From positions 3,854,501 through 3,918,500 of the forward strand of contig OX387610.1 of NCBI GenBank assembly GCA_947568835.1: 64,000 nucleotides of DNA. Direction: 5' to 3'. The translations under genes were made by a program, and so were the position numbers. Position 1 is the stretch's first letter; every line of letters starts with the position of its first letter. The stretch is from Protonemura montana. Lineage: Eukaryota > Arthropoda > Insecta > Plecoptera > Nemouridae. This document shows, one piece after another, positions 1 to 64,000 of the stretch. The notes beneath the pieces are model-generated. The model saw only the letters and a program-made list of their open reading frames with translations. It was not told where the DNA came from and searched no databases.

Positions 1-590
1 AGGATCGCTTAAAACTGAAAGGTACAGTACTAACATCTTGGCTTTGGTTACTATAATTTAATTAAAAAGGTCGTTGAACAGTGTTCGGGTATTTCATTAA
101 CGGCATGGCCTGTGACCCAGCCATTGTTTTCCAACCAAATCGATTCCAAATACTCATTGAAGGCCAGACCCAATTTCCATTGCTATCGGCCGGGCGGACA
201 TAATACGCAATACCTACTGTTTTCATCGTGATTGAGTACCATTGAGTAATGCACAACATTATGCACAAAAATGTTAAGATAAGATAAATAGCCTACTTGG
301 AAAATGCAAACTAATACACTATCAAAGAAAGAAGATGAGAATGATTCCAGAGAGACCTTGATCGCCCTGGCCGGTAGAATGCTGCACGTGGGGTATGTTT
401 TGCAGGTACCCAAGTACTAACTTAACCTGTTGCCGGTGGATATATCATTACCGCTATTGACTAAAGCTATTAAAAACAATGTCATTGAAATGACATAGCC
501 TCGCTGTATTACTTTGAAGAATCTATTCCGATGAATAGACAGTCCCCTATAAAATCACGTCGAACATATTTATCCATAGAGTTTATATGT
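1..590. other. no recognisable feature
   Basis: AT-rich sequence with only short, unremarkable open frames on either strand. I see no repeat family used elsewhere in the window and no splice-bounded exon. Confidence 0.5.
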
Positions 591-594
591 AAAG

Positions 595-935
595 TGAGAT
601 TGTTAAAATTTCTGCCGAGCAAACGAGGCCGGCAACAGGTGGTAACGGTCGGTGCCACCCGATTGCGCTTGCGGCCGTCCTGTTTAAGAGACTTCGACAA
701 TTAAATAATTGCTACTTGAACTTGCGTACACTAAATTACTACTTATAATTAATAAAGCTTTCAGGTTTTTGTGTGTGGTTTTTCTGGCGATTCCATTAGG
801 GAGCTCAAACCACTCAAGCGAAGGATGGAAGGGGAGCTAGACAGGAAAAATGCACGACCGAACCGGGATACGAACCCGCGACTTCCCGAAAAGATTAATT
901 GAGAGTAAATCAGTCTCAAATCCCACCTAGTTCTA
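595..935 (+). repeat. interspersed repeat R, copy 1, split by an insertion
   Basis: The stretch around 612-715 matches 55170-55275 (motifs GAGCAAACGAGGC, GGTGCCACCCGAT, GCGCTTGCGGCCGTCCT, CAATTAAATAATT). The stretch 890-935 matches 55330-55365 (AGATTAATTGAG, CAGTCTCAAAT). In the 55-kb copy the two parts are about 55 bp apart; here about 170 bp lies between them and contains a SINE-like element. The superfamily is unknown, as no coding sequence or clear terminal repeats were found. Confidence 0.6.
750..888 (-). mobile_element. SINE-like element with tRNA-type B box
   Basis: Read on the minus strand, 850-885 contains a pol III B-box-like motif (GGTTCGTATCCC). The part at 780-840 (ATTAGGGAGCTCAAACCA, then a purine-rich stretch ending GGAGCTAGACAGG) has a diverged inverted relative at 51240-51345. 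Two copies and a B box suggest a tRNA-derived SINE. The copy sits inside repeat R. The full element boundaries are not certain. Confidence 0.45.
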
Positions 936-1009
936 CATTACTGTCCGTGTATTATGGTGGTCTTATTTCGCAAAATCAGTTTTAACATTAGCGCTAGTCC
1001 TCGGACTTT

Positions 1010-1905
1010 ACCTACAAACTCGGTGTGCCTATACTTCTAGAAGTTTCTAGAAGCCAACGAAACTCGCAAGCGTCCCGGCCGTTTGGGCATTTATTTAACA
1101 ATTGTAGCAAGAACAAAAAAACTAGTGGTAGGTACACTTAGATCCTGGTTCAAATCGATCAATCGGGACAAAGATCACATTAGCTTGTGATTCGACTTAA
1201 ATCGCTGCCTTATCAAAAAACTGAACATTAGACCCACAACCAATCTAATCATCCACGATATCAATTTATCCAACAGAACTACCCGTAAACTAGCAAAGCT
1301 TTAATAACTTGAGAGCTGAGTTGTGAGAGCTAAGATAAAAATGAGTACAAACATGAAAGAACTCACCGTGTATCTTTCGGCTTGGGAGACAGATGCGACT
1401 TGTACCTCACCCAACGAAGTGTGGAGACAGACTGAAGGTTTGTATGGCAGACCCTCGCTATATTGTCGACATGGGATGACTAGCAGTTGAGTCGAGGTGG
1501 CCACATGGCACGGACAAGGGTGTACAAAGTTGACGCGTATGACTGACTGATTAGTGCTACATATATGTATTTATATTTTGAAGCAATGAAGTATTTCTTT
1601 ATTTTTTACAAAGTGCTGTCTGAACTGGATCGGAAGTGTGATGTTTCATCCATTTTAATGAACCATTTCCATTCATTTCTGTTTGTTATGGCTTACACAA
1701 TATCTAATCGGCTCCATCCAGTGCGTCGTTAAACACCGTAAATCAATCAATCCATCCAGACCAAGGTAATATAGGTAGTCCTAAACATTTACTTGTTGTA
1801 GATAAGTGCCTTACATTTTGTATTTTTGTATTAAAAATGCTGGGTTTTTCAAACAAATATTTTACCTAGGCTGTTCAAATAAGGATACGGCCAGACTGTA
1901 AATAA
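1010..1905. other. mostly featureless; one SINE tail
   Basis: Apart from a SINE 3' tail at about 1718-1762 (GTGCGTCGTTAAACACCG followed by AATCAATCAATCC), I recognise nothing in this stretch. Confidence 0.4.
1718..1762 (+). mobile_element. SINE 3' tail fragment
   Basis: The motif GTGCGTCGTTAAACACCG followed by a short (AATC)n run is the 3' end seen in the 5S-derived SINEs of this window, but the sequence upstream is not the usual SINE body. It is either a strongly truncated copy or a different SINE family with the same tail, as happens when families share a LINE partner. Confidence 0.5.
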
Positions 1906-1908
1906 ATA

Positions 1909-3449
1909 CTGGGTGGACAGCGTACACCCGCGTGCATTGACCACTACATCACTGTGTGGACTGCGTACACCCGCGTGCATTGACCACTACATCACTGTGT
2001 GGACTGCGTACACCCGTGTGCATTGACCACTACATCACTGTGTGGACTGCGTACACCCGCGTGCATTGACCACTACATCACTGGGTGGACTGCGTACACT
2101 CCCGTGCATTGACCACTACATCACTGGGTGGACTGCGTACACCCGCGTGCATTGACCACTACATCACTGGGTGGACTGCGTACACCCGCGTGCATTGACC
2201 ACTACATCACTGGGTGGACTGCGTACACCCGCGTGCATTGACCACTACATCACTGGGTGGACTGCGTACACCGGCGTGCATTGACCAATACATCACTGCG
2301 TACACTCCCGTGCATTGACCACTACATCACTGGGTGGACTGCGTACACCCGCGTGCATTGACCACTACATCACTGGGTGGACTGCGTACACCCGCGTGCA
2401 TTGACCACTACATCACTGGGTGGACTGCGTACACCCGCGTGCATTGACCACTACATAACTGGGTGGACTGCGTACACCCGCGTGCATTGACCACTACATC
2501 ACTGGGTGGACTGCGTACACCCGCGTGCATTGACCACTACATCACTGGGTGGACTGCGTACACCCGCGTGCATTGACCACTACATCACTGGGTGGACTGC
2601 GTACACCCGCGTGCATTGACCACTACATCACTGGGTGGACTGCGTACACCCGCGTGCATTGACCACTACATCACTGGGTGGACTGCGTACACCCGCGTGC
2701 ATTGACCACTACATCACTGGGTGGACTGCGTACACCCGCGTGCATTGACCACTACATCACTGGGTGGACCGCGTACACCCGCGTGCATTGACCACTACAT
2801 TACTGGGTGGACAGCGTACACCCGCGTGCATTGACCACTACATTACTGGGTGGACTGCGTACACCTGCGTGCATTGACCACTACATCACTGGGTGACTGC
2901 GTACACCAGCGTGCATTGACCACTACATCACTGGGTTGACTGCGTACACCCGCGCGCATTGACCACTACATCACTGGGTAGACTGCGTAAACCCGCGTGC
3001 ATTGACCACAACATCACTGCCTACTCCCGTGTGCATTGACCACTACATCACTGGGTGGACTGCGTACACCCGCGTGCATTGACCACTACATCACTGGGTG
3101 GACTGCGTACACCCGCGTGCATTGACCACAACATCACTGCCTACTCCCGTGTGCATTGACCACTACATCACTGGGTGGACTGCGTACACCCGCGTGCATT
3201 GACCACAACATCACTGCGTACTCCCGTGTGCATTGACCACTACATCACTGGGTGGACTGCGTACATCCGCATGCATTGACCACTACATCACTGGGTGGAC
3301 TGCGTACATCCGCATGCATTGACCAGTACATCACTGGGTGGACTGCGTACACCCGTGTGCATTGACCACTACATCACTGGGTGGACTGCGTACACCGGCG
3401 TGCATTGACCACTACATCACTGCGTACACCCGCGTGCATTGACCACTAC
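1909..3449. repeat. 43-bp minisatellite array, about 36 units
   Basis: Tandem copies of a 43-bp unit containing GGTGGACTGCGTACACCCGC and GTGCATTGACCACTACATCA. The middle of the array (about 2330-2760) is almost uniform. The right side holds shortened units (CACAACATCACTGCCTACTC at 3007 and 3127, a similar one near 3207), which indicates block duplications. The edges are more diverged than the centre, as expected from unequal exchange. No spacers, so it is not a CRISPR. Confidence 0.95.
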
Positions 3450-4860
3450 TTAATTTAAGAATTACGACAGCATTATTTATTGAAAAGTGGTCAAATTATA
3501 TAAAGATCGATTATAAAATATCTATAGGTAATAATTCGAGCATTAAGTTATTTTACTAGAAACCAGTAAATCCAGAGAAGCTTTTCACAGCAATTTTAGA
3601 CACCCCTGACTGGAGACGGAGCACCACGTGACTTTGAATGGATGATTGAATTCCAAGCAGTGGTGATTCATGTGCTAGCTTCAAAGTACGGGTTACCCAC
3701 GTGTGCGGGTACTATTGGCTGCAAGGGCATACGTGGTCATTCATATCATGATGGATATTCGAGTGAAATGGTGCAAGGGGCATCATACGACTCTGTAGTG
3801 GAAATAATACTTTACGCACGTTTGGACTTTGTTTTGGAAACGATATGTACTGGATGTTAAGACTTGCGCTATGGAAATTAACACAGCTGTAACATTGTTT
3901 AGTCAGTTTTCTCTGGCATTTTCTCTCGGTCATTGTTAAGAAATGAAATTCAACTCTCTATGCAGGTGAGCGTCACAGAGACTAGCTTTAGCTTATGATG
4001 ATATTAATTATATGGGCGTGTACCTAGCGATGCGAGTACTTCAATTTACTGATGTTTGTTTTTGTAGCGTTTCTAGTGAAAGATTCTCCGAACAGCCGTT
4101 TGATGAACTGGCTGGGTGTATGCTTAATTCTTTAGGGATATTAATTGTTAATAATAACAATAATAATAATAAATAATAACACAGATAATAATCCTTAAAG
4201 AGGATCATATGGAACTGGAAAATCGATGTGTTGCTGAGTCACTAATTAAAATACTCAACAAATTATTCTGCAGGAAATTTGTGGGAAACTTGGAAAATCA
4301 AACTTATTGTTGTCGCCTTCGGTTTTCCGAGAAGTATGAGAGTTGATTTAGGATGAAATCTTATTTAAATTGCAAACGCTTGCAATGCGAAAGGTATTTT
4401 TAGTATTATCAATTATTATTATTATTATTGTTAATTTGATCAAGATGGTTATAGTGTTGATAATAATGAAATAGATTTGAGTGATTTGAAATATTTGATT
4501 GTATCTTCAATACTAATCTTGATAATAATAAGTTTTCAGTCATCGCTAGTTTCCGAAGAGTCCGATGAATGACACAAATATCGATGACAAATTAAATCTT
4601 ACAAAAAAAAAAAAATACTACAAGGACACTTGAAAATTTGTTTTGGGTGAGAACATGCGGATTTAGAACTTTGAAACGCGTTAATTTCCGAAGGATACAT
4701 TTCCTGTTTACTCGAGTAATATGATCTAGTGGGCAAAGAAACCGGGTTGAAACCCTTGAAATGTACGATGGATTTTGGTGTCAGATTCCTCCTCTAACTA
4801 AAACTAAAGCCGAACTATAATCGATATTCGACACCAACTTTGTCCCTTTATTTTATCAGT
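3450..4860. other. AT-rich spacer with microsatellites
   Basis: Contains short AAT/ATT microsatellites (about 4140-4180 and 4405-4430), a poly-A run near 4600, and a minus-strand fragment near 4345-4400 (TTTAAATTGCAAACGCTTGC) resembling the 3' flank of the tRNA-like element. No gene was recognised. Confidence 0.5.
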
Positions 4861-4865
4861 AAATT

Positions 4866-6066
4866 AGTAGTTCGGTGGTCACCCATCCAATACCTGACCC
4901 AGTGCAGTGTTGCTTACCTTCGGTGATCTCACGAGGACCGGTGTTTCCAACACACCAAACCGTTTGGTGGTCAACCATCCAATATCTGACCCAGCGCAGT
5001 GATGCTTAACTTTCATCCCTCCAACTTCTCTCCCGAACAGAACTGGTCATGTGTATGATGGTCACCCATCCAATACCTGACTCAGCGCAGTGTTGCTTAA
5101 CTTTCATCCCTCCAACCTCTCTCCCGAACAGAACTGGTCATGTGTATGATAGTCACCCATCCAACACCTGACTCAACGCAGTGTTGCTTAACTTTCATCC
5201 CACCAACCTCTCTCCCGAACAGAACTGGTCATGTGTATGATGGTCACCCATCCAATACCTGACTCAGCACAGTGTTGCTTAACTTTCATCCCTCCAACCT
5301 CTCTCCCGAACAGAACTGGTCATGTATATGATGGTCACTCATCCAATACCTGACTCAGCGCAGTGTTGCTTAACTTTCATCCCTCCAACCTCTCTCCCTA
5401 TCAGAACTGGTCATGTGTACTATGGTCACCCATCCAATACCTGACTCAGCGCAGTATTGCTTAACTTTCATCCCTCCAACCTCTCTCCCGAACAGAACTG
5501 GTCATGTGTATGATGGTCACCCATCCAATACCTGACTCAGCGCAGTGTTGCTTAACTTTCATCCCTCCAACCTCTCTCCCGAACAGAACTGGTCATGTGT
5601 ATGATAGTCACCCATCCAATACCTGACTCAACGCAGTGTTGCTTAACTTTCATCCCTCCAACCTCTCTCCCGAACAGAACTGGTCATGTGTATGATAGTC
5701 ACCCATCCAATACCTGACTCAACGCAGTGTTGCTTAACTTTCATCCCTCCAACATCTCTCCCGAACAGAACTGGTCATGTGTATGATGGTCACCCATCCA
5801 ACACCTGACTCAACGCAGTGTTGCTTAACTTTCATCCCACCAACCTCTCTCCCGAACAGAACTGGTCATGTGTATGATGGTCACCCATCCAATACCTGAC
5901 TCAACGCAGTGTTGCTTAACTTTCATCCCTCCAACATCTCTCCCGAACAGAACTGGTCATGTGTATGATGGTCACCCATCCAACACCTGACTCAACGCAG
6001 TGTTGCTTACCTTCGGTGATCTCACGAGGACCGGGGTGATCCCAACACACTCAACAGTTCGGTAGA
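4866..6066 (-). mobile_element. 5S-derived SINE head expanded into a 91-bp tandem array
   Basis: On the minus strand this is the 5S-rRNA-like head of the local SINE (GATCACCGAAGTTAAGCAAC, TATTGGATGGGTGACC) plus the next segment (GACCAGTTCTGTTCGGGAGA, GAGGTTGGAGGGATGAAAGT), repeated with a 91-bp period about 11-12 times. Each unit runs from AGTTAAGCAACAC to GATGAAAGT, where the next AGTTAAGCAACAC begins. In an unexpanded SINE the same place reads GATGAAAGTTAGTACAGCAA, so the duplication joint falls on a short near-repeat. Complete 5S-type blocks (CTCGTGAGATCACCG on the minus strand) bound the array at both ends, near 4930 and 6020. Confidence 0.85.
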
Positions 6067-6164
6067 TCTAAGAAATTTGGCAAAAAGAACTTCCATGAAA
6101 AACCTTCCGTAACAAATTCCCAGTGCAATACCCCTCTGCCATTGACAACGATGGTTGGTGGGAC

Positions 6165-6187
6165 GGGGGGGGGGGGGGGGGGGGGGG
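6165..6187. repeat. poly-G run of 23
   Basis: An uninterrupted run of 23 G. It may form quadruplex structure or mark a length-variable or assembly-sensitive point. The run sits about 100 bp right of the 91-bp SINE array. Confidence 0.95.
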
Positions 6188-6402
6188 TCTTACAAATCAA
6201 CTACCGCCACAATGAGCCCACATAAAACCTTCATGCTTCTTTCATGTCACCGAACTTCCTGAACGATTAAATTGATTAAACCATAGACTTAAATAGCAAG
6301 GCATTTGGTGTTGATTTCAGTGTTAATTGGTCAGGAAAGGACGTTCAAGATAATACCGGAAACAGAGACGAGCGCTAAAATACGACTGAAATAATATTAA
6401 AA

Positions 6403-6680
6403 TGTCTACCCTCTAGCCGTGCAAATATGGCGGTTATTGCTTAGAGATAGCCACTCTCTAGCCGTGCAAATATGGCGGTTATTGCTTAGAGATAGCCACT
6501 CTCTGGCCATGTAAATATGGCGGTCATTACTTAGAAATGGCCACTCTCTAGCCGTGCAAATATGGCGGTTATTGCTTAGAGATAGCCACTCTCTAGCCGT
6601 GTAAATATGGCGGTCATTACTTAGAAATGGCCACTCTCTAGCCGTGCAAATATGGCTGTTATGTTTTAGAGATGACCACT
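6403..6680. repeat. 45-bp tandem repeat, about 6 units
   Basis: The unit contains CCACTCTCTAGCCGTGCAAA and TATGGCGGTTATTGCTTAGA. Two unit types alternate (GCGGTTATTGCTTAGAGATAG versus GCGGTCATTACTTAGAAATGG), so part of the array looks like a 90-bp dimer. The last unit is diverged. Confidence 0.9.
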
Positions 6681-6889
6681 CTATGTCTGTGAGTGGGTGA
6701 AATTACTTATCTGTAAACCTGGCTATGTAGACATCTCGCCATTTAGATATGCAACGCGGTCTGCCTAACAACAAGGTACAGGCAGTTCTCGTCGTGGTAG
6801 GTGGCTCCACCTGTCGCGCCTTCAAGCCAACTAGTGTCGAGCAAACAGTTTTCTGTTTCACGATCATAGATGAAATAAAATCAAGAGAT

Positions 6890-7862
6890 TATACAGTCGT
6901 GTTAGCCTTATCTTGCCACAGCCTGGTGGACTCTGACTACAGTCGTGTTAGCCTAACCTTGCCACAGCCTGGTGGACTCTGACTACAGTTGTGTTAGCCT
7001 TACCTTGCCACAGCCTGGTGGACTCTGACTACAGTTGTGTTAGCCTAACCTTGCCACAACCTGGTGGACTCTGACTACAGTTGTGTTAGCCTTACCTTGC
7101 CACAGCCTGGTGGACTCTGACTACAGTTGTGTTAGCCTTACCTTGCCACAGCCTGGTGGACTCTGACTACAGTTGTGTTAGCCTTACCTTGCCACAGCCT
7201 GGTGGACTCTGACTACAGTTGTGTTAGCCTTACCTTGCCACAGCCTGGTGGACTCTGACTACAGTTGTGTTAGCCTTACCTTGCCACAGCCTGGTGGACT
7301 CTGACTACAGTTGTGTTAGCCTTACCTTGCCACAGCCTGGTGGACTCTGACTACAGTCGTGTTAACCTTACCTTGCCACAGCCTGGTGGACTCTGACTAC
7401 AGTCGTGTTAGCCTTACCTTGCCACAGCCAGGTGGACTCTGACTACAGTTGTGTTAGCCTTACTTTGCCACAGCCTGGTGGACTCTGACTACAGTCGTGT
7501 TAGCCTTACCTTGCCACAGCCTGGTGGACTCTGACTACAGTCGTGTTAACCTTACCTTGCCACAGCCTGGTGGACTCTGACTACAGTCGTGTTAGCCTTA
7601 CCTTGCCACAGCCTGGTGGACTCTGACTACAGTTGTGTTAGCCTTACCTTGCCACAGCCTGGTGGACTCTGACTACAGCCGTGTTAGCCTTACCTTGCCA
7701 CAACCTGGTGGACTCTGACTACAGTTGTGTTAGCCTTACCTTGCCACAGCCTGGTGGACTCTGACTACAGCCGTGTTAGCCTTACCTTGCCACAACCTGG
7801 TGGACTCTGACTACAGTTGTGTTAGCCTTACCTTGCCACAGCCTGGTGGACTCTGACTTCAC
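6890..7862. repeat. 46-bp minisatellite array, about 21 units
   Basis: The unit is GGTGGACTCTGACTACAGTT followed by GTGTTAGCCTTACCTTGCCA and CAGCCT. Variants (AGTCGTGTTAACC, AGCCGTGTTAGCC, CACAACCTGG) recur in the same order more than once, showing higher-order duplication of several units. Nothing coding is evident; the frames that stay open here are by-products of the repeat. Confidence 0.95.
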
Positions 7863-8377
7863 ATTGCCAACTTTAGAATGCAAAATAAAGCTAGTCTTCA
7901 CCGGGGAGTTTGAAAATTAACCAGTAATTTATGAAGGAACAATACATCTCGCAATTAAATTATTTGTGAATTGATCAGTGTATTTACGTGAAATTAAATC
8001 TATTGAAAAATAAGAACTTAAATGCAAAACTAAAAGTCATAATGACTTCTGCTAAATACCTACCGTACACTAGCGGATTTTAGCAATGTCTGCCAAAGAG
8101 CGGTTTGCAAGCTTGGGTGCATGCCAAACCTGATAAAAGTTCAAATTAACCCAAAATATATTAATTTGAACTTAGGTTGATTAACATTTAATTTTTTTCA
8201 TTCAATATTTATTTTTACTGAAATCATTAAATGTTTCAACCAAAGAAAAACATTATTTTGTTGCTTTTAAATCAGATAGTTAACAGTAGCATCATGGTGT
8301 CATGTTTTCTAGGTTGGTACAAGCAGCCCAGAAAGTAGCAAACTAGAATTAATCCTAGTGTACTGGTAATCTGATCG

Positions 8378-8657
8378 ATTTCACGCACTGTTTTGACATC
8401 TAGTCATGCGGCACTGGTCTAATGGCGTCGGTGAATGAGTGGATGATGATGAGGATGATGAACCTAACCTAGCCTAGAAGGGAGGATGGGAAACCCAGTG
8501 CCGGCAAGTAGCCTACTCCTGTCTAAGAGCACTAAGGCGACCACTGGCTTAAAGTCCCATGCGAAGGACGGTACAACGCGAACAACAGAATTCCTCCACA
8601 AATCCATGCTGTCGAGAGGTTGATAAGCAAGGCGAGTGAAGTTGCTGTACTAACCTT
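8378..8657 (-). mobile_element. 5S-SINE body and tail, minus copy of an inverted pair
   Basis: Read on the minus strand it contains the SINE body (CCTCTCGACAGCATGGATTT, TTGTTCGCGTTGTACCGTCC, AGGAGTAGGCTACTTGCCGG) and the tail (CGCCATTAGACCAGTGCCGC, then a diverged AAAACAGTGCGT). The 5S head is missing. It lies directly beside a plus-strand copy in head-to-head orientation. Confidence 0.85.
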
Positions 8658-8659
8658 AC

Positions 8660-9045
8660 CGTACTGTTCGGCGTGTTGGAAATACTGGTCCTCGTGAGAT
8701 CACCGAAGTTAAGCAACACTCCACTGGGTCAGGTATTGGATGGGTGACCATCATACACATGACCAGTTCTGTTCGGGAGAGAGGTTGGAGGGATGAAAGT
8801 TAGTGCAGCAACTTCACCCGCCTTGCTTATTAACCTCTCGACAGTATGGATTTGTGGAGGAATCCTGTTGTTCGCGTTGTACCTTCCATTGGAAGGGACG
8901 TTAAGCCGGTGGTCCCCTTGGTGCTCTTCGACAAGAGTAGGCTACGTGCCGGCACCGAGTTTTCTCTCCTCTGTTCTAGGCTAGATTTCGTTTCATTCAC
9001 CGACGCCATTAGACCATGATGGCACACGGCCCGTTGTCACTCGAC
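8660..9045 (+). mobile_element. 5S-rRNA-derived SINE, near full length
   Basis: The head from about 8668 (GGCGTGTTGGAAATACTGGT, GATCACCGAAGTTAAGCAAC, TATTGGATGGGTGACCATCA) matches the internal promoter half of eukaryotic 5S rRNA (box A, intermediate element, box C). A non-5S body and a 3' part with GACGCCATTAGACCA follow. Known 5S-headed SINEs are classed as SINE3. This copy is among the best templates in the window for the family consensus. Confidence 0.88.
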
Positions 9046-9259
9046 ATAAAAAATCAATCGTCTTCAAGTTCAAGAAAAATGCAAAGAGTTTGCATTTTTT
9101 TTAGAAGTAGGTTTGTAAAAACTTTTCAAAGATTTTCTAGCAATTTTTTTTTTTGTAGAATCCTCGCATGTCATTTTTTGAAACAAAAGTGTCGCCCGTT
9201 CTTAACACCAGCTAGCAGCACCTGAAAAACAGCGTATAGACTCACGGCAGCCTCGACTT

Positions 9260-9557
9260 CTGCTTGGGCTCTTCATATGATATTTTCACCGCGTTCACTG
9301 ATTGGTGTTTTCACTCGCCGTTCTCAATACACTGAACTGTGATTGGTCGACGCCGGCGAAGGGAAAGGAGTCTTGCACTTAGTGGTATCAAATGTATGTT
9401 AGTCAGTCAAACGGCAAGTATTTTGTGGCAGTCGATTTCTTCGCCAGTTAGTTTGCTGCGGTGAAAGAGTGGTCATCGCAAGACCGACTACCACATTGGA
9501 TTAAAGTTTTAGTGGTGTTTTTGTAGTGGTTTTACCGAAGAGTATAAAGCTGCAATG
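9260..9557 (+). promoter_or_regulatory. candidate promoter and first exon ending at ATG plus splice donor
   Basis: Two CCAAT boxes in inverted form (GATTGGTGTT near 9299 and GTGATTGGTCG near 9340) are followed by a locally GC-rich, CpG-bearing stretch (CGACGCCGGCGAAG). The only strong splice signal follows at 9555: GCAATG directly before GTGAGT. A first exon that ends right after its start codon is common in housekeeping genes, such as those for ribosomal proteins. No convincing downstream exon was found, so this is either the start of a gene with distant exons, a dead promoter, or chance. Confidence 0.25.
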
Positions 9558-9559
9558 GT

Positions 9560-10415
9560 GAGTGACCATCGACTTTAAATCAATTTATCTTAGAGGTTAT
9601 CATAGCTTGACAGGTGACAGAAAAGACCATGCTGTCAAATTATTCATCCCTTTTTTAAACTTAATTTGGGGGAAGCCTAACGGTCAATTTTTTAAATTTA
9701 GTGTTTTTTTTTTAATGTTTGACCTTTGATTCCAATTCTTTGCTAAGAAAGCGTATAAATCAAGAAATATTTACTCATTAATTAATTTTGAAACGTCAAT
9801 AACTCTTCATTGATTCATTTGAAATATTATATACTTTGGGCACAGATAAAGAGAGAAGGGGAGATAAATAAATGCCATGCGACAGAACTAGACGTGACAT
9901 TATGCAAGCAATATTAACTGTCTTGGCTTTCCCTTTGCTTCGAACTTATAAGGGAATGAACCACTTTTTGAAGAAAAAAAAGGAAAGAAAAACACATAAC
10001 TCAGTAAAATGGGTCCGTTTAGTCAATGGCTAGAGACCATCGATTCAAATTTGACGTCAAAATCGGCATCTTCACGCCATGTGGCCGAAAAGTTGGTTCA
10101 AGAAATTTACTTTCTGAATTTTACCGTAACAGGAAGTGCATGGGCACAAGCGATCAATCAAATTTATACGCGCTCTGGAATAATTACAAACTAGATCTTC
10201 TGCTGTTACTTTTGCTTGCTTCAGTTGTTTTGAAATGCAAGCAAAAATGCAGTCTCTCTTCCCAATCTTTTGTTCACCACCGATCTAAACTTCTGCCTTC
10301 TTTTCTTAGCAAAAACATTCGCGATTTGTAAATTGGAAACTAAATAATAGATACTGTCATCGAAAGATTTCTCCAAAACCAATATACCTTCGTAAAGATC
10401 ACTAAAAACCTGTCA
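9560..10415. other. no recognisable feature
   Basis: AT-rich. The 61- and 101-codon open frames near 10009-10331 have no recognisable domain, no composition change and no splice context, and I do not call them genes. Confidence 0.4.
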
Positions 10416-10416
10416 G

Positions 10417-10660
10417 GTATCACTAGAATCAGAGTGACTGTGAGTATTCACAGCCTCATGGTTCTACTCCTTGAAGATCCGTCATTCTCATCAAATACAC
10501 TAAAATCCTCTCAAAAATGACATGTCCAGTTAGCTCAATGGTTTCGAGCAACACCCGCGACAGGTGGAGACCGGGGTTCGAGTCCCCGTTTGGGCATCAA
10601 CTTTCAAGTGGTTTTTAGTGTTCCAGCTAAGAAAACTCTCCCATTGCAAGCATTTGCAAT
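10417..10660 (+). mobile_element. tRNA-like element in inverted repeats, copy T1
   Basis: Positions 10523-10596 fold like a tRNA: acceptor arms TGTCCAG and TTGGGCA, D stem GCTC...GAGC, anticodon stem CACC/GGTG round the loop CGCGACA, and a perfect T arm CGGGG/CCCCG with B box GGTTCGAGTCC. The usual U33 before the anticodon is missing, so a working tRNA is doubtful. The unit is flanked by ACACTAAAATCCTCTCAAAA on the left and an imperfect inverted copy (TTTCAAGTGGTTTTTAGTGT) on the right, with a conserved 5' segment (CACTAGAATCAGAGTGACTG) outside it. Seven further copies occur in the window. Confidence 0.8.
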
Positions 10661-10664
10661 TTAA

Positions 10665-11590
10665 AATCAGATTTCAAAACAATCTGTCTTTTTGACAGTA
10701 GCATTTCAGCATGTATCTTGGACCAAAGATCTCTTGTATTCATCATTGAGCAAAGAGCCCACCCATATCCATGGCTGAGGATCAATGATCCTGGACGCTA
10801 GCTTTATATGGCCGTGCGTAGAGCTTGTCTAGCCCACGTGTAGCGAAACCAAACGTTAGCCCACGTGCAAGGGGGGAGGGGGGAGAGGGCGACAGAACCC
10901 CCCCAAGCGAGACGTTTGAAAACTGCTTGAAAGCATTGGGGCGGGACAGGTATGCTTAAAATTCAAGACCTTGCCGCACAGAAAATGAAAGGTCTAGAAG
11001 AAAACGAAATTCCATCGTTGCTATTTTTCGATAACAAATTGTTTATTTTTTTTGTATTTTTTTGAAAACAAATCTAGAATTTATGTTTTTTCCGTAGCTG
11101 TGCTTGTCCATGACGTCAGTTATTTAAGAAACAGTAAAGTAAATAGTCGAAGGCGGGGGGGATGACTTTTGGTAGCCCCCCAAATTGGAGTGAAAAACCG
11201 GCATGTATCTCCCCGAATTTTGTCGCGCATTCAGCTTTGTCAGAAACTTTGGTGCGCGAAGCTCAACGCAAAGCTCAAAGGGGCAGTTCTCAACAAATTC
11301 GGTGACAAAAGTTAGTTCCCAAAAAACGGAAAAGATAACTCCATTGCACCCTGACAGCAATGACGGGCCCATGATAGCCACGACAGCCCAGTTATAGCCT
11401 TTTTAAAACGATTTGACACCGATAAAAAAATCGGTTTTAACAGCGTTTTTACAGAGTTTTGACAGCGTTTTGATTGCGTTTTCAAGGCACTTATAACGTT
11501 TATAGCGATGCAAGACCCGTGACAGCGATGACAGCCAAATGACAGCCACCAGAGCCCCATTTTAGCGCTTTTACCACTTCTAAATCTACG
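10665..11590. other. no recognisable feature
   Basis: Intergenic sequence with short G-rich tracts near 10870 and 11153. The 11124-11560 frames on both strands look like chance open frames. No repeat family or gene recognised. Confidence 0.4.
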
Positions 11591-11594
11591 AAAA

Positions 11595-11935
11595 TTAAAT
11601 TACAGCAATTTTACAGTGTTTTGACAGCGATGACAGCCCCTGATAGTGTTTTGACAGCGATGACAGCCCCTGACAGCGTTATGACACCTTGTTGACAGCG
11701 TTTTGACAGCGTGATGTTAGCTTTTCGACAGCGATGACAGCCATGTGTTTTGACACCTTGTTGACAGCGTTTTGACAGCGTGATGTTAGCTTTTTGACAG
11801 CGATGGCAGCCCCTGACAGTGTTATGACACCTTGTTGACAGCGTTTTGACAGCGTGATGTTAGAGCTTTTTGACAGCGATGACTGCCCCTGACAGCGTTT
11901 GGACAGCAATGACAGCCGTGGGTTTTGACAGTGTT
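11595..11935. repeat. irregular GACAGC-rich tandem repeat
   Basis: Repeated GACAGCG, GATGACAGCC and GTTTTGACAGCG motifs. A longer unit of roughly 69-74 bp (CACCTTGTTGACAGCGTTTT, GACAGCGTGATGTTAGC) is present three times at about 11685, 11754 and 11828. Looser GACAGC copies reach left to about 11440. Confidence 0.8.
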
Positions 11936-12156
11936 GTTAGCTTGACTGAATCCCGGAAAGGGATGCTCTTACTGCGGATCGGAAGTGCATGACGCTTGGC
12001 GCAGGCGTGATCGAAGGCACTGGGTCATGCGGAGTGGGTCACCGCTCAGCCGAGGGGAGCTATCGTCGGTGCAGTCATCGTGCAACGCTCTGTTCGCTTC
12101 GACGCGGTCCTCGGCACTCGTTGACTGACACGAGATGCACGAGTGTGACAGTCTGA

Positions 12157-12843
12157 GATCTTAAGTTACCTGGATAGCGGTTGACATGGAGATACTTTGA
12201 TGCCAAGGCCGCCATCTTGAGAGTCTCTGATTTTCAGTTCTCTTAAAAAGCCCGTGCTATTTTAAGTGTTTTCATCAGTAGTGTTCGCGGTTACCTTCAT
12301 TTCCACCAGTTTAATGGTAACAATTATTTAAAATGTGTTTCGAAAACTCTAAAATTAGCAATGCAATTATAGGGACACCTCACATTTAGGGACTCTTACC
12401 TGTTGCCTATAATGGACTGCATGACTTCAATTTTGATCAGCTGGCTGGATCATATGCTCTATTCAGGTTATTTGAGATCAGCTGATGGATCCTATGCTCT
12501 ATACAGGTTATTTGAGATCAGCTGATGGATCCTATGCTCTATACAGGTTATTTGAGATCAGCTGATGGATCCTATGCTCTATACAGGTTATTTGAGATCA
12601 GCTGGCTGGATCCTTTGCTATCCAGGATATTTGAGATCAGCTGGCTGGATCCTATGTTCTTTCCAGGTTATTTTAGATCAGCTGGCTGGATTCTATGCTG
12701 TATCCAGGTTATTTGAGATCAGCTGGCTGGATCCTATGCTCTATCCAGGTTATTTGAGATCAGCTGGCCGGATCCTATGCTATCCTGGATATTTGAGATC
12801 AGCTGGCTGGATCCAATGCTCTATCCAGGTTATTTGAGATCAG
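12157..12843 (+). mobile_element. TIR-minisatellite element family A, copy A1
   Basis: The left end, GATCTTAAGTTACCTGGATA, is followed by a conserved subterminal segment (GCCAAGGCCGCCATCTTGAG, CTGATTTTCAGTTCTCT) and about 150 bp of AT-rich middle. Next comes a segment shared with A3 and A4 (GACTCTTACCTGTTGCC, GACTTCAATTTTGATCAGCT). The right end is a tandem array (about 10 units of 41 bp, 12448-12843) in which each unit ends CTATCCAGGTTATTTGAGAT, the reverse complement of the left end. So one terminus is single and the other is a multiplied terminal repeat. No protein coding is seen: a non-autonomous element of unknown superfamily. Confidence 0.75.
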
Positions 12844-13159
12844 CTGGCTGGAACGAATCTCTCTTGAGAAATGTCTGGATTTCTTTGGACCGATTCGACG
12901 TTAGAATATTTGTTCAAAGTTTTGTTGACCGTTCGCTGTTTGTTTAGTTTCACAAGCCGTGACTACTGACGGTGATGCAGCACAATTTTGACACAATTCG
13001 AGCAGAAATTCCGGCGTGATTTCTGATTGGTTTTGCTATTGTTTCGCTCCCCGCAAACTATTCAGCGAACGTACCCATGTACACTGTAAGAACAATACAA
13101 AATAATTATCCAACTAACAAAAGAGTTCATTATTTTTTCTTCTATTTTTCTTTGAGAGA

Positions 13160-13240
13160 GCACCGAACTTAAGAAAAACAGCGCTGGGTCAGGTATTGGA
13201 TGCGTGGCCATCATACCTGACCAGTTTTGTTTGGGAGGGA
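13160..13240 (+). mobile_element. 5S-SINE head fragment
   Basis: GCACCGAACTTAAG and CTGGGTCAGGTATTGGATG, followed by GACCAGTTTTGTTTGGGA, match the head and first body part of the SINE. It stops where the minus-strand copy begins, so the two form an inverted, unequal pair. Confidence 0.75.
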
Positions 13241-13627
13241 TTTTGACAATGTGCCATGTGGCTCTGATCTAATGGCGTCGGCGAATGAGTGGATGATGGT
13301 GAATTAAACCTAGCCTTAAAATAAATAGAGAAACCCGGTGCCGAGACGTAGCCTACACCTGTGTAAGAGGACCAAGGGGACCACCGGCTTAACATCCCTT
13401 CCGAAGGACGGTACAACGTGAACAACAGAATTCCTCCAAAAGTCCATGGTGTCGAGAGGTTGACGCAAGGTGATTGAAGTTACTGTACCAACTTTCATCC
13501 CTCCAACCTCTCTCCCGAACAGAACTGGTCATGTGTATGATGGTCACCCATCCAATACCTGACCCAGAGCAGTGTTGCTTAACTTCGTTGATCTCACGAA
13601 GACCGGTGTTTCTAACACGCCAAACCT
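13241..13627 (-). mobile_element. 5S-rRNA-derived SINE, near full length
   Basis: On the minus strand the order is: head (GGCGTGTTAGAAACACCGGT, GAGATCAACGAAGTTAAGC, GGTATTGGATGGGTGACCAT), body (AACCTCTCGACACCATGGAC, CCGTCCTTCGGAAGGGATGT) and 3' part with GACGCCATTAGATCAGAGCC. The final GTCGTTAAAC tail is absent. Confidence 0.85.
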
Positions 13628-13915
13628 ATAGTGTGACGTTTGGAAAGTCTAGTAAGCTGTTTTTAATGTGATTTGGACGAGATATTCTCTTAGGAAAGAG
13701 CAGGAATTAGGGATGCTTGGATGGGAATACAATAAAGTGGTGTTCATGGCACATAATTACAGCCACTGTGCTTAACTCGGGTTTTCAAGGCGAAACGAAA
13801 GTGAAAGAATGTCTTACTGTACCAGTCCGTGCATGCATTTGAGCTACCATATCCTTGCTAGGAATTACCTGGTGTCTAGAATTTATAATAATACTCTGAT
13901 GTCTTAACGATCGAT

Positions 13916-13960
13916 TGTTTAGTGTTTAACGACGCACTATATTGGCAACCGACATAAGTG
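13916..13960 (-). mobile_element. SINE 3' tail fragment
   Basis: TGTTTAGTGTTTAACGACGC is the reverse complement of the shared SINE 3' end. The usual SINE body does not follow. Confidence 0.5.
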
Positions 13961-14074
13961 CTTGGTCGGTTGGTGGTGATGCTGTAAGCTTTTTGATACT
14001 TATCCATTTTTAGCAGTGTGATAACCAAAAATTAAGATGGTTTCTGGCTTGCAATGCAAAACTTGTAAAGTCTG

Positions 14075-15235
14075 CTTAGGCCCGGTTTTTCATTGATCTG
14101 TTATGTAGTTAACAGTCCGTTAATTTTTTATTTGCTTAGCAACTGCTCATCAAAATTTGTTTAACGGTCTGTTAATCACTTAACTGGACATCAGTTATTA
14201 TAGGAAAAACAGTCCTGAGAGTAAAAATGTATTTTTTTATTTAATCATTGATCCTATATGTAGAGGTGGTCACCCATCCGATGCCCAACGCAATGCAGTG
14301 TTACTTAACTTCACGGAGATTTACCAAATAGTTGAGGTATTAGTGTTAATTGGGCCAAGAGATGTGAGTAATTACCGGATGTGTTCACCGATACCTTGCA
14401 CCCGTTCAACTTCAAGGAACCTGATTGAAAATAAATTGCACTTTAATTACACCTGCGGGTAGTTAAGTACCTGGGGCTCGGAAGGAAGTGATACTTCATG
14501 TTTTTGCAAGCATCGTTTGGCAAATAATTTTCTTAATGAGTAACGGCATGTTCCTCTTACTAATCGTATTTCTTGGCCACGTTCATCACCCAATGCCGCT
14601 TGGCGATGGAGTCTGGATTTAGCTCCTGTTTTGACGGGAAAGTTGTCAACTTAACAGGGTGTAGTGTTTTGTCGATGAGGACAGCTGTTTTATTTCTGTT
14701 AACGAGAATTTCCTTTTCGTTAAAATTGTGGGGTTTGGTAACGGGCTGAACATGTGTTAACAGCAGCTATTTTTCCATGTTTTTTCTCTCTTTTGTTGAC
14801 ATTAAAGAAGAAAGAAATTCGAATTTCGGACCAATTTGAGAGACATGTTTCAGAAATAGTTAACAAAATTTCGATGAAAAGGTATATTCGATTCGAAATT
14901 CATCTCAAATGTCTACTATTTTCATCTGTTATTATTGTAGCACCGATATTGTCTGAAAATGTTGGTCTGTTTCTTGGTTTTTAACCTAAAATCTCGATTA
15001 TTCAAGAAGTAAACTTTAAAAATATTTATCAAAAATTCTCTGAGCTGCAAGTAGAAACAGAAAATTACAACTTTTATGAGTTTACGACGCTAATTTCTGG
15101 TTTTCAAGCGGCACGTTAACTAATTAACAGACGATTAAAAAAACAGAAAACATGTTCCGATTGGCTGTCGCCAAGCAAATAACAAATTAACAGACTGTTA
15201 GTTTTTTAACGGATCACTGAAAAACAGGCCCTAAG
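14075..15235. mobile_element. 1.16-kb element with long terminal inverted repeats
   Basis: The left end (CTTAGGCCCGGTTTTTCATT, then AACAGTCCGTTAATTTTTTA, TTTGCTTAGCAAC) is mirrored by the right end read on the other strand (CTTAGGGCCTGTTTTTCAGT, AACAGTCTGTTAATTTGTTA, TTTGCTTGGCGAC). The inverted repeats can be followed for about 60 bp, with motifs in the same order. The interior is AT-rich without a recognisable transposase, so it is a non-autonomous DNA transposon. The GGGCCTGTTT-like start recalls several cut-and-paste superfamilies; target duplications are not clear enough to choose one. Confidence 0.7.
14262..14325 (-). mobile_element. 5S-SINE head fragment inside the TIR element
   Basis: GTGGTCACCCATCCGATGCC and GCAGTGTTACTTAACTTC are the minus-strand form of the 5S-like head, diverged and cut at both sides. 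It appears nested in the 14.1-15.2 kb element, so the SINE fragment is younger there or was captured by it. Confidence 0.6.
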
Positions 15236-15239
15236 ACGA

Positions 15240-15810
15240 ATTTTCATGAAGCCAGAAATCAAAGTTGACCTACGCTTAAAGCAATCGGTTGTGCAAAATG
15301 AAAAACAATATCTAAATCACAGTGATTACAACGCACGCACTTTGTCACACACGGCGAAACCGTCTCAAATTCCCTTGACAACCGTTCGTTACCACTAACA
15401 ACAACTTTCGTTCAAATATTAACATTCTCGACACGATATACCGGCAGCTAGAAGACAATGGACCCGAGGAGCCGCAATCTCGCTCGGCTATCGGGGCAAA
15501 GAATCTGAGCGTCGATGAAAAAAACACACATCAGATTCGTGATTGAAATTTTGATAGCAAAATTCAGCAGCAGGAGTTTTGTCGCCGGTAGTGAAAGCGA
15601 TGATTTTTCAAGTCACTTTATATAAGGCAGTGGTCGTGCGTTCAAAATGTGGTCACATCCTTTGAAAATTAACAATTTAAATAATAAAATAAAACCATAA
15701 AAGGTTTCTTAACTCAATTGTAACTCAAATAATTTTAAAATTATTATAATCTTGTGTACCCAATACAGAGTTTAAACAAAGCAAGTCTAGAACATTAATT
15801 TTGAAGGCGA
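15240..15810. other. no recognisable feature
   Basis: AT-rich. The minus-strand open frame at 15345-15527 has no recognisable domain. Confidence 0.4.
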
Positions 15811-15814
15811 GTGT

Positions 15815-15970
15815 TACTGAAGCCCCGATCTCCACCTGTCACGGGTGTTGCTCTTACCAATTGAGATACTAGGACACGAATTTTTTTAGCAGGATTTTAG
15901 TGCATTTGATGAGAATGACGGATCTCCAAGGAAAACAACCATGAGGCTATGAACACTCAATTCCCACTGA
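15815..15970 (-). mobile_element. tRNA-like element, copy T2
   Basis: Minus-strand match to the T family: the D-arm and anticodon part (CAACACCCGTGACAGGTGGA), with a B box degraded relative to T1, plus the outer segment (GGAGATCCGTCATTCTCATC, AAATGCACTAAAATCC). The right inverted repeat is poorly kept. Confidence 0.7.
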
Positions 15971-15974
15971 TACA

Positions 15975-16605
15975 TCTCTTAAAAAAAAGGCACGAATAAA
16001 AATGTTCAGTCTATTAATTATTTTGAGAGGTTTTTTCTTTACCAAATCATAAAATATTCTTCACACTGCAATAATTTACAATTTAAATACACATCTAACA
16101 ACTTCATCGATGGTTGGTCACCTTCTCCAGCATTTCAGTCTCTCTATATAGATGTTGTTGTTTTGGTAATTGCCAACATCACTAAGTGATTTGAAAGCAA
16201 CCTTATTTATGCAACAAATGCTGGTTGAGGTCGACAACTTCCCGTTGACAACCGTGTTAGGTTGGCAAACTGAATACACCTACTGCGCACTTTCGTCAGC
16301 TAGATTTCGAACAAAGAAAACGACATTTTCTTCTGCAGATTAACACACTGACAACTTGGAAAGACGAACGCAGACAGTCGATCTTGTGTTCGAACTGAAC
16401 TCTTGCAACGCGGGAGTCCCGCTTGTTCCCTCGTCTACAAACTGATATAAATCGGAACTCGTCCGAGAGATGGCGTTGTTAACAACTCAAGTCTGTCTCA
16501 CTCGCGCTGTCGATCATCGCTGTAAGGTTCTCTCTGTCATCATCGGGAATCTCTCGCCGCGATGCTAACGCACTCTGTTGACAGATTTCTTACCGTTTAG
16601 CACAT
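15975..16605. other. no recognisable feature
   Basis: Non-repetitive AT-rich sequence turning GC-richer at 16300-16570 (CCGAGAGATGGCG, CTCTCGCCGCGATGC). No exon or repeat family identified. Confidence 0.4.
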
Positions 16606-16614
16606 ATTTGTTTC

Positions 16615-17150
16615 ATGTAGCTTTTGGCCCGTAAGGATAGAATATCTGTGTGAACTTTGCCTGTGGTAGTCTTTGCCCCAGAAGGATAGAATATCTGTGT
16701 AAACTTTGCCTGTGGTAGTCTTTGCCCCATAAGGATGGAATATCTGTGCAAGCTTTAGCTGTGGTAGTCTTTGTCCCATAAGGATGGAATATCTGTGCAA
16801 GCTTTATCTGTGGTAGCCTTTGCCACATAAGGATGGAATATCTGTGGAAGCTTTATCTGTGGTAGTCTTTGTCCCATAAGGATGGAATATCTGTGCAAGC
16901 TTTATCTGTGGTAGTCTTTGCCACATAAGGATGGAATATCTGTGGAAGCTTTATCTGTGGTAGTCTTTGTCCCATAAGGATGGAATATCTGTGCAAGCTT
17001 TATCTGTGGTAGTCTTTGTCCCATAAGGATGGAATATATGTGCAAGCTTTAGCTGTGGTAGTCTTTGCCTCATAAGGATGGAATATATGTGCAAGCTTTA
17101 TCTGTGGTAGCCTTTGCCCCATAAGGATGGAATATCTGTGTAAGCTTCAT
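16615..17150. repeat. 49-bp minisatellite array, about 11 units
   Basis: The unit contains CATAAGGATGGAATATCTGT, GCAAGCTTTATCTGTGGTAG and TCTTTGTCC. From about 16806 to 17010 two variants alternate (TTTGCCACATAAGG with GTGGAAGC, and TTTGTCCCATAAGG with GTGCAAGC), so the array was partly built from a 98-bp dimer. The same unit occurs inverted in a chitinase intron at 53255-53460. Confidence 0.93.
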
Positions 17151-17154
17151 CTGT

Positions 17155-18390
17155 GCTGCAACAACAAATGAACCCATGTGAAAATTACCAATTTCAAAAT
17201 CACTTTTACGGGTCAAAGTTGCAAGATATCTGCGTGATCGGGCATTTTCAGACGAGACTCGATTTTCTAACTGTTTAAGCAGCCACTGGTTGTCGTTCAG
17301 TTCCTGATGGTGTCACGTCTACCATGTCGACGTGCCGGTGCATTCTGAGTGGTTGCATGTCCTCGATGGCCTAAATCTGCAATCAGTCCGCCGATTTGCA
17401 TGCGAATGCCAACGATCTTCCACGAAGTCGTGACCAGACTTTAAAGAAGCGCTTTTCGAATGCCACGTTCGATCGACATAAGATGCAGTTATCGAACGAG
17501 ACGAAGGCCGTTGCCGTTGATGCACTTTCAGTGGATCTAATCCCGAGGATTTGTTGCTATGATTTAGTCGAGCATTTTTTATTCATGAGTTGAAATGGCA
17601 AGATTGCATATCGCTTTCAGTGGAAAGAAGGGATCATGGCGACCAGCTCACTGCACAATAATTTTACAGACAAAAAACAAATTTAAAGTTAGAGAAGCCG
17701 ATTTTTAAGATGTACAAGAAAGGTCCTACTTATGCAGGAATTTTATTCTTCAGCGTGTTGCCTACTTGGCTCTAAGATATATCTGACAGCAGTTTTAAAA
17801 GCAATTTGTAGATGCTTTTGATTGTTTTTTTTTCTTTTTTATTTAGTAAAATGACCTTCCTATGGCACAATTTGTTTGTAAAGGAATACAAAAGAATTAT
17901 TATTAATATTATTCTTTTTAATAGAAGTCTTAAACGGATGAGGAACGGAGCCGAAAGTTCCGTTTCCGTAATTGGATATCAGACGTCTTGAAAAGTATGG
18001 AATATTTTTTGAAAAGTGGACAATGACGTATCTTAAGGAGAGGTTATTTTACAAATGATTGATGACAGCACATTTTTTTTATAAACGTTCATACTGAGAG
18101 GCATTTCAGTGAGTTCTACGCGTGGTTCTAAATGCTGGTCCTAGAAGATGCAAACGGGAATCGTTAATTCGGTGACATTTAAGAACATGCTAAAATCTTT
18201 GCACTCTTAATCAGGTTCTTGTAATAATAACCCCTGGCGCCGTAAAACCAGCTCCATGCAGATGTTCAGTAAAATGACATAAGATTGCGTCACCTACTTG
18301 ACCACAATTTCTCGGACACAAGGATGATTGTGTAAGACATCTTTGTCGCCTAACACTTCGGCCGGCAGCTTGTTTACCAATAAACATAGG
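17155..18390. other. no recognisable feature
   Basis: No repeat family from elsewhere and no convincing exon. Open frames of 65-70 codons near 17319-17593 and 18211-18420 lack recognisable domains. Confidence 0.4.
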
Positions 18391-18394
18391 ATTT

Positions 18395-18590
18395 TTTTTG
18401 AAATCTTCTTTAAATTGCAAAAGCTTGCAATGCTTGCCATAATATTATTGTGAACACCACTTCCGTCTCAAAAATCGATGCCAAACGGGGACACCAGCCC
18501 CGAATTCCACCTATCACGGGTTTTGCTCTAACCCATTGAGCTACTTGGACACATTGTTTTTGAGACGATTTTAGTGTATTTAGGGCATCA
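18395..18590 (-). mobile_element. tRNA-like element, copy T3
   Basis: On the minus strand: TAGCTCAATGGGTTAGAGCA, CCGTGATAGGTGGAATTCGG, B box GGGGCTGGTGTCCCC (mutated), then GGCATCGATTTTTGAGACGG. The 3' flank keeps GCAAGCATTGCAAGC. The left inverted repeat (ACTAAAATCGTCTCAAAAAC) is present. Confidence 0.75.
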
Positions 18591-18949
18591 TTTTTTGAAA
18601 CGGTAGTAGTGTTTATAATTATAAAATCGGATTTCTTGAGGGCTTAGTAAGGATGCTCAGTTATGATGGACTTTTCAATGCAACTACACGAATTGCGTTA
18701 CCTACTGTAGTGGTTTTATTGGTCAAAATGAAATCAGAGCGTTGCGAGGAATTTATTTTTGCTCCCGGCAATGTTCCTTCGCCAAAAAGATACACCATTG
18801 CCAAATTAGGTATTCCTGGAATTATATACAAGTCAGAGAAAGACAGTGCTGCAAATATTCATCATTATCTGATGGTAATTTCAATATAAGATACCATGAC
18901 GCAAACACAATACCATAACTGTCTTCGAGAAAACATAGCCGCAAAATAA

Positions 18950-19245
18950 CTTATTTACCACGACAGTGCATGGAGGGTGCTTCTAGGTGAAGTCACCGTC
19001 GTTTCGAGTTTCAAGAAATTTCATTTCGTTATTTCTAGCAGATATTCGCATTTGAAACGGGTTTACGCTTAATTTATTTTAACAGAAAGTTCTCCTGAAG
19101 ATGGCAATCTATGTCTCGCCGTAAAGTCGAGAATTTAGACTCATTTTAGGGCTGCAAACCTCTTTTTACTAAAGCACAACCGTGAATCACATCAAATCAG
19201 AAAGTTTAACATTAACGCTGGGCCTCTGATAATACCTATACACTC
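18950..19245 (-). repeat. interspersed repeat R, copy 2
   Basis: Minus-strand match to 55330-55440: GAAATAACGAAATGAAATTT, ACTCGAAACGACGGTGACTT and CACCTAGAAGCACCCTCCAT. Farther right, GTTTAACATTAACGCTGGG and ATAATACCTATAC match the other end of the repeat (55070-55150). The middle part is shortened. Confidence 0.65.
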
Positions 19246-19249
19246 AACG

Positions 19250-20850
19250 GTATAAGAAAGTGAAATTTTAGCATCTTTTTGGTAAATCAAAGGAAATTAC
19301 CGATAAGGCGAAAGGGCTCTAAAACCAAGCAATGAAGTTCCTATCCTGTTTGCTAAACACAACGTTCTATCTCATTTCGGCACCACGAATTTCACTTGGA
19401 GTGCATTTCCCTATTCTAATGTAATCTGGCAAAACATGACCATGTACCGTGGCCAAAAGCATGTTGTGCACTGCAGCGAGGTAAGATTGAATCTCATGCA
19501 CTGTGATACATGACCATAAATAACTTGATTGCGAAATTATCAAACTTCCACCAGACATGCACGATAAAAATAAACATTACCGAGTAACGACCATACGAAT
19601 AAACTACCTTAAATCACGAAAAGCACACATTTTTATTTTTTGTTGTTACTCTGATGTAAACCGTTTAACAAGGTATAATTAAAAGTGTATTTTTTTTTTT
19701 TATAAAAGAATGGATTCGGTCATTCTCTGGTTGGGTCGACATGTCCTGGTTCACATGTACCGCCAAGGTGATCTATGTACAAGCTACAAAGCTGAGAACT
19801 GTGTACATGATTTCATCCGCACATGTCTTTCTGGTGACTTCAGACCGGTTTGGTAACCAAGGTATACGATCTAGGCACGAGAAACAAAATATTTCTTTTC
19901 CAACCCTGTGGATATTGCAATTTTTTAGGCTTTTTTTGAGTCATACAGTGTTTTTAGAAAGTTTAAATGGCCCGGCACACAGGTTTATTGCTAATGTCGT
20001 AAATATTTTTCTTTTAAGATTGCTGAGTCCGTTTTTACTTCTTTTTAGCCTGAAAATTCAATGCAAAATTGAGTGATCGCTTGAAATTTTTGCTTTGAAA
20101 CAGATTAATACAATTATGTACTTTGTCTGGGTAGGTACTAATTCTGGTCCGTCAATTCAAACCCCCTTATTTAGTATCTATACTATAAAACTTTTCATAT
20201 TCTTTATCCCCTTTTCATCCATACCACTTATTCCATTCCACTCTTCAACACCTCTTTCTACTACCCCAATCCATTTTGTTCCTAACTTCTTTCCTATCTA
20301 CAACTATGATTCCTATCTCTACTAGATTTCGGTACCGGAAAAAATACCTTGACGATATCTACTCATTGATCTACCTCATTGAGACCTGTCATTGTAGATA
20401 CACATATTATCGGTACAGACAGCTTCTGCCGAGTCAGCTACACCAATTCGAAAGTCTACATATGTCTAATCGTTGATACTTGGGTTAATGTCTTACATCG
20501 GTGACATTGAGTAGACTTGGTGACCTAGCCAGATCCAAGGCAATATCTGTGACACAGGAAATAGATATAATAGCTGATCAGTTTTTAGCAAATTAACAGG
20601 TAACAACCTTCAATTTTGTTAAGATTTGGTCAAGTCGATTCAATATTAAAATTTCTTTGGAACGTAGAGTTAGAGAATCTTTCAATCTGTGTCTAGCTTT
20701 CGGTCATACCTGATATATGGCGAGGTATTCGCTGATTCTAGTACAAACAGTTGGTGTAGAAGAGTTTTTATACTCATTATAGGGCGTCCAATAAACGGTT
20801 TTTTCCTCAAGACGAAATGTAAACTAGATCGATGGAAATTCTACATATAA
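19250..20850. other. no recognisable gene
   Basis: AT-rich sequence. Open frames of 111 and 76 codons (19741-20076, 20095-20325) are rich in Phe, Leu, Ile and Ser, as translated T-rich DNA is, and show no domain. A pyrimidine-rich stretch at 20190-20310 weakly resembles the reverse of 41130-41225. Confidence 0.4.
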
Positions 20851-20854
20851 GAGG

Positions 20855-21133
20855 TTGTCTTTGGTAGACCATCAAGAGCTCATCGAATTGACCAGGTGGA
20901 CGTTAACGGGACATTTCCGAGCGAAACCGATCCGGTTAGCCTGCGGACCCGGTCTTCCTTCAACGGACTTCCGGTCTGTTAGTGAGAACGCGGTTCCAGT
21001 TCCTCGACTCGAATTTGCACGTCATGGTCTTCGCCAGTTTCTCTACAAGAACCACCAAATCAAATCACCGACAAGACTATCGCTCTTTCGGTCAGCTGTG
21101 TGGTCAACCATTCCAACTGGGAATTATAACTGA
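20855..21133 (+). other. unrecognised GC-richer open frame
   Basis: A 92-codon open frame in a stretch richer in GC than its surroundings, ending just before a SINE. I recognise no family and see no splice acceptor that would make it an exon. It may be a fragment of an old element or chance. Confidence 0.15.
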
Positions 21134-21135
21134 AA

Positions 21136-21545
21136 GGTATTGGTGTGTTGAAAACACCGGTCCTCATGAGACCACCAAAGTTAAGGAACACTTCACTGGG
21201 TCAGATATTGAATGGGTTACCATCATACGCATGACCATGGTTCTGTTCGGAAGAGAGGTTGGAGGGATGAAAGTTAGTACAACAACTTCAAACGCTTTGC
21301 TTATCAACCTCTTAACACCATGGATTTGTGACGGAATCCTGTTTTTCGCGTTGTACCGTCCTTCGGAAAGGAACGTTAAACCCTCTGGTCGAACGGTTGT
21401 CCCTTATGGTAGACCTATCGACACCGGATTGCCCCTTCTCGCTTCTAGAATAAGAAGGGTTCATCGTCAATCATTAAAACCCACTCATTCACGTGCCACA
21501 AGGCCCGTTGTCAAAACAGTGCATCGTTAAACACAACAAATCGAC
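21136..21545 (+). mobile_element. 5S-rRNA-derived SINE, near full length
   Basis: Head GGTGTGTTGAAAACACCGGT, ACCAAAGTTAAGGAACAC; body GAGAGGTTGGAGGGATGAAA, TCGCGTTGTACCGTCCTTCG; tail AAACAGTGCATCGTTAAACA. It is more diverged than the copy at 8660. A 182-codon open frame across it is a by-product. Confidence 0.85.
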
Positions 21546-21549
21546 GAGT

Positions 21550-21900
21550 ACATCTATGCAAATTCGGCAATCCATCGCTAGAGAAGTTATTGCGACGGAT
21601 TCATTGAGTCGGACTTGATTCGCCAATTTGAAGCATGCGCGGCGCGGATGACAAAGTAAAAGTCACTCATCAAGTTAATCTTGTCTCGATGACGCAATAA
21701 AACTGTGACTTGAATTAATTAGCAGGCTCATCGGTGAGAAATCTTTAACAGATTCAGACACTTTTTATTTCACATGTTTTACAGGAGTCTCGTTCAATCC
21801 TGTTCAGATGAAGTCTTTACTTGTTTTCACCTCATCAAGCTGTCTGCGTAACGTCAGCTGTCTGCCCGTACAGGTCACGAACATGTTTTGGGAAGATAAT
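21550..21900. other. no recognisable feature
   Basis: Single-copy sequence leading into the tRNA-like array. Confidence 0.4.
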
Positions 21901-21902
21901 GA

Positions 21903-22441
21903 GCCACCAGGTTCAAACCTGGGACCTCCCGAATGCAGGGCAGACAGGGCGCTCTCACTACCAGGATAGCCGGCCACCAAGATTGAACCTGGGACCTCCC
22001 GAATGCAAGGCAGACATGGTGCTTTCACTAACAGGATAGCCGGCCACCAGGATCAAATCTGGGACCTTTCGAATGCAAGGCAGACTTGGCTCTCTCACTA
22101 CCAGGATAGCCGGCCACCAGGTTCAAACCTGGGACCTCCCGAATGCAGAGCAGACAGGGCGCTCTCACTACCAGGATAGCCGGCCACCAAGATTGAACCT
22201 GGGACCTCCCGAATGCAAGGCAGACATGGTGCTTTCACTAACAGGATAGCCGGCCACCAGGATCAAATCTGGGACCTTTCGAATGCAAGGCAGACATGGC
22301 GCTCTCACTACCAGGATAGCCAGCCACCAGGATCGAAGCTGGGACCTCCCGAATGCAAGGCAGACATGGCGCTCTCACTACACAGATAGCCGGCCACCAG
22401 GATCGAATCTGGGACCACCTGAATGAAAGGCAGACCTGACG
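21903..22441 (-). repeat. 70-bp tandem array of tRNA-like units, 8 copies
   Basis: Each 70-bp unit read on the minus strand has an A-box-like CTGGTAGTGAGAGCGCC, a middle TGCCTTGCATTCGGGAGG and a B-box-like CCAGGTTCGATCCTGG (variants GGTTTGAACC, GATTTGATCC). GGCCGGCTA lies between units. The palindrome GCCGGC can serve as 3' acceptor strand of one unit and 5' strand of the next. Units 1-3 and 4-6 share their private variants in order, so a 210-bp trimer was duplicated. A satellite made of head-to-tail tRNA-like sequences is the best description; no single unit looks like a normal tRNA gene. Confidence 0.8.
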
Positions 22442-22444
22442 CTT

Positions 22445-23265
22445 CGTTGCATGTAAAAACTATCTTATTCAAGGATGTAAATGCAAATTACAAATGACAA
22501 ATTCAAGAGCTAAAAATCACCTCTTAAAACGGCACCCACTCGACAGGCGTGAGGACTAGAACAGGGCGGGGCTGCCCTTTAACCGGACAAATTCCCTGGC
22601 AACGGCTTCCTCTTAACAAGCCGTTGTCATGGTGCTGGTCGTCTGGTATAGCGGAAGGTTAACTTGTCCGGCGTGTGGCGCGTCCTTCGGATGGACTCGC
22701 TCAAGGATAATCTGCATGTGTCGTACTTTCAGAGCGCGGTGTCGACGAGAGAGTAATGTAGGTGAGGCATGAGGTCACTAGGTGCTTGGTTGCTTTTAAC
22801 TGGCGCTCAGTGCACGCTTATTATCGCGTTGAAAGATGAGCTTTTTAGTGCGACATTAAATATTTTCTAGTTTTATCAGGTGGTTAACTTTGGTAACGGT
22901 GATAATGCAGGGAAACTGGTTTAATGGGAAGCGATTTTATAAGCTTGATGGAGAAGCATTGTGACTTGGAGTTGAAGCGTACAATCCTGACGAAAAGTTG
23001 TCTCAGATTCTCTTCAGGACCAAAAGTATAAGACAACAGAGGACAATCAGAAAGTGGCTTTGATCTACTTTGCAATTTCGATTTTAAATGAGTCTTTTGA
23101 CTAATTTTATTGAAATGGTTGGGGCAAACATTGTCAGACAGATTGGACAATATCCTAATAACAAAATACGAGATGCTTGATGATGATGACGGCCCGTACT
23201 GGTCATAGAATTTATAAACTCACAGACTTTAAAATCTAAAAAACGCCAGAAAAAAAATATCTTCT
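22445..23265. other. no recognisable feature
   Basis: GC-richer at 22530-22760 and then AT-rich. No domain in the 88-codon minus-strand frame at 22884-23150. Confidence 0.4.
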
Positions 23266-23269
23266 ACTT

Positions 23270-23597
23270 ATGCATATGCCCAGTTCTGTTCGGTAGAGAG
23301 GTTGGAGGGATCAAAGTTAATACAGCAACTTCATTCGCCTTGCGTATCAACCTTTTGACATCATATTTGTGGAAGAATTCTGTTGTTCGCGTGGTACCGT
23401 CCTTCGGAAGAGACATTAAGCCAGTTGTCCCCTTGGTCTTCGACAGGAGTAGGCTACGTGCCGGCACCGCGTTTCCCCTCCTCTCTTCTAGACTAGGTTA
23501 ATCCTCATCATCATCATCCACTAATTCACCGACGCCATTAGACCAGCGCCACATGACCAGATGTCAATACAGTGCGTCGTCAAACCCCCAAAACAAC
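23270..23597 (+). mobile_element. 5S-SINE without head
   Basis: Starts at the GCCCAGTTCTGTTCGGTAGA part, continues through GTTCGCGTGGTACCGTCCTT and AGGAGTAGGCTACGTGCCGG, and ends CAGTGCGTCGTCAAACCCCC. It is 5'-truncated, as is usual for reverse-transcribed copies. Confidence 0.85.
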
Positions 23598-23599
23598 AG

Positions 23600-24935
23600 A
23601 AAACATGCAGCATCAACAACTTTGAAACAACTGCTTATAAAAGATACCGTTAATTCCAGCAAACCTTTCATCATCATTAAACTAACCCATTGTGTTCGCT
23701 AAATTTGCATGTCTATTGATAGTTGCATCATTAGATAGCAGTCATTACCTATTGCCATTGTCAGTGCAATTAAAATGTGTTATTACCACTTCGTGGGTCG
23801 ATATACCTTGCACATAGTTGTGTTAAAATGGTACATCGGAAGTAAATACAGCTTCTATAGACTGTAACTTCCTGGTCGCTGCTATTAGGTATGTTCTTAT
23901 CTGTCAAACGGCCTCCCTATGATTAGGCTCTCCCAGACATTATCATTGTGGGTGATATAACAGCTGTGTCGAGAGAAAGGTGTTCCTAGTCTTAGATTGG
24001 AGAATGACCCTCGCAGTTGTGAACCTTGCTTTAGATTTGTAATTGCAGTTATGTGAGTCAGATACGTGATTGGCTTCAATGGTTTAACGTTTGTGGCTGG
24101 CATACGAGACGTGCGTTGGATGTTCGGATGGTTTGTTGGATATTGGTTTTTCTGATGGGCGATTTCACCAAAATCGAGCTAAATTTGGGTTTAAATCGGT
24201 TTTGAGGTCGATTTTATTTTTTATGAATTTCTGAAAAAAAAATTACACAGATATAAAAAGAAAAAAAATACGGAAATTTAAAGTCAAATCTGACATTTAT
24301 TCGAGAAGGCACAAAAAACAAAATTATTATTTTAGCTGTCAATATTTTTACTTTTTGCGGTTAATCTTCGTTTAAAATTTGAATCAGTGTTCCAGTTGAA
24401 ATGATTAACTGCCAGAATAAAAACCGTTACGTATTTTTATATCACAAAACATATCATCTTTGATTTAAACTATTTTCCTATGGCTATATTTTTCTTATTT
24501 TACACCCTAAATGCACTTGGTTGATATTTTTAAAATATTGATTTAGAAATGTTGATACCTGATGTTGGGAAATTAACTCTAACCCCTCTGGCGGCGACTC
24601 TATAATTGATTTCTCGAGGCTTCCAATTCGCACATTCTAAGACGTCGATCTTGGTAGCTGGCAGCTGTTAAGATTGTTATAATAATAACGGAACTCGGTG
24701 TCTCAAGGATGCGGAGACTGATCGAGAATAACGATCAACTTCTCGGTTACATATATGGAGCTTGTCATTCCATTAGCTGCACTTTTTGCTCGGGGACCTT
24801 TCTTTTCTTTTTGGTTAGTAAGTTAATTTCTTACCATAGAGCAAGGACTTTGACCAAAACTGTTACCTGCTTTGAAGCTTTGACTTTAGGTTGATGTCAA
24901 TCTAAATAATTTGCATTTAATGTGAGTCAGAGTTA
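23600..24935. other. no recognisable feature
   Basis: AT-rich. Short open frames (68 and 61 codons) lack domains. Confidence 0.4.
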
Positions 24936-24939
24936 CTAC

Positions 24940-25641
24940 AGGTGCGGTTTTAACAAAATCTTGCCTCCTAGTTGAAGTTTTAGTTAAAACTGTTGTCATG
25001 ACGACTTCCAATCACATGCAGTGAAATTCAGATGTTTCTGTGAGCTAGAGATCCAACTTATAATTCAAAATTTTGTTGAAACTGTTGCCATGACGAATTC
25101 CAATCACATGCAGTGAAATTCAGATGTTTCTGTGAGCTAGAGATCCAACTTATAGTTGAACATTTTGATAAAACTGTTGCCATGACGACTTCCAATCACA
25201 TGCAGTGAAATTCAGATGTTTCTGTGAGCTAGAGATCCAACTTATAATTCAAAATTTTGTTGAAACTGTTGCCATGACGACTTCCAATCACATGCAGTGA
25301 AATTCAGATGTTTCTGTGAGCTACAGGTCCAACTTATAGTTGAACATTTTGTTGAAACTGTTGCCATGACGACTTCCAATCACATGCAGTGAAATTCAGA
25401 TGTTTCTGTGAGCTAGAGATCCAACTTATAGTTGAACATTTTGTTGAAACTGTTGCCATGACGACTTCCAATCACATGCATTGAAATTCAGATGTTTCTG
25501 TGAGCTAGAGATCCAACTTATAATTCAAAATTTTGTTGAAACTGTTGCCATGACGACTTCCAATCACATGCAGTGAAATTCAGATGTTTCTGTGAGCTAG
25601 AGATCCAACTTATAGATCGACATTTTGGTAAAACCAGACCT
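24940..25641 (+). mobile_element. TIR-minisatellite element family B, copy B1
   Basis: The left end AGGTGCGGTTTTAACAAAAT and the right end ATTTTGGTAAAACCAGACCT are inverted copies of each other. The left end is followed by CTTGCCTCCTAGTTGAAG, a segment also present in copy B2. Between the ends lies an array of about 7 units of 92 bp (GCCATGACGACTTCCAATCA, CATGCAGTGAAATTCAGATG, TTTCTGTGAGCTAGAGATCC). Unit joints alternate between AGTTGAACATTTTG and AATTCAAAATTTTG. The joints resemble the terminal TTTTGGTAAAAC, so the array may have grown from the element's end. No coding sequence. Confidence 0.75.
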
Positions 25642-25644
25642 AAG

Positions 25645-25900
25645 TCCGGAAAAGAAGTTAGAAAACGGAACATTAAAATGTGAACATGATTTAATATCTA
25701 AGTGAATTACACTTGTGCTATAACTACCGTAAATTAGTAAAAGTTTCAATCGACTTTCATTTTTATTAACTTGAAAGATGTATGCAAAGTACCGAGGGGT
25801 TGGAAATTGTCGAAATTAGCAAACTTAACCAATAAAAAAGCAAATCTTGTAAAACTACCAGTGATAAATTGACGTCATGCCATTAAAGTTGGCAACATGA
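25645..25900. other. no recognisable feature
   Basis: AT-rich spacer between families B and A. Confidence 0.4.
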
Positions 25901-25904
25901 TTAT

Positions 25905-26095
25905 TTTTAATCACTTTTGTCACCAATTTTACCCATTCGTGTGGTGAATTCAACGAAAACCACAAAAACTGCCGAGAAAAACACTTCAAATAGCACGAGC
26001 TCTTTCAGAGAACTCAAAATCAGGGACTCTCAAGATGGCGACCTTGGCTTCAAAGTCTCTCCATGGCAACCAATATCCAGATTATTTGAGTTCAG
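25905..26095 (-). mobile_element. family A element, copy A2, one end only
   Basis: Holds the single-end half of family A in inverted orientation: AGAGAACTCAAAATCAGGGA, CTCTCAAGATGGCGACCTTG, GCTTCAAAGTCTCTCC, and the terminal CCAGATTATTTGAGTTCAG. The array end is missing. Confidence 0.65.
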
Positions 26096-26099
26096 TGAA

Positions 26100-26590
26100 A
26101 AAACTCGTGAAAAACTTCGCACGTCTCCGCCATTGAACCACATGGACCATGAAAGCACCTCCTTCACGTTGTCCGCATTCCTAACGATCCGTTAGCACCT
26201 TGTCAGACTTGACGGACACTTTGAAACAGTCAACCCGGACCCGGCATCGTAATACCCCATAGAATTCAAAAGCTGCTCACGAAGGGGTAGGCGTGGGGGG
26301 GGGGGGGGGGGGCAATGGGAGGTGACGCGTGGCCTTAGCGTGCGCTCTGTGGTCAAACAGGGCAACGCCCTAACGCCGTCGGCGTCGGCGTCGGTCAGAT
26401 CAGGCAGCCAACAACGGGCATTCAATTGTTGGATACTTTTGTGCGGTTAAGCAGCACAAATTTTGTACTGGCAATGGTTGGGTGACCACCTATGACATGA
26501 CTATTCGTCTTGGCTTTGACCACGCTTCGTTCGATGAGCGGGCAAGCTTTATAATCGGTCTGTCATTCACCGAAAGCCAAGACACCAGTG
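26100..26590. other. GC-richer spacer with poly-G run
   Basis: Includes a run of 18 G at 26295-26312 and a (GGCGTC)-like stretch at 26378-26394. The open frame on the minus strand is of low complexity. No gene. Confidence 0.4.
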
Positions 26591-26593
26591 CCA

Positions 26594-27175
26594 CAGGGAC
26601 AAGGCTAAGCGGTGGCCGGTCCTTGGTGCTGTTGGACAGGAGCAGCCAACACAGTGTGTCACAGGGACAAGGCTAAGCGGTGGCCGGTCCTTGGTGCTGT
26701 TGGACAGAAGCAGCCAACACAGTGTGTCACAGGGACAAGGCTAAGCGGTGGCCGGTCCTTGGTGCTGTTGGACAGAAGCAGCCAACACAGTGTGTCACAG
26801 GGACAAGGCTAAGCGGTGGCCGGTCCTTGGTGCTGTTGGACAGAAGCAGCCAACACAGTGTGTCACAGGGACAAGGCTAAGCGGTGGCCGGTCCTTGGTG
26901 CTGTTGGACAGGAGCAGCCAACACAGTGTGTCAAAGGGACAAGGCTAAGCGGTGGCCGGTCCTTGATGCTGTTGGACAGGAGCAGCCAACACAGTGTGTC
27001 AAAGGGACAAGGCTAAGCGGTGGCCGGTCCTTGGTGCTGTTGGACAGGAGCAGCCAACACAGTGTGTCAAAGTGACAAGGCTAAGCGGTGGCCGGTCCTT
27101 GGTGCTGTTGGACAGGAGCAGCCAACACAGTGTGTCAAAGGGACAAGGCTAAGCGGTGGCCGGTCCTGGCCACCG
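26594..27175 (+). repeat. 68-bp SINE-derived tandem array, about 8.5 units
   Basis: The unit GGGACAAGGCTAAGCGGTGG, CCGGTCCTTGGTGCTGTTGG, ACAGGAGCAGCC aligns with the SINE body GGGACGTTAAGCCGGTGGTC, CCCTTGGTGCTCTTCGACAG, GAGTAGGC. The remaining part, ACACAGTGTGTCAAAG, resembles the SINE tail ACAGTGCGTCGTTAAA. So the unit may be an internally deleted SINE. The array runs straight into a SINE 3' part. Because 68 is not a multiple of 3, open frames appear in staggered order and are not genes. Confidence 0.9.
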
Positions 27176-27330
27176 GTCCTGGCGGTGGCCGGACGTTAAG
27201 CCAGTGGTTCCCTTAGTCTTCGACAGGAGTAGGCTTCATGCCGTCACCGAGTTTATCCTGCTTCTTTTCAGGCTAGGTTAGGTTCATCATCATCGCCGAC
27301 TTATTCTCCGACGCCATTAAATCAGTCATT
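27176..27330 (+). mobile_element. 5S-SINE 3' part flanking the array
   Basis: GACGTTAAGCCAGTGGTTCC, TCGACAGGAGTAGGCTTCAT, GGCTAGGTTAGGTTCATCAT and ACGCCATTAAATCAG follow the 68-bp array in the order of an ordinary SINE, so the array sits where a SINE body would be. Confidence 0.8.
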
Positions 27331-27394
27331 CGTTAGATTCTGTCGTGCATTTACCGAATGAAAATCTTATTTACATGTATTTTGTTGTCAAAGT

Positions 27395-27445
27395 CTTCAA
27401 GTCTAAGTCTTAAAGTCCAAGTCTTCAAGTCCAAGTCGAGATGTC
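27395..27445. repeat. short (AAGTCTAAGTCC)-like repeat
   Basis: About five loose copies of AAGTCTTCAAGTCCAAGTC. A similar tract lies at 36695-36738. Confidence 0.7.
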
Positions 27446-27449
27446 TAAG

Positions 27450-29140
27450 TCACATTGGACACACTGGTCGAAGTCCTACCGAAACGAAACCTTGTCATTA
27501 AGCGGTCTACGACTTAACAAAGGTCCGATCTGTATCAAGGTCGGCCTGGCGTGACGCAACGCACAGACGTCGGCTGAAATATGGAAGGGACCCCTCGGTA
27601 CCCAAGGTTGGCTCTGGGTTGGCATCGTTGTCCCAGCGCGAACTGACCACGCCCTAGCTATATAGTAGAAGAGACCAGTCGAAGCACGGGCCTTCGTGGC
27701 GAGACAAATGTGCAGGAGACATGATTTTATGAGTTGCGGTATTTTTATTATTATTAGAATGGTGATTAAAATGGCCGACCAGGACAGTTGTCTAGGAAAA
27801 TAAGTTCTGTGCAGAGGTCGGGTATTTTAACTGGCAAGGGTCGTACATTTTTCAGTGCGCATAAATCAGAGATGGCTCTTTATTCAGTATTGTTTAAAAT
27901 CTAAGTGCCGTTATTCGGAACTTTCTATAAGTTTCATTTTTCCTTTTTGCAAAATGTTATCTGTAAGTGGAATGCAAGGTAATTTTTAGAATTAATCGAG
28001 ATGCAATTGTACTTTAATATAGTTGTCAGTAAAAATACGTTTATCAATTTTGCCTACAACTTCACGAGTTAAATTTCAAACTTCCAGTTGTTCTCTTCAT
28101 CAGCTCTCTTCGTCAGCTCTCTTCGTCAGCTCTCTTGGACAGCTCTCTTGAAATAACTAGCATTCAATATCAAATACATATTGAAACCACAGAGCACCCA
28201 ATATACACATGAATTGCATGAAAACTAGGTCAGAACGGAGACAAAAGAATATAAATTCTAGAAATTCCTCTTATAAAGTGCACTTTTTCAAAGAAACCGT
28301 CGTCCAGTATCTCCATCTTTTCTCAGCCCCGTGGTGCGTTGGCCCACTTGCCAGTTCTCGCGTGCAAGCGAGTCTTTGATCGCTATTTGTTTTTTTCTAG
28401 CGCAAGAGCTTGTGTGTACCAGACATTGTAATCACAATGCCTAATTGTTCGGAGTGCTCGAGCGCTTGTGCGATGTTGTCGGTACGCCTAGCAGGTGTCC
28501 GAAGATTAATTCCAATCACTTCAGTGACTTAAGAGGTTACGTAATGCAACTGCCAGCAGTGGTGCATGCGGACAGAGATTTAAACCTTAAAAATGATTCC
28601 AATCTCAGAAAAGAAAAAACATATAAAGGACGTGCGTGTTTATGGTTGCAAGTATTTTACACTTTGATATTATAAATAAAGTAGACGGGGTGGAATTTTC
28701 TAAGTTTTTTTAGAAGTCCTGACAATTTTCCGATAACAAAGAGTCACAAAAAATTTAAACAATTGCCTAGTTCAGGCATCCTAAATGCATTTTACTTAAA
28801 TAATCAATGTTCACATAGTTTGTAATTTAAAAAATACAACCCCGAAAAAAGTGGCGTTTTTTATGTTCTAAAGATAAACTATTCAAACTATTGAAACCAC
28901 TGATGACCAGCGTTATTAACATTAAGATATAGAGATTAACTCCTAAGCAGAATCTAAACTGCCAAATCAACAACAATAATACCTTGCTCGGGCCTTGGCC
29001 TATAGTGCCTAAAATTAAACAGAAATCCTCTCAGTTCCTCTTGTAGCGTAACAACGGGTACTTAAAGAGTACTTGAAGTTTGCATCACTTCCTCGACACT
29101 CACTCCTTGTAGAGAAAGAAAGGCAAACATTAACCACAAG
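27450..29140. other. no recognisable feature
   Basis: Single-copy-like sequence with a small direct repeat of CTCTTCGTCAGCT near 28095-28150. The 76-codon frame at 28445-28675 has no recognisable domain. Confidence 0.4.
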
Positions 29141-29144
29141 AACA

Positions 29145-29715
29145 TTTTGGTGCTATTGGGCAGAAGCAGCCAACACAGTGTGTCAAAGTGACAAGGCTAA
29201 GCGGTGGCCGGTCCTTGGTGCTGTTGGACAGAAGCAGCCAACACAGTGTGTCAAAGGGACAAGACTAAGCGGTGGCTGGTCCTTGGTGCCGTTGGACAAG
29301 AGCAGCCAACACAGTGTGTCAAAGTGACAAGGCTAAGCGGTGGCCGGTCCTTGGTGCTGTTGGACAGAAGCAGCCAACACAGTGTGTCAAAGGGACTAGG
29401 CTCAGCGGTGACCAGTCCTTGGTGCTGTTGGACAGGAGCAGCCAACACAGTGTGTCAAAGGGACAAGGCTAAGCGGTGGCCAGTCTTTGGTGCTGTTGGA
29501 CAGGAGCAGCCAACACAGTGTGTCAAAGGGACAAGGCTAAGCGGTGGCCGGTCCTTGGTGCTGTTGGACAGGAGCAGCCAACACAGTGTGTCAAAGAGAC
29601 AAGGCTAAGCGGTGGCCGGTCTTTGGTGCTGTTGGACAGGAGCAGCCAACACAGTGTGTCAAAGGGACAAGGCTAAGCGGTGGCCAATCATTAGCGCTGT
29701 TGGACAAAAGCAGGT
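29145..29715 (+). repeat. second 68-bp SINE-derived array, about 8 units
   Basis: Same unit as at 26.6 kb (AGCGGTGGCCGGTCCTTGGT, GGACAGGAGCAGCCAACACA). These units carry TGTGTCAAAG, like the right-hand units of the first array, while the left-hand units of the first array carry TGTGTCACAG. The two arrays may therefore share a recent origin from the right side of array one. The 134-codon plus-strand and 148-codon minus-strand frames here are repeat by-products. Confidence 0.9.
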
Positions 29716-29785
29716 GACTAGCCGGCACCGGGTTCACCCTCGGTTCCTTTCTAGGCCAGATTGTTTTCATCGGGGTTAGCCCGTG
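29716..29785 (+). mobile_element. 5S-SINE 3' part flanking the second array
   Basis: CTAGCCGGCACCGGGTTCAC and TTTCTAGGCCAGATTG correspond to the SINE segment after the body, degraded. As in the first array, SINE sequence continues where the array stops. Confidence 0.65.
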
Positions 29786-30087
29786 TGATGAGGCACAGGT
29801 GATCTGGCTGTCGGTCCTTGCAGCCAGACGCGTAGACTCGAGGGGCGCAGGTGATTGCACCACTTTCACCGCCAACCAATTGTTGAATGCATTAGCATCG
29901 AATGTACTTATGTTACTGAGGTGATTTCGGCACACGCTTATAAATGTTATACTTCTAAAGATTGGGGCAAACGAACTCGCACTTTCAAGTCTGTTCGTTG
30001 TCATGCAGTACATAACCTCTGGGAAAACGGTGTGCACCGATATACGGGAATGTTTTTTATTAAGTCAACTTTATAAACAAACAAAAT

Positions 30088-30140
30088 ATTTAGCTATGGT
30101 AGATTCAAAGTTTGGTAGGTTTAGAGATGCTGAGATATGA
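30088..30140 (+). repeat. fragment of the 114-bp repeat family
   Basis: ATGGTAGATTCAAAGTTTGG and AGAGATGCTGAGATATGAG match part of the 114-bp unit at 33.8 kb. A minus-strand SINE follows directly. Confidence 0.55.
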
Positions 30141-30147
30141 GAATTAT

Positions 30148-30417
30148 GATTTACCTAACCTAGCCTAGAAGGGTGGAGCGGAAACTCGTTGCCAGCACGT
30201 AGCGTACTCCTGTCGAAGAGCATCAAGAGGACCAACGGCTTAATGTCCCTTCCGAAGGACGGTACAACTCAAACAACAGGATTCCTTCAGAAATCTATGC
30301 TGTCGAGAGGTTGATAAGCAAGGCGAGTGACATTTTCTTCCTCCAACTTCTCTCCCGAACAGAACTGGTCATGTGTATGATGCCAATACCTGACCCAGCG
30401 CAGTGTTGCTTAACATA
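30148..30417 (-). mobile_element. 5S-rRNA-derived SINE, tail missing
   Basis: On the minus strand: TTAAGCAACACTGCGCTGGG, TCAGGTATTGGCATCATACA (short deletion), GAGAGAAGTTGGAGGAAGAA, CCGTCCTTCGGAAGGGACAT, TACGTGCTGGCAACGAG, CTAGGCTAGGTTAGG. Confidence 0.82.
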
Positions 30418-30419
30418 TT

Positions 30420-31370
30420 TTTCCACGGAACGCTAAAGTAAAATCAGTTTATGGACTGGAAAAGCTATAAGCCTAAATAAACGAATTGAAAAAGAAATCC
30501 GTATTTTTGTTCAACCGGCCTTAAAATGGCACAGTTCAATTGAAAAAAAGCCGTCAGTGATAAAACAAAATTCTTAAAAAAGTCGAGACAATATCACATT
30601 GCGTAACCAATTTCCGCTAGATCTAATTAATTCACAAACATTCGCGACTAGCACATGCGAAACAATTGATAACTTTCAATTGTTTCAATTTAATCAGGAA
30701 GTGTTAATATTTCTAAATACCTATACACCTTTGATGGTCATTTCCTTATTTGCTCTAACTCTATACCCAAGGATTGAGTCACATCTTAAGCATGTAACCA
30801 ACCATAGACCACTGGCAAGTCGTTTTAGCTAAAACTATGAATGCCCCATTAGTTGGTCAGCCTCTGGGTTCAAACGATAAAATACTAACACAGAGTAATA
30901 AGAACATTGACTCACAATTGCCGATTGCATAATTTCACCAACGTCGGCTTCATGCTACATGAATTACCAGGCGGTAATTGCTTTCGTAATGCCACGGACT
31001 TTCAAATCTGTATCACAAGTCAGTAGCTAAAGCATACAGTCGAGCGAAACTCAGTTCGCTACGTCTCTGAAATGTCTGACGGCAATTATACATCTACATA
31101 CGCTGCTGCTGGGCAAAACTAGACAAATTATTCGTGCCAATTGATTTGCCTGGCGATAGAACGTTTTACTCCAGGCATAAAGACACCAAAATACACACCA
31201 AAATATGGTAATTATTGCGTAAGCGTTTAGAATGATTGAAAAAATTGAATAAGCGATTATTTTTTTCTGTGTTTTTTTTTTTAAACATCGGAAGTGACGG
31301 TTAAATTTCACTAGCGGTTAAAACATTGCTGACAAAGACGCCCTCTAGTGTCTAGATCGACATGAGCTGT
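30420..31370. other. no recognisable feature
   Basis: AT-rich. Open frames of 77 and 86 codons are of AT-driven composition with no domain. Confidence 0.4.
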
Positions 31371-31375
31371 AGCCA

Positions 31376-31745
31376 CTGATCTCAAATAACCGGGATAGAG
31401 CATAGGATCCAGCCAGCTGATCTCAAATAATCTGGATAGAGCATAGGATCCAGCCAGCTGATCTCAAATAACCTGGATAGAGCATAGGATCCAGCCAGCT
31501 GATCTCAAATAACCTGGATAGAGCATAGGATCCAGCCAGCTGATCTCAAATAACCTGGATAGAGCATAGGATCCAGCCAGCTGATCAAAATTGAAGTCAG
31601 GCAATACATTTTTGGCAACAGGTAGGAGTCCCTAAATCTGAGGTTTCCCTATGATTTCTATTCTAATTCTATAGTTTTTGAAACACGTTGTCAACCAATT
31701 TGACTATTAAATTGGTGAAAACTACGAAAACCACGCAAACTGTTC
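31376..31745 (-). mobile_element. family A element, copy A4, truncated
   Basis: Starts with about five 41-bp units in inverted orientation (CTGATCTCAAATAACCTGGA, TAGAGCATAGGATCCAGCCA), then GATCAAAATTGAAGTCAGGC, GGCAACAGGTAGGAGTCC and the AT-rich middle. The single end (CGCCATCTTGAGAG part) is missing. Confidence 0.7.
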
Positions 31746-31944
31746 ACTTTTTTGCCCGACCATCATTAGTACCTAGACGTATAATAGAACAGTCATGGTC
31801 AGTAACTGGGCAGTACCAACCTCATACCATTCGACACTAAAAGACTGATGTAAGTTATTCTGGTCGCAAAGCGTTGAAACTTTCGCCAAGCATTTACAAC
31901 AATTGCCAACTTTACCATGCGTACATGTCGGCTTACACACTAGT

Positions 31945-32260
31945 TAAGCTAGCAATGGGTAAGCTAGCACTAGGTAAGCTAGCTCTAGGTAAGCACACAC
32001 TAGGTAAGCTAGCTCTAGGTAAGCTAGAACTAGGTAAGCTAGCTCTAAGTAAGCTAGAACTAGGTAAGCTAGAACTAGGTAAGCTAGCTCTAAGTAAGCT
32101 AGAACTAGGTAAGCTAGCTCTAGGTAAGCTAGCTCTTAGTAAGCTAGAACTAGGCAAGCTATAACTAGGTAAGCTAGCTCTAAGTAAGCTAGAACTAGGT
32201 AAGCTAGAACTAGGTAAGCTAGCTCTAGGTAAGCATACACTAGGTAGGTACACACACTTA
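31945..32260. repeat. 15-bp minisatellite, about 20 units
   Basis: AAGCTAGCTCTAGGT and AAGCTAGAACTAGGT units in changing order, with AAGCACACACTAGGT at both sides. Since 15 is a multiple of 3, open frames run through on both strands; their translations are pure five-residue repeats and not evidence of a gene. Confidence 0.93.
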
Positions 32261-32264
32261 CAAA

Positions 32265-33280
32265 TAATGCGTACGCATTGATGCCACCCAAGCAAGATAG
32301 CAGAAGACGTGAGCCTCGTAGACCATCGCGTGCATTGCAGCCGGAGATGCAGCGGATTATTGATAAACCTAATTATTTTTAATTTAAAAATGAGCTCGAA
32401 AACAAACACGGGTATCAAAAAAATTGTAGCACGCTATATCAATGTTTTAAAGTGAATTAATACCGTTTGCTTGTATTGTTCGGGCTCATAAATTGCTCGG
32501 ATGTAACTTCATTAGCAGCTATGACCTTTGCGTTGAGTTGTTGGCTTCTTAGACAATTTCTTGGTTATGCAGCGAATAAGGATGTAAAATCTAACACCTT
32601 CAGCGATGCTTGTTTTTCACGCTAGTTTGAAGACTGACATCCTGAACTACGTCCTTATCCTGGGCCACAGTTCCGTGTGTGTTGCATACTGATGTGGAAA
32701 TGTACCAGGACTTAAGAATTATAATAACTGTTTTTGTGATTTTATGATGATGCTAGCGGATAATTAAAATTATAAATAATTTTATGTGAGCACATTGTGA
32801 AGGAGTCCAGCTAAGTGAGCTTTTCAGATTCAATTATCTTGTTTTCATCATTTTCTTTCGTGAATTTTGAGTGAATAATTCATGACATTTTAGTTGAGAC
32901 CCAGCGCCAGCATTGAGTCAGCAAGTGACTCGCAGCATCTGTTTTACAGTTTTAGTTTTAAATCAGTTTTAAAATTACTGTAGACGCGCTAATTATTAAG
33001 CCAATCTGAAACTAAGGGATATCCTATAAATTACGTTTACATACCAATAAAAAATAATCCTTTTGTACCAAGGGCGTTTAAAAACTACAGTCAAACCCGT
33101 ATTTTTTTATCGCATATTCATAGTTTTTGGTAGCCATTTAATGCACCCAAATTGACACAGGCTTAAAATAAATTTTAATGTCTAGAAAATCAAATTTTGA
33201 AAGATACCCTAAAATTTCGTTGCAACCAATAATAGATAAGCAGGTATTGATATTTACAGTCATAATTTATTTAATTTTAG
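32265..33280. other. no recognisable feature
   Basis: AT-rich sequence with no repeat family or exon that I can identify. Confidence 0.4.
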
Positions 33281-33284
33281 AAGT

Positions 33285-33362
33285 TTGTTAATAACAACGG
33301 CCACCAGCGCCATCGGGTGGCACCTACCGTTACCATGTGGAGGAGGCTGTAGAACGTTTGAC
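33285..33362 (-). repeat. fragment of interspersed repeat R
   Basis: AACGGCCACCAGCGCCATCG, GGTGGCACCTACCGTTACCA read on the minus strand match the GGTAACGGTAGGTGCCACCC part of repeat R at 55.2 kb and 0.63 kb. Confidence 0.55.
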
Positions 33363-33764
33363 ATGAGCGCTCTGACTCCATATAGAAACTAGAGATCAAT
33401 GGTTCTATCCTCGTTGATGATATTCTGATCGTGTTTTATGATATTGCCGCGCTAGTTAGCGCGAAGATCATGTTATTAATGGGTCAACTCCCCCAGCTTA
33501 GCTAATTTAGATAACACACGGCATCACGCGTTACCTTAACACGCGTGATCGTGACGTAAATGAACGGTCGTAATAGACAACGTGCGTTTCATCCGAATTG
33601 CGGAAAACGAAAGTGAAAAGATTTTGATGTTTTAAAGTGGGGCTACAGGAACAATATTCTTGCTTCTTGATTTTGAATGCATGTGTTACATAAAGTTTTG
33701 GAGTGAAATTCTTTTTTTCAATATTTTTTAAAAATAAACTAGCGTTAACAGAGGTTCTTAGTTC

Positions 33765-34255
33765 TTCTATCTTATGTTACCACGGGTATATCATGGCCTA
33801 GCATAGGAGGTTCAATGGTAGATTCAACGTTTGGTAGCCATGGAGATGCTGATATCGTCTGACAGAGCTTCTCAATTCTGCTATCTTATGTTACCACGGG
33901 TATATCATGGCCTAGCATAGGAGGTTCAATGGTAGATTCAACGTTTGGTAGCCATGGAGATGCTGATATCGTCTGACAGAGCTTCTCAATTCTGCTATCT
34001 TATGTTACCACGGGTATATCATGGCCGAGCATAGGAGGTTCAATGGTAGATTCAACGTTTCGTAGCCATGGAGATGCTGAGATCGCCTGACAGAGCTTCT
34101 CAATTCTGCTATCTTATGTTACCACGGGTATATCATGGCCTAGCATAGGAGGTTCAATGGCAGATTCAACGTTTGGTAGCCATGGAGATGCTGATATCGT
34201 CTGATAGAGCATCGCAATTCTGCTATCTCATGTTACCACGGGATATAGGTACGCC
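33765..34255 (+). repeat. 114-bp tandem repeat, about 4 units
   Basis: The unit contains GAGCTTCTCAATTCTGCTAT, GTTACCACGGGTATATCATG, GCCTAGCATAGGAGGTTCAA and GATTCAACGTTTGGTAGCCA, and the spacing is exactly 114 bp between the second and third units. The family also occurs at 30.1 kb, 50.3 kb and inverted at 61.9 kb. Confidence 0.92.
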
Positions 34256-34259
34256 TTAC

Positions 34260-34685
34260 AAATCAAAGCCAATATAAATGAAATCCAGCAAGATTTGCAC
34301 GCTTATGCTAACTTTCGAGTAATTGTTTATTCGTTATTTCGATTTGACATTGACAGAGCGCCTGGAGGAAATTCAAATCTGAAATGCGATTTAAATATTA
34401 TCGATTCAATCGACATCGAGATTGCCCCAAAGAATCGGCATCGTGTGTGTAATTAGGCTCCTAATGGTCTCCTAGAGCAAGAGCAGTGTTCGATGACTCA
34501 ATAAGGAATGTGTAACAAACCCTGTCTGTCAAAATTACCTGTACCCGTGCGTTGAAATCTCCAATATGATGGGTCATGATGCATCGCTTTGTTGGTCCAG
34601 AGAAGAAAGGTCACCGTGCTTTGGGATCCGCTTAAAGGATGATTACATCGTGGTCAGTGGTTTCAATAGATCATATGGGGCAATA
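34260..34685. other. no recognisable feature
   Basis: Spacer between the 114-bp array and a SINE. Confidence 0.4.
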
Positions 34686-34687
34686 TA

Positions 34688-35097
34688 CTGTATAAAAAAT
34701 TATAAGATCACCGAAGTTAAGCAACACTGCTCTGAGTCAGGTATTGGATGGGTGACCATCATACATATGACCAGTTCTGATCGGGAGAGAGGTTGGAGGG
34801 ATGAAAGTTAGTACAGCAACTTTACTCGTCTTGCTTATCAACCTCTCGACAGCATGGATTTGTGGAGGAATTCTGTTGTTCGCGTTGTACCATCCTTCGT
34901 AAGGGACGTTAAGCCGGTGGTCCCCTTGGTGTCTTACGACAGGAGTAGTCTATGTGCCTCTATGGGCTTCCCCCTCCTCCCTTCTAGTCTACGATAAGTT
35001 CATCATCATCCTCATTATCATCCGCTCATTCACCGATGCCATTAGACCAGTGTCACATAGGCAGTTGTCAAAACAGTGCGTCGTTAAACACAATAAT
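34688..35097 (+). mobile_element. 5S-rRNA-derived SINE, near full length
   Basis: AGATCACCGAAGTTAAGCAA, GGTATTGGATGGGTGACCAT, body CAACCTCTCGACAGCATGGA, and tail AAACAGTGCGTCGTTAAACA followed by an A/T-rich end. Only the first part of the 5S head is missing. Confidence 0.87.
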
Positions 35098-35705
35098 AAT
35101 TTAAAAAAAAACCATTAGAAAGGAACGACAAAAATTCAACTGAAGGTTCATTAAAATTGACTCGATCACAGCAAGATTAAAACTAGTTTAATACCACACA
35201 ATCTAAACTTGACATGCAATAAATTATGAATTTTAAATTATATGGGGCCATAAAGAAGTATCTTTTTGGTTCTCTCTTTAGACCAACTTTAAGTTGCTTT
35301 AACTATTAAAACTATCACATTGTTAACCAATCTTTGCTCTAAAAACAAAGCTTGATGAGGAAGCAAGGCTAAAATAATTCATAGCAAGTTGATCGAATAC
35401 TGTACCTTTACATCATTTGTTTTCATTTGAATCTAAAACAAATTAAAAAAGCCCTGTGGAGTTTTCATTTCCATTCCAAGCCCGTTGGACAAGAAAACAA
35501 ACGACGGTGATTCCTTGTCCCGATAGCTACAAGCAGAACGCAGAGTTCCCCCGCATAACACGCATATTACACGCATTACCCTGAGGAAACCACGACTCGG
35601 ACCCCGGCGATGACGAAACCTAGCTCTCGGCGCAAAGAGTGGGGTGGACAAATAATCGTAATAACGCCATGTCGACAATGATGTTGCCACGAACTAGGTT
35701 GATTG

Positions 35706-36041
35706 ATTTGAAGTGTTTAACGACGCACTGTTTTGTCGACTGACCCTATGGCACTGGTCTAATGGGGTCGGTCTGTGAGTGGGTGGTGATTATTCTAACC
35801 TAGTCTAGAAAAGTGGAAGGAAAACCAGATACGCGTAGCCTACTCCTGTTGAAGACCAAGAGGACCACCGGCTTAACGTTCCTTCCGAAGGACGGTACAA
35901 CGCGAACAACAGGATTCCTCCACAAATCTATGCTGTCGAGAGGTTTATTAGCAAGGCGAGTGAAGTTGCTGTACTAACTTCCATCCCTCCAACCTCTCTC
36001 CCGAACAGAACTTGTCAAGTGTATGATGGTCACCCATCCTG
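35706..36041 (-). mobile_element. 5S-SINE, cut within the head
   Basis: Begins (minus-strand 3' end) with GTGTTTAACGACGCACTGTT and runs through the body to GGTCACCCATCC, where it stops and unrelated sequence begins. Confidence 0.85.
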
Positions 36042-36044
36042 TAT

Positions 36045-37460
36045 TGTAGTGGTTCGATAGTTCGATAGTTTGCCCTCGACGTCGAAAGGCCCCGAAGCTA
36101 CTTTCTCCTGACAAGACACGGAAGCAGGGGACAGCATGGACCCTCCTCCCCCCTCCAACAATAACCAAGCCGGGAGCGAAAATTTGATGAACCTGTCTTT
36201 AAATCTTTGAAAGGCGTTAATCTTTCCGATGAGCCATATGGTGTCTGCTACGAACACAATCCTCGAGTGCAGAGTTGTGACTGTTGTCTGGTTGTTTGTC
36301 CAACAAGTAGTTGCTACTTACAGAATATCGAGTCACCGTGACTGACTTACTGTCGAGAGGTTGGTGAGAGATGCCGGTATTACCCTTTACCAAACAAATC
36401 CAATCATAATCTGTGTTCTTACTTCTGGGTAGGGATAACGCATTGTTTTCTTTAGAGATAACGAACGTTATCTCAGTAAATTCCAGGGTTTATTAATCTC
36501 TAGCAAAAAAGTGATATGATCAAAAACCCTGGTTACCCATCCAATGTATGATTCAACATTGTTGCTTAACTTCGAGTTTAGAAGTGCATTAGCGAGTAAT
36601 TGAGACATTTTGTACTTACTGGTTTCAGCTCCCAATTGGGACCAGTTAACCAAAAACACATACGAAAATTGTTTGTAATTCAAAAGGTTTATTGTAAAGT
36701 CCAAGTCTAAGTTCAAGTCCAAGTCTAAGTCTATGTCGCTTCGAAACTAACACAAGTGTATTGGCTTGAATCAAAAAATAAAAATAAACACCCATCTGGG
36801 CTAGCAAATTTATCTGAACCTACTGATATTTAGAGCTGAGTTCAGATTACCACAATCTAAACAAATATTCTTAAATAGGTAAAAGATAACATTAATGATC
36901 AAGCACAGGGCACTTTAATAATTAGTGTTTGGTACACTTTGACCGAACTGAGAGGGATGTGTCTCGTGCCCCTGATTCGTGCACCATGTTTGCCCAAAAG
37001 AGCGGTAGGGGCACTTTAATATTATAAACAAGGTTACAAGGGCATCTATCTACCTGATTAATTGACTCGTCATAAGGGCACACATACTTGTGCTAATTGT
37101 ATTTTAAATGTCATGATAATTGATTAAAATAGACAGCGATTGAATAAATTTCAATTACCTTCCATGCAGGCATCGGTTGTACCTGGATTTTAAAACCGGA
37201 CGGTAATCGTCGTGCAGTTCAAAACAATTCGCGAAGGAAATTACTGTTATTTGAACGTATTTATTATTGAGTTCGCCTCTCTGACGACATTCTCACCGAA
37301 TTCTAGTTATTTGGGCATTATTATCGTTTAACGTGATAAGTTTTACACGCTTTGCGACTTCGATTCGACCAGCATGACATTCGATGCCGGTGTTTCATTT
37401 CAAAGAATAAAACTTGAACGGCGTCAAATTAGAGTCAGATTGAATGGATGTGACGTGGTA
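36045..37460. other. mostly featureless; two small repeats
   Basis: Contains a minus-strand 5S-like fragment at 36528-36582 (GGTTACCCATCCAATGTATG, TTGTTGCTTAACTTCGAG) and an (AAGTCTAAGTCC)-like tract at 36695-36738. Otherwise no gene or repeat was recognised. Confidence 0.45.
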
Positions 37461-37464
37461 TAGT

Positions 37465-37665
37465 GTCACTAGAATCAGAGTGACTGTGAGTATTCACAGC
37501 CTCTTGGTTCTACTCCTTGGAGATCTGTCATTCTCATCAAATACACTAAAATCCTTTTAAATATGGCACGTCCAAGTAGCTCAATTGGTTAGATCCACAC
37601 CCGCGGCTGGTGGAGATCGGGATTCGATTCCCCATTTCGGCATCAATTTTTCAGAGGATAGTAGT
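37465..37665 (+). mobile_element. tRNA-like element, copy T4
   Basis: Outer segment CACTAGAATCAGAGTGACTG and GGAGATCTGTCATTCTCATC; tRNA-like part 37569-37642 with GTAGCTCAATTGGTTAGATC, ACACCCGCGGCTGGTGGAGA and B box GATTCGATTCCCC. Confidence 0.75.
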
Positions 37666-37669
37666 GTTC

Positions 37670-38895
37670 CTAAAAATAAAGGGCACCCTTTTCCCTTTAG
37701 GGACGGGTTAGGCACGCTCGTCTCTAGACTCGAGATATTTCACCTGTTTCTCTTTTGACATATCGTGCCAATATTTTTTGGCTACGAAATTCTGTTCCTT
37801 TTTTCCTTTTTTACTGGAAATTTTTCACAGAAAAGCGAGTAGATTGTGGACCCCGTATTACCAGAAATGACCCGTGAGTGCCTTTTTTTCAAGGGTTCGG
37901 ATAGAGAATTGCTAAAGTTAAATTAACCATATCTTAAACTCTCCCTTCGTTCGGATGAAGGTTTAAAGCGCAGGTGTAAACCCAAGTAGCAGCGACGAAA
38001 GGTTCCTTTATAAGCCTTCGAAATGTTGCGACTTCGCCTTGCTACTGACTCGATAGGCAACAATGGTTCACTGCGCCGAATCTCGCCCAACTTTAGTGTG
38101 GGTGACAGTTGAACGAGCCCTGACATTTCAAACGCCCAGCCCAAATGATTTCTTGTTTGAAAAACGCCATCGCATGAGTGCATTGCGTGCTGCTAGCTAT
38201 TAGGTATATCAGGTATTTTAAATGTAAACTAATTGTGATTTCAATGCTTTTCTGTACAATTTTTCGTGCTTTCCCTGAATAAATCCAAAAATACTGAGAT
38301 TTTTCATCCAATTTGCTTCTATACCGAGAAATTAGTGTATAAAATCTAAGAAAAATCTAGCTCAGTTGAAAAGCTCTTGACATAAAATATCGAAACGCAA
38401 GCCAGCGCTGAAAACTATGTCAAGTGCAACTCATTTGAATACAAAAACAAAGTTTTTCCAGCAAAAATCTTAAAAACTAAAGTAGCCTGCAATCCAAAAA
38501 TAAAATCTACCAGCAGCAAAAACTCACTGAGTCACAACCGACAATAATAGTATCAGAAACTCTTGTGCAATCGTCTTGCTAGTGCTGCTTGCGGTCTCGT
38601 TCTAATCTAGAACAATACGGCGAATCGATCCATCACGCATGCCCGAACATAACACACGAGCTAGTTGGCAACACTTATTATTGGTCCGATCGCCTCTGGC
38701 TACCTATGTTGTCTTAGCGACCAACACCAGGAATGGAAAGCTGACCAAGAGTACAGTCCTCGACAAAAGCTAATGGGTGATTTTAACTCGCGGACTTGCC
38801 GCGGTCGATTGACAAAATGACACCTTGTTGCCGTGGTGTTATAAGCGCTAGCTTTAGGGGGTTGGAAACGCGTGGTTTTGTTTATTTGCTTGGGA
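37670..38895. other. no recognisable feature
   Basis: AT-rich, no repeat family identified. The minus-strand frames near 37923-38311 have no recognisable domain. Confidence 0.4.
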
Positions 38896-38901
38896 CCTGG
38901 A

Positions 38902-39606
38902 CATCAAATAACCTGGATAGCTGTTGCTATAGAGATCCTTTGTAGCCAAGGCCGCTGGATCCTATGCTCTATCCAGGTTATTTGAGATCAGCTGGCTGGA
39001 TCCTATGCTCTATCCTGGTTATTTGAGATCAGCTGGCTGGATCCTATGCTCTATCCAGGTTATTTGAGATCAGCTGGCTGGATCCTATGCTCTATCTAGG
39101 TTATTTGAGATCAGCTGGCTGGATCCTATGCTCTATCCAGGTTATTTGAGATCAGCTGGCTAGATCCAGTGCTCTATCCAGGTTATTTGAGATCAGCTGG
39201 CTGGATCCTATGCTCTATCCAGGTTATTTGAGATCAGCTGGCTGGATCCTATGCTCTATCCAGGTTATTTGAGATCAGCTGGCTGGATCCTATGCTCTAT
39301 CCAGGTTATTTGAGATCAGCTGGCTGGATCCTATGCTCTATCCAGGTTATTTGAGATCAGCTGGCTGGATTCTATGCTCTATCCAGGTTATATGAGATTA
39401 GTTGGCTGGATCCTATGTTCTATCCAGGTTATTTGAGATCAGCTGGCTGGATCCTATGCTCTATTCAGATTATTTGAGATCAGTTGGCTGGATCCTATGT
39501 TCTATCCAGGTTATTTGAGATCAGCTGGCTGGATCCTATGCTCTATTCAGATTATTTGAGATCAGCTGGCTGGATCCTATGCTCTGTCCAGGTTATTTGA
39601 GATTAG
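38902..39606 (+). mobile_element. family A element, copy A5, array-dominated
   Basis: Left end CATCAAATAACCTGGATAGC and the subterminal GTAGCCAAGGCCGCTGG are joined directly to the array, so the usual middle is gone. About 16 units of 41 bp follow (GATCAGCTGGCTGGATCCTA, TGCTCTATCCAGGTTATTTG), ending at GGTTATTTGAGATTAG. It is the largest 41-bp array in the window, and the inverted terminal relation is kept. Confidence 0.78.
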
Positions 39607-39609
39607 TGG

Positions 39610-40445
39610 TTTAACGATAGCACCACGGGAAGTGGTGCCGTCACTATGGCTTCTAGTAGAGGAACATTTAGACCTTCTAGCAAACTAATTGCTCTGAAAG
39701 AAACACAGTGCGAAACCAAGGAAGCTTTGCTTAATGTGATCGTGAAAACTTTGTCCATGAAAAGTCAGCAAAAAGAAAGCCTTCCTTGAAACGAATATGT
39801 GTTACGAAACGTTTCGATTGTTTTGCGGGTGGGCTTGATTTATCGCTAATTATTGGTCAACATCTAATTGATCGGTTGTCATAGAGACAAGGCCTTGACA
39901 ATAAATAACGGTAACAAATCATAATTCATTCTTGATTGCTTGCAACTTCAATTGCAAGCGTAATTCGATTCGTTATCTCGAAATTGATCGACTATTGGTG
40001 AAGATTGTTCAATGATATGTTAGTGTTTCATTACATATATTTTTTAATATGGTTTTTAACATATTTTTTAAATCAACTTAAAATATAAGAATCGACGTTT
40101 TAAAGTTTGAATCAAAATGATATTTGTGTCTTCACAGAAATCAATATGAGTCATCTTAAAGGATGAATAAGCCTTGTAGCCTTGTAAAGGGACAAACCTT
40201 TGTGATTAGCCAGCTTAGTTTGGGTCAGCACCTGACTAGCGAATATCGACCACAGCCTTCGGAAGTAAATAGAACGTGACTTCTTGACGTTTATTGAACG
40301 CATATTTTCCGAGATTAAAATACTGGTTGTATTTTTAAACGTCCTCCATAATATTCGTAACAACTTCCTCGACCTACCTTCATTTTCAAGTTAATTTCTT
40401 CGTCGAATAGGTGGAGGTGTCTTAATGGCAGTGGTTTTTGTAGCT
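39610..40445. other. no recognisable feature
   Basis: AT-rich sequence without recognisable gene or repeat. Confidence 0.4.
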
Positions 40446-40449
40446 AAAG

Positions 40450-40612
40450 GGTTTGGTATGTTAAGCAGCAGTGTACTGGGTCAGGTATTGGATAGGTGAC
40501 CACTGTAAAGTTTGCCGTATTGGAAACACCGGTTCTCGTGAGATCACCGAAGCTAAGCAACACTGCGCTGGGTCAGGTATTGGACGGGTGACCATCGAAA
40601 CGGTTTGCCGTA
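40450..40612 (+). mobile_element. 5S-like head dimer without SINE body
   Basis: A first partial 5S-like unit (GTTAAGCAGCAGTGTACTGG, TATTGGATAGGTGACCAC) is followed by a nearly complete second one (TTTGCCGTATTGGAAACACC, GGTTCTCGTGAGATCACCGA, AGCTAAGCAACACTGCGCTG, TATTGGACGGGTGACCATCG). The SINE body does not follow. It resembles 5S rRNA more closely than most copies but lacks the 5' and 3' closing stem, so I do not call it a 5S gene. Confidence 0.7.
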
Positions 40613-40614
40613 CT

Positions 40615-41790
40615 GTAAACCGACATAAAGTTCAAGTTATTCTGCAAAAAAAAAAAAACCACAAATTATTAACTCTTTTCACGCAAAGAAGACAGAACCC
40701 CATATTATAATTCCAAGAATAGCGGAAATTGGAACCGCATCCCACTACCAGCCAGTGCGTGCTCGACTTAATCGAAACGCTTTGAAAGTATGTCGTTATG
40801 CCATGAGCTGGCGCATGCGTTACAGCGATTAATTACTCTCAGTACTCGTGACATAATTACCAGACGAGGAAGTTCGCACTGAGGACCGTACCTTCGATAA
40901 GCCGCGAAGAGAAACCGAGAAGCATTCGCGGCGAGTACCGAGGCTAGAGCGACGTTGTTAATCTTTTCTGCTCATGACCACTCTTACCATTGCTCTTATA
41001 GGAGACGTTGCAAGATTAAGTTGAAAGAAATGAGAAAAAAATCCAGGTTAACCTTTTAATCTTTTTGGGGGTAGAAGACATGGAAAGAGATGGGGACTGG
41101 ATTTAAGAAGGCAAAGCAAAGGCTTGAGGTAAAAATGGACATGAGAATACGTTTATGGGCAGCAAATTGGGAAAGAAAGGGATTAGAATTATAGAAAGAG
41201 GCGTTGAAGAGGAGAATGGGATAAATGTAATGAATTCATAAGTAATGAAGATTGAAAATTGTTTTAGGACATTGTTAAAATATGCGTTGTAAATACAGGA
41301 TGTTAATCACACAGACAGGACACAAAATGTACAATTCTGTTTTTAATAAATTGTAAATACATACACACTAGATATATATATAGAAAATATACATTTACAT
41401 AGTGTGTGAAAAGTGATATGGTCGGCCATTTTAACTGTGGTTGCTTTCTCAACTGTGGGTAGATCTTAAGATGATTGTTACAATTTCGGCAGAACTTTCG
41501 CATTAGGGTGGCAAGAGTCATACAGGATGTGAGTATATCTGTGAATCGAAAAGACAACGGAGAAAATTGAATCGGTCGGGCGGTATTTGGTGCGGAACGG
41601 TGACTTGAAAAGTGCAACTGATCGAAGGCAAACACGCCTCGATTTCATCAAGGCGTACCCCGCGCGTGGCTTGGTGACCAAGTCCTGTTAGGTGCCAGGA
41701 AATACAAGCTCAATGCATCGAGTTTGATGGCTTAAAGTGGGAGAATAATTTGCTTTTTAAATAGGACTATAGGATTGCTATAATTTTTTA
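40615..41790. other. no recognisable gene
   Basis: GC-richer at 40740-40970, then purine-rich at 41030-41230. The purine-rich stretch might be a decayed LINE end, but the translated match is too weak to call. Confidence 0.4.
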
Positions 41791-41796
41791 GTCAGT

Positions 41797-42018
41797 AGGT
41801 TGGTTCTTAGTGTTTAACGACGCAATGTATTAGACCGTGACACTGGTCTAATTGCGTCGGTAAATGAGTGGATGATGATGATGAACCTAACTTAGCCTAG
41901 AAGGGAAGTGCCGCAACGTAACCTAATCCTGTGGAAGAGCACCAAGGGGACCACTGGCTTAACGTCCATTCCAAATAACGGTACAACGCGAACAACAGGA
42001 TTCCTCTACAAAGGATAT
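41797..42018 (-). mobile_element. 5S-SINE, 3' half
   Basis: GTGTTTAACGACGCAATGTA, CACTGGTCTAATTGCGTCGG, AACCTAACTTAGCCTAGAAG and GTACAACGCGAACAACAGGA in minus-strand orientation. The copy is cut after the ACAAAG of the body. Confidence 0.82.
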
Positions 42019-42019
42019 A

Positions 42020-42415
42020 GGAGGACCGTTGGATTACTCTATTTTTTTCAGAGATTTTTCAAAGATTTTAGTCAGAGTCACTGCTTTAATCTCTACGAAC
42101 CTGTAAATCTCTATGAATCTGTAATCTCTCTCACCTGGACTTTCTTTGTCAACGGTGCTGTTTGATTCGAGCAATATTCCCCGTAAACATGTCTAAAGAG
42201 CCTTTTTTTGTAATATGAGAATATCTAAAATAGTGGTGTCGCACTACCACAGCGCCAATGTTGTACCTATAGATATTTTTTAATTTTTTTTATCCATTTT
42301 CTATTGCACTCCATCATTTTTTAATAAAACAAAAAAAAATTTCTTAAAAATTTTCAAGGTATGAGATGATAGAAAGGTATAAATTCAACTGTCAAGCGAA
42401 AAACGGCCGCCAAAT
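42020..42415. other. no recognisable feature
   Basis: T-rich spacer. Confidence 0.4.
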
Positions 42416-42419
42416 TACT

Positions 42420-42620
42420 TCTATACCGCGACAAAAATTTAAGATGCCACCAGGTAGATTCACCGTCGTTTCGAGTGTTAAAAAATGTCATTTCGGGATT
42501 TCAAATTTAAGACTGGCTTAAGGTTAATTAATACTTATTAATGCTGACCTCAAGGATTGTATAGGTTTGTTAAAAAGGATGGCCACCTAGCGTTACCACG
42601 TGTTGACGACTCGTTCACGC
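42420..42620 (-). repeat. interspersed repeat R, copy 3
   Basis: GGTAGATTCACCGTCGTTTC, GAGTGTTAAAAAATGTCATT and, farther on, GATGGCCACCTAGCGTTACC match repeat R in minus orientation, with the order kept and the middle shortened. Confidence 0.6.
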
Positions 42621-42624
42621 TGGC

Positions 42625-43365
42625 TCTCCGACTCAACAATGGTCTCATCCAATCCAAATCCAATCGACCCTCATTCTCAAGCTGGAATAGAGAATAGCAG
42701 TAAACCTGTGCCTCTGCAAGGCCATGTAACAGTCACACCAACATGATCATAAAACATGACAAAAAATGTGTGAATTGTCATAACCTTATGTTAATTCCTT
42801 CCTATAACGTTGGATGTTGCTGTCTTTTAGTTATCAAACGATGTTTTATGCAAATTAATTAATACATTAACATTTTAAGTTTAATTTCGCGCCAATGTAA
42901 CGACGTACTTACCTAATTACAATAACTGTGAATGCGCATGAATGTCTAGCTCCGTTTAATAGAAAAAATTACAGATATTTAATGAAATATTCATATTAAC
43001 AAACATGTCCATAATATGACTCTCCTATTCAGGGTTTCTCAATTAAAATTTCTTAGAATGAGCAAACAGTTAGGAAAGCATGTCCATTATTTCGTGTCCC
43101 GATATTTCCGGCCAAGCACTTATTTCCTAAGGCGTGGCTCAATCGGGCCCAAACAGTGAATGCGTTATGTAAAACAAAGGTAATGCAGCCCAACGAAACG
43201 CCGGCTGTCAGACTTAAAGCATGCCCCTGTAATATCCTGCACAAATTTTCAGGCCGACATCACGGTGCTCTGACACCTAGAATTCGGAGAACGAATCTAA
43301 TTAATGGGTGCGATCGGCGCCCTAAGCTGGGACATTAATGCGCGTGTCAGAGTTACCGCAAGCTT
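42625..43365. promoter_or_regulatory. upstream region of the chitinase gene
   Basis: Non-repetitive sequence immediately upstream of the TATA box. No specific binding motif could be supported. I see no repeat family here, unlike most of the window. Confidence 0.3.
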
Positions 43366-43369
43366 CGTC

Positions 43370-43375
43370 TATATA
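43370..43375 (+). promoter_or_regulatory. TATA box of the chitinase gene
   Basis: TATATA within CGTCTATATAGGGAAC. It lies about 30 bp before the proposed start of transcription near 43400 (GGACAGTTAG) and about 125 bp before a good splice donor at 43496. TATA promoters suit a regulated, tissue-restricted gene. Confidence 0.55.
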
Positions 43376-43399
43376 GGGAACAACCGGAACTAGAAAGGA

Positions 43400-43495
43400 C
43401 AGTTAGATGGACATGGCTTTTTTGATGGTTAGGAATCCACTGCCTGCTTCGTCCAAGCGATGGCCTTGGTTTTAATGCTGGCAGTCATTTGCAAA
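43400..43495 (+). other. exon 1 (leader) of the chitinase gene
   Basis: Proposed from the TATA box and the splice donor GTGAGTGG at 43496. It holds a short upstream open frame (43407-43475, 22 codons) and a second ATG at 43460. That ATG reads through the splice into exon 2 in the same frame as the signal-peptide ATG, with no stop. The protein could therefore start 17 codons earlier, but the start at 44059 gives a far more typical signal peptide. Joining to the acceptor at 44043 is inferred from splice signals only. Confidence 0.5.
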
Positions 43496-43689
43496 GTGAG
43501 TGGTTGTTTATTAAAATGATTCATATTTTAAAACGGGATTTTATTGACTACGTTATTAGAAAATAAGCACATTTTACATAGAAAACTGCTTGCCCTAATC
43601 TTAATTTTAAACACATTCCAAAACGCTGTGGATACGTTTTGTTTCGGGGCAGGCGATTGTCCCGAAGCCTACTACCAAAGTAGAACGTG

Positions 43690-43880
43690 CTCTGGGAGTT
43701 TGTGAAATCCTTGGAGATTCGTCATTCTTATTAAATACACTAAAATCCTTTTAAAAGTTATATGTCCAAGTAGCTCAATGGGTTAAAGCAACACCCGCGA
43801 CAGGTAAAGATCGGGGTTTGATTCCTCGTTTGAGCATCAATTTTTGAGATGGTTTTAGTGTTTCTAATAATAAAATCCTC
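43690..43880 (+). mobile_element. tRNA-like element, copy T5, in chitinase intron 1
   Basis: tRNA-like part 43763-43836 (TGTCCAAGTAGCTCAATGGG, ACACCCGCGACAGGTAAAGA, B box GGTTTGATTCC). The inverted repeats TACACTAAAATCCTTTTAAA and GAGATGGTTTTAGTGTTTCT enclose it. It occupies the centre of the 548-bp first intron. Confidence 0.78.
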
Positions 43881-44043
43881 TGGAAGTTACCCTGGGAAGG
43901 ATCTTCCCAATGATTTTAGAATTTTTTTTGCATATTTATCCACCTCACAGCCTTCTTTTGTCAACTTTGAGTGTCGCCGTAAAAATTTAGATTCAGAGGG
44001 CGGTGATTGCGAGATGTTAACTTGGTATGCTCTCTGTTTCTAG

Positions 44044-44125
44044 ATTTCGCCACGGTGGATGTGGCGGCTGGCGCTGGCGTGCGCGACTGTGCTGCTCCTG
44101 GTGCAGCTTTCACACACTGCGGAAA
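44044..44125 (+). CDS. chitinase exon 2: signal peptide
   Basis: The acceptor (pyrimidine tract then TTTCTAG) precedes ATTTCGCC. The ATG at 44059 has G at -3. The 22 encoded residues begin MWR, have the hydrophobic core LALACATVLLLVQL and end SHTAE, a classic secretion signal with likely cleavage after the Ala at 21. The donor GTAAGT starts at 44126 and leaves phase 1, which matches exon 3. The only support for linking it to the downstream exons over 8.7 kb is phase, strand and the need for a signal peptide. Confidence 0.7.
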
Positions 44126-47100
44126 GTAAGTACAGGCAGATGAAGTTTATAAGGAATATTGACGGGGTGACGATGTTGAATAAGATGTAAAGAAGAAATG
44201 TAGAATAAATGTAGAGAGATTAAGTTGAAAGGTATTGGAAAGAAAGGTTGAAATTGTTTGGAAAAATGATGAGAATGGAGAAAGAGAGTTCGCCAAGGAA
44301 GATTTGAAGCTTGGAATATGAGAGAAAAGGAACGAGGCAGATCAAGAAAAAGATGGATACAAAAATTACAAGATGAGGAGGAAAGAGATGGGAAATGGAA
44401 TGAAGTAGAAGAGAAAGAAAGTTGGCGAGATAAGAAAGTATGGAAGACGTTGGTGAATGAAAATAAGTATGAAGAAGAAGAAAAGTGATTTGGCAGTCAA
44501 ATCACATGCCTTAAATTAAATATTTTCTACTTTTTTTAATTAATGGATGAATAATAGCGTCAATAAAAAAAAATATTGCCACGACATTTATCAAGTTTTA
44601 GCGGACGTAGCTTAAAAAATTAAAAATTTTAATTCAAGGAGTTCCAAAGCTATTATAATATCAAAGCTTGACATATTAAAACCTCTAGCGCAAAATAAAG
44701 CACAGAGTTTTGCCGAAGTTTGCAGAAGGAAAGTGACGTGACCTAGCTGTCTATTTATGCTTTGAAAGAATGCAAAATCACTTGCTAGACTTCCTACACA
44801 ACAACACAACCAGATGTTCCCGCGTGAAATCTAGCCTGCCGTGTCAACGGTGCTTGTCGTCGCGACGGACGGGTGTCTCGCCTTCAATGGACGCGCTAAG
44901 CTTTCCATTGTCGAGCGTACGTCCCGGCACCTGTTGCCGGCCGACGGGTCGTGACCTTGACAAAGAAAGCGCAAGTCGCGCGGCGAGAAGAAAGTGGCAA
45001 CCTGCAGCTAGCAATTACGTCAAGTCATTGAGATGACACCATCGATGACCCGGGCGAGGGGTCAAACACTTTGATCAATATTTAATAACAGACTTTCAGA
45101 TTGTATATTCACTTGTATTATATTCACGAGATAGACCGTGAAGTTAATACAAGATGTCAGTGGTTTTTATTGCCGGCTTTATTTGCGAGGAAAGATACTG
45201 AGATGATTTATTGATTGGTGGGGTTGAACGACGCATTGTTTTGATAATGGGAACCATGATACTGGTATAATGGCGTCGGTGAATGAGTGGGTGATGATGA
45301 ACCTTATCTAGTTTAGAATAGGAGGAAAAGCCTGGTGCCGGCACGTAGCCTATTCCTGTCGAAGAGCACCAAAGGGACCACCGGCTTAACGTCCCTTCCA
45401 AAGAAAGATACATAGGAAAAGAACAGGACACGCTAAAAAAGGGATGAAAAATTTAAATATATCGTTCTTTCCGTGCAGTCAAATTTTGTTTTTGCTTCGC
45501 TTGAAAAACAACAGAAACGACAGATTTGCTAGAAAGTAAACTATTATTATAATTAACATAAATTGAAATAGCTTTTATTTGATGTGGATTTTGAGGTAGT
45601 CAAATTGTCCCGATTTTAGTGGATCGAATTATTGCATTATAATACAACCGTGTATTTGAGAAATGCTCTCATTTGAAATTTTGGCTATTGAGATATTAAT
45701 TTAGGTAGAAAAATAGTTCAAAGTTTTGACAATGGAAAAGTGTATTTATAAATTGTTAAATAGGAAGAGATTTATTTTTTCAAATGTTCATACAACAGAA
45801 AACAAATGAAAGCAAATAACGTCAGAGCCTACTGAACCAGATCCGTGTGAAAAAGCTGTCAGTGAGGAAGGCAGAGTCGATCGAGCAAAGTGAATGAAGT
45901 GTAACGGTAAAACATGCAGCCACTTTGCATGATTGCCACTTGCCAGTCAAACCAATGACAGGAGGAAAGGAGACATCTTCAGTGGGTGACAACAAAAGAC
46001 GTGACGGAGAAAATAAGCGTTCACTGGCAATAAATGCATTAAGGTCAAAAATAATGCGTTCATAGTGGCTTTGTAAACTCGATGACGTTCGGTTTTTAGG
46101 TGCAATTTGTTTCCTTATATTGACCTTGTTCGCACAATTTGAGGAGAATGATAGACCGAGTTTGCGAAGACTTTACAACAATAATAAATAAGATAAGACG
46201 TAATAAAAATGGTGGATGTATGCAAGAAAATAACACAAATTCATCAATAGGCTTTGATTTAAGTCGACGGATCGCACATTTTACCATAAATCTTCGTTGT
46301 TAAAAAAGATTCGGAACCGTTTCGAATAAGAAACTGTCAAAAATTTGAATTTTTCTCTGATTTTGTTAACGCGCCACATGGATGATGCGGCGATTCTACC
46401 AAACTCTTATGTGTAAAGTCAAACATTAACCATAAGATCTTTGATTGATTGATTGTTGGGGTGCAACTGGCCCTGTTGCACTGGTCTAATGGCGTCGATT
46501 ATCGAGTGGATGATGATGAACCTAAATCCTAATCTAGCTTAGAATGGAGGAAGGGAGACCCGGTGCCGGTACGTAGCTTACTCCTGTCGAAGAGCACCAA
46601 GGGGACCACCGGCTTTAAGTTCCTTCCGAAGGACGGTACAACGCGAACAACAGGATTCCTTCACAAATCCATGCTGTCGAGAGGTTGATAAGCAAGGCGA
46701 GTGAAGTTGCTGTACTAACTTTCATCCCTCCAACCTCTCTCCCGAACAGAACTGGTCATGTGCATAATGGTCACCCATCTAATAACTGACCTAGCGCAGT
46801 GTTGCTTAACTTCGGTGATCTAACAAGAACCTGTGTTTCCAACTCGACAAACCGTTCGGTGGTCACATCTTTTAGGAGGTAAATATTTGAAAAGTTTCCT
46901 CTTCTCATTGCCGAGCTTCTTGATTCTCAGCGCTCGCGCTAAATAAATAAATACAAGCTTTAACTTTTTTAATTGACTTGTAGCTTTAACGATTCCAATC
47001 AGTCGTGCCACCGCCACCGCCATCTCGACTCATAGAAAGAGAAACTCGATTTGACGTAAAACAAACAATTTCGCTGCTCGAATGTTAATTTATTCGAATT

Positions 47101-50100
47101 CCTATGCATGAAATTCTCTCCGCGTCGGAACCTGTGTCGTAGTCGCAGTGTCGTATTTTCAATTATATTATAAACGGTCTTCGTGAGAGCTGTCTGAGAG
47201 TAATTGTTTGAAGAAAATAGAAAACGGTTAAATTAGTGTTTACTGTAATTTAAAAATGTTATTACAATAATCATTGTAATTGAACAGGATGTTATCGATT
47301 AAGCGGTGTTTTTGTTGACAGAATCGCTTCAATTGTTTAGCCAGGAAGTGGTTAAATATCTGAGTTGTGAGATTACTTTTATTTGAAGTTAAATATTTTT
47401 TGTCTTGTCTGGATTTTGTCCAGAATGGCTCGATTATAGCAGTTTATCCTGTGAAAGTGCGCAGGGACCTCTTAGAATAAATTGAAAGATTCATCATCAG
47501 TCTAATCAGGGACAATAACACTAACTCATTGATGAAACTTTTAACAATCTTTTAAAGGAAATCTTTCTTTGCCCCAATTAGGTACGACATTCTATGAACA
47601 GTTTTTTTTTTCATCGCAAAAATCGATAAAAACGCCAATAATTTATAACGTTCATTAATCCAGCTAATTAAGCGGAAATAGAATGAAAAAAATCAAAAAA
47701 TCAAGTGGCGTAATAATGAAATGAATTAGTAAAGCAATTTCTATGGTTCATTAAAAGACACCATCAAAGCGATAGTATTGAGAAATTTAACAAATTATTT
47801 TTAGATATTTTTATAATTTTTTTTGAATATTGATTATTATTTGACCTTTTAATTAAAACAGGTTGGCAATTACTACATCTCAGGCATGACACTTAATTAT
47901 GCCAAATAATTTTTTTTCTTCTTCAAACTCCTTTTCCCAAATCAAGTTCTTCCGCAATTCTTTTCAAAACAGCTTTCTTTCTTCTTTTGCACTCCATTTT
48001 CCTCCACTTTCTTCCACATCATCTTCTTATTTGCTATCCATCTTTCTCTTATTATTTCTCTAATGCTTTTATCATAAAAAATGCGACAACAGAAAGAAAA
48101 AAAATAAATAAAAATTCAAAATAAAACAAAGTACCCAACTAAAAGCTTTCAAAAACGTTACAGATAAAAGTTGAGCAATTTTAATTCATATCTATCCAGC
48201 CGTTTGGTCAAAATTAGTAACAAAATTACAAAAACAATTTTTGATTTTTTTCCCGGCTATAGCAGCTTCCGGGTATAGTCAAATTGAGTCTTCGCTACGC
48301 TCGCTACGCGCATCCAAGAAGAATTCACGCAATGGTCTCTAGGGGTTGCTAATTGTACCCCAATCACTGCTTGCTCTCGTACAAAGCCTAGCTTTGCTTT
48401 CCACTGAGACAACTTGAATATTATACACATATTATTTCAATGACTACTTATACAGATTCCAGGGAAAGTTTGCTTGGTCCAACGCGTGCATTGCAATTTC
48501 GTAATTTCAATAATAACTGGCGGCCTTTCTCGTAATAATAGCATTCACGACGTATGTAATAACAAAATTAATAGATAATGTTAGTCTCGTTAGAGGCACT
48601 TCAATATACGCGACATAATAAGGTCAGTACCGGAATATCATTAGTGCTATTTGTCAATATGGCCGAGACAAAGGTTTAAATTGCTGTGAAAAGTGGCAAA
48701 TAAAACATTTTGAGGAACACTAAATAATAAATCTCATCAAATACACTAAAACCGTCTCACAAGGCCAGTGTCCAAGTAGCTCAATGGTTCAGAGCAACAC
48801 CCGCGATGGGTGGAGATCGGGGTTTGTGTCCCCGATTGGGCATCAATTTTTGAGACGGTTATAGTGTTGTTAATAATAAAATACTAAATAACCTAAACAG
48901 TCTCCAAACGAGGACTCAAAACCCGATATCAACCTGTCGCGGGTGTCGCTCTGACCAACTGAGCTGCTTGGCCATATAATTTTTGTGTAGATTTTAGTGC
49001 ATTTGATGAGAATGACGGATCTCCAAGGAGTGGAACCAAGAGGCTGTGAATACTCACAGTCACTCTGATTCTAGTGACGATGCTGACCAGTTGCAAGAAT
49101 TTGTAATTTAAATGAAATGTCACAACAAAAACAAAAGTGTCTACATTAACGGGGAATAATTTAGTCTGTGAAACAAGCTTTGAATTTGTCATTTTAAAGT
49201 GGTTTTAGAGTTGACCATGGAGTGTGACAAAAGCAAGTCTTAAGACAATCTTGGGGCAGCTTGACCTAATTGTCAATCTTAACAACAACAACTTCCCTGT
49301 TGAGTTTACTGTTTTGACTGGTTTTACTAGGGGCACAGCCCCTGTGCCCTCTGGGTACCACATCGGTCGGCGTGATGGTTTTGTTGATGAGCGTAGCGAG
49401 CGGAGAGAAATCTTTAATTACACTTACCCCAGAAATAAATGTGTATGTGTTTTTGTTTCAAGTTTTTGTTTGCGTTCTAGCGGCTGAATTCCTGTCCCGA
49501 TTTGAACGAAATGTTCAGAGCATATTTTTGTGTTGTCAACGTAGACTCTCTGCGTTTTTCAGCAAATTCGATAAAACGGGTTGGAAACTAATACAAATTT
49601 ACGAAATTTTAACGATTTTTTTTTAAACATTTTTGAGTTGTACAGCTAAAAGTCTTTGATGATTTTTCACTTCACTTTGCAAAATTGTTAAATACATTAA
49701 AATTAAGTAGCTGTGAAGTTTATTTCCATTTTATTTCCAAAATAACTTTGTGAATTCAAGGCAGTTTTGCTTTGATCTATACAATGAATCGGCTTCACTT
49801 TTTATCATCCCGAAATATTACTACACTCATCTTACAACGCAACTAGCCCCAGTAGCATTCTGCGTGTGCGTTTTAATGGTGGCAGCCATCTTGGAAGTCT
49901 ATATCACAGCCAATCACCGTCGTCCACTAGAGACCATTTACCATATTTCACGAAAAGTGCTGCTGCCGCCAAATTGCGGCAAGGCGAGGAACTTGAAGAC
50001 GATGCGTGGGAACGCTGACAGATGTCACTTCCCTCGCTTAGTAAATGGCCACGAGATGAAGTGAAAGAGACAGAGAGACAAGACCGGTGTCGTTAGTGAG

Positions 50101-53100
50101 GAAGACAGAGCGAGAGAGAAGGGAAAGTGATTGTGAAGTGACAAAAGTGATAAGCTTAGCAAAACCACGGAACGAATCGTTTTATTGAAAAGGAATTCGC
50201 AGTTTATTAATACACAATTATAAAACGTACCTTAAATTATTACCTATACACTTGAAAGTGATGTCATTGCCCACTATAACCTGTAGACACGGGTATATTA
50301 TGGCCTAGTATAGGAGGTTAAATGGTAGATTCAACGTTTGGTAGCCATGGAGATGCTGAGATCACCTGACAGAGCTTCTCAATTCTGCTATCTTATGTTA
50401 CCACGGGTATATCATGGCCTAGCATAGGAGGTTCAATTGTAGATTCAACGTTTGGTAGTCACGGAAATGGTTGTAAGAAATGAATATATTTTTCAGAATG
50501 GCTTGTGAATGCAAGGATCAATGATTCACAGTAATGATGACACAAGTCGGTAGTTTTCCATAAATTATGAGTATTACCAAATCGATTGACTTTGTGCAAT
50601 TTATTGTGAGAATGCAGTCATCGATTAACGACTGAGATTTACAGCGCATGATCTGCACGCTCTCGAGTTTCGACAAGAGTTTGAAATTACAGCGCTGCCT
50701 TCACTTGTTTGCGACCGTCATAATAGACGGCTCTAAATTTGACACGACAATAAATTACTAGAATTGTGGTCGTTTGCAAGAAAAACTCGAAGAAAGCATG
50801 CACTTTAAAATCGGTGTCCCCTCTTAAGCAATTAGATGCGCAAACAGTGCATGTCGTAGCAGATGCACTTAGTTGAGGAATCTAGATATGATGTTTATCG
50901 TGTTTATTTCTTTTTAATGTGAAAATCTTGTTTGATCATTAATCGGAAGATAAGAGATGAATTTCCAAGAAAGTCAGTACAGGCACGAACTCGTTTCGCT
51001 TCTAGTTTAAATTGGCGGACGACAGTAGCGTCCCGGAACCAGAACTTTCGTTTCAAGGTCACGCGTAGAGTCCTTGAGGCAGAATCTAACGGCTGTTCTG
51101 GACGTTTTGAAATCTACAGTAGCATTGCGCTGAGGTACTGCTGGGTAGCGGATGCGCTACCGCCAGTAACTCATCCAGTAGATGATATATGCAAGGCACA
51201 GTGGATAAAACGAGTAGAATTGTAGTAAATATATTTTGGGTTGCACTTTTTTTCAGTCTAGCTTCCTTTCCATTATCCGCTTGCTGGTTTAAGCTCCCTA
51301 ATGAAAATGGCAGAAAAAACAAAAAAAAAACACTGCAAACTTGAAGTAGTTTACTTGAAAGTCCACAGTTAGTCTCATCTTGTAAAAGCAAACAGAGAGT
51401 TACCGTACATTCGAATGTCAGATTGTGAGCAAAACTATGCAAATCAAACAAGAAATGAATTCTTTCAAGTCTTTGTTATCGATGCATACATGCCATTCTT
51501 TCTCAAGCAAGGCAAGCATCTTGGCCTGCCAAGCTTTTACCAATGTAGCCAGAAAGTTCCTCTCATTCCAAAAAGCAACGAAAGAATTTAAACAATCAAA
51601 GTCTATCCCCCAGTCATCTCTCTATCATCTCTCAAAGTCTATCATCTCCAAGTGTGGAGATTTTTCAGACATTTTTAACACGAGCGTTTGTCCACGTATT
51701 CGTAGGATTCAATGTTTGCCTCTGAAACCTGTCAGCTGTCAGAATTGATTGATTTGGCTGCGTTTTCGAATGTATCCTGATGGGAAGGGATAGGTTTACC
51801 TGATGGGTAGATAAGTGAGTTGGCAACACAGCTAAGATGGTCGAGTCGAGACGGATTGAAATATTGACACCTGACCAGATGGACATGAATCGAAGAAGTA
51901 TCCTTCTAAAGACAGCTTGGAAAGTTGAAGACGATCTGCCTCTAAGGATTCTGCCTGCACGATTGGCAGCATCGTGCAGTAAAGTTGGCGGATTTCGCGA
52001 CGTCGTGGTCGTCGATTTGACGCCGTTTGGCGACGGTTTAACTCAGTGTGATGTTGATGACGCCGTGATGTCACGAGCTCGACGTACCGACGTGGTCGTG
52101 CTAAGTGCGAAGTGTGTCGACAAGCAAGCGTTTGGCGCGGGGGTGATGAGCGATGAAAATTTAAAAAAAAAAGTCCAATGTTAGTTTGCCAGTCTCTGAA
52201 TTTCATGAAAGAAAAATGCCGAGATTTCGGATATCTATCTCATGACAAAAATATCATAGAAATACTCGTGAAATCATGATGCAATTAAGCAACATTGCGC
52301 TGAGTCAGGTATTGGATGTGACCACCGAACGGTTTGGCGCGTTGGAAACACCGGTTCTTATTAGATCACCGAAGTTGAGCAACACTACGCTGGGTCAGGT
52401 ATTGGATGAGTGACCATCATACACATGACTAGTTCTGTTCGGGAGAGAAGTTGCATGGATGAAAGTTAGTTTTCCAACTTCAATCGCCTTGTTTATAACC
52501 CTCTCGACAGCGTGCATTTTTGGAGGAATCCTGTTGTTCGCGTTGTACTGTCCTTCGGAAGAGACGTTAAGCCTATGGTTCCCTTGGTACTCTTCAACAG
52601 GAGTAGTCTACGTGCCGGCACCGGGTCCCCCCTCCTCGCTTCTAGGCTACCTTAGGTTTATCACCATCTTTATCATCATCTTCACATTCACCGCCGCCAT
52701 TAGACCAGTTGCACAAAACTCGTTATCAAAACATTGCGTCGTTAAACCCCACTAATTACTCAAATCTAACCAACGCATCCCTTCTCTACAGATGTCCGTC
52801 GACGAATCCGGCGACCGAGTTCAGCGGCTTCCTCCCTGAAGAGCGTTGTCTCCGCTCCGGCGCAGTCGACGGCGGCGGCGGCGACGATCAAAACGAAGAC
52901 GCGCGACCAAGAAGTCTCGGCCAGCGTCAACCGGTTCCGCGTCAAGAACCGGCTGCCCGGAACTCTGTCGGCTTCCCGGAAATCCGGCACCTCTAGCGCG
53001 GTCGCGGCAGCGAGTGACGGCAAGGGCTACAAGGTGAGTTGGGCATTTTGATTTTATTGTCGCTGTTTAAAGAGATATTCATATGGCTGTGGTTTAGGAT

Positions 53101-56100
53101 GGGTTCTGATTTCCTGGGATTTACAACAACCCTAGGCAAAGGTTTTTTTTTGGTATGGGATGTCAAATCAGTCGAGCCTTCACCCTTGATAAAGTAACTA
53201 GTACATGGTAAGAAACAGTTAAAGATTTTACAGATATTGCAAGCCTTCTGGGGCAAAGGCTACCACAGATAAAGCGTACACAGATATTCCATGCTTATGG
53301 GATAAAGGCTACCACAGATAAATCTTGCATAGATATTCCATGCTTATGAGGCAAAGACTACCACGAATAAAGCTTGCACAGATATTCCATCCTTATGGGG
53401 CAAAGACTACCACAATTTAAGCTTGCACAGATATTCCATGCTTATGGGGCAAAAGCCCCCACTGGAAAAATGTGTTCGATGGGTAATCTGTTTGAAGTAA
53501 CTCTGTTTCTTTACAACCCCCTCGACTAACCATTCTATTCTCTTGTCACGCACAGATCGTGTGCTATTACACGAACTGGGCCCAGTACCGACCCAAACAC
53601 GGCAAGTTCCTGCCCGAGGACATCCTGCCAGACCTCTGCACACACGTCATCTTCGCATTCGGGTGGCTGAAGAAGGGCAAGCTGTCTTCCTTCGAGTCCA
53701 ACGACGAGACCAAGGACGGCAAAGTCGGACTCTACGAGCGCATCATGTCGCTCAAGAAGGCGAACCCCAAGCTTAAGATACTGATGGCCATCGGTAAGTA
53801 AAGACTTGGGAATATTTAGGTCCGGTTCTACCAAAATCTCGCCTCCTAGTTGAAGTGTTATTTGAAATTATTGCCATGACGACTTCCAATCACGTGCAGT
53901 GAAATTCAGATGTTTCTGTGAGTTAGAGATCCAACTTATTGTTCAACATTTTGTTGAAACTGTTGCCATGACGACTTCCAATCACGTGCAGTGAAATTCA
54001 GATGTTTCTGTGAGTTAGAGATCCAACTTATAGTTCAACATTTTGTTAAAACTGTTGCCATGACGACTTCCAATCACGTGCAGTGAAATTCAGATGTTTC
54101 TGTAAGTAACAACTCTTTTTTTTATAAAACCCGACTGAATAACCTCTCATGAATTGATGCCCAACCGGGGACTCGAACCACGATCTCTACTTGTCGTGGT
54201 TGTAGCTCAAACCAATTGAGCTAATTGGATATGACACTTTTTGAAAGGTTCCTTAAAATAAAATTTTCTGCTCATTGCATGTATTTGCAATTTAAATAAG
54301 ATTTCACAGCATAAAGGGTTTCCAACTTCAAATTGAAGTTACTGGTGATTGAATGGATGTGATCACAGCCTCTTGGTTCTACTCCTTGGAAATCCTAACA
54401 ACCCAACAATCTGTTTGGTATTTTTTAATTATCAAGATGATTTTTTTCAAAACGTGGCAGATCTGAATTCAATGATTCCGAAGGTGTTCTGAAAATATCA
54501 TTCTAATTTGTCCAACCATTTGGTTTGAAGAGGTAAAAAAACAGCTAGCTACGCACTTGTCCTATTATTGTCGATAACCCAGTATTGACAAACGACAATA
54601 GCTTTCGAAATTCTTCCACAAAACAAGCTTCCTATCCGCACCCGACAAACAATCCAAACAGGTCGCCGAATCGTGCAAGGACACGAAAAAAACCGTCATT
54701 TTTTTTACATTCAAAATTCCGTTCAAAACCGCCGCGAGTTCCGCGGATTGGCCGACACTAGCTGAACACGTGCAAGTCACGTGTCTGTTTCGAAAGCCCC
54801 CATTGTTGATCTAGTTTCACCGCCTCTTGGTCTGTCATTACAAACGGCCTCAAGGCTTTGTGCAGCACCCACTAGACTTTGCCGAGGCGAGAGGTACTAC
54901 ATGCGCTGTTAGGCTGCAGAAATGCGTAGACATAGCGACCTACGCCAAGCTTTTATTATAAATTACTAGCAATTAAACCGAGTTGAAGGATGTTAATACC
55001 TTTTCAGTTCAGTTACCAACATTATTACTACATGTAATTACTATTTAGCGCTGGGTTTGCGGGTTTCGTCCCAGCGTTAATGTTTAACGATTTCAGCTTG
55101 ATAGGTTTCCCGGCTTATCCCGGATTATCCCGGTTTATAGGTATAGTCAGAGGGCCAACTCAACGGTTAAACGTTCTGCTGAGCAAACGAGGCTGGCAAC
55201 ACGTAGTAACGATAGGTGCCACCCGATAGCGCTTGCGGCCGTCCTTTTTGACAAATCTCTACAATTAAATAATTACGACTCAAAATATTGCGATACATGT
55301 TTATCAATCGTTAAGGTTAGCAGAAATAAAGATTAATTGAGTGTAAACCAGTCTCAAATGCGAGTTATCGGCGAGAAATAACGAAATGAAATTTCTTAAC
55401 ACTCGAAACGATGGCGACTCTTTCTAGTAGTTTCCACCATATTTTTCGGTATAGCAGTTAATCAGGCGGTATTTTTTTTTTGTGAAGAGAGTTTAACAAT
55501 AGCGCCGTGACTCTGACCAAACTTGTTAAACAAATATTTAACTTTGATCCTGCAAAACCTTGAATAAGATCACTGAAACGTAGTCCACCTTACAGGGGAA
55601 GCACCTAGCGCAATCACAAATGGCAATAATATGACTCATAATAAGTGTTCAACTTGCGTCAATCTACGAATTTCTTTCCACGTAAAATACTTGCAAACTG
55701 AGAGAATATGAAAGAAGCTGACAAATATTTTTCATGACCAATGAAGCATTATTTTGTTATAATCATCGAAAATATATTTTCAAGAAAGAACAAATTACAC
55801 TTGCCATTACTGAAGCAATCATAAGTAGGTACCGAGTAACATGCGTCAAATGGTCGTCTTCAATTAGGTCTTGAGAAACATTTCCAAGAAGAGACGCATT
55901 TCAAACAATTTCATTACAAACCTGATCGATTTCGCGACGAGCAAGAAATTGTAATTACCGATTATCCATTTCATTTGCAATAAGTAGTAGTTATTGTGAT
56001 TATTACTAGATGACCCACTTAACACTTTTAATGATTGGTAACGATCAAAAGATATTAACAGCCCACTGTTTTTACTGTTGTTCGCGTTGTACCGTCCTTC

Positions 56101-59100
56101 GGAAGGGGCGTCAAGCCGGTGGTCCCCTTGGTGCTCTTCGACAAGAGTAGGCTACGTGCCGGCACCGGGTTTCCCCTCCTTCCTTCTAGACGAGGTTTTG
56201 TTTATCATCAACATCATCAACACCCACTCATTAGACCAGTGCCACGTGACTTACCGTCAAAACAGTGCGTCGTTAAACATGACAAATGAATCAATCTGAC
56301 CCAAAGCCGACAGAAATAACCTATATAGAGCATAGGATCCAGCCAGCTGATCTCAAATAACCTGGATAGAGCATAGGATCCAGTCAGCTGATCTCAAATA
56401 ACCTGGATAGAGCATCGGATCCAGCCAGCAGATCAAAATTGAAGTCCGACAATCCATTGTTGGCAACAGGTAGGAGTCCGTAAATCTGAGGTATCACTAT
56501 GATATCAATGCTTATTTTAGAGTTTTTGAAACAAGATTATAATACCACGAAAACAACTGATGAAAACACTTAAAATATCACGGAATTTTTGAGAGAACTG
56601 AAAATCAGTGACTCTCAAGATGGCGGCATTGGCTTCAAAGTCTCTCCCAAGCAACCGCTATGCAGGTTATTTGAGATCAGTCCCACTCGATTTTAGGGCG
56701 AATTAGCGCCTTGTGTGGCCGAACACTTTCTTGATTGAGTGACTTTTAGACAGCGTCAATCGGCCGCCGGTGAAACCTGTGACTTGGGCTGTGATTGAGC
56801 AGAGGTGCTGTTATGTAAACATCGTGATGCAGTTTGGGCGATTTAAATTGGATCGAAAACGAAAGTGGGCTCATCGTTTAATTATCTCTAGTTTCGGCGA
56901 AACGAATTCATGTTAATTTGCCCTTTTTAACAGTGTCCTATTAGCCGGGTCTACTTCTGGTCTCTAGTAGAACATTGTGAGAATTACCAGGTCTTCGTTG
57001 ACGCTCTTCATCGTGTTGAATGATGAGCGTTTAAAAGGTATTAAAAGAGGTCGCACGAAAACAGCCAAAATCCCGGCGAAAAACAAGAAAAATGCGAATA
57101 ACTGTCGAATGTAACCATTAGCAGAGCTCTAAGTTTCAAGCATGATACGTCTCAATGCGATCAACGTATTTGCAAGATTTCATTGAGGTTTGTTACATTT
57201 TTTGGTATTTATTTACTTTTCAAATTTCACAAAAAATCAAAATTTTTTGTAAACAAAAATAACTTTTTGTAGGTAATTGTTTTCAAAAACGTAGTAAATA
57301 GGTTAAAAAAATGTGAAAGGTTCCTTCTAAAATTTCATCCAGTCATTTGGGTACTAGCGTGCAAAAAACCCAAACAAGTAAAAACACAAAAAAAAAACAG
57401 ACTGGCAAGCGGTCTTTATTTCCAAAAAAAAAGTGTATGTTTAAACCTAGGAGTCTTTTTTCATCCCTCCTTTTTGGCAATCTTTCCACCCTAACCAAAA
57501 TCTTACCTTCACCGCTCTAGTTTGTGTCCCCAGATATTCCCGCTCATAAGATATTCTCTTCACTGTCTGTCGGCGCACGAGTGTCTGGCTTGGCAAGGCT
57601 GCAAAAAGTTGGTCAATTCTTGACTGGTGGAACAACAATTAGCACACGGCGTGTTAGATCTATAGCAGGTCATCGACCAATCCCACGTGCTGTTTCAACA
57701 TGATTCTGTTGTTTCTTAGACAAGCCAGTAGGTCTTGAGGAACAGCTGGAGAAGTTGCAGCCATTGGACAAAGATATCAACATTGACAAAGAACGGTCAT
57801 TCTTAGGCGAATCACGATTGAGGAAATACAAAGTTTCTTAATTTATTCTGTCAGATTTTTCAACTTAATTTTTGTCTACGCCAGGATGCTCAATGGAAGT
57901 CGTCGTACATGCAAAACAAAAATACTATAAGTTTTGGCGAGATATTACGGCGAATAGATCGAGGCGAAATTTCTGTGCAGATTCAATCCATGCTGCTCTA
58001 CACAAAATCTTAAACCAAAACGTCTTTGTTCGTCAGTAAATCTTGTGTATTTTTGTCCTGGGGTTCGGTAAATTTCTATGTTTTCTTCTTATTACGCACC
58101 CTACACTAACACGCCTTCGGAGGGAAAATATCTCTCCCACCACGTTCATGAGCCAGCTCTATCCTGGATATAGGTTGGAGGTATCGAAGTTAAGCAACAC
58201 TGTATTGGATGGATGACCGTCATACACACGGCCAGATCTATTCGGGAGTGAGGTTGGAGGGATAAAAGTTAAGCAACACTGCGCTAGGTCAGGTATTGGA
58301 TGGGTGACCATCATACACACGACCAGTTCTGTTCGGGAGAGAGGTTAGAGGGATGAAAGTTAGTACAACTTCACTCGCCTTGCTTGTCAACCTCTCGACA
58401 GCATGGATTTGAGGAGGAGTCCTGTTGTTCGCGTTTTAACGTTCTTCGGAAGGGACGTTAAGCCGGTGGCCCTTTTGGTCTTCGACAGGAGTAGGCTACG
58501 TGCCGGCAACGGGTTTCCTCTCCTGTCTACAATACTAGACTAGCTTCATCATCATCCACTCGTTTACTGACGCCATTAGACTAGTGCCACATAGCCCTTT
58601 ATCAAAACAGACCACAAATGAATGAAATAAAGTGCTAAAGATATGTCTTGTCACCCTGGTTACAGGTGGTTGGTCGTTCGGCACGCAGAAGTTCAAGGTG
58701 CTCTCGGCGTCGAGGTATTCCCGCCAGACGTTCATCTACAGCGCCATCCCCTTCCTGAGGGAGCGAAACTTCGACGGTCTGGACATGGATTGGGAGTATC
58801 CGAAGGGGTCCGACGACAAGAAGAACTTTGTGCTGCTGCTCAAAGGTGAGTGATATGTTAAGCGAGGCTAGACTAGGCTAGGCTAAGCTATGTTAGGTTA
58901 GGTAAAGCTAGGCCAGCTGAAGCAAGGCTAGGCTAGGCAAGGCTAGGGAAGGCTAGGTTAGGCTAGGCTATATGCTCTGCATACAGTATCGTGCATTATT
59001 CGGCTATTTAACGAACTACTAACGGCCCGTTAATATTTTATTCGGTCATTACGGTGCCTTGACTCCCATTTAACAGGTCTTTTATTCCTTAACGACTCTA

Positions 59101-61930
59101 ATAAGCAACGTCACCCAGTCAGTGGTCCACCATTTAATTCTCAAGCGACAATTTTGCCTGGGGAAACAGAAATATTGCTTCTCTGACAACTTCGCTTGCC
59201 CAAATTTCTATTCTATTTCTATTCTACCAATTATTGGTATTGGTACCAATATGGATTGGTATATCAGTTCAGGCCCAAAATATTCATCTGTCAACTGCTA
59301 ACGTCTCGTTAGCGTGGTTCCCCAGTCAGCGTCTAACGCCGAGTTGTCATGGTTACAGAGCTTCGTGAAGCATTCGAGGCCGAGGCCCAGGAAGTGAAGA
59401 AACCCCGCCTGTTACTGACTGCTGCGGTCCCTGTCGGCCCCGACAACATCAAGGGAGGATACGATGTCCCAGCCGTTGCCAGGTAAACAGCCCATAGAGA
59501 CGACGTTGCTGGCAAGGTGATAGGATTGAGATTGATTTGTGGTGTTTAACAACGCACTGGTTTAATGGCGTCGGTGACTGAGAGGATAGTGATGAGAATG
59601 ATGATAAACTTAACCAAATTGAAGGTAGGAGGGTAAACCTAGTGCCAGCATGTAGCCTACACCTGTCGAAGAGCACCAAGGGGACCAACGGCTTAACGTC
59701 CCTTCCGAAGGACGGTACAACTCGAACAACAGGGTTCCTCCACAAATCCATGCTGTCGAGAGGTTGATAAGCAAGGCAAATGAAGTTTCTGTACTAACTT
59801 GCATCCCTCCAACCTCTCTGCTGAACAGAACTGGTCATGTGTATGATGGTCACCCATTCACTTGCTGACTCAGCGAAGTGTTGCTTAACTTTGGTGATCT
59901 AACGAAAACCGGTGTTGCCAACATTTCGGTGATATATAGGATTGAGGTTAGGAGTCCTAGAGTTTCAGCGCCAAACGGAAACTGTCTGCATGAATCTCAC
60001 TAACCACGAGCGAGTTAAAACACTAGTAAATTCCTTGGCGGGCTTACAAATATTAAAACTTCTGCATGAACTCTCTACTAATAAAGTTTAACCCCAAACT
60101 TAACTCCTCGATGCTTTTCCTCTCAGCTACCTTGACTTCATCAACCTGATGGCCTACGACTTCCACGGCAAATGGGAGAAGGAGACCGGCCACAACGCAC
60201 CCCTATACTCGCCGTCGTCGGACTCTGAATGGCGTCGCCAGCTTAGCGTCGACAACGCGGCGTCGATCTGGGTCAAGGCTGGTGCTCCCAAGGATAAGCT
60301 TGTGATCGGTATGCCCACGTACGGGCGATCGTTCACCCTCGCCAATCCCGACGTGTACAAAGTCAACTCGCCGGCCACTGGAGGAGGCAAAGCTGGGGAG
60401 TACACGAAGGAGGCAGGATTCTTGGCTTACTACGAGGTTAGTGATGGTCTTATGTTGGCTTGGTCTTATCTCAAGAAGCGTTTGGTGATTTCTATTCGGT
60501 AAGAAGGTTTGCCATAGCATCAAGCATAATCACAAAAATAGCAGCAACGATCTTAAAACTTGGCTACCAAAAACAATATTGAAATATTCAAGTTTCCTTG
60601 CGCTCCGTGCTTATGTCAGCCAATCACAGAGCATTATTTTAACAAACATGGCGGACGCTGAACAGATGATCTTGACAGTTTGACGAAGTGGGACGTTGTT
60701 AAGTGCTCTGTTTTTAGATTATGTACCCGTACAGACGGTCAAAAACCATTGCTACCTAACTGCTAATTTATGGAATTAGTCAACGAGTAAAATTAATTAT
60801 CGAATTGTGTGGCAATCTTACTGTAAACAAGTGACAAGTGACAGCTGAGCCAAAATTCTTTGTATAGAGCGAGATTCAAAGGTCAAGAGAGCCTGTGACC
60901 GTTTAATTCACTTTTGCTTGTGCTCCTGCTTGTGCGTGTGCGTTTGCATGTGCTTGTGCTTATTGCTATGTCAATTGTTGGTAGACCAAGTTTGTGGAAT
61001 CCCGTTGAAAGTGATGCAACTTGTAGTCGTTAGGGCAAAAAATGTACCACTTTGCTGGTATATTTGCCGTTTAAACTCCACCCAAGGCCACCCCTCAAAG
61101 TCACTGACCCTTGCAGGTGTGCGATATGCTCAACAACGGCGCCACCTACGTGTGGGACGAAGAGATGAAGGTGCCCTACATGGTGCAAGGCGACCAATGG
61201 GTGGGCTTCGACGATGAACGCTCCATCCGAAACAAGATGCACTGGATCAAGGACAACGGATACGGAGGCGCCATGGTCTGGACCGTCGACATGGATGACT
61301 TCACTGGGACCATCTGCGGTGGGAATGTCAAGTACCCCTTGGTCGGCGCTATGAGGTGAGGGCGACGAAGAAAGTTTTAGGGGATCATTTTATTGGAGCG
61401 AAAAAAATACTCAATTTACGAAACGTTCAGAAAATAAGTTGTTTAAATTAGCATTCAAAAACCCAGTTGCAATTTATTAATTTTTTTTTATAACTTCAGT
61501 ACATTTAACCAACAAAATGCGAACGGCACGTCTCCTTTACTGTAATGCTGGTACTCCTGTCTGGTCGGTCTCGAAGCTGAGAGACCGGAAGCTGTATATG
61601 AATCGGTCATATCAACCATCACTGGATGTACCGTTCACCTGCATTACTTCCCCTCATACAGAAACACTACCTCCTCCTTACAAGGGGATACTAATGATTG
61701 AAACTCTTCGCTGCTTTACAGGGAAGAACTTCTGGGAATTCCCCGTGCCAACAACGCCAAGGACATCGACTGGAGCAAGGTAGCCAACACGATCGGAGTT
61801 GATGATGACGAGGACGAGACACCAGTGGCTGGCACAGCGCCCATCAAGATCGACGTCAAGGATCTGCTGAAGAAAGTCCGTGGAACACAGAAGACGTCGG
61901 GCACGTCTGTCAGCGTGGTCAGCGGCAAGG
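44059..61930 (+). CDS. secreted GH18 chitinase, 8 coding exons, open at the 3' end
   Basis: The product hydrolyses beta-1,4 bonds of chitin through the substrate-assisted retaining mechanism of family GH18, and acts outside the cell. Joining the exons at 44059-44125, 52792-53033, 53556-53793, 58666-58845, 59359-59482, 60127-60436, 61117-61355 and 61722-61930 gives 536 codons with all phases consistent. Residues 1-22 are a signal peptide. Residues 23-102 form a basic Ala/Ser-rich extension with RRRIRR at 25-30. Residues 103-472 are the barrel: strand 1 with YYTNW, ILMAIGGWS near 177-186, the catalytic DGLDMDWE at 219-226 (acid/base Glu226, with Asp222 and Asp224), MAYDFHG at 292-298, GMPTYGRSF, and the late conserved Trp442. 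Residues 473-536 start a linker with DDDEDE (494-499) and Ser/Thr. All catalytic residues are present, so activity is likely. A chitin-binding domain may follow beyond the window. The exact orthologue among animal chitinases cannot be decided here. Confidence 0.93.
44140..44487 (+). mobile_element. LINE ORF2 C-terminal relic in chitinase intron 2
   Basis: Translated pieces show the typical end of a non-LTR reverse transcriptase protein: FIRNIDGVTMLNKM, then LKLFGKMMRMEKE, then EKERGRSRKRWIQKLQDEEE, finishing KYEEEEK and a TGA at about 44487. The pieces lie in more than one frame with internal stops, so it is dead. These tails (R-W-x-GH-x-x-RM, then G-x-x-x-RGRxRxRW) occur in several LINE clades; I cannot choose one. 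It starts about 15 bp after the exon 2 donor. Confidence 0.65.
44770..45036 (+). other. GC-rich island in intron 2, unrecognised open frame
   Basis: An 88-codon open frame in a markedly GC-rich patch (GTCGCGACGGACGGGTGTCT, GTTGCCGGCCGACGGGTCGT). The patch has no recognisable domain, and I see no proper acceptor and donor pair in phase with the chitinase. It could be an alternative exon, regulatory DNA or an old insertion. Confidence 0.15.
45205..45412 (-). mobile_element. 5S-SINE, 3' half
   Basis: GGGGTTGAACGACGCATTGT (changed tail), TGGCGTCGGTGAATGAGTGG, GGTGCCGGCACGTAGCCTAT, GGACCACCGGCTTAACGTCC, all in minus orientation. Lies in chitinase intron 2. Confidence 0.8.
45415..46435. other. intron 2 sequence without recognisable feature
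   Basis: AT-rich. No exon with good splice signals or known repeat family was found. Confidence 0.4.
46437..46862 (-). mobile_element. 5S-rRNA-derived SINE, near full length, with (GATT)n tail
   Basis: Starts at the tail with TTGATTGATTGATTG, then the 3' part with a deletion of the usual CGACGCAC, and the body (GGAAGGAACTTAAAGCCGGT on the minus strand). The 5S head ends with GGAAACACAGGTTCTTGTTA and TTTGTCGAGTTGG. It shows that the short tail repeat belongs to the element. Confidence 0.87.
46865..48730. other. intron 2 sequence without recognisable feature
   Basis: AT-rich. At 47930-48075 the minus strand is purine-rich and weakly resembles a LINE end, but not enough to call. No exon was recognised. 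Confidence 0.4.
48735..48880 (+). mobile_element. tRNA-like element, copy T6
   Basis: tRNA-like part 48769-48842 (TGTCCAAGTAGCTCAATGGT, ACACCCGCGATGGGTGGAGA). This copy shows the inverted repeats best: ACACTAAAACCGTCTCA on the left and TGAGACGGTTATAGTGTT on the right. The B box is degraded. Confidence 0.8.
48905..49090 (-). mobile_element. tRNA-like element, copy T7, inverted relative to T6
   Basis: Minus strand: CCAAGCAGCTCAGTTGGTCA, GAGCGACACCCGCGACAGGT, then outer segment GGAGATCCGTCATTCTCATC and the intact CACTAGAATCAGAGTGACTG end. Together with T6 it forms a tail-to-tail pair only about 25 bp apart. Confidence 0.78.
49095..50280. other. intron 2 sequence without recognisable feature
   Basis: Contains a compact imperfect palindrome GATGAGCGTAGCGAGCGGAG near 49386. 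Its core resembles the reverse of CTACGCTCGCTACGCGCATC at about 48293, which hints at an unnamed repeat. The open frames here lack domains. Confidence 0.35.
50283..50470 (+). repeat. 114-bp family, about 1.7 units
   Basis: Two successive matches to the 114-bp unit (GGTAGATTCAACGTTTGGTA, CTGACAGAGCTTCTCAATTC, GTTACCACGGGTATATCATG). Lies in chitinase intron 2. Confidence 0.85.
51240..51345 (-). mobile_element. SINE-like element, second copy
   Basis: Minus-strand relative of 753-850: CATTAGGGAGCTTAAACCAG, AAGCGGATAATGGAAAGGAA, GCTAGACTGAAAAAA. The B-box end of the first copy is not present. Confidence 0.4.
51837..52184 (+). other. unrecognised 115-codon open frame in intron 2
   Basis: Complete frame from ATG to TAG, GC-richer in its second half (GCGACGTCGTGGTCGTCGAT, GACGTACCGACGTGGTCGTG). 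I recognise no family. The opposite strand is open for a similar length, which argues that composition, not selection, keeps it open. It might be an intronless gene, an old element fragment or chance. Confidence 0.2.
52265..52755 (+). mobile_element. 5S-SINE with dimeric head, next to exon 3
   Basis: Two successive 5S-like heads (first AAGCAACATTGCGCTGAGTC, second GGTTTGGCGCGTTGGAAACA, GAAGTTGAGCAACACTACGC), then the body and tail CATTGCGTCGTTAAACCCC. The tail stops about 36 bp before the first base of exon 3, so the branch-point region of this intron sits just beyond the SINE. Confidence 0.87.
52792..53033 (+). CDS. chitinase exon 3: basic Ser/Ala-rich extension
   Basis: Acceptor CTTCTCTACAG, donor GTGAGT. 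The exon encodes residues 23-103. It opens with a run of Arg (RRRIRR), then SSAASSLKS, a QSTAAAATIKTKT stretch, and ends GKGYK, which leads into barrel strand 1. Most family members start the catalytic domain a few residues after the signal peptide, so about 80 extra residues are unusual. It is strongly GC-rich and basic. The RRIRR site could be cut by a furin-type protease, or the segment could bind acidic polymers; both are inference. Confidence 0.85.
53255..53460 (-). repeat. 49-bp minisatellite in chitinase intron 3, about 4 units
   Basis: Inverted copies of the 16.6-kb unit: GGCAAAGACTACCACGAATA, AAGCTTGCACAGATATTCCA, TCCTTATGGGGCAAAGACTA. The array ends about 95 bp before exon 4. Confidence 0.9.
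53556..53793 (+). CDS. chitinase exon 4: first barrel strands
   Basis: Acceptor TCACGCACAG, donor GTAAGT. Encodes residues 104-182 and the first base of Gly183. It begins IVCYYTNWAQYRPKHGKF (strand 1 of the barrel), continues LCTHVIFAFGWL and LYERIMSLKKANPKLKILMA and ends in IG, the first half of the conserved IGGWS motif split over the intron. The sequence fits animal chitinases throughout. Confidence 0.95.
53818..54102 (+). mobile_element. family B element, copy B2, right end lost
   Basis: Left end AGGTCCGGTTCTACCAAAAT, 24 bp after the exon 4 donor, then CTCGCCTCCTAGTTGAAG and about 2.5 units of 92 bp with CACGTGCAG in place of CACATGCAG. The right inverted end is missing; the sequence breaks after TTTCTGTAAG. 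Confidence 0.8.
54150..54400 (-). mobile_element. tRNA-like element, copy T8, in intron 4
   Basis: Minus strand: TAGCTCAATTGGTTTGAGCT, CCACGACAAGTAGAGATCGT, B box GGTTCGAGTCCCC intact, then GGGCATCAATTCATGAGAGG. The GCAAATACATGCAATGAGC flank and the GGAGTAGAACCAAGAGGCTG outer segment are present, but the order differs from T1, so it may be rearranged. Confidence 0.65.
54405..55045. other. intron 4 sequence without recognisable feature
   Basis: AT-rich. The minus-strand 71-codon frame at 54565-54780 has no recognisable domain. Confidence 0.4.
55050..55450 (+). repeat. interspersed repeat R, longest copy
   Basis: Contains, in order, CCCAGCGTTAATGTTTAACG, TTATAGGTATAGTCAGAGGG, GAGCAAACGAGGCTGGCAAC, GGTGCCACCCGATAGCGCTT, AGATTAATTGAGTGTAAACC, ATAACGAAATGAAATTTCTT and CTCGAAACGATGGCGACTCT. 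Other copies at 0.6, 18.95, 33.3 and 42.4 kb carry parts in the same order. A short TCCCGG direct repeat lies at 55105-55135. No coding sequence; class unknown. Confidence 0.65.
55455..56065. other. intron 4 sequence without recognisable feature
   Basis: AT-rich, no repeat family recognised. Confidence 0.4.
56071..56290 (+). mobile_element. 5S-SINE, 3' half
   Basis: GTTGTTCGCGTTGTACCGTC, AGTAGGCTACGTGCCGGCAC, CATTAGACCAGTGCCACGTG, CAGTGCGTCGTTAAACATGA. 5'-truncated copy in intron 4, followed 30 bp later by family A. Confidence 0.87.
56315..56680 (-). mobile_element. family A element, copy A3, most complete small copy
   Basis: Three 41-bp units in inverted orientation (CTGATCTCAAATAACCTGGA, TAGAGCATAGGATCCAG), the middle GGCAACAGGTAGGAGTCC, the subterminal GACTCTCAAGATGGCGGCAT, and the single end GCAGGTTATTTGAGATCAG. 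It shows both ends and the order of all parts in the shortest form. Confidence 0.8.
56685..58165. other. intron 4 sequence without recognisable feature
   Basis: AT-rich. Open frames lack domains. Confidence 0.4.
58170..58620 (+). mobile_element. 5S-SINE with two 91-bp head units, next to exon 5
   Basis: First unit GAAGTTAAGCAACACTGTAT to GAGGGATAAAAGTTAAGC; the second unit continues to GATGAAAGTTAGTACAACTT, then body and tail (diverged at the very end). The joint is the same as in the long array at 4.9-6.1 kb. It ends about 45 bp before exon 5. Confidence 0.87.
58666..58845 (+). CDS. chitinase exon 5: catalytic motif
   Basis: Acceptor GGTTACAG, donor GTGAGT. Encodes residues 183-242 and the first base of Glu243. 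GGWSFGTQKF completes the motif begun in exon 4. FDGLDMDWEYP at 218-228 is the family signature DxxDxDxE, with Glu226 as the proton donor. Nothing in this exon is degenerate, so the enzyme should be active and not a chitinase-like lectin, which lack this Glu. Confidence 0.96.
58862..58975. repeat. (TAGGC)n-like simple repeat after exon 5
   Basis: Many overlapping copies of AGGCTAGGCT and GGTTAGGCTA starting about 16 bp after the donor of exon 5. It is irregular, so not a telomeric repeat. Confidence 0.85.
59359..59482 (+). CDS. chitinase exon 6
   Basis: Acceptor TGGTTACAG, donor GTAAAC. Encodes residues 243-283 and two bases of Ser284. LREAFEAEAQEVKKPRLLLT and AAVPVGPDNIKGGYDVPAVA correspond to the helix and strand following the catalytic strand in GH18 enzymes. 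Confidence 0.94.
59525..59930 (-). mobile_element. 5S-rRNA-derived SINE, near full length, in intron 6
   Basis: Starts about 45 bp after the exon 6 donor with GTGTTTAACAACGCACTGGT (changed tail), runs through body GTCGAGAGGTTGATAAGCAA and ends with the 5S head (CAGCGAAGTGTTGCTTAACT, GGTGATCTAACGAAAACCGG). Confidence 0.86.
60127..60436 (+). CDS. chitinase exon 7
   Basis: Acceptor TTCCTCTCAG, donor GTTAGT. Encodes residues 284-387. YLDFINLMAYDFHG holds the conserved MAYD motif that lines the substrate cleft, and LVIGMPTYGRSFTL is the next barrel strand. The insertion between them forms the usual alpha/beta subdomain. The exon ends in AYYE, directly continued by VCDML in exon 8. Confidence 0.96.
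61117..61355 (+). CDS. chitinase exon 8: last barrel strands
   Basis: Acceptor CCCTTGCAG, donor GTGAGG. Encodes residues 388-466 and two bases of Arg467. Includes VCDMLNNGATYVWDE, GFDDERSIRNKMHWIKDNGY and GGAMVWTVDMDDF, where Trp442 is the conserved floor of the active site. Cys389 and Cys454 are the pair that forms a disulphide in related enzymes (inference). Confidence 0.96.
61722..61930 (+). CDS. chitinase exon 9: end of domain and acidic linker
   Basis: Acceptor GCTTTACAG, donor GTGAGT, which leaves phase 1 for an exon outside the window. Residues 467-475 (REELLGIPR) close the GH18 domain. An acidic stretch DDDEDE, a Lys-rich helix-like part (KIDVKDLLKKVRG) and a Ser/Thr-rich end (TSGTSVSVVSGK) follow, looking like a linker to another domain. 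No further exon was found between 61931 and 64000. Confidence 0.92.
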
Positions 61931-61939
61931 GTGAGTTAT

Positions 61940-62085
61940 GATACCCTTGTGGTAACATAAGATAGCAGAATTGAGAAGCTCTGTCAGGCGATCTCAGTAT
62001 CTCCATGGCTACCAAACGTTGAATCTAACATTGAACCTCCTATGCTAAGCCATGATATACCCGTGGTAACATAAGATTGCCTCTA
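61940..62085 (-). repeat. 114-bp family, inverted, in the last intron
   Basis: CTTGTGGTAACATAAGATAG, CAGAATTGAGAAGCTCTGTC, CTCCATGGCTACCAAACGTT and AGCCATGATATACCCGTGGT are the reverse of the 33.8-kb unit. It begins within about 10 bp of the exon 9 donor. Confidence 0.88.
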
Positions 62086-62089
62086 CCAC

Positions 62090-63470
62090 CGTCGACACCA
62101 CCCATAACTCTGATGAATCTACGAAAAACACGCACGAAAAGCTAAAAATTCCAGAGAACAAAATTCTAAATCAAAAAAATGTGTTTCTCTTTTCATTGAA
62201 AAATCGCGACACCACATAACTTCCTTGTTTGCTTGTATATATATATCTATTCTTTCACAACATTAAGTTAGAAACTTTGTAGTATGCATTATGATGTCTC
62301 CCCAGGCAAAAGCAAGTTTGTTGTCCTTTTTAAAATCGCATAACTCATCCGAAACTGGTCGATCGTTGCGTAGGTGGACGCCATTATGTGACGCCATCTT
62401 GAAAGTAGGTCGGTTTCCGCGCGAAACACTCGCACGGTTTGCAGCTCAAGTTCACGGCCCCACAGAGACGACACCGGCGTAACAACTTCGCAGCGTCATT
62501 TCATTCACTACGGCAGGGAACCGGAACCGGAATTGATTAATGGGAGATTTTTACAAATAGGGATGTTATACAACGTTGGAATACTACAGGACCATTTCCG
62601 TTTCCAAAACAAGAAAATGTCTAAACGCTTTAATTCCTGGTTTAAATATTGATCGCCTTAAGATAATTGGTGAAAAAGTCGTATTTACCCCTTTGGTGTC
62701 GTAGCTTTACTGACAGAATATAAATCTACCTTAACTTTTCGCTTTGAATTTAGTATCTCACCAAGTTATTTCTTTTAGAAAACACAAACAGAAATAAAAA
62801 AAAAGTAAATCAAACAAACATTTCTCTCAGACAAAGCGAGTGAAAGTGTTGCCTGCCAAAAGCAAGAATTTAAAGCAAAAAAAAATATATACGATCTCGA
62901 AATGCCAAGGGAAATCCTTTCAAGATCAGCTGGGCGAAATGTTCCTGAATACATGAGTTTTTGTTGTCTCGCTAGCGCACGTGAGAGTGGTCGTTATGAC
63001 TCGACCGGTGGTCTTTCATTCCTATTTTTAAAAGTGCACCGTGTCAACTAACGCGCTGCAATATTAATTAAATTAATAAGAAAGATGTTCCTAGTTTTTG
63101 TGTTTGCTCTAACGGTTGTTTGACTTCATTTAATGTACCTACTCACGTTCTAAAAGCACTTAGTACTGGTAGGAATCATGGTCTCTCTCAATTGAAATGT
63201 TGACAATTGCACTGCTTGACCAAACAGAAGAGATGTAAAAAAGAGTGAAAGTTTTAAGACATGTTCAATTTACTGGCTAGACAACAACAAAAAAAACCCT
63301 GCACATAACCAACGAAAAAAGCTTCGGACCATCCCAACAAACTACAAAAGTGATTACAGTTTTCACTCGAAATTGACGTTCGATTCGCGCGATTTTAGGT
63401 CTTCGAGTCAAGCTGGCCAACTGAAAACAGTAAAAAAAACACTCAAATCATAATTGTTAATATAGGGGGC
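62090..63470. other. last intron, no recognisable feature
   Basis: AT-rich except for a GC-richer patch at 62360-62510. No exon in phase with exon 9 was seen. Confidence 0.4.
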
Positions 63471-63476
63471 TGGATT

Positions 63477-64000
63477 GTAGCAATGCAGGGGACAGTCCTT
63501 GTGCTGGTATCTTCTCTCACGGGCTAGACTGTAGCAATGCAGGGGACAGTCTCTGTGCTGGTATCTTCTCTCACGGGCTAGACTGTAGCAATGCAGGGAC
63601 AGTCCTTGTGCTGGTATCTTCTCTCACGGGCTAGACTGTATCAATGCAGGGGACAGTCCTTGTGCTGGTATCTTCTCTCACGGGCTAGACTCTAGCAATG
63701 CAGGGGACAGTCCTTGTGCTGGTATCTTCTCTCACGGGCCTGACTGTAGCAATGCAGGGGACAGTCCTTGTGCTGGTATCTTCTCTCACGGGCCTGACTG
63801 TAGCAATGCAGGGGACAGTCCTTGTGCTGGTATCTTCTCTCACGGGCTGGATTGTATCACTGCAGGGGACAGTCCTTGTGCTGGTATCTTCTCTCACGGG
63901 CTAGACTGTAGCAATGCAGGGGACAGTCTCTGTGCTGGTATCTTCTCTCACGGGCTAGACTGTAGCAATGCAGGGGACAGTCCTTGTGCTGGTATCTTCT
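63477..64000. repeat. 54-bp minisatellite array, runs off the window
   Basis: About 10 units of GTAGCAATGCAGGGGACAGT, CCTTGTGCTGGTATCTTCTC, TCACGGGCTAGACT. Two variants (CTAGACT, CCTGACT) and one CTGGATT unit. As 54 is a multiple of 3, both strands stay open and mimic short proteins. Lies in the chitinase intron after exon 9, or beyond the gene if it ends soon. Confidence 0.93.

Follow-up and report, generated by a model that had tools for sequence, protein, structure and literature searches.

A dispersed, probably MITE-like element of the stonefly Protonemura montana with a one-sided array of its own inverted end that looks much fresher than the remaining element

The stretch of P. montana DNA analyzed here (64,000 nucleotides; assembly GCA_947568835.1, contig OX387610.1, forward-strand positions 3,854,501 to 3,918,500; referred to below as the window) contains exon-like stretches of a GH18 chitinase on the plus strand at 53559-53794, 58626-58850 and 60104-60499, the middle one of which was recognized by eye. 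Nine stretches of the window (an exon of 78 aa together with eight ORFs out of the 22 that reach 110 aa) were scanned with Pfam; two GH18 chitinase exons were the sole matches, and no transposase or Rep domain was found among these nine. Array-bearing repeats apparently lie in introns of the GH18 chitinase gene. The window also harbors seven 5S-rRNA-like matches, which fall in a repeated SINE-like family, and a 91-bp minisatellite of 11.5 units (4968-6013) seems to have grown inside one such 5S-rRNA-derived repeat, with 5S matches present at both of its edges. An additional repeat family is found at 10417-10624, with similar copies near 15823, 18442, 37463, 43708, 48732, 48904 and 54140; the copy at 10523-10598 was called as a tRNA-Ser, and this family is hence probably a tRNA-derived SINE.

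The subject of this report, family A, occurs at five places in the window (A1 at 12157, A2 at 25905, A3 at 31376, A4 at 38902 and A5 at 56315), and a comparison of the window with these five copies revealed no sixth one at an E-value of 1e-3. A1, on the plus strand, consists of a single end in the form of an imperfect terminal inverted repeat (12157..12177), a non-coding body (12178..12434) and an array (12435..12852) in which units of 40-41 bp are repeated about 10 times and whose final inverted end is located at 12821-12840. A2, on the minus strand, retains a partial body (25905..26072) and the single end (26073..26096), and an array was not found. A3 (minus strand) comprises an array of five units plus 6-11 bp (31371..31586) and a partial body that lacks the single end (31587..31742). 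In A4 (plus strand), the single end with some 30 bp of adjacent body (38904..38953) is followed by an array of about 16 units that begins mid-unit (38954..39606), the remaining body having been deleted. A5 (minus strand) carries an array of three units whose distal edge is cut inside a unit (56314..56434), a body (56435..56657) and the single end (56658..56681). All five copies are damaged, and the ORF list of the window, compiled with a threshold of 110 aa, contains no stop-to-stop ORF of at least this length that overlaps any of them.

An earlier note on this DNA had placed the family at these five coordinates, which proved real, and the 41-bp arrays were called independently by Tandem Repeats Finder (12435-12852, 31371-31586, 38954-39603 and 56314-56434). 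Its statement that all five copies share a single end and an array requires amendment on both counts: the single end is present in four copies (A1, A2, A4, A5) and absent from A3, while the array is present in four (A1, A3, A4, A5) and absent from A2. Likewise, the unit numbers that it gave (about 3, 5, 10 and 16) describe the four arrays and leave out A2 with its zero units; in window order the counts are about 10, 0, 5, 16 and 3. The copy at 38902 has indeed lost its middle, as about 50 bp of its single-end side directly adjoin the array.

When read from the single end, family A begins with the inverted end CTGATCTCAAATAACCTGGATAG, continues with a body of approximately 220-260 bp and then with units of the type GATCAGCTGGCTGGATCCTATGCTCTATCCAGGTTATTTGA, and closes with a last GATCAG. 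The inverted end is contained in every consensus unit, and an inverted 20-mer was matched with zero to two mismatches at 33 array positions (10 in A1, five in A3, 16 in A4 and two in A5); the third unit of A5 does not match it within three mismatches. The description of one terminus as a minisatellite of the terminal repeat is sound. In A1, the single end and an array unit match in inverted orientation over 21 bp, with 18 identities and a score of 27, far above the best of 300 shuffles (16), in keeping with the claim that the units carry the inverted form of the single end. The inverted ends measure roughly 23 bp and could be matched over 17-23 bp in all three of the copies that possess both ends (A1, A4 and A5, out of five). 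In each of these three, the array occupies the side opposite the single end and its units run inverted to that end, so that order and orientation are the same in every case.

The appearance of a mobile element is supported by the manner in which the homology stops. On the single side, the similarity among copies breaks off at one shared point, the inverted end (12157, 26093-26096 and 56678-56681), beyond which the flanks are unrelated. Less in keeping with a TIR element, the array-side edge coincides with the terminal repeat, at GATYAGTG, in only two of the four arrays (A3 and A4); elsewhere, A1 overruns the edge of its final inverted end by 9-15 bp and A5 falls short by about 8 bp. The junction between body and array (CAATTTT-GATC) is identical in the three copies that retain it (A1, A3 and A5).

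This constant junction bears on the idea that the array itself is the mobile entity, a dispersed minisatellite that spreads, for instance, as circles and happened to land in the ends of old elements. Three other minisatellite families of the window provide a precedent of sorts for such spreading: family B with a 49-bp unit (16617-17155, 53215-53469), family D with a 68-bp unit (26588-27167, 29147-29713) and family E with a 114-bp unit (33748-34247, 50288-50469, 61941-62080) form arrays at two or three loci, mostly in differing phase, and no common flanks were seen between their loci, nor were inverted ends seen, either in a test of B against shuffles or by eye in D and E. Against this stand the identical junction, the inclusion of the element's own end in the unit, and the observation that each of the four 41-bp arrays of the window is joined to further sequence of family A; we consequently give a mobile array only a slight chance of being the correct explanation. 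A plan that, judged from its sequence, is similar to that of family A is found in a second short TIR element, family C. Its first copy (24940..25643, plus strand) has 20-bp inverted ends around 7.1 units of 92 bp, and its second copy (53818..54107, plus strand) has the left end and 2.7 units and is devoid of the right end. The inverted ends of copy 1 match at 17 of 20 positions (with a score of 25 that is barely above the best shuffle of 24), the left end of copy 2 matches the right end of copy 1 at 23 of 26 bp, and the 92-bp unit contains the left end in inverted, imperfect form over 17 bp (15/17 matching); in each of these three comparisons, none of 300 shuffles was as good.

No credible target-site duplication was detected in the three two-ended copies. 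The best candidate in A1 consists of seven exact letters that lie inside the terminal repeats, and random pairs reach its score in 172 of 2000 cases; A4 has no candidate, and A5 has a 4-mer whose score is reached by 1538 of 2000 random pairs. Because no such duplication accompanies the two-ended copies, a cut-and-paste class for family A is unproven. Three of its termini read CACTG or CACTA, which we take as a hint at the CACTA/Chapaev group; intact termini are too few for us to claim this superfamily. An exact 18-mer of the family A end had no matches in viral contigs, and its three matches in prokaryote contigs, from unrelated bacteria, were set aside as chance, since about seven are expected. 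The letters of the end and of the unit had no match in the literature text searched.

The lack of a target-site duplication in the two-ended copies would also suit a rolling-circle element of the Helitron-like HINE/pearl type with tandem repeats, as in oysters and in DINE-1 of Drosophila. Family A resembles such elements in being small, non-coding and furnished with short arrays, and array-bearing elements of this kind have been reported in molluscs, as far as the accessible parts of these publications go (PMC7492417, PMC4067079). The earlier note had raised this affinity, which does not hold up on layout. HINE/Helentron elements are described, in the accessible part of the report, as having a 3' inverted repeat 38-60 bp inside the end and a palindrome near the 3' end (PMC4067079), and their tandem repeats are central. 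In family A, by contrast, the array is terminal and a subterminal 3' inverted repeat was not seen: as judged by eye, the sequence that A1, A3 and A4 have in common extends no further than about 15 bp past the last inverted end. Each unit can form a 6-bp hairpin stem (CTGGAT/ATCCAG), yet folding is no better than that of shuffles (z -0.09 and 0.45). Helentrons insert in TT with T-rich flanks; the letters that flank the family A copies vary, and a run of T at the edge was seen by eye only in 25905. Membership among the Helentrons and HINEs was rejected on layout, and we consider it very improbable. Foldback elements are characterized by long inverted repeats and by tandem repeats that occupy the TIRs on both sides; membership in this group (Tetris, Galileo) was rejected as well, given the short inverted repeat of family A and an array that is one-sided in three of three two-ended copies. 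With neither the HINE layout nor the two-sided long TIRs of foldback elements in evidence, family A was filed as a MITE-like TIR element: it has inverted ends at both termini, it is short and non-coding, and its five copies have bodies of up to about 260 bp.

The junctions of the array suggest how it may have arisen. In A1 and A3, the body enters the first unit as ...AATTTT-GATCAG (A5 has GATCTG instead), and most units close with ...ATTTGA-GATCAG. GATCAG therefore precedes the first unit in two of three copies and also follows the last inverted end; these repeats sit within a wider similarity (TTTTGATCAG / TTTGAGATCAG). The body and unit junctions imply that a single-unit ancestor would already have been bounded by GATCAG on either side of its 41 bp; by our own arithmetic, which assumes equal base frequencies, six bases would match at this particular position by chance about once in 4000 cases. 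The array-side terminus would originally have been a single 41-bp segment, GATCAG...CTATCCAGGTTATTTGA-GATCAG, with the GATCAG direct repeat on each side. Slippage, unequal exchange or gap repair between these short repeats may then have duplicated the segment, and this would have generated a head-to-tail array with a full inverted end in each unit. Each locus would afterwards have expanded and contracted its array separately, as amplified variants private to one locus suggest: units 2-4 of A1 have two substitutions and a one-base deletion in common, and a two-unit pattern is repeated in units 12-15 of A4. The possibility that the ends are prone to amplify, which was one of two offered in the earlier note, thus finds support in the 6-bp direct repeat that bounds the unit, in these private variants and in the richness of the window in minisatellites. 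The many minisatellites of families A to E indicate that minisatellite growth is common in the window, and family A is one case in which the growing segment contains a transposon end.

The arrays and the bodies of family A differ markedly in divergence. Bodies differ between loci by 15.6-22.6% in five informative pairs (A1-A2, A1-A3, A1-A5, A2-A5 and A3-A5) and by 14.8-21.4% in the same pairs when CpG sites, which were left out because the array unit has no CpG, are disregarded. The pooled non-CpG body distance is 0.175, or about 0.10 per lineage, a value obtained from eight overlapping pairs that share copies and are not independent; the other two of the ten pairs (A2-A3, 21.2%; A3-A4, 30.2%) were dropped for short or doubtful overlap. 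In comparison, the array units depart from one shared 41-mer by 4.5% in A1, 0.9% in A3, 2.8% in A4 and 4.1% in A5; in total, 44 of the 1407 aligned sites are mismatched, as opposed to an expectation of 140, and all four array consensuses are identical to this master at 41 of 41 positions. Turnover within an array leaves the expected distance from the ancestor unchanged. Neutral simulations at six turnover rates gave joint probabilities of at most 8e-7, 9e-6 and 6e-4 for divergences of 10%, 7.5% and 5%, respectively; it should be noted that the statistic was picked after the data had been seen and that the 120-600 runs per setting place a floor under each value. Simple neutral concerted evolution inside each array is therefore disfavored, subject to the assumptions of the simulation. 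The age argument as a whole draws on a small sample, namely four arrays and as many single ends, and presupposes that mutation rates were equal and that the history was star-like.

Given the mismatch between body and array divergence, it appears that the arrays, once inserted, were refreshed or underwent exchange with other loci. Since short tandem arrays are prone to averaging during assembly and polishing, and since all four arrays fall in a segment of about 44 kb, their low divergence might alternatively be an artefact in which the reads of all arrays were averaged. Yet locus-private variants survive in them, and the arrays of the other families retain fixed differences between loci (1/49 in B, 3/92 in C, 1/68 in D and 5-10/114 in E), so that we hold this explanation to be unlikely. 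A different account derives the copies from several source elements with bodies that differed beforehand, while selection for recognition by the transposase held the array unit constant; the insertions would be young, and no exchange between loci would be needed. It accounts well for conserved units beside diverged bodies, and the TIR repeats of Galileo have been proposed, in the accessible part of the report, to hold multiple transposase sites (PMC3573991). However, if selection on transposase sites alone were at work, the single end should be constant too. Instead, the single ends are changed at about 10 of 88 sites in four copies, a count made partly by reading alignments, versus 25 of 792 sites in the matching array stretch (Fisher p = 0.0013); with A4 restricted to the 17 sites that align, 7/84 sites are changed (p = 0.027, the strictest count), and 7/67 when A4 is omitted (p = 0.009). 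The single ends have decayed about as much as the bodies did, and the damage to all five copies is that of old rather than young insertions. We consequently regard the source-element account as rather unlikely, although it deserves more consideration than an assembly artefact. Of the 26 distinct unit variants, eight are found at two loci each (p = 0.005 under a naive null that ignores mutational hot spots); together with the decay of the single ends, these variants favor renewal after insertion and some sharing between loci.

What can be read directly from the window is the anatomy of the element, its fixed order, the unit boundaries, the locus-private amplified variants and the divergence mismatch. 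From these features, we suggest that family A is probably an old, non-autonomous MITE-like TIR element whose terminal 41 bp were duplicated between GATCAG repeats, expanded, and later renewed. It would have been mobilized by a transposase encoded elsewhere; after insertion, bodies and single ends would have decayed, whereas copying within a locus, and apparently also from one locus to another, would have renewed the arrays. As judged from the sequences, the arrays thus appear to have been renewed after insertion or exchanged between loci, with constraint, subfamily history and assembly smoothing as the alternatives. More tentatively, and in our estimation less probable than not, inter-locus copying may keep the terminal arrays on dispersed, long-dead copies alike, as a shared self-refreshing pool while the rest decays neutrally. 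If true, an element that is ruined in every other respect could remain movable by virtue of such an array.

Transposons are a recognized source of minisatellites and satellites, while the formation of the first repeat and the likeness of scattered arrays are still debated. In family A, the unit edges coincide with a 6-bp direct repeat, the unit holds the presumed functional end, and the diverged body and the opposite single end act as clocks for the array. With these clocks and edges, a genome-wide survey could separate selection for transposase sites, neutral expansion and inter-locus exchange from each other.

Tandem repeats borne by TIRs are already known (Galileo, Tetris, Xstir, miDNA4). 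The parts of the literature on tandem-repeat MITE and TIR elements that were searched, few subscription journals among them, describe no one-sided terminal-array plan. The new point would be the age contrast, in that the multiplied ends look much fresher than the remaining element. The accessible parts of the reports cited in the following provide the closest relatives in plan. Like family A, the Galileo F and G subfamilies (P superfamily, Drosophila) have direct tandem repeats inside the TIR, and their numbers can differ between the two TIRs of one copy; secondary transposase sites have been proposed to reside in these repeats (PMC3573991). Galileo F has repeats of about 210 bp in two or three copies inside long TIRs (PMC3573991), whereas the family A unit measures 41 bp, reaches a copy number of 16 and encloses the short TIR in full. 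Tetris, a foldback element of Drosophila virilis, similarly possesses TIR-derived tandem repeats of variable number, and many of its arrays occur without the remaining element; a transposase-encoding partner was not found in that work (PMC4079207). Its units of about 220 bp, TIRs of up to 1.7 kb and kilobase satellite-like arrays set it apart (PMC4079207), as does the restriction of the family A array to one side. That multiplied transposase binding aids movement is a published idea for Galileo and Tetris, and the extra ends of family A might, by analogy, serve as added binding sites in the same manner; this was the other possibility offered in the earlier note.

The Xenopus MITEs Xmix/Xstir and miDNA4 also carry tandem repeats, but their arrays are described as internal, or as derived from internal or TIR segments, while the family A array is the terminus itself (PMC12628747, PMC9659126, PMC6004289). 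In miDNA4, changes in copy number have been proposed to be driven by short direct repeats 5 bp or more in length (PMC12628747), as we propose for family A. CMITE, a piggyBac-related element of corals, resembles family A in that conservation is higher in one segment of the element than in the TIRs, and its tandem arrays have been ascribed to replication slippage; in CMITE, however, the internal region is conserved and whole elements are in tandem, whereas in family A one terminal segment is both repeated and conserved (PMC2872659). The bivalve elements Cg_HINE, pearl and DTC84 resemble family A as small non-coding elements that disperse short satellite-like arrays, in an oyster satellitome dominated by monomers of 160-180 bp (PMC7492417, PMC5139131, PMC8268682). 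Their repeats are central, between two modules, rather than terminal as in family A, and Cg_HINE additionally has subterminal repeats, a microsatellite and a 3' palindrome (PMC7492417). BrickBuilt, a MITE of Porphyromonas gingivalis, combines a 23-nt minisatellite with small inverted ends, as family A does, yet it is bacterial and its array lies between a leader and a tail, not at one terminus (PMC4596501). Among these systems, the best reading of the family A sequences is that of a MITE-like TIR element, which its one-sided array and its age mismatch set apart.
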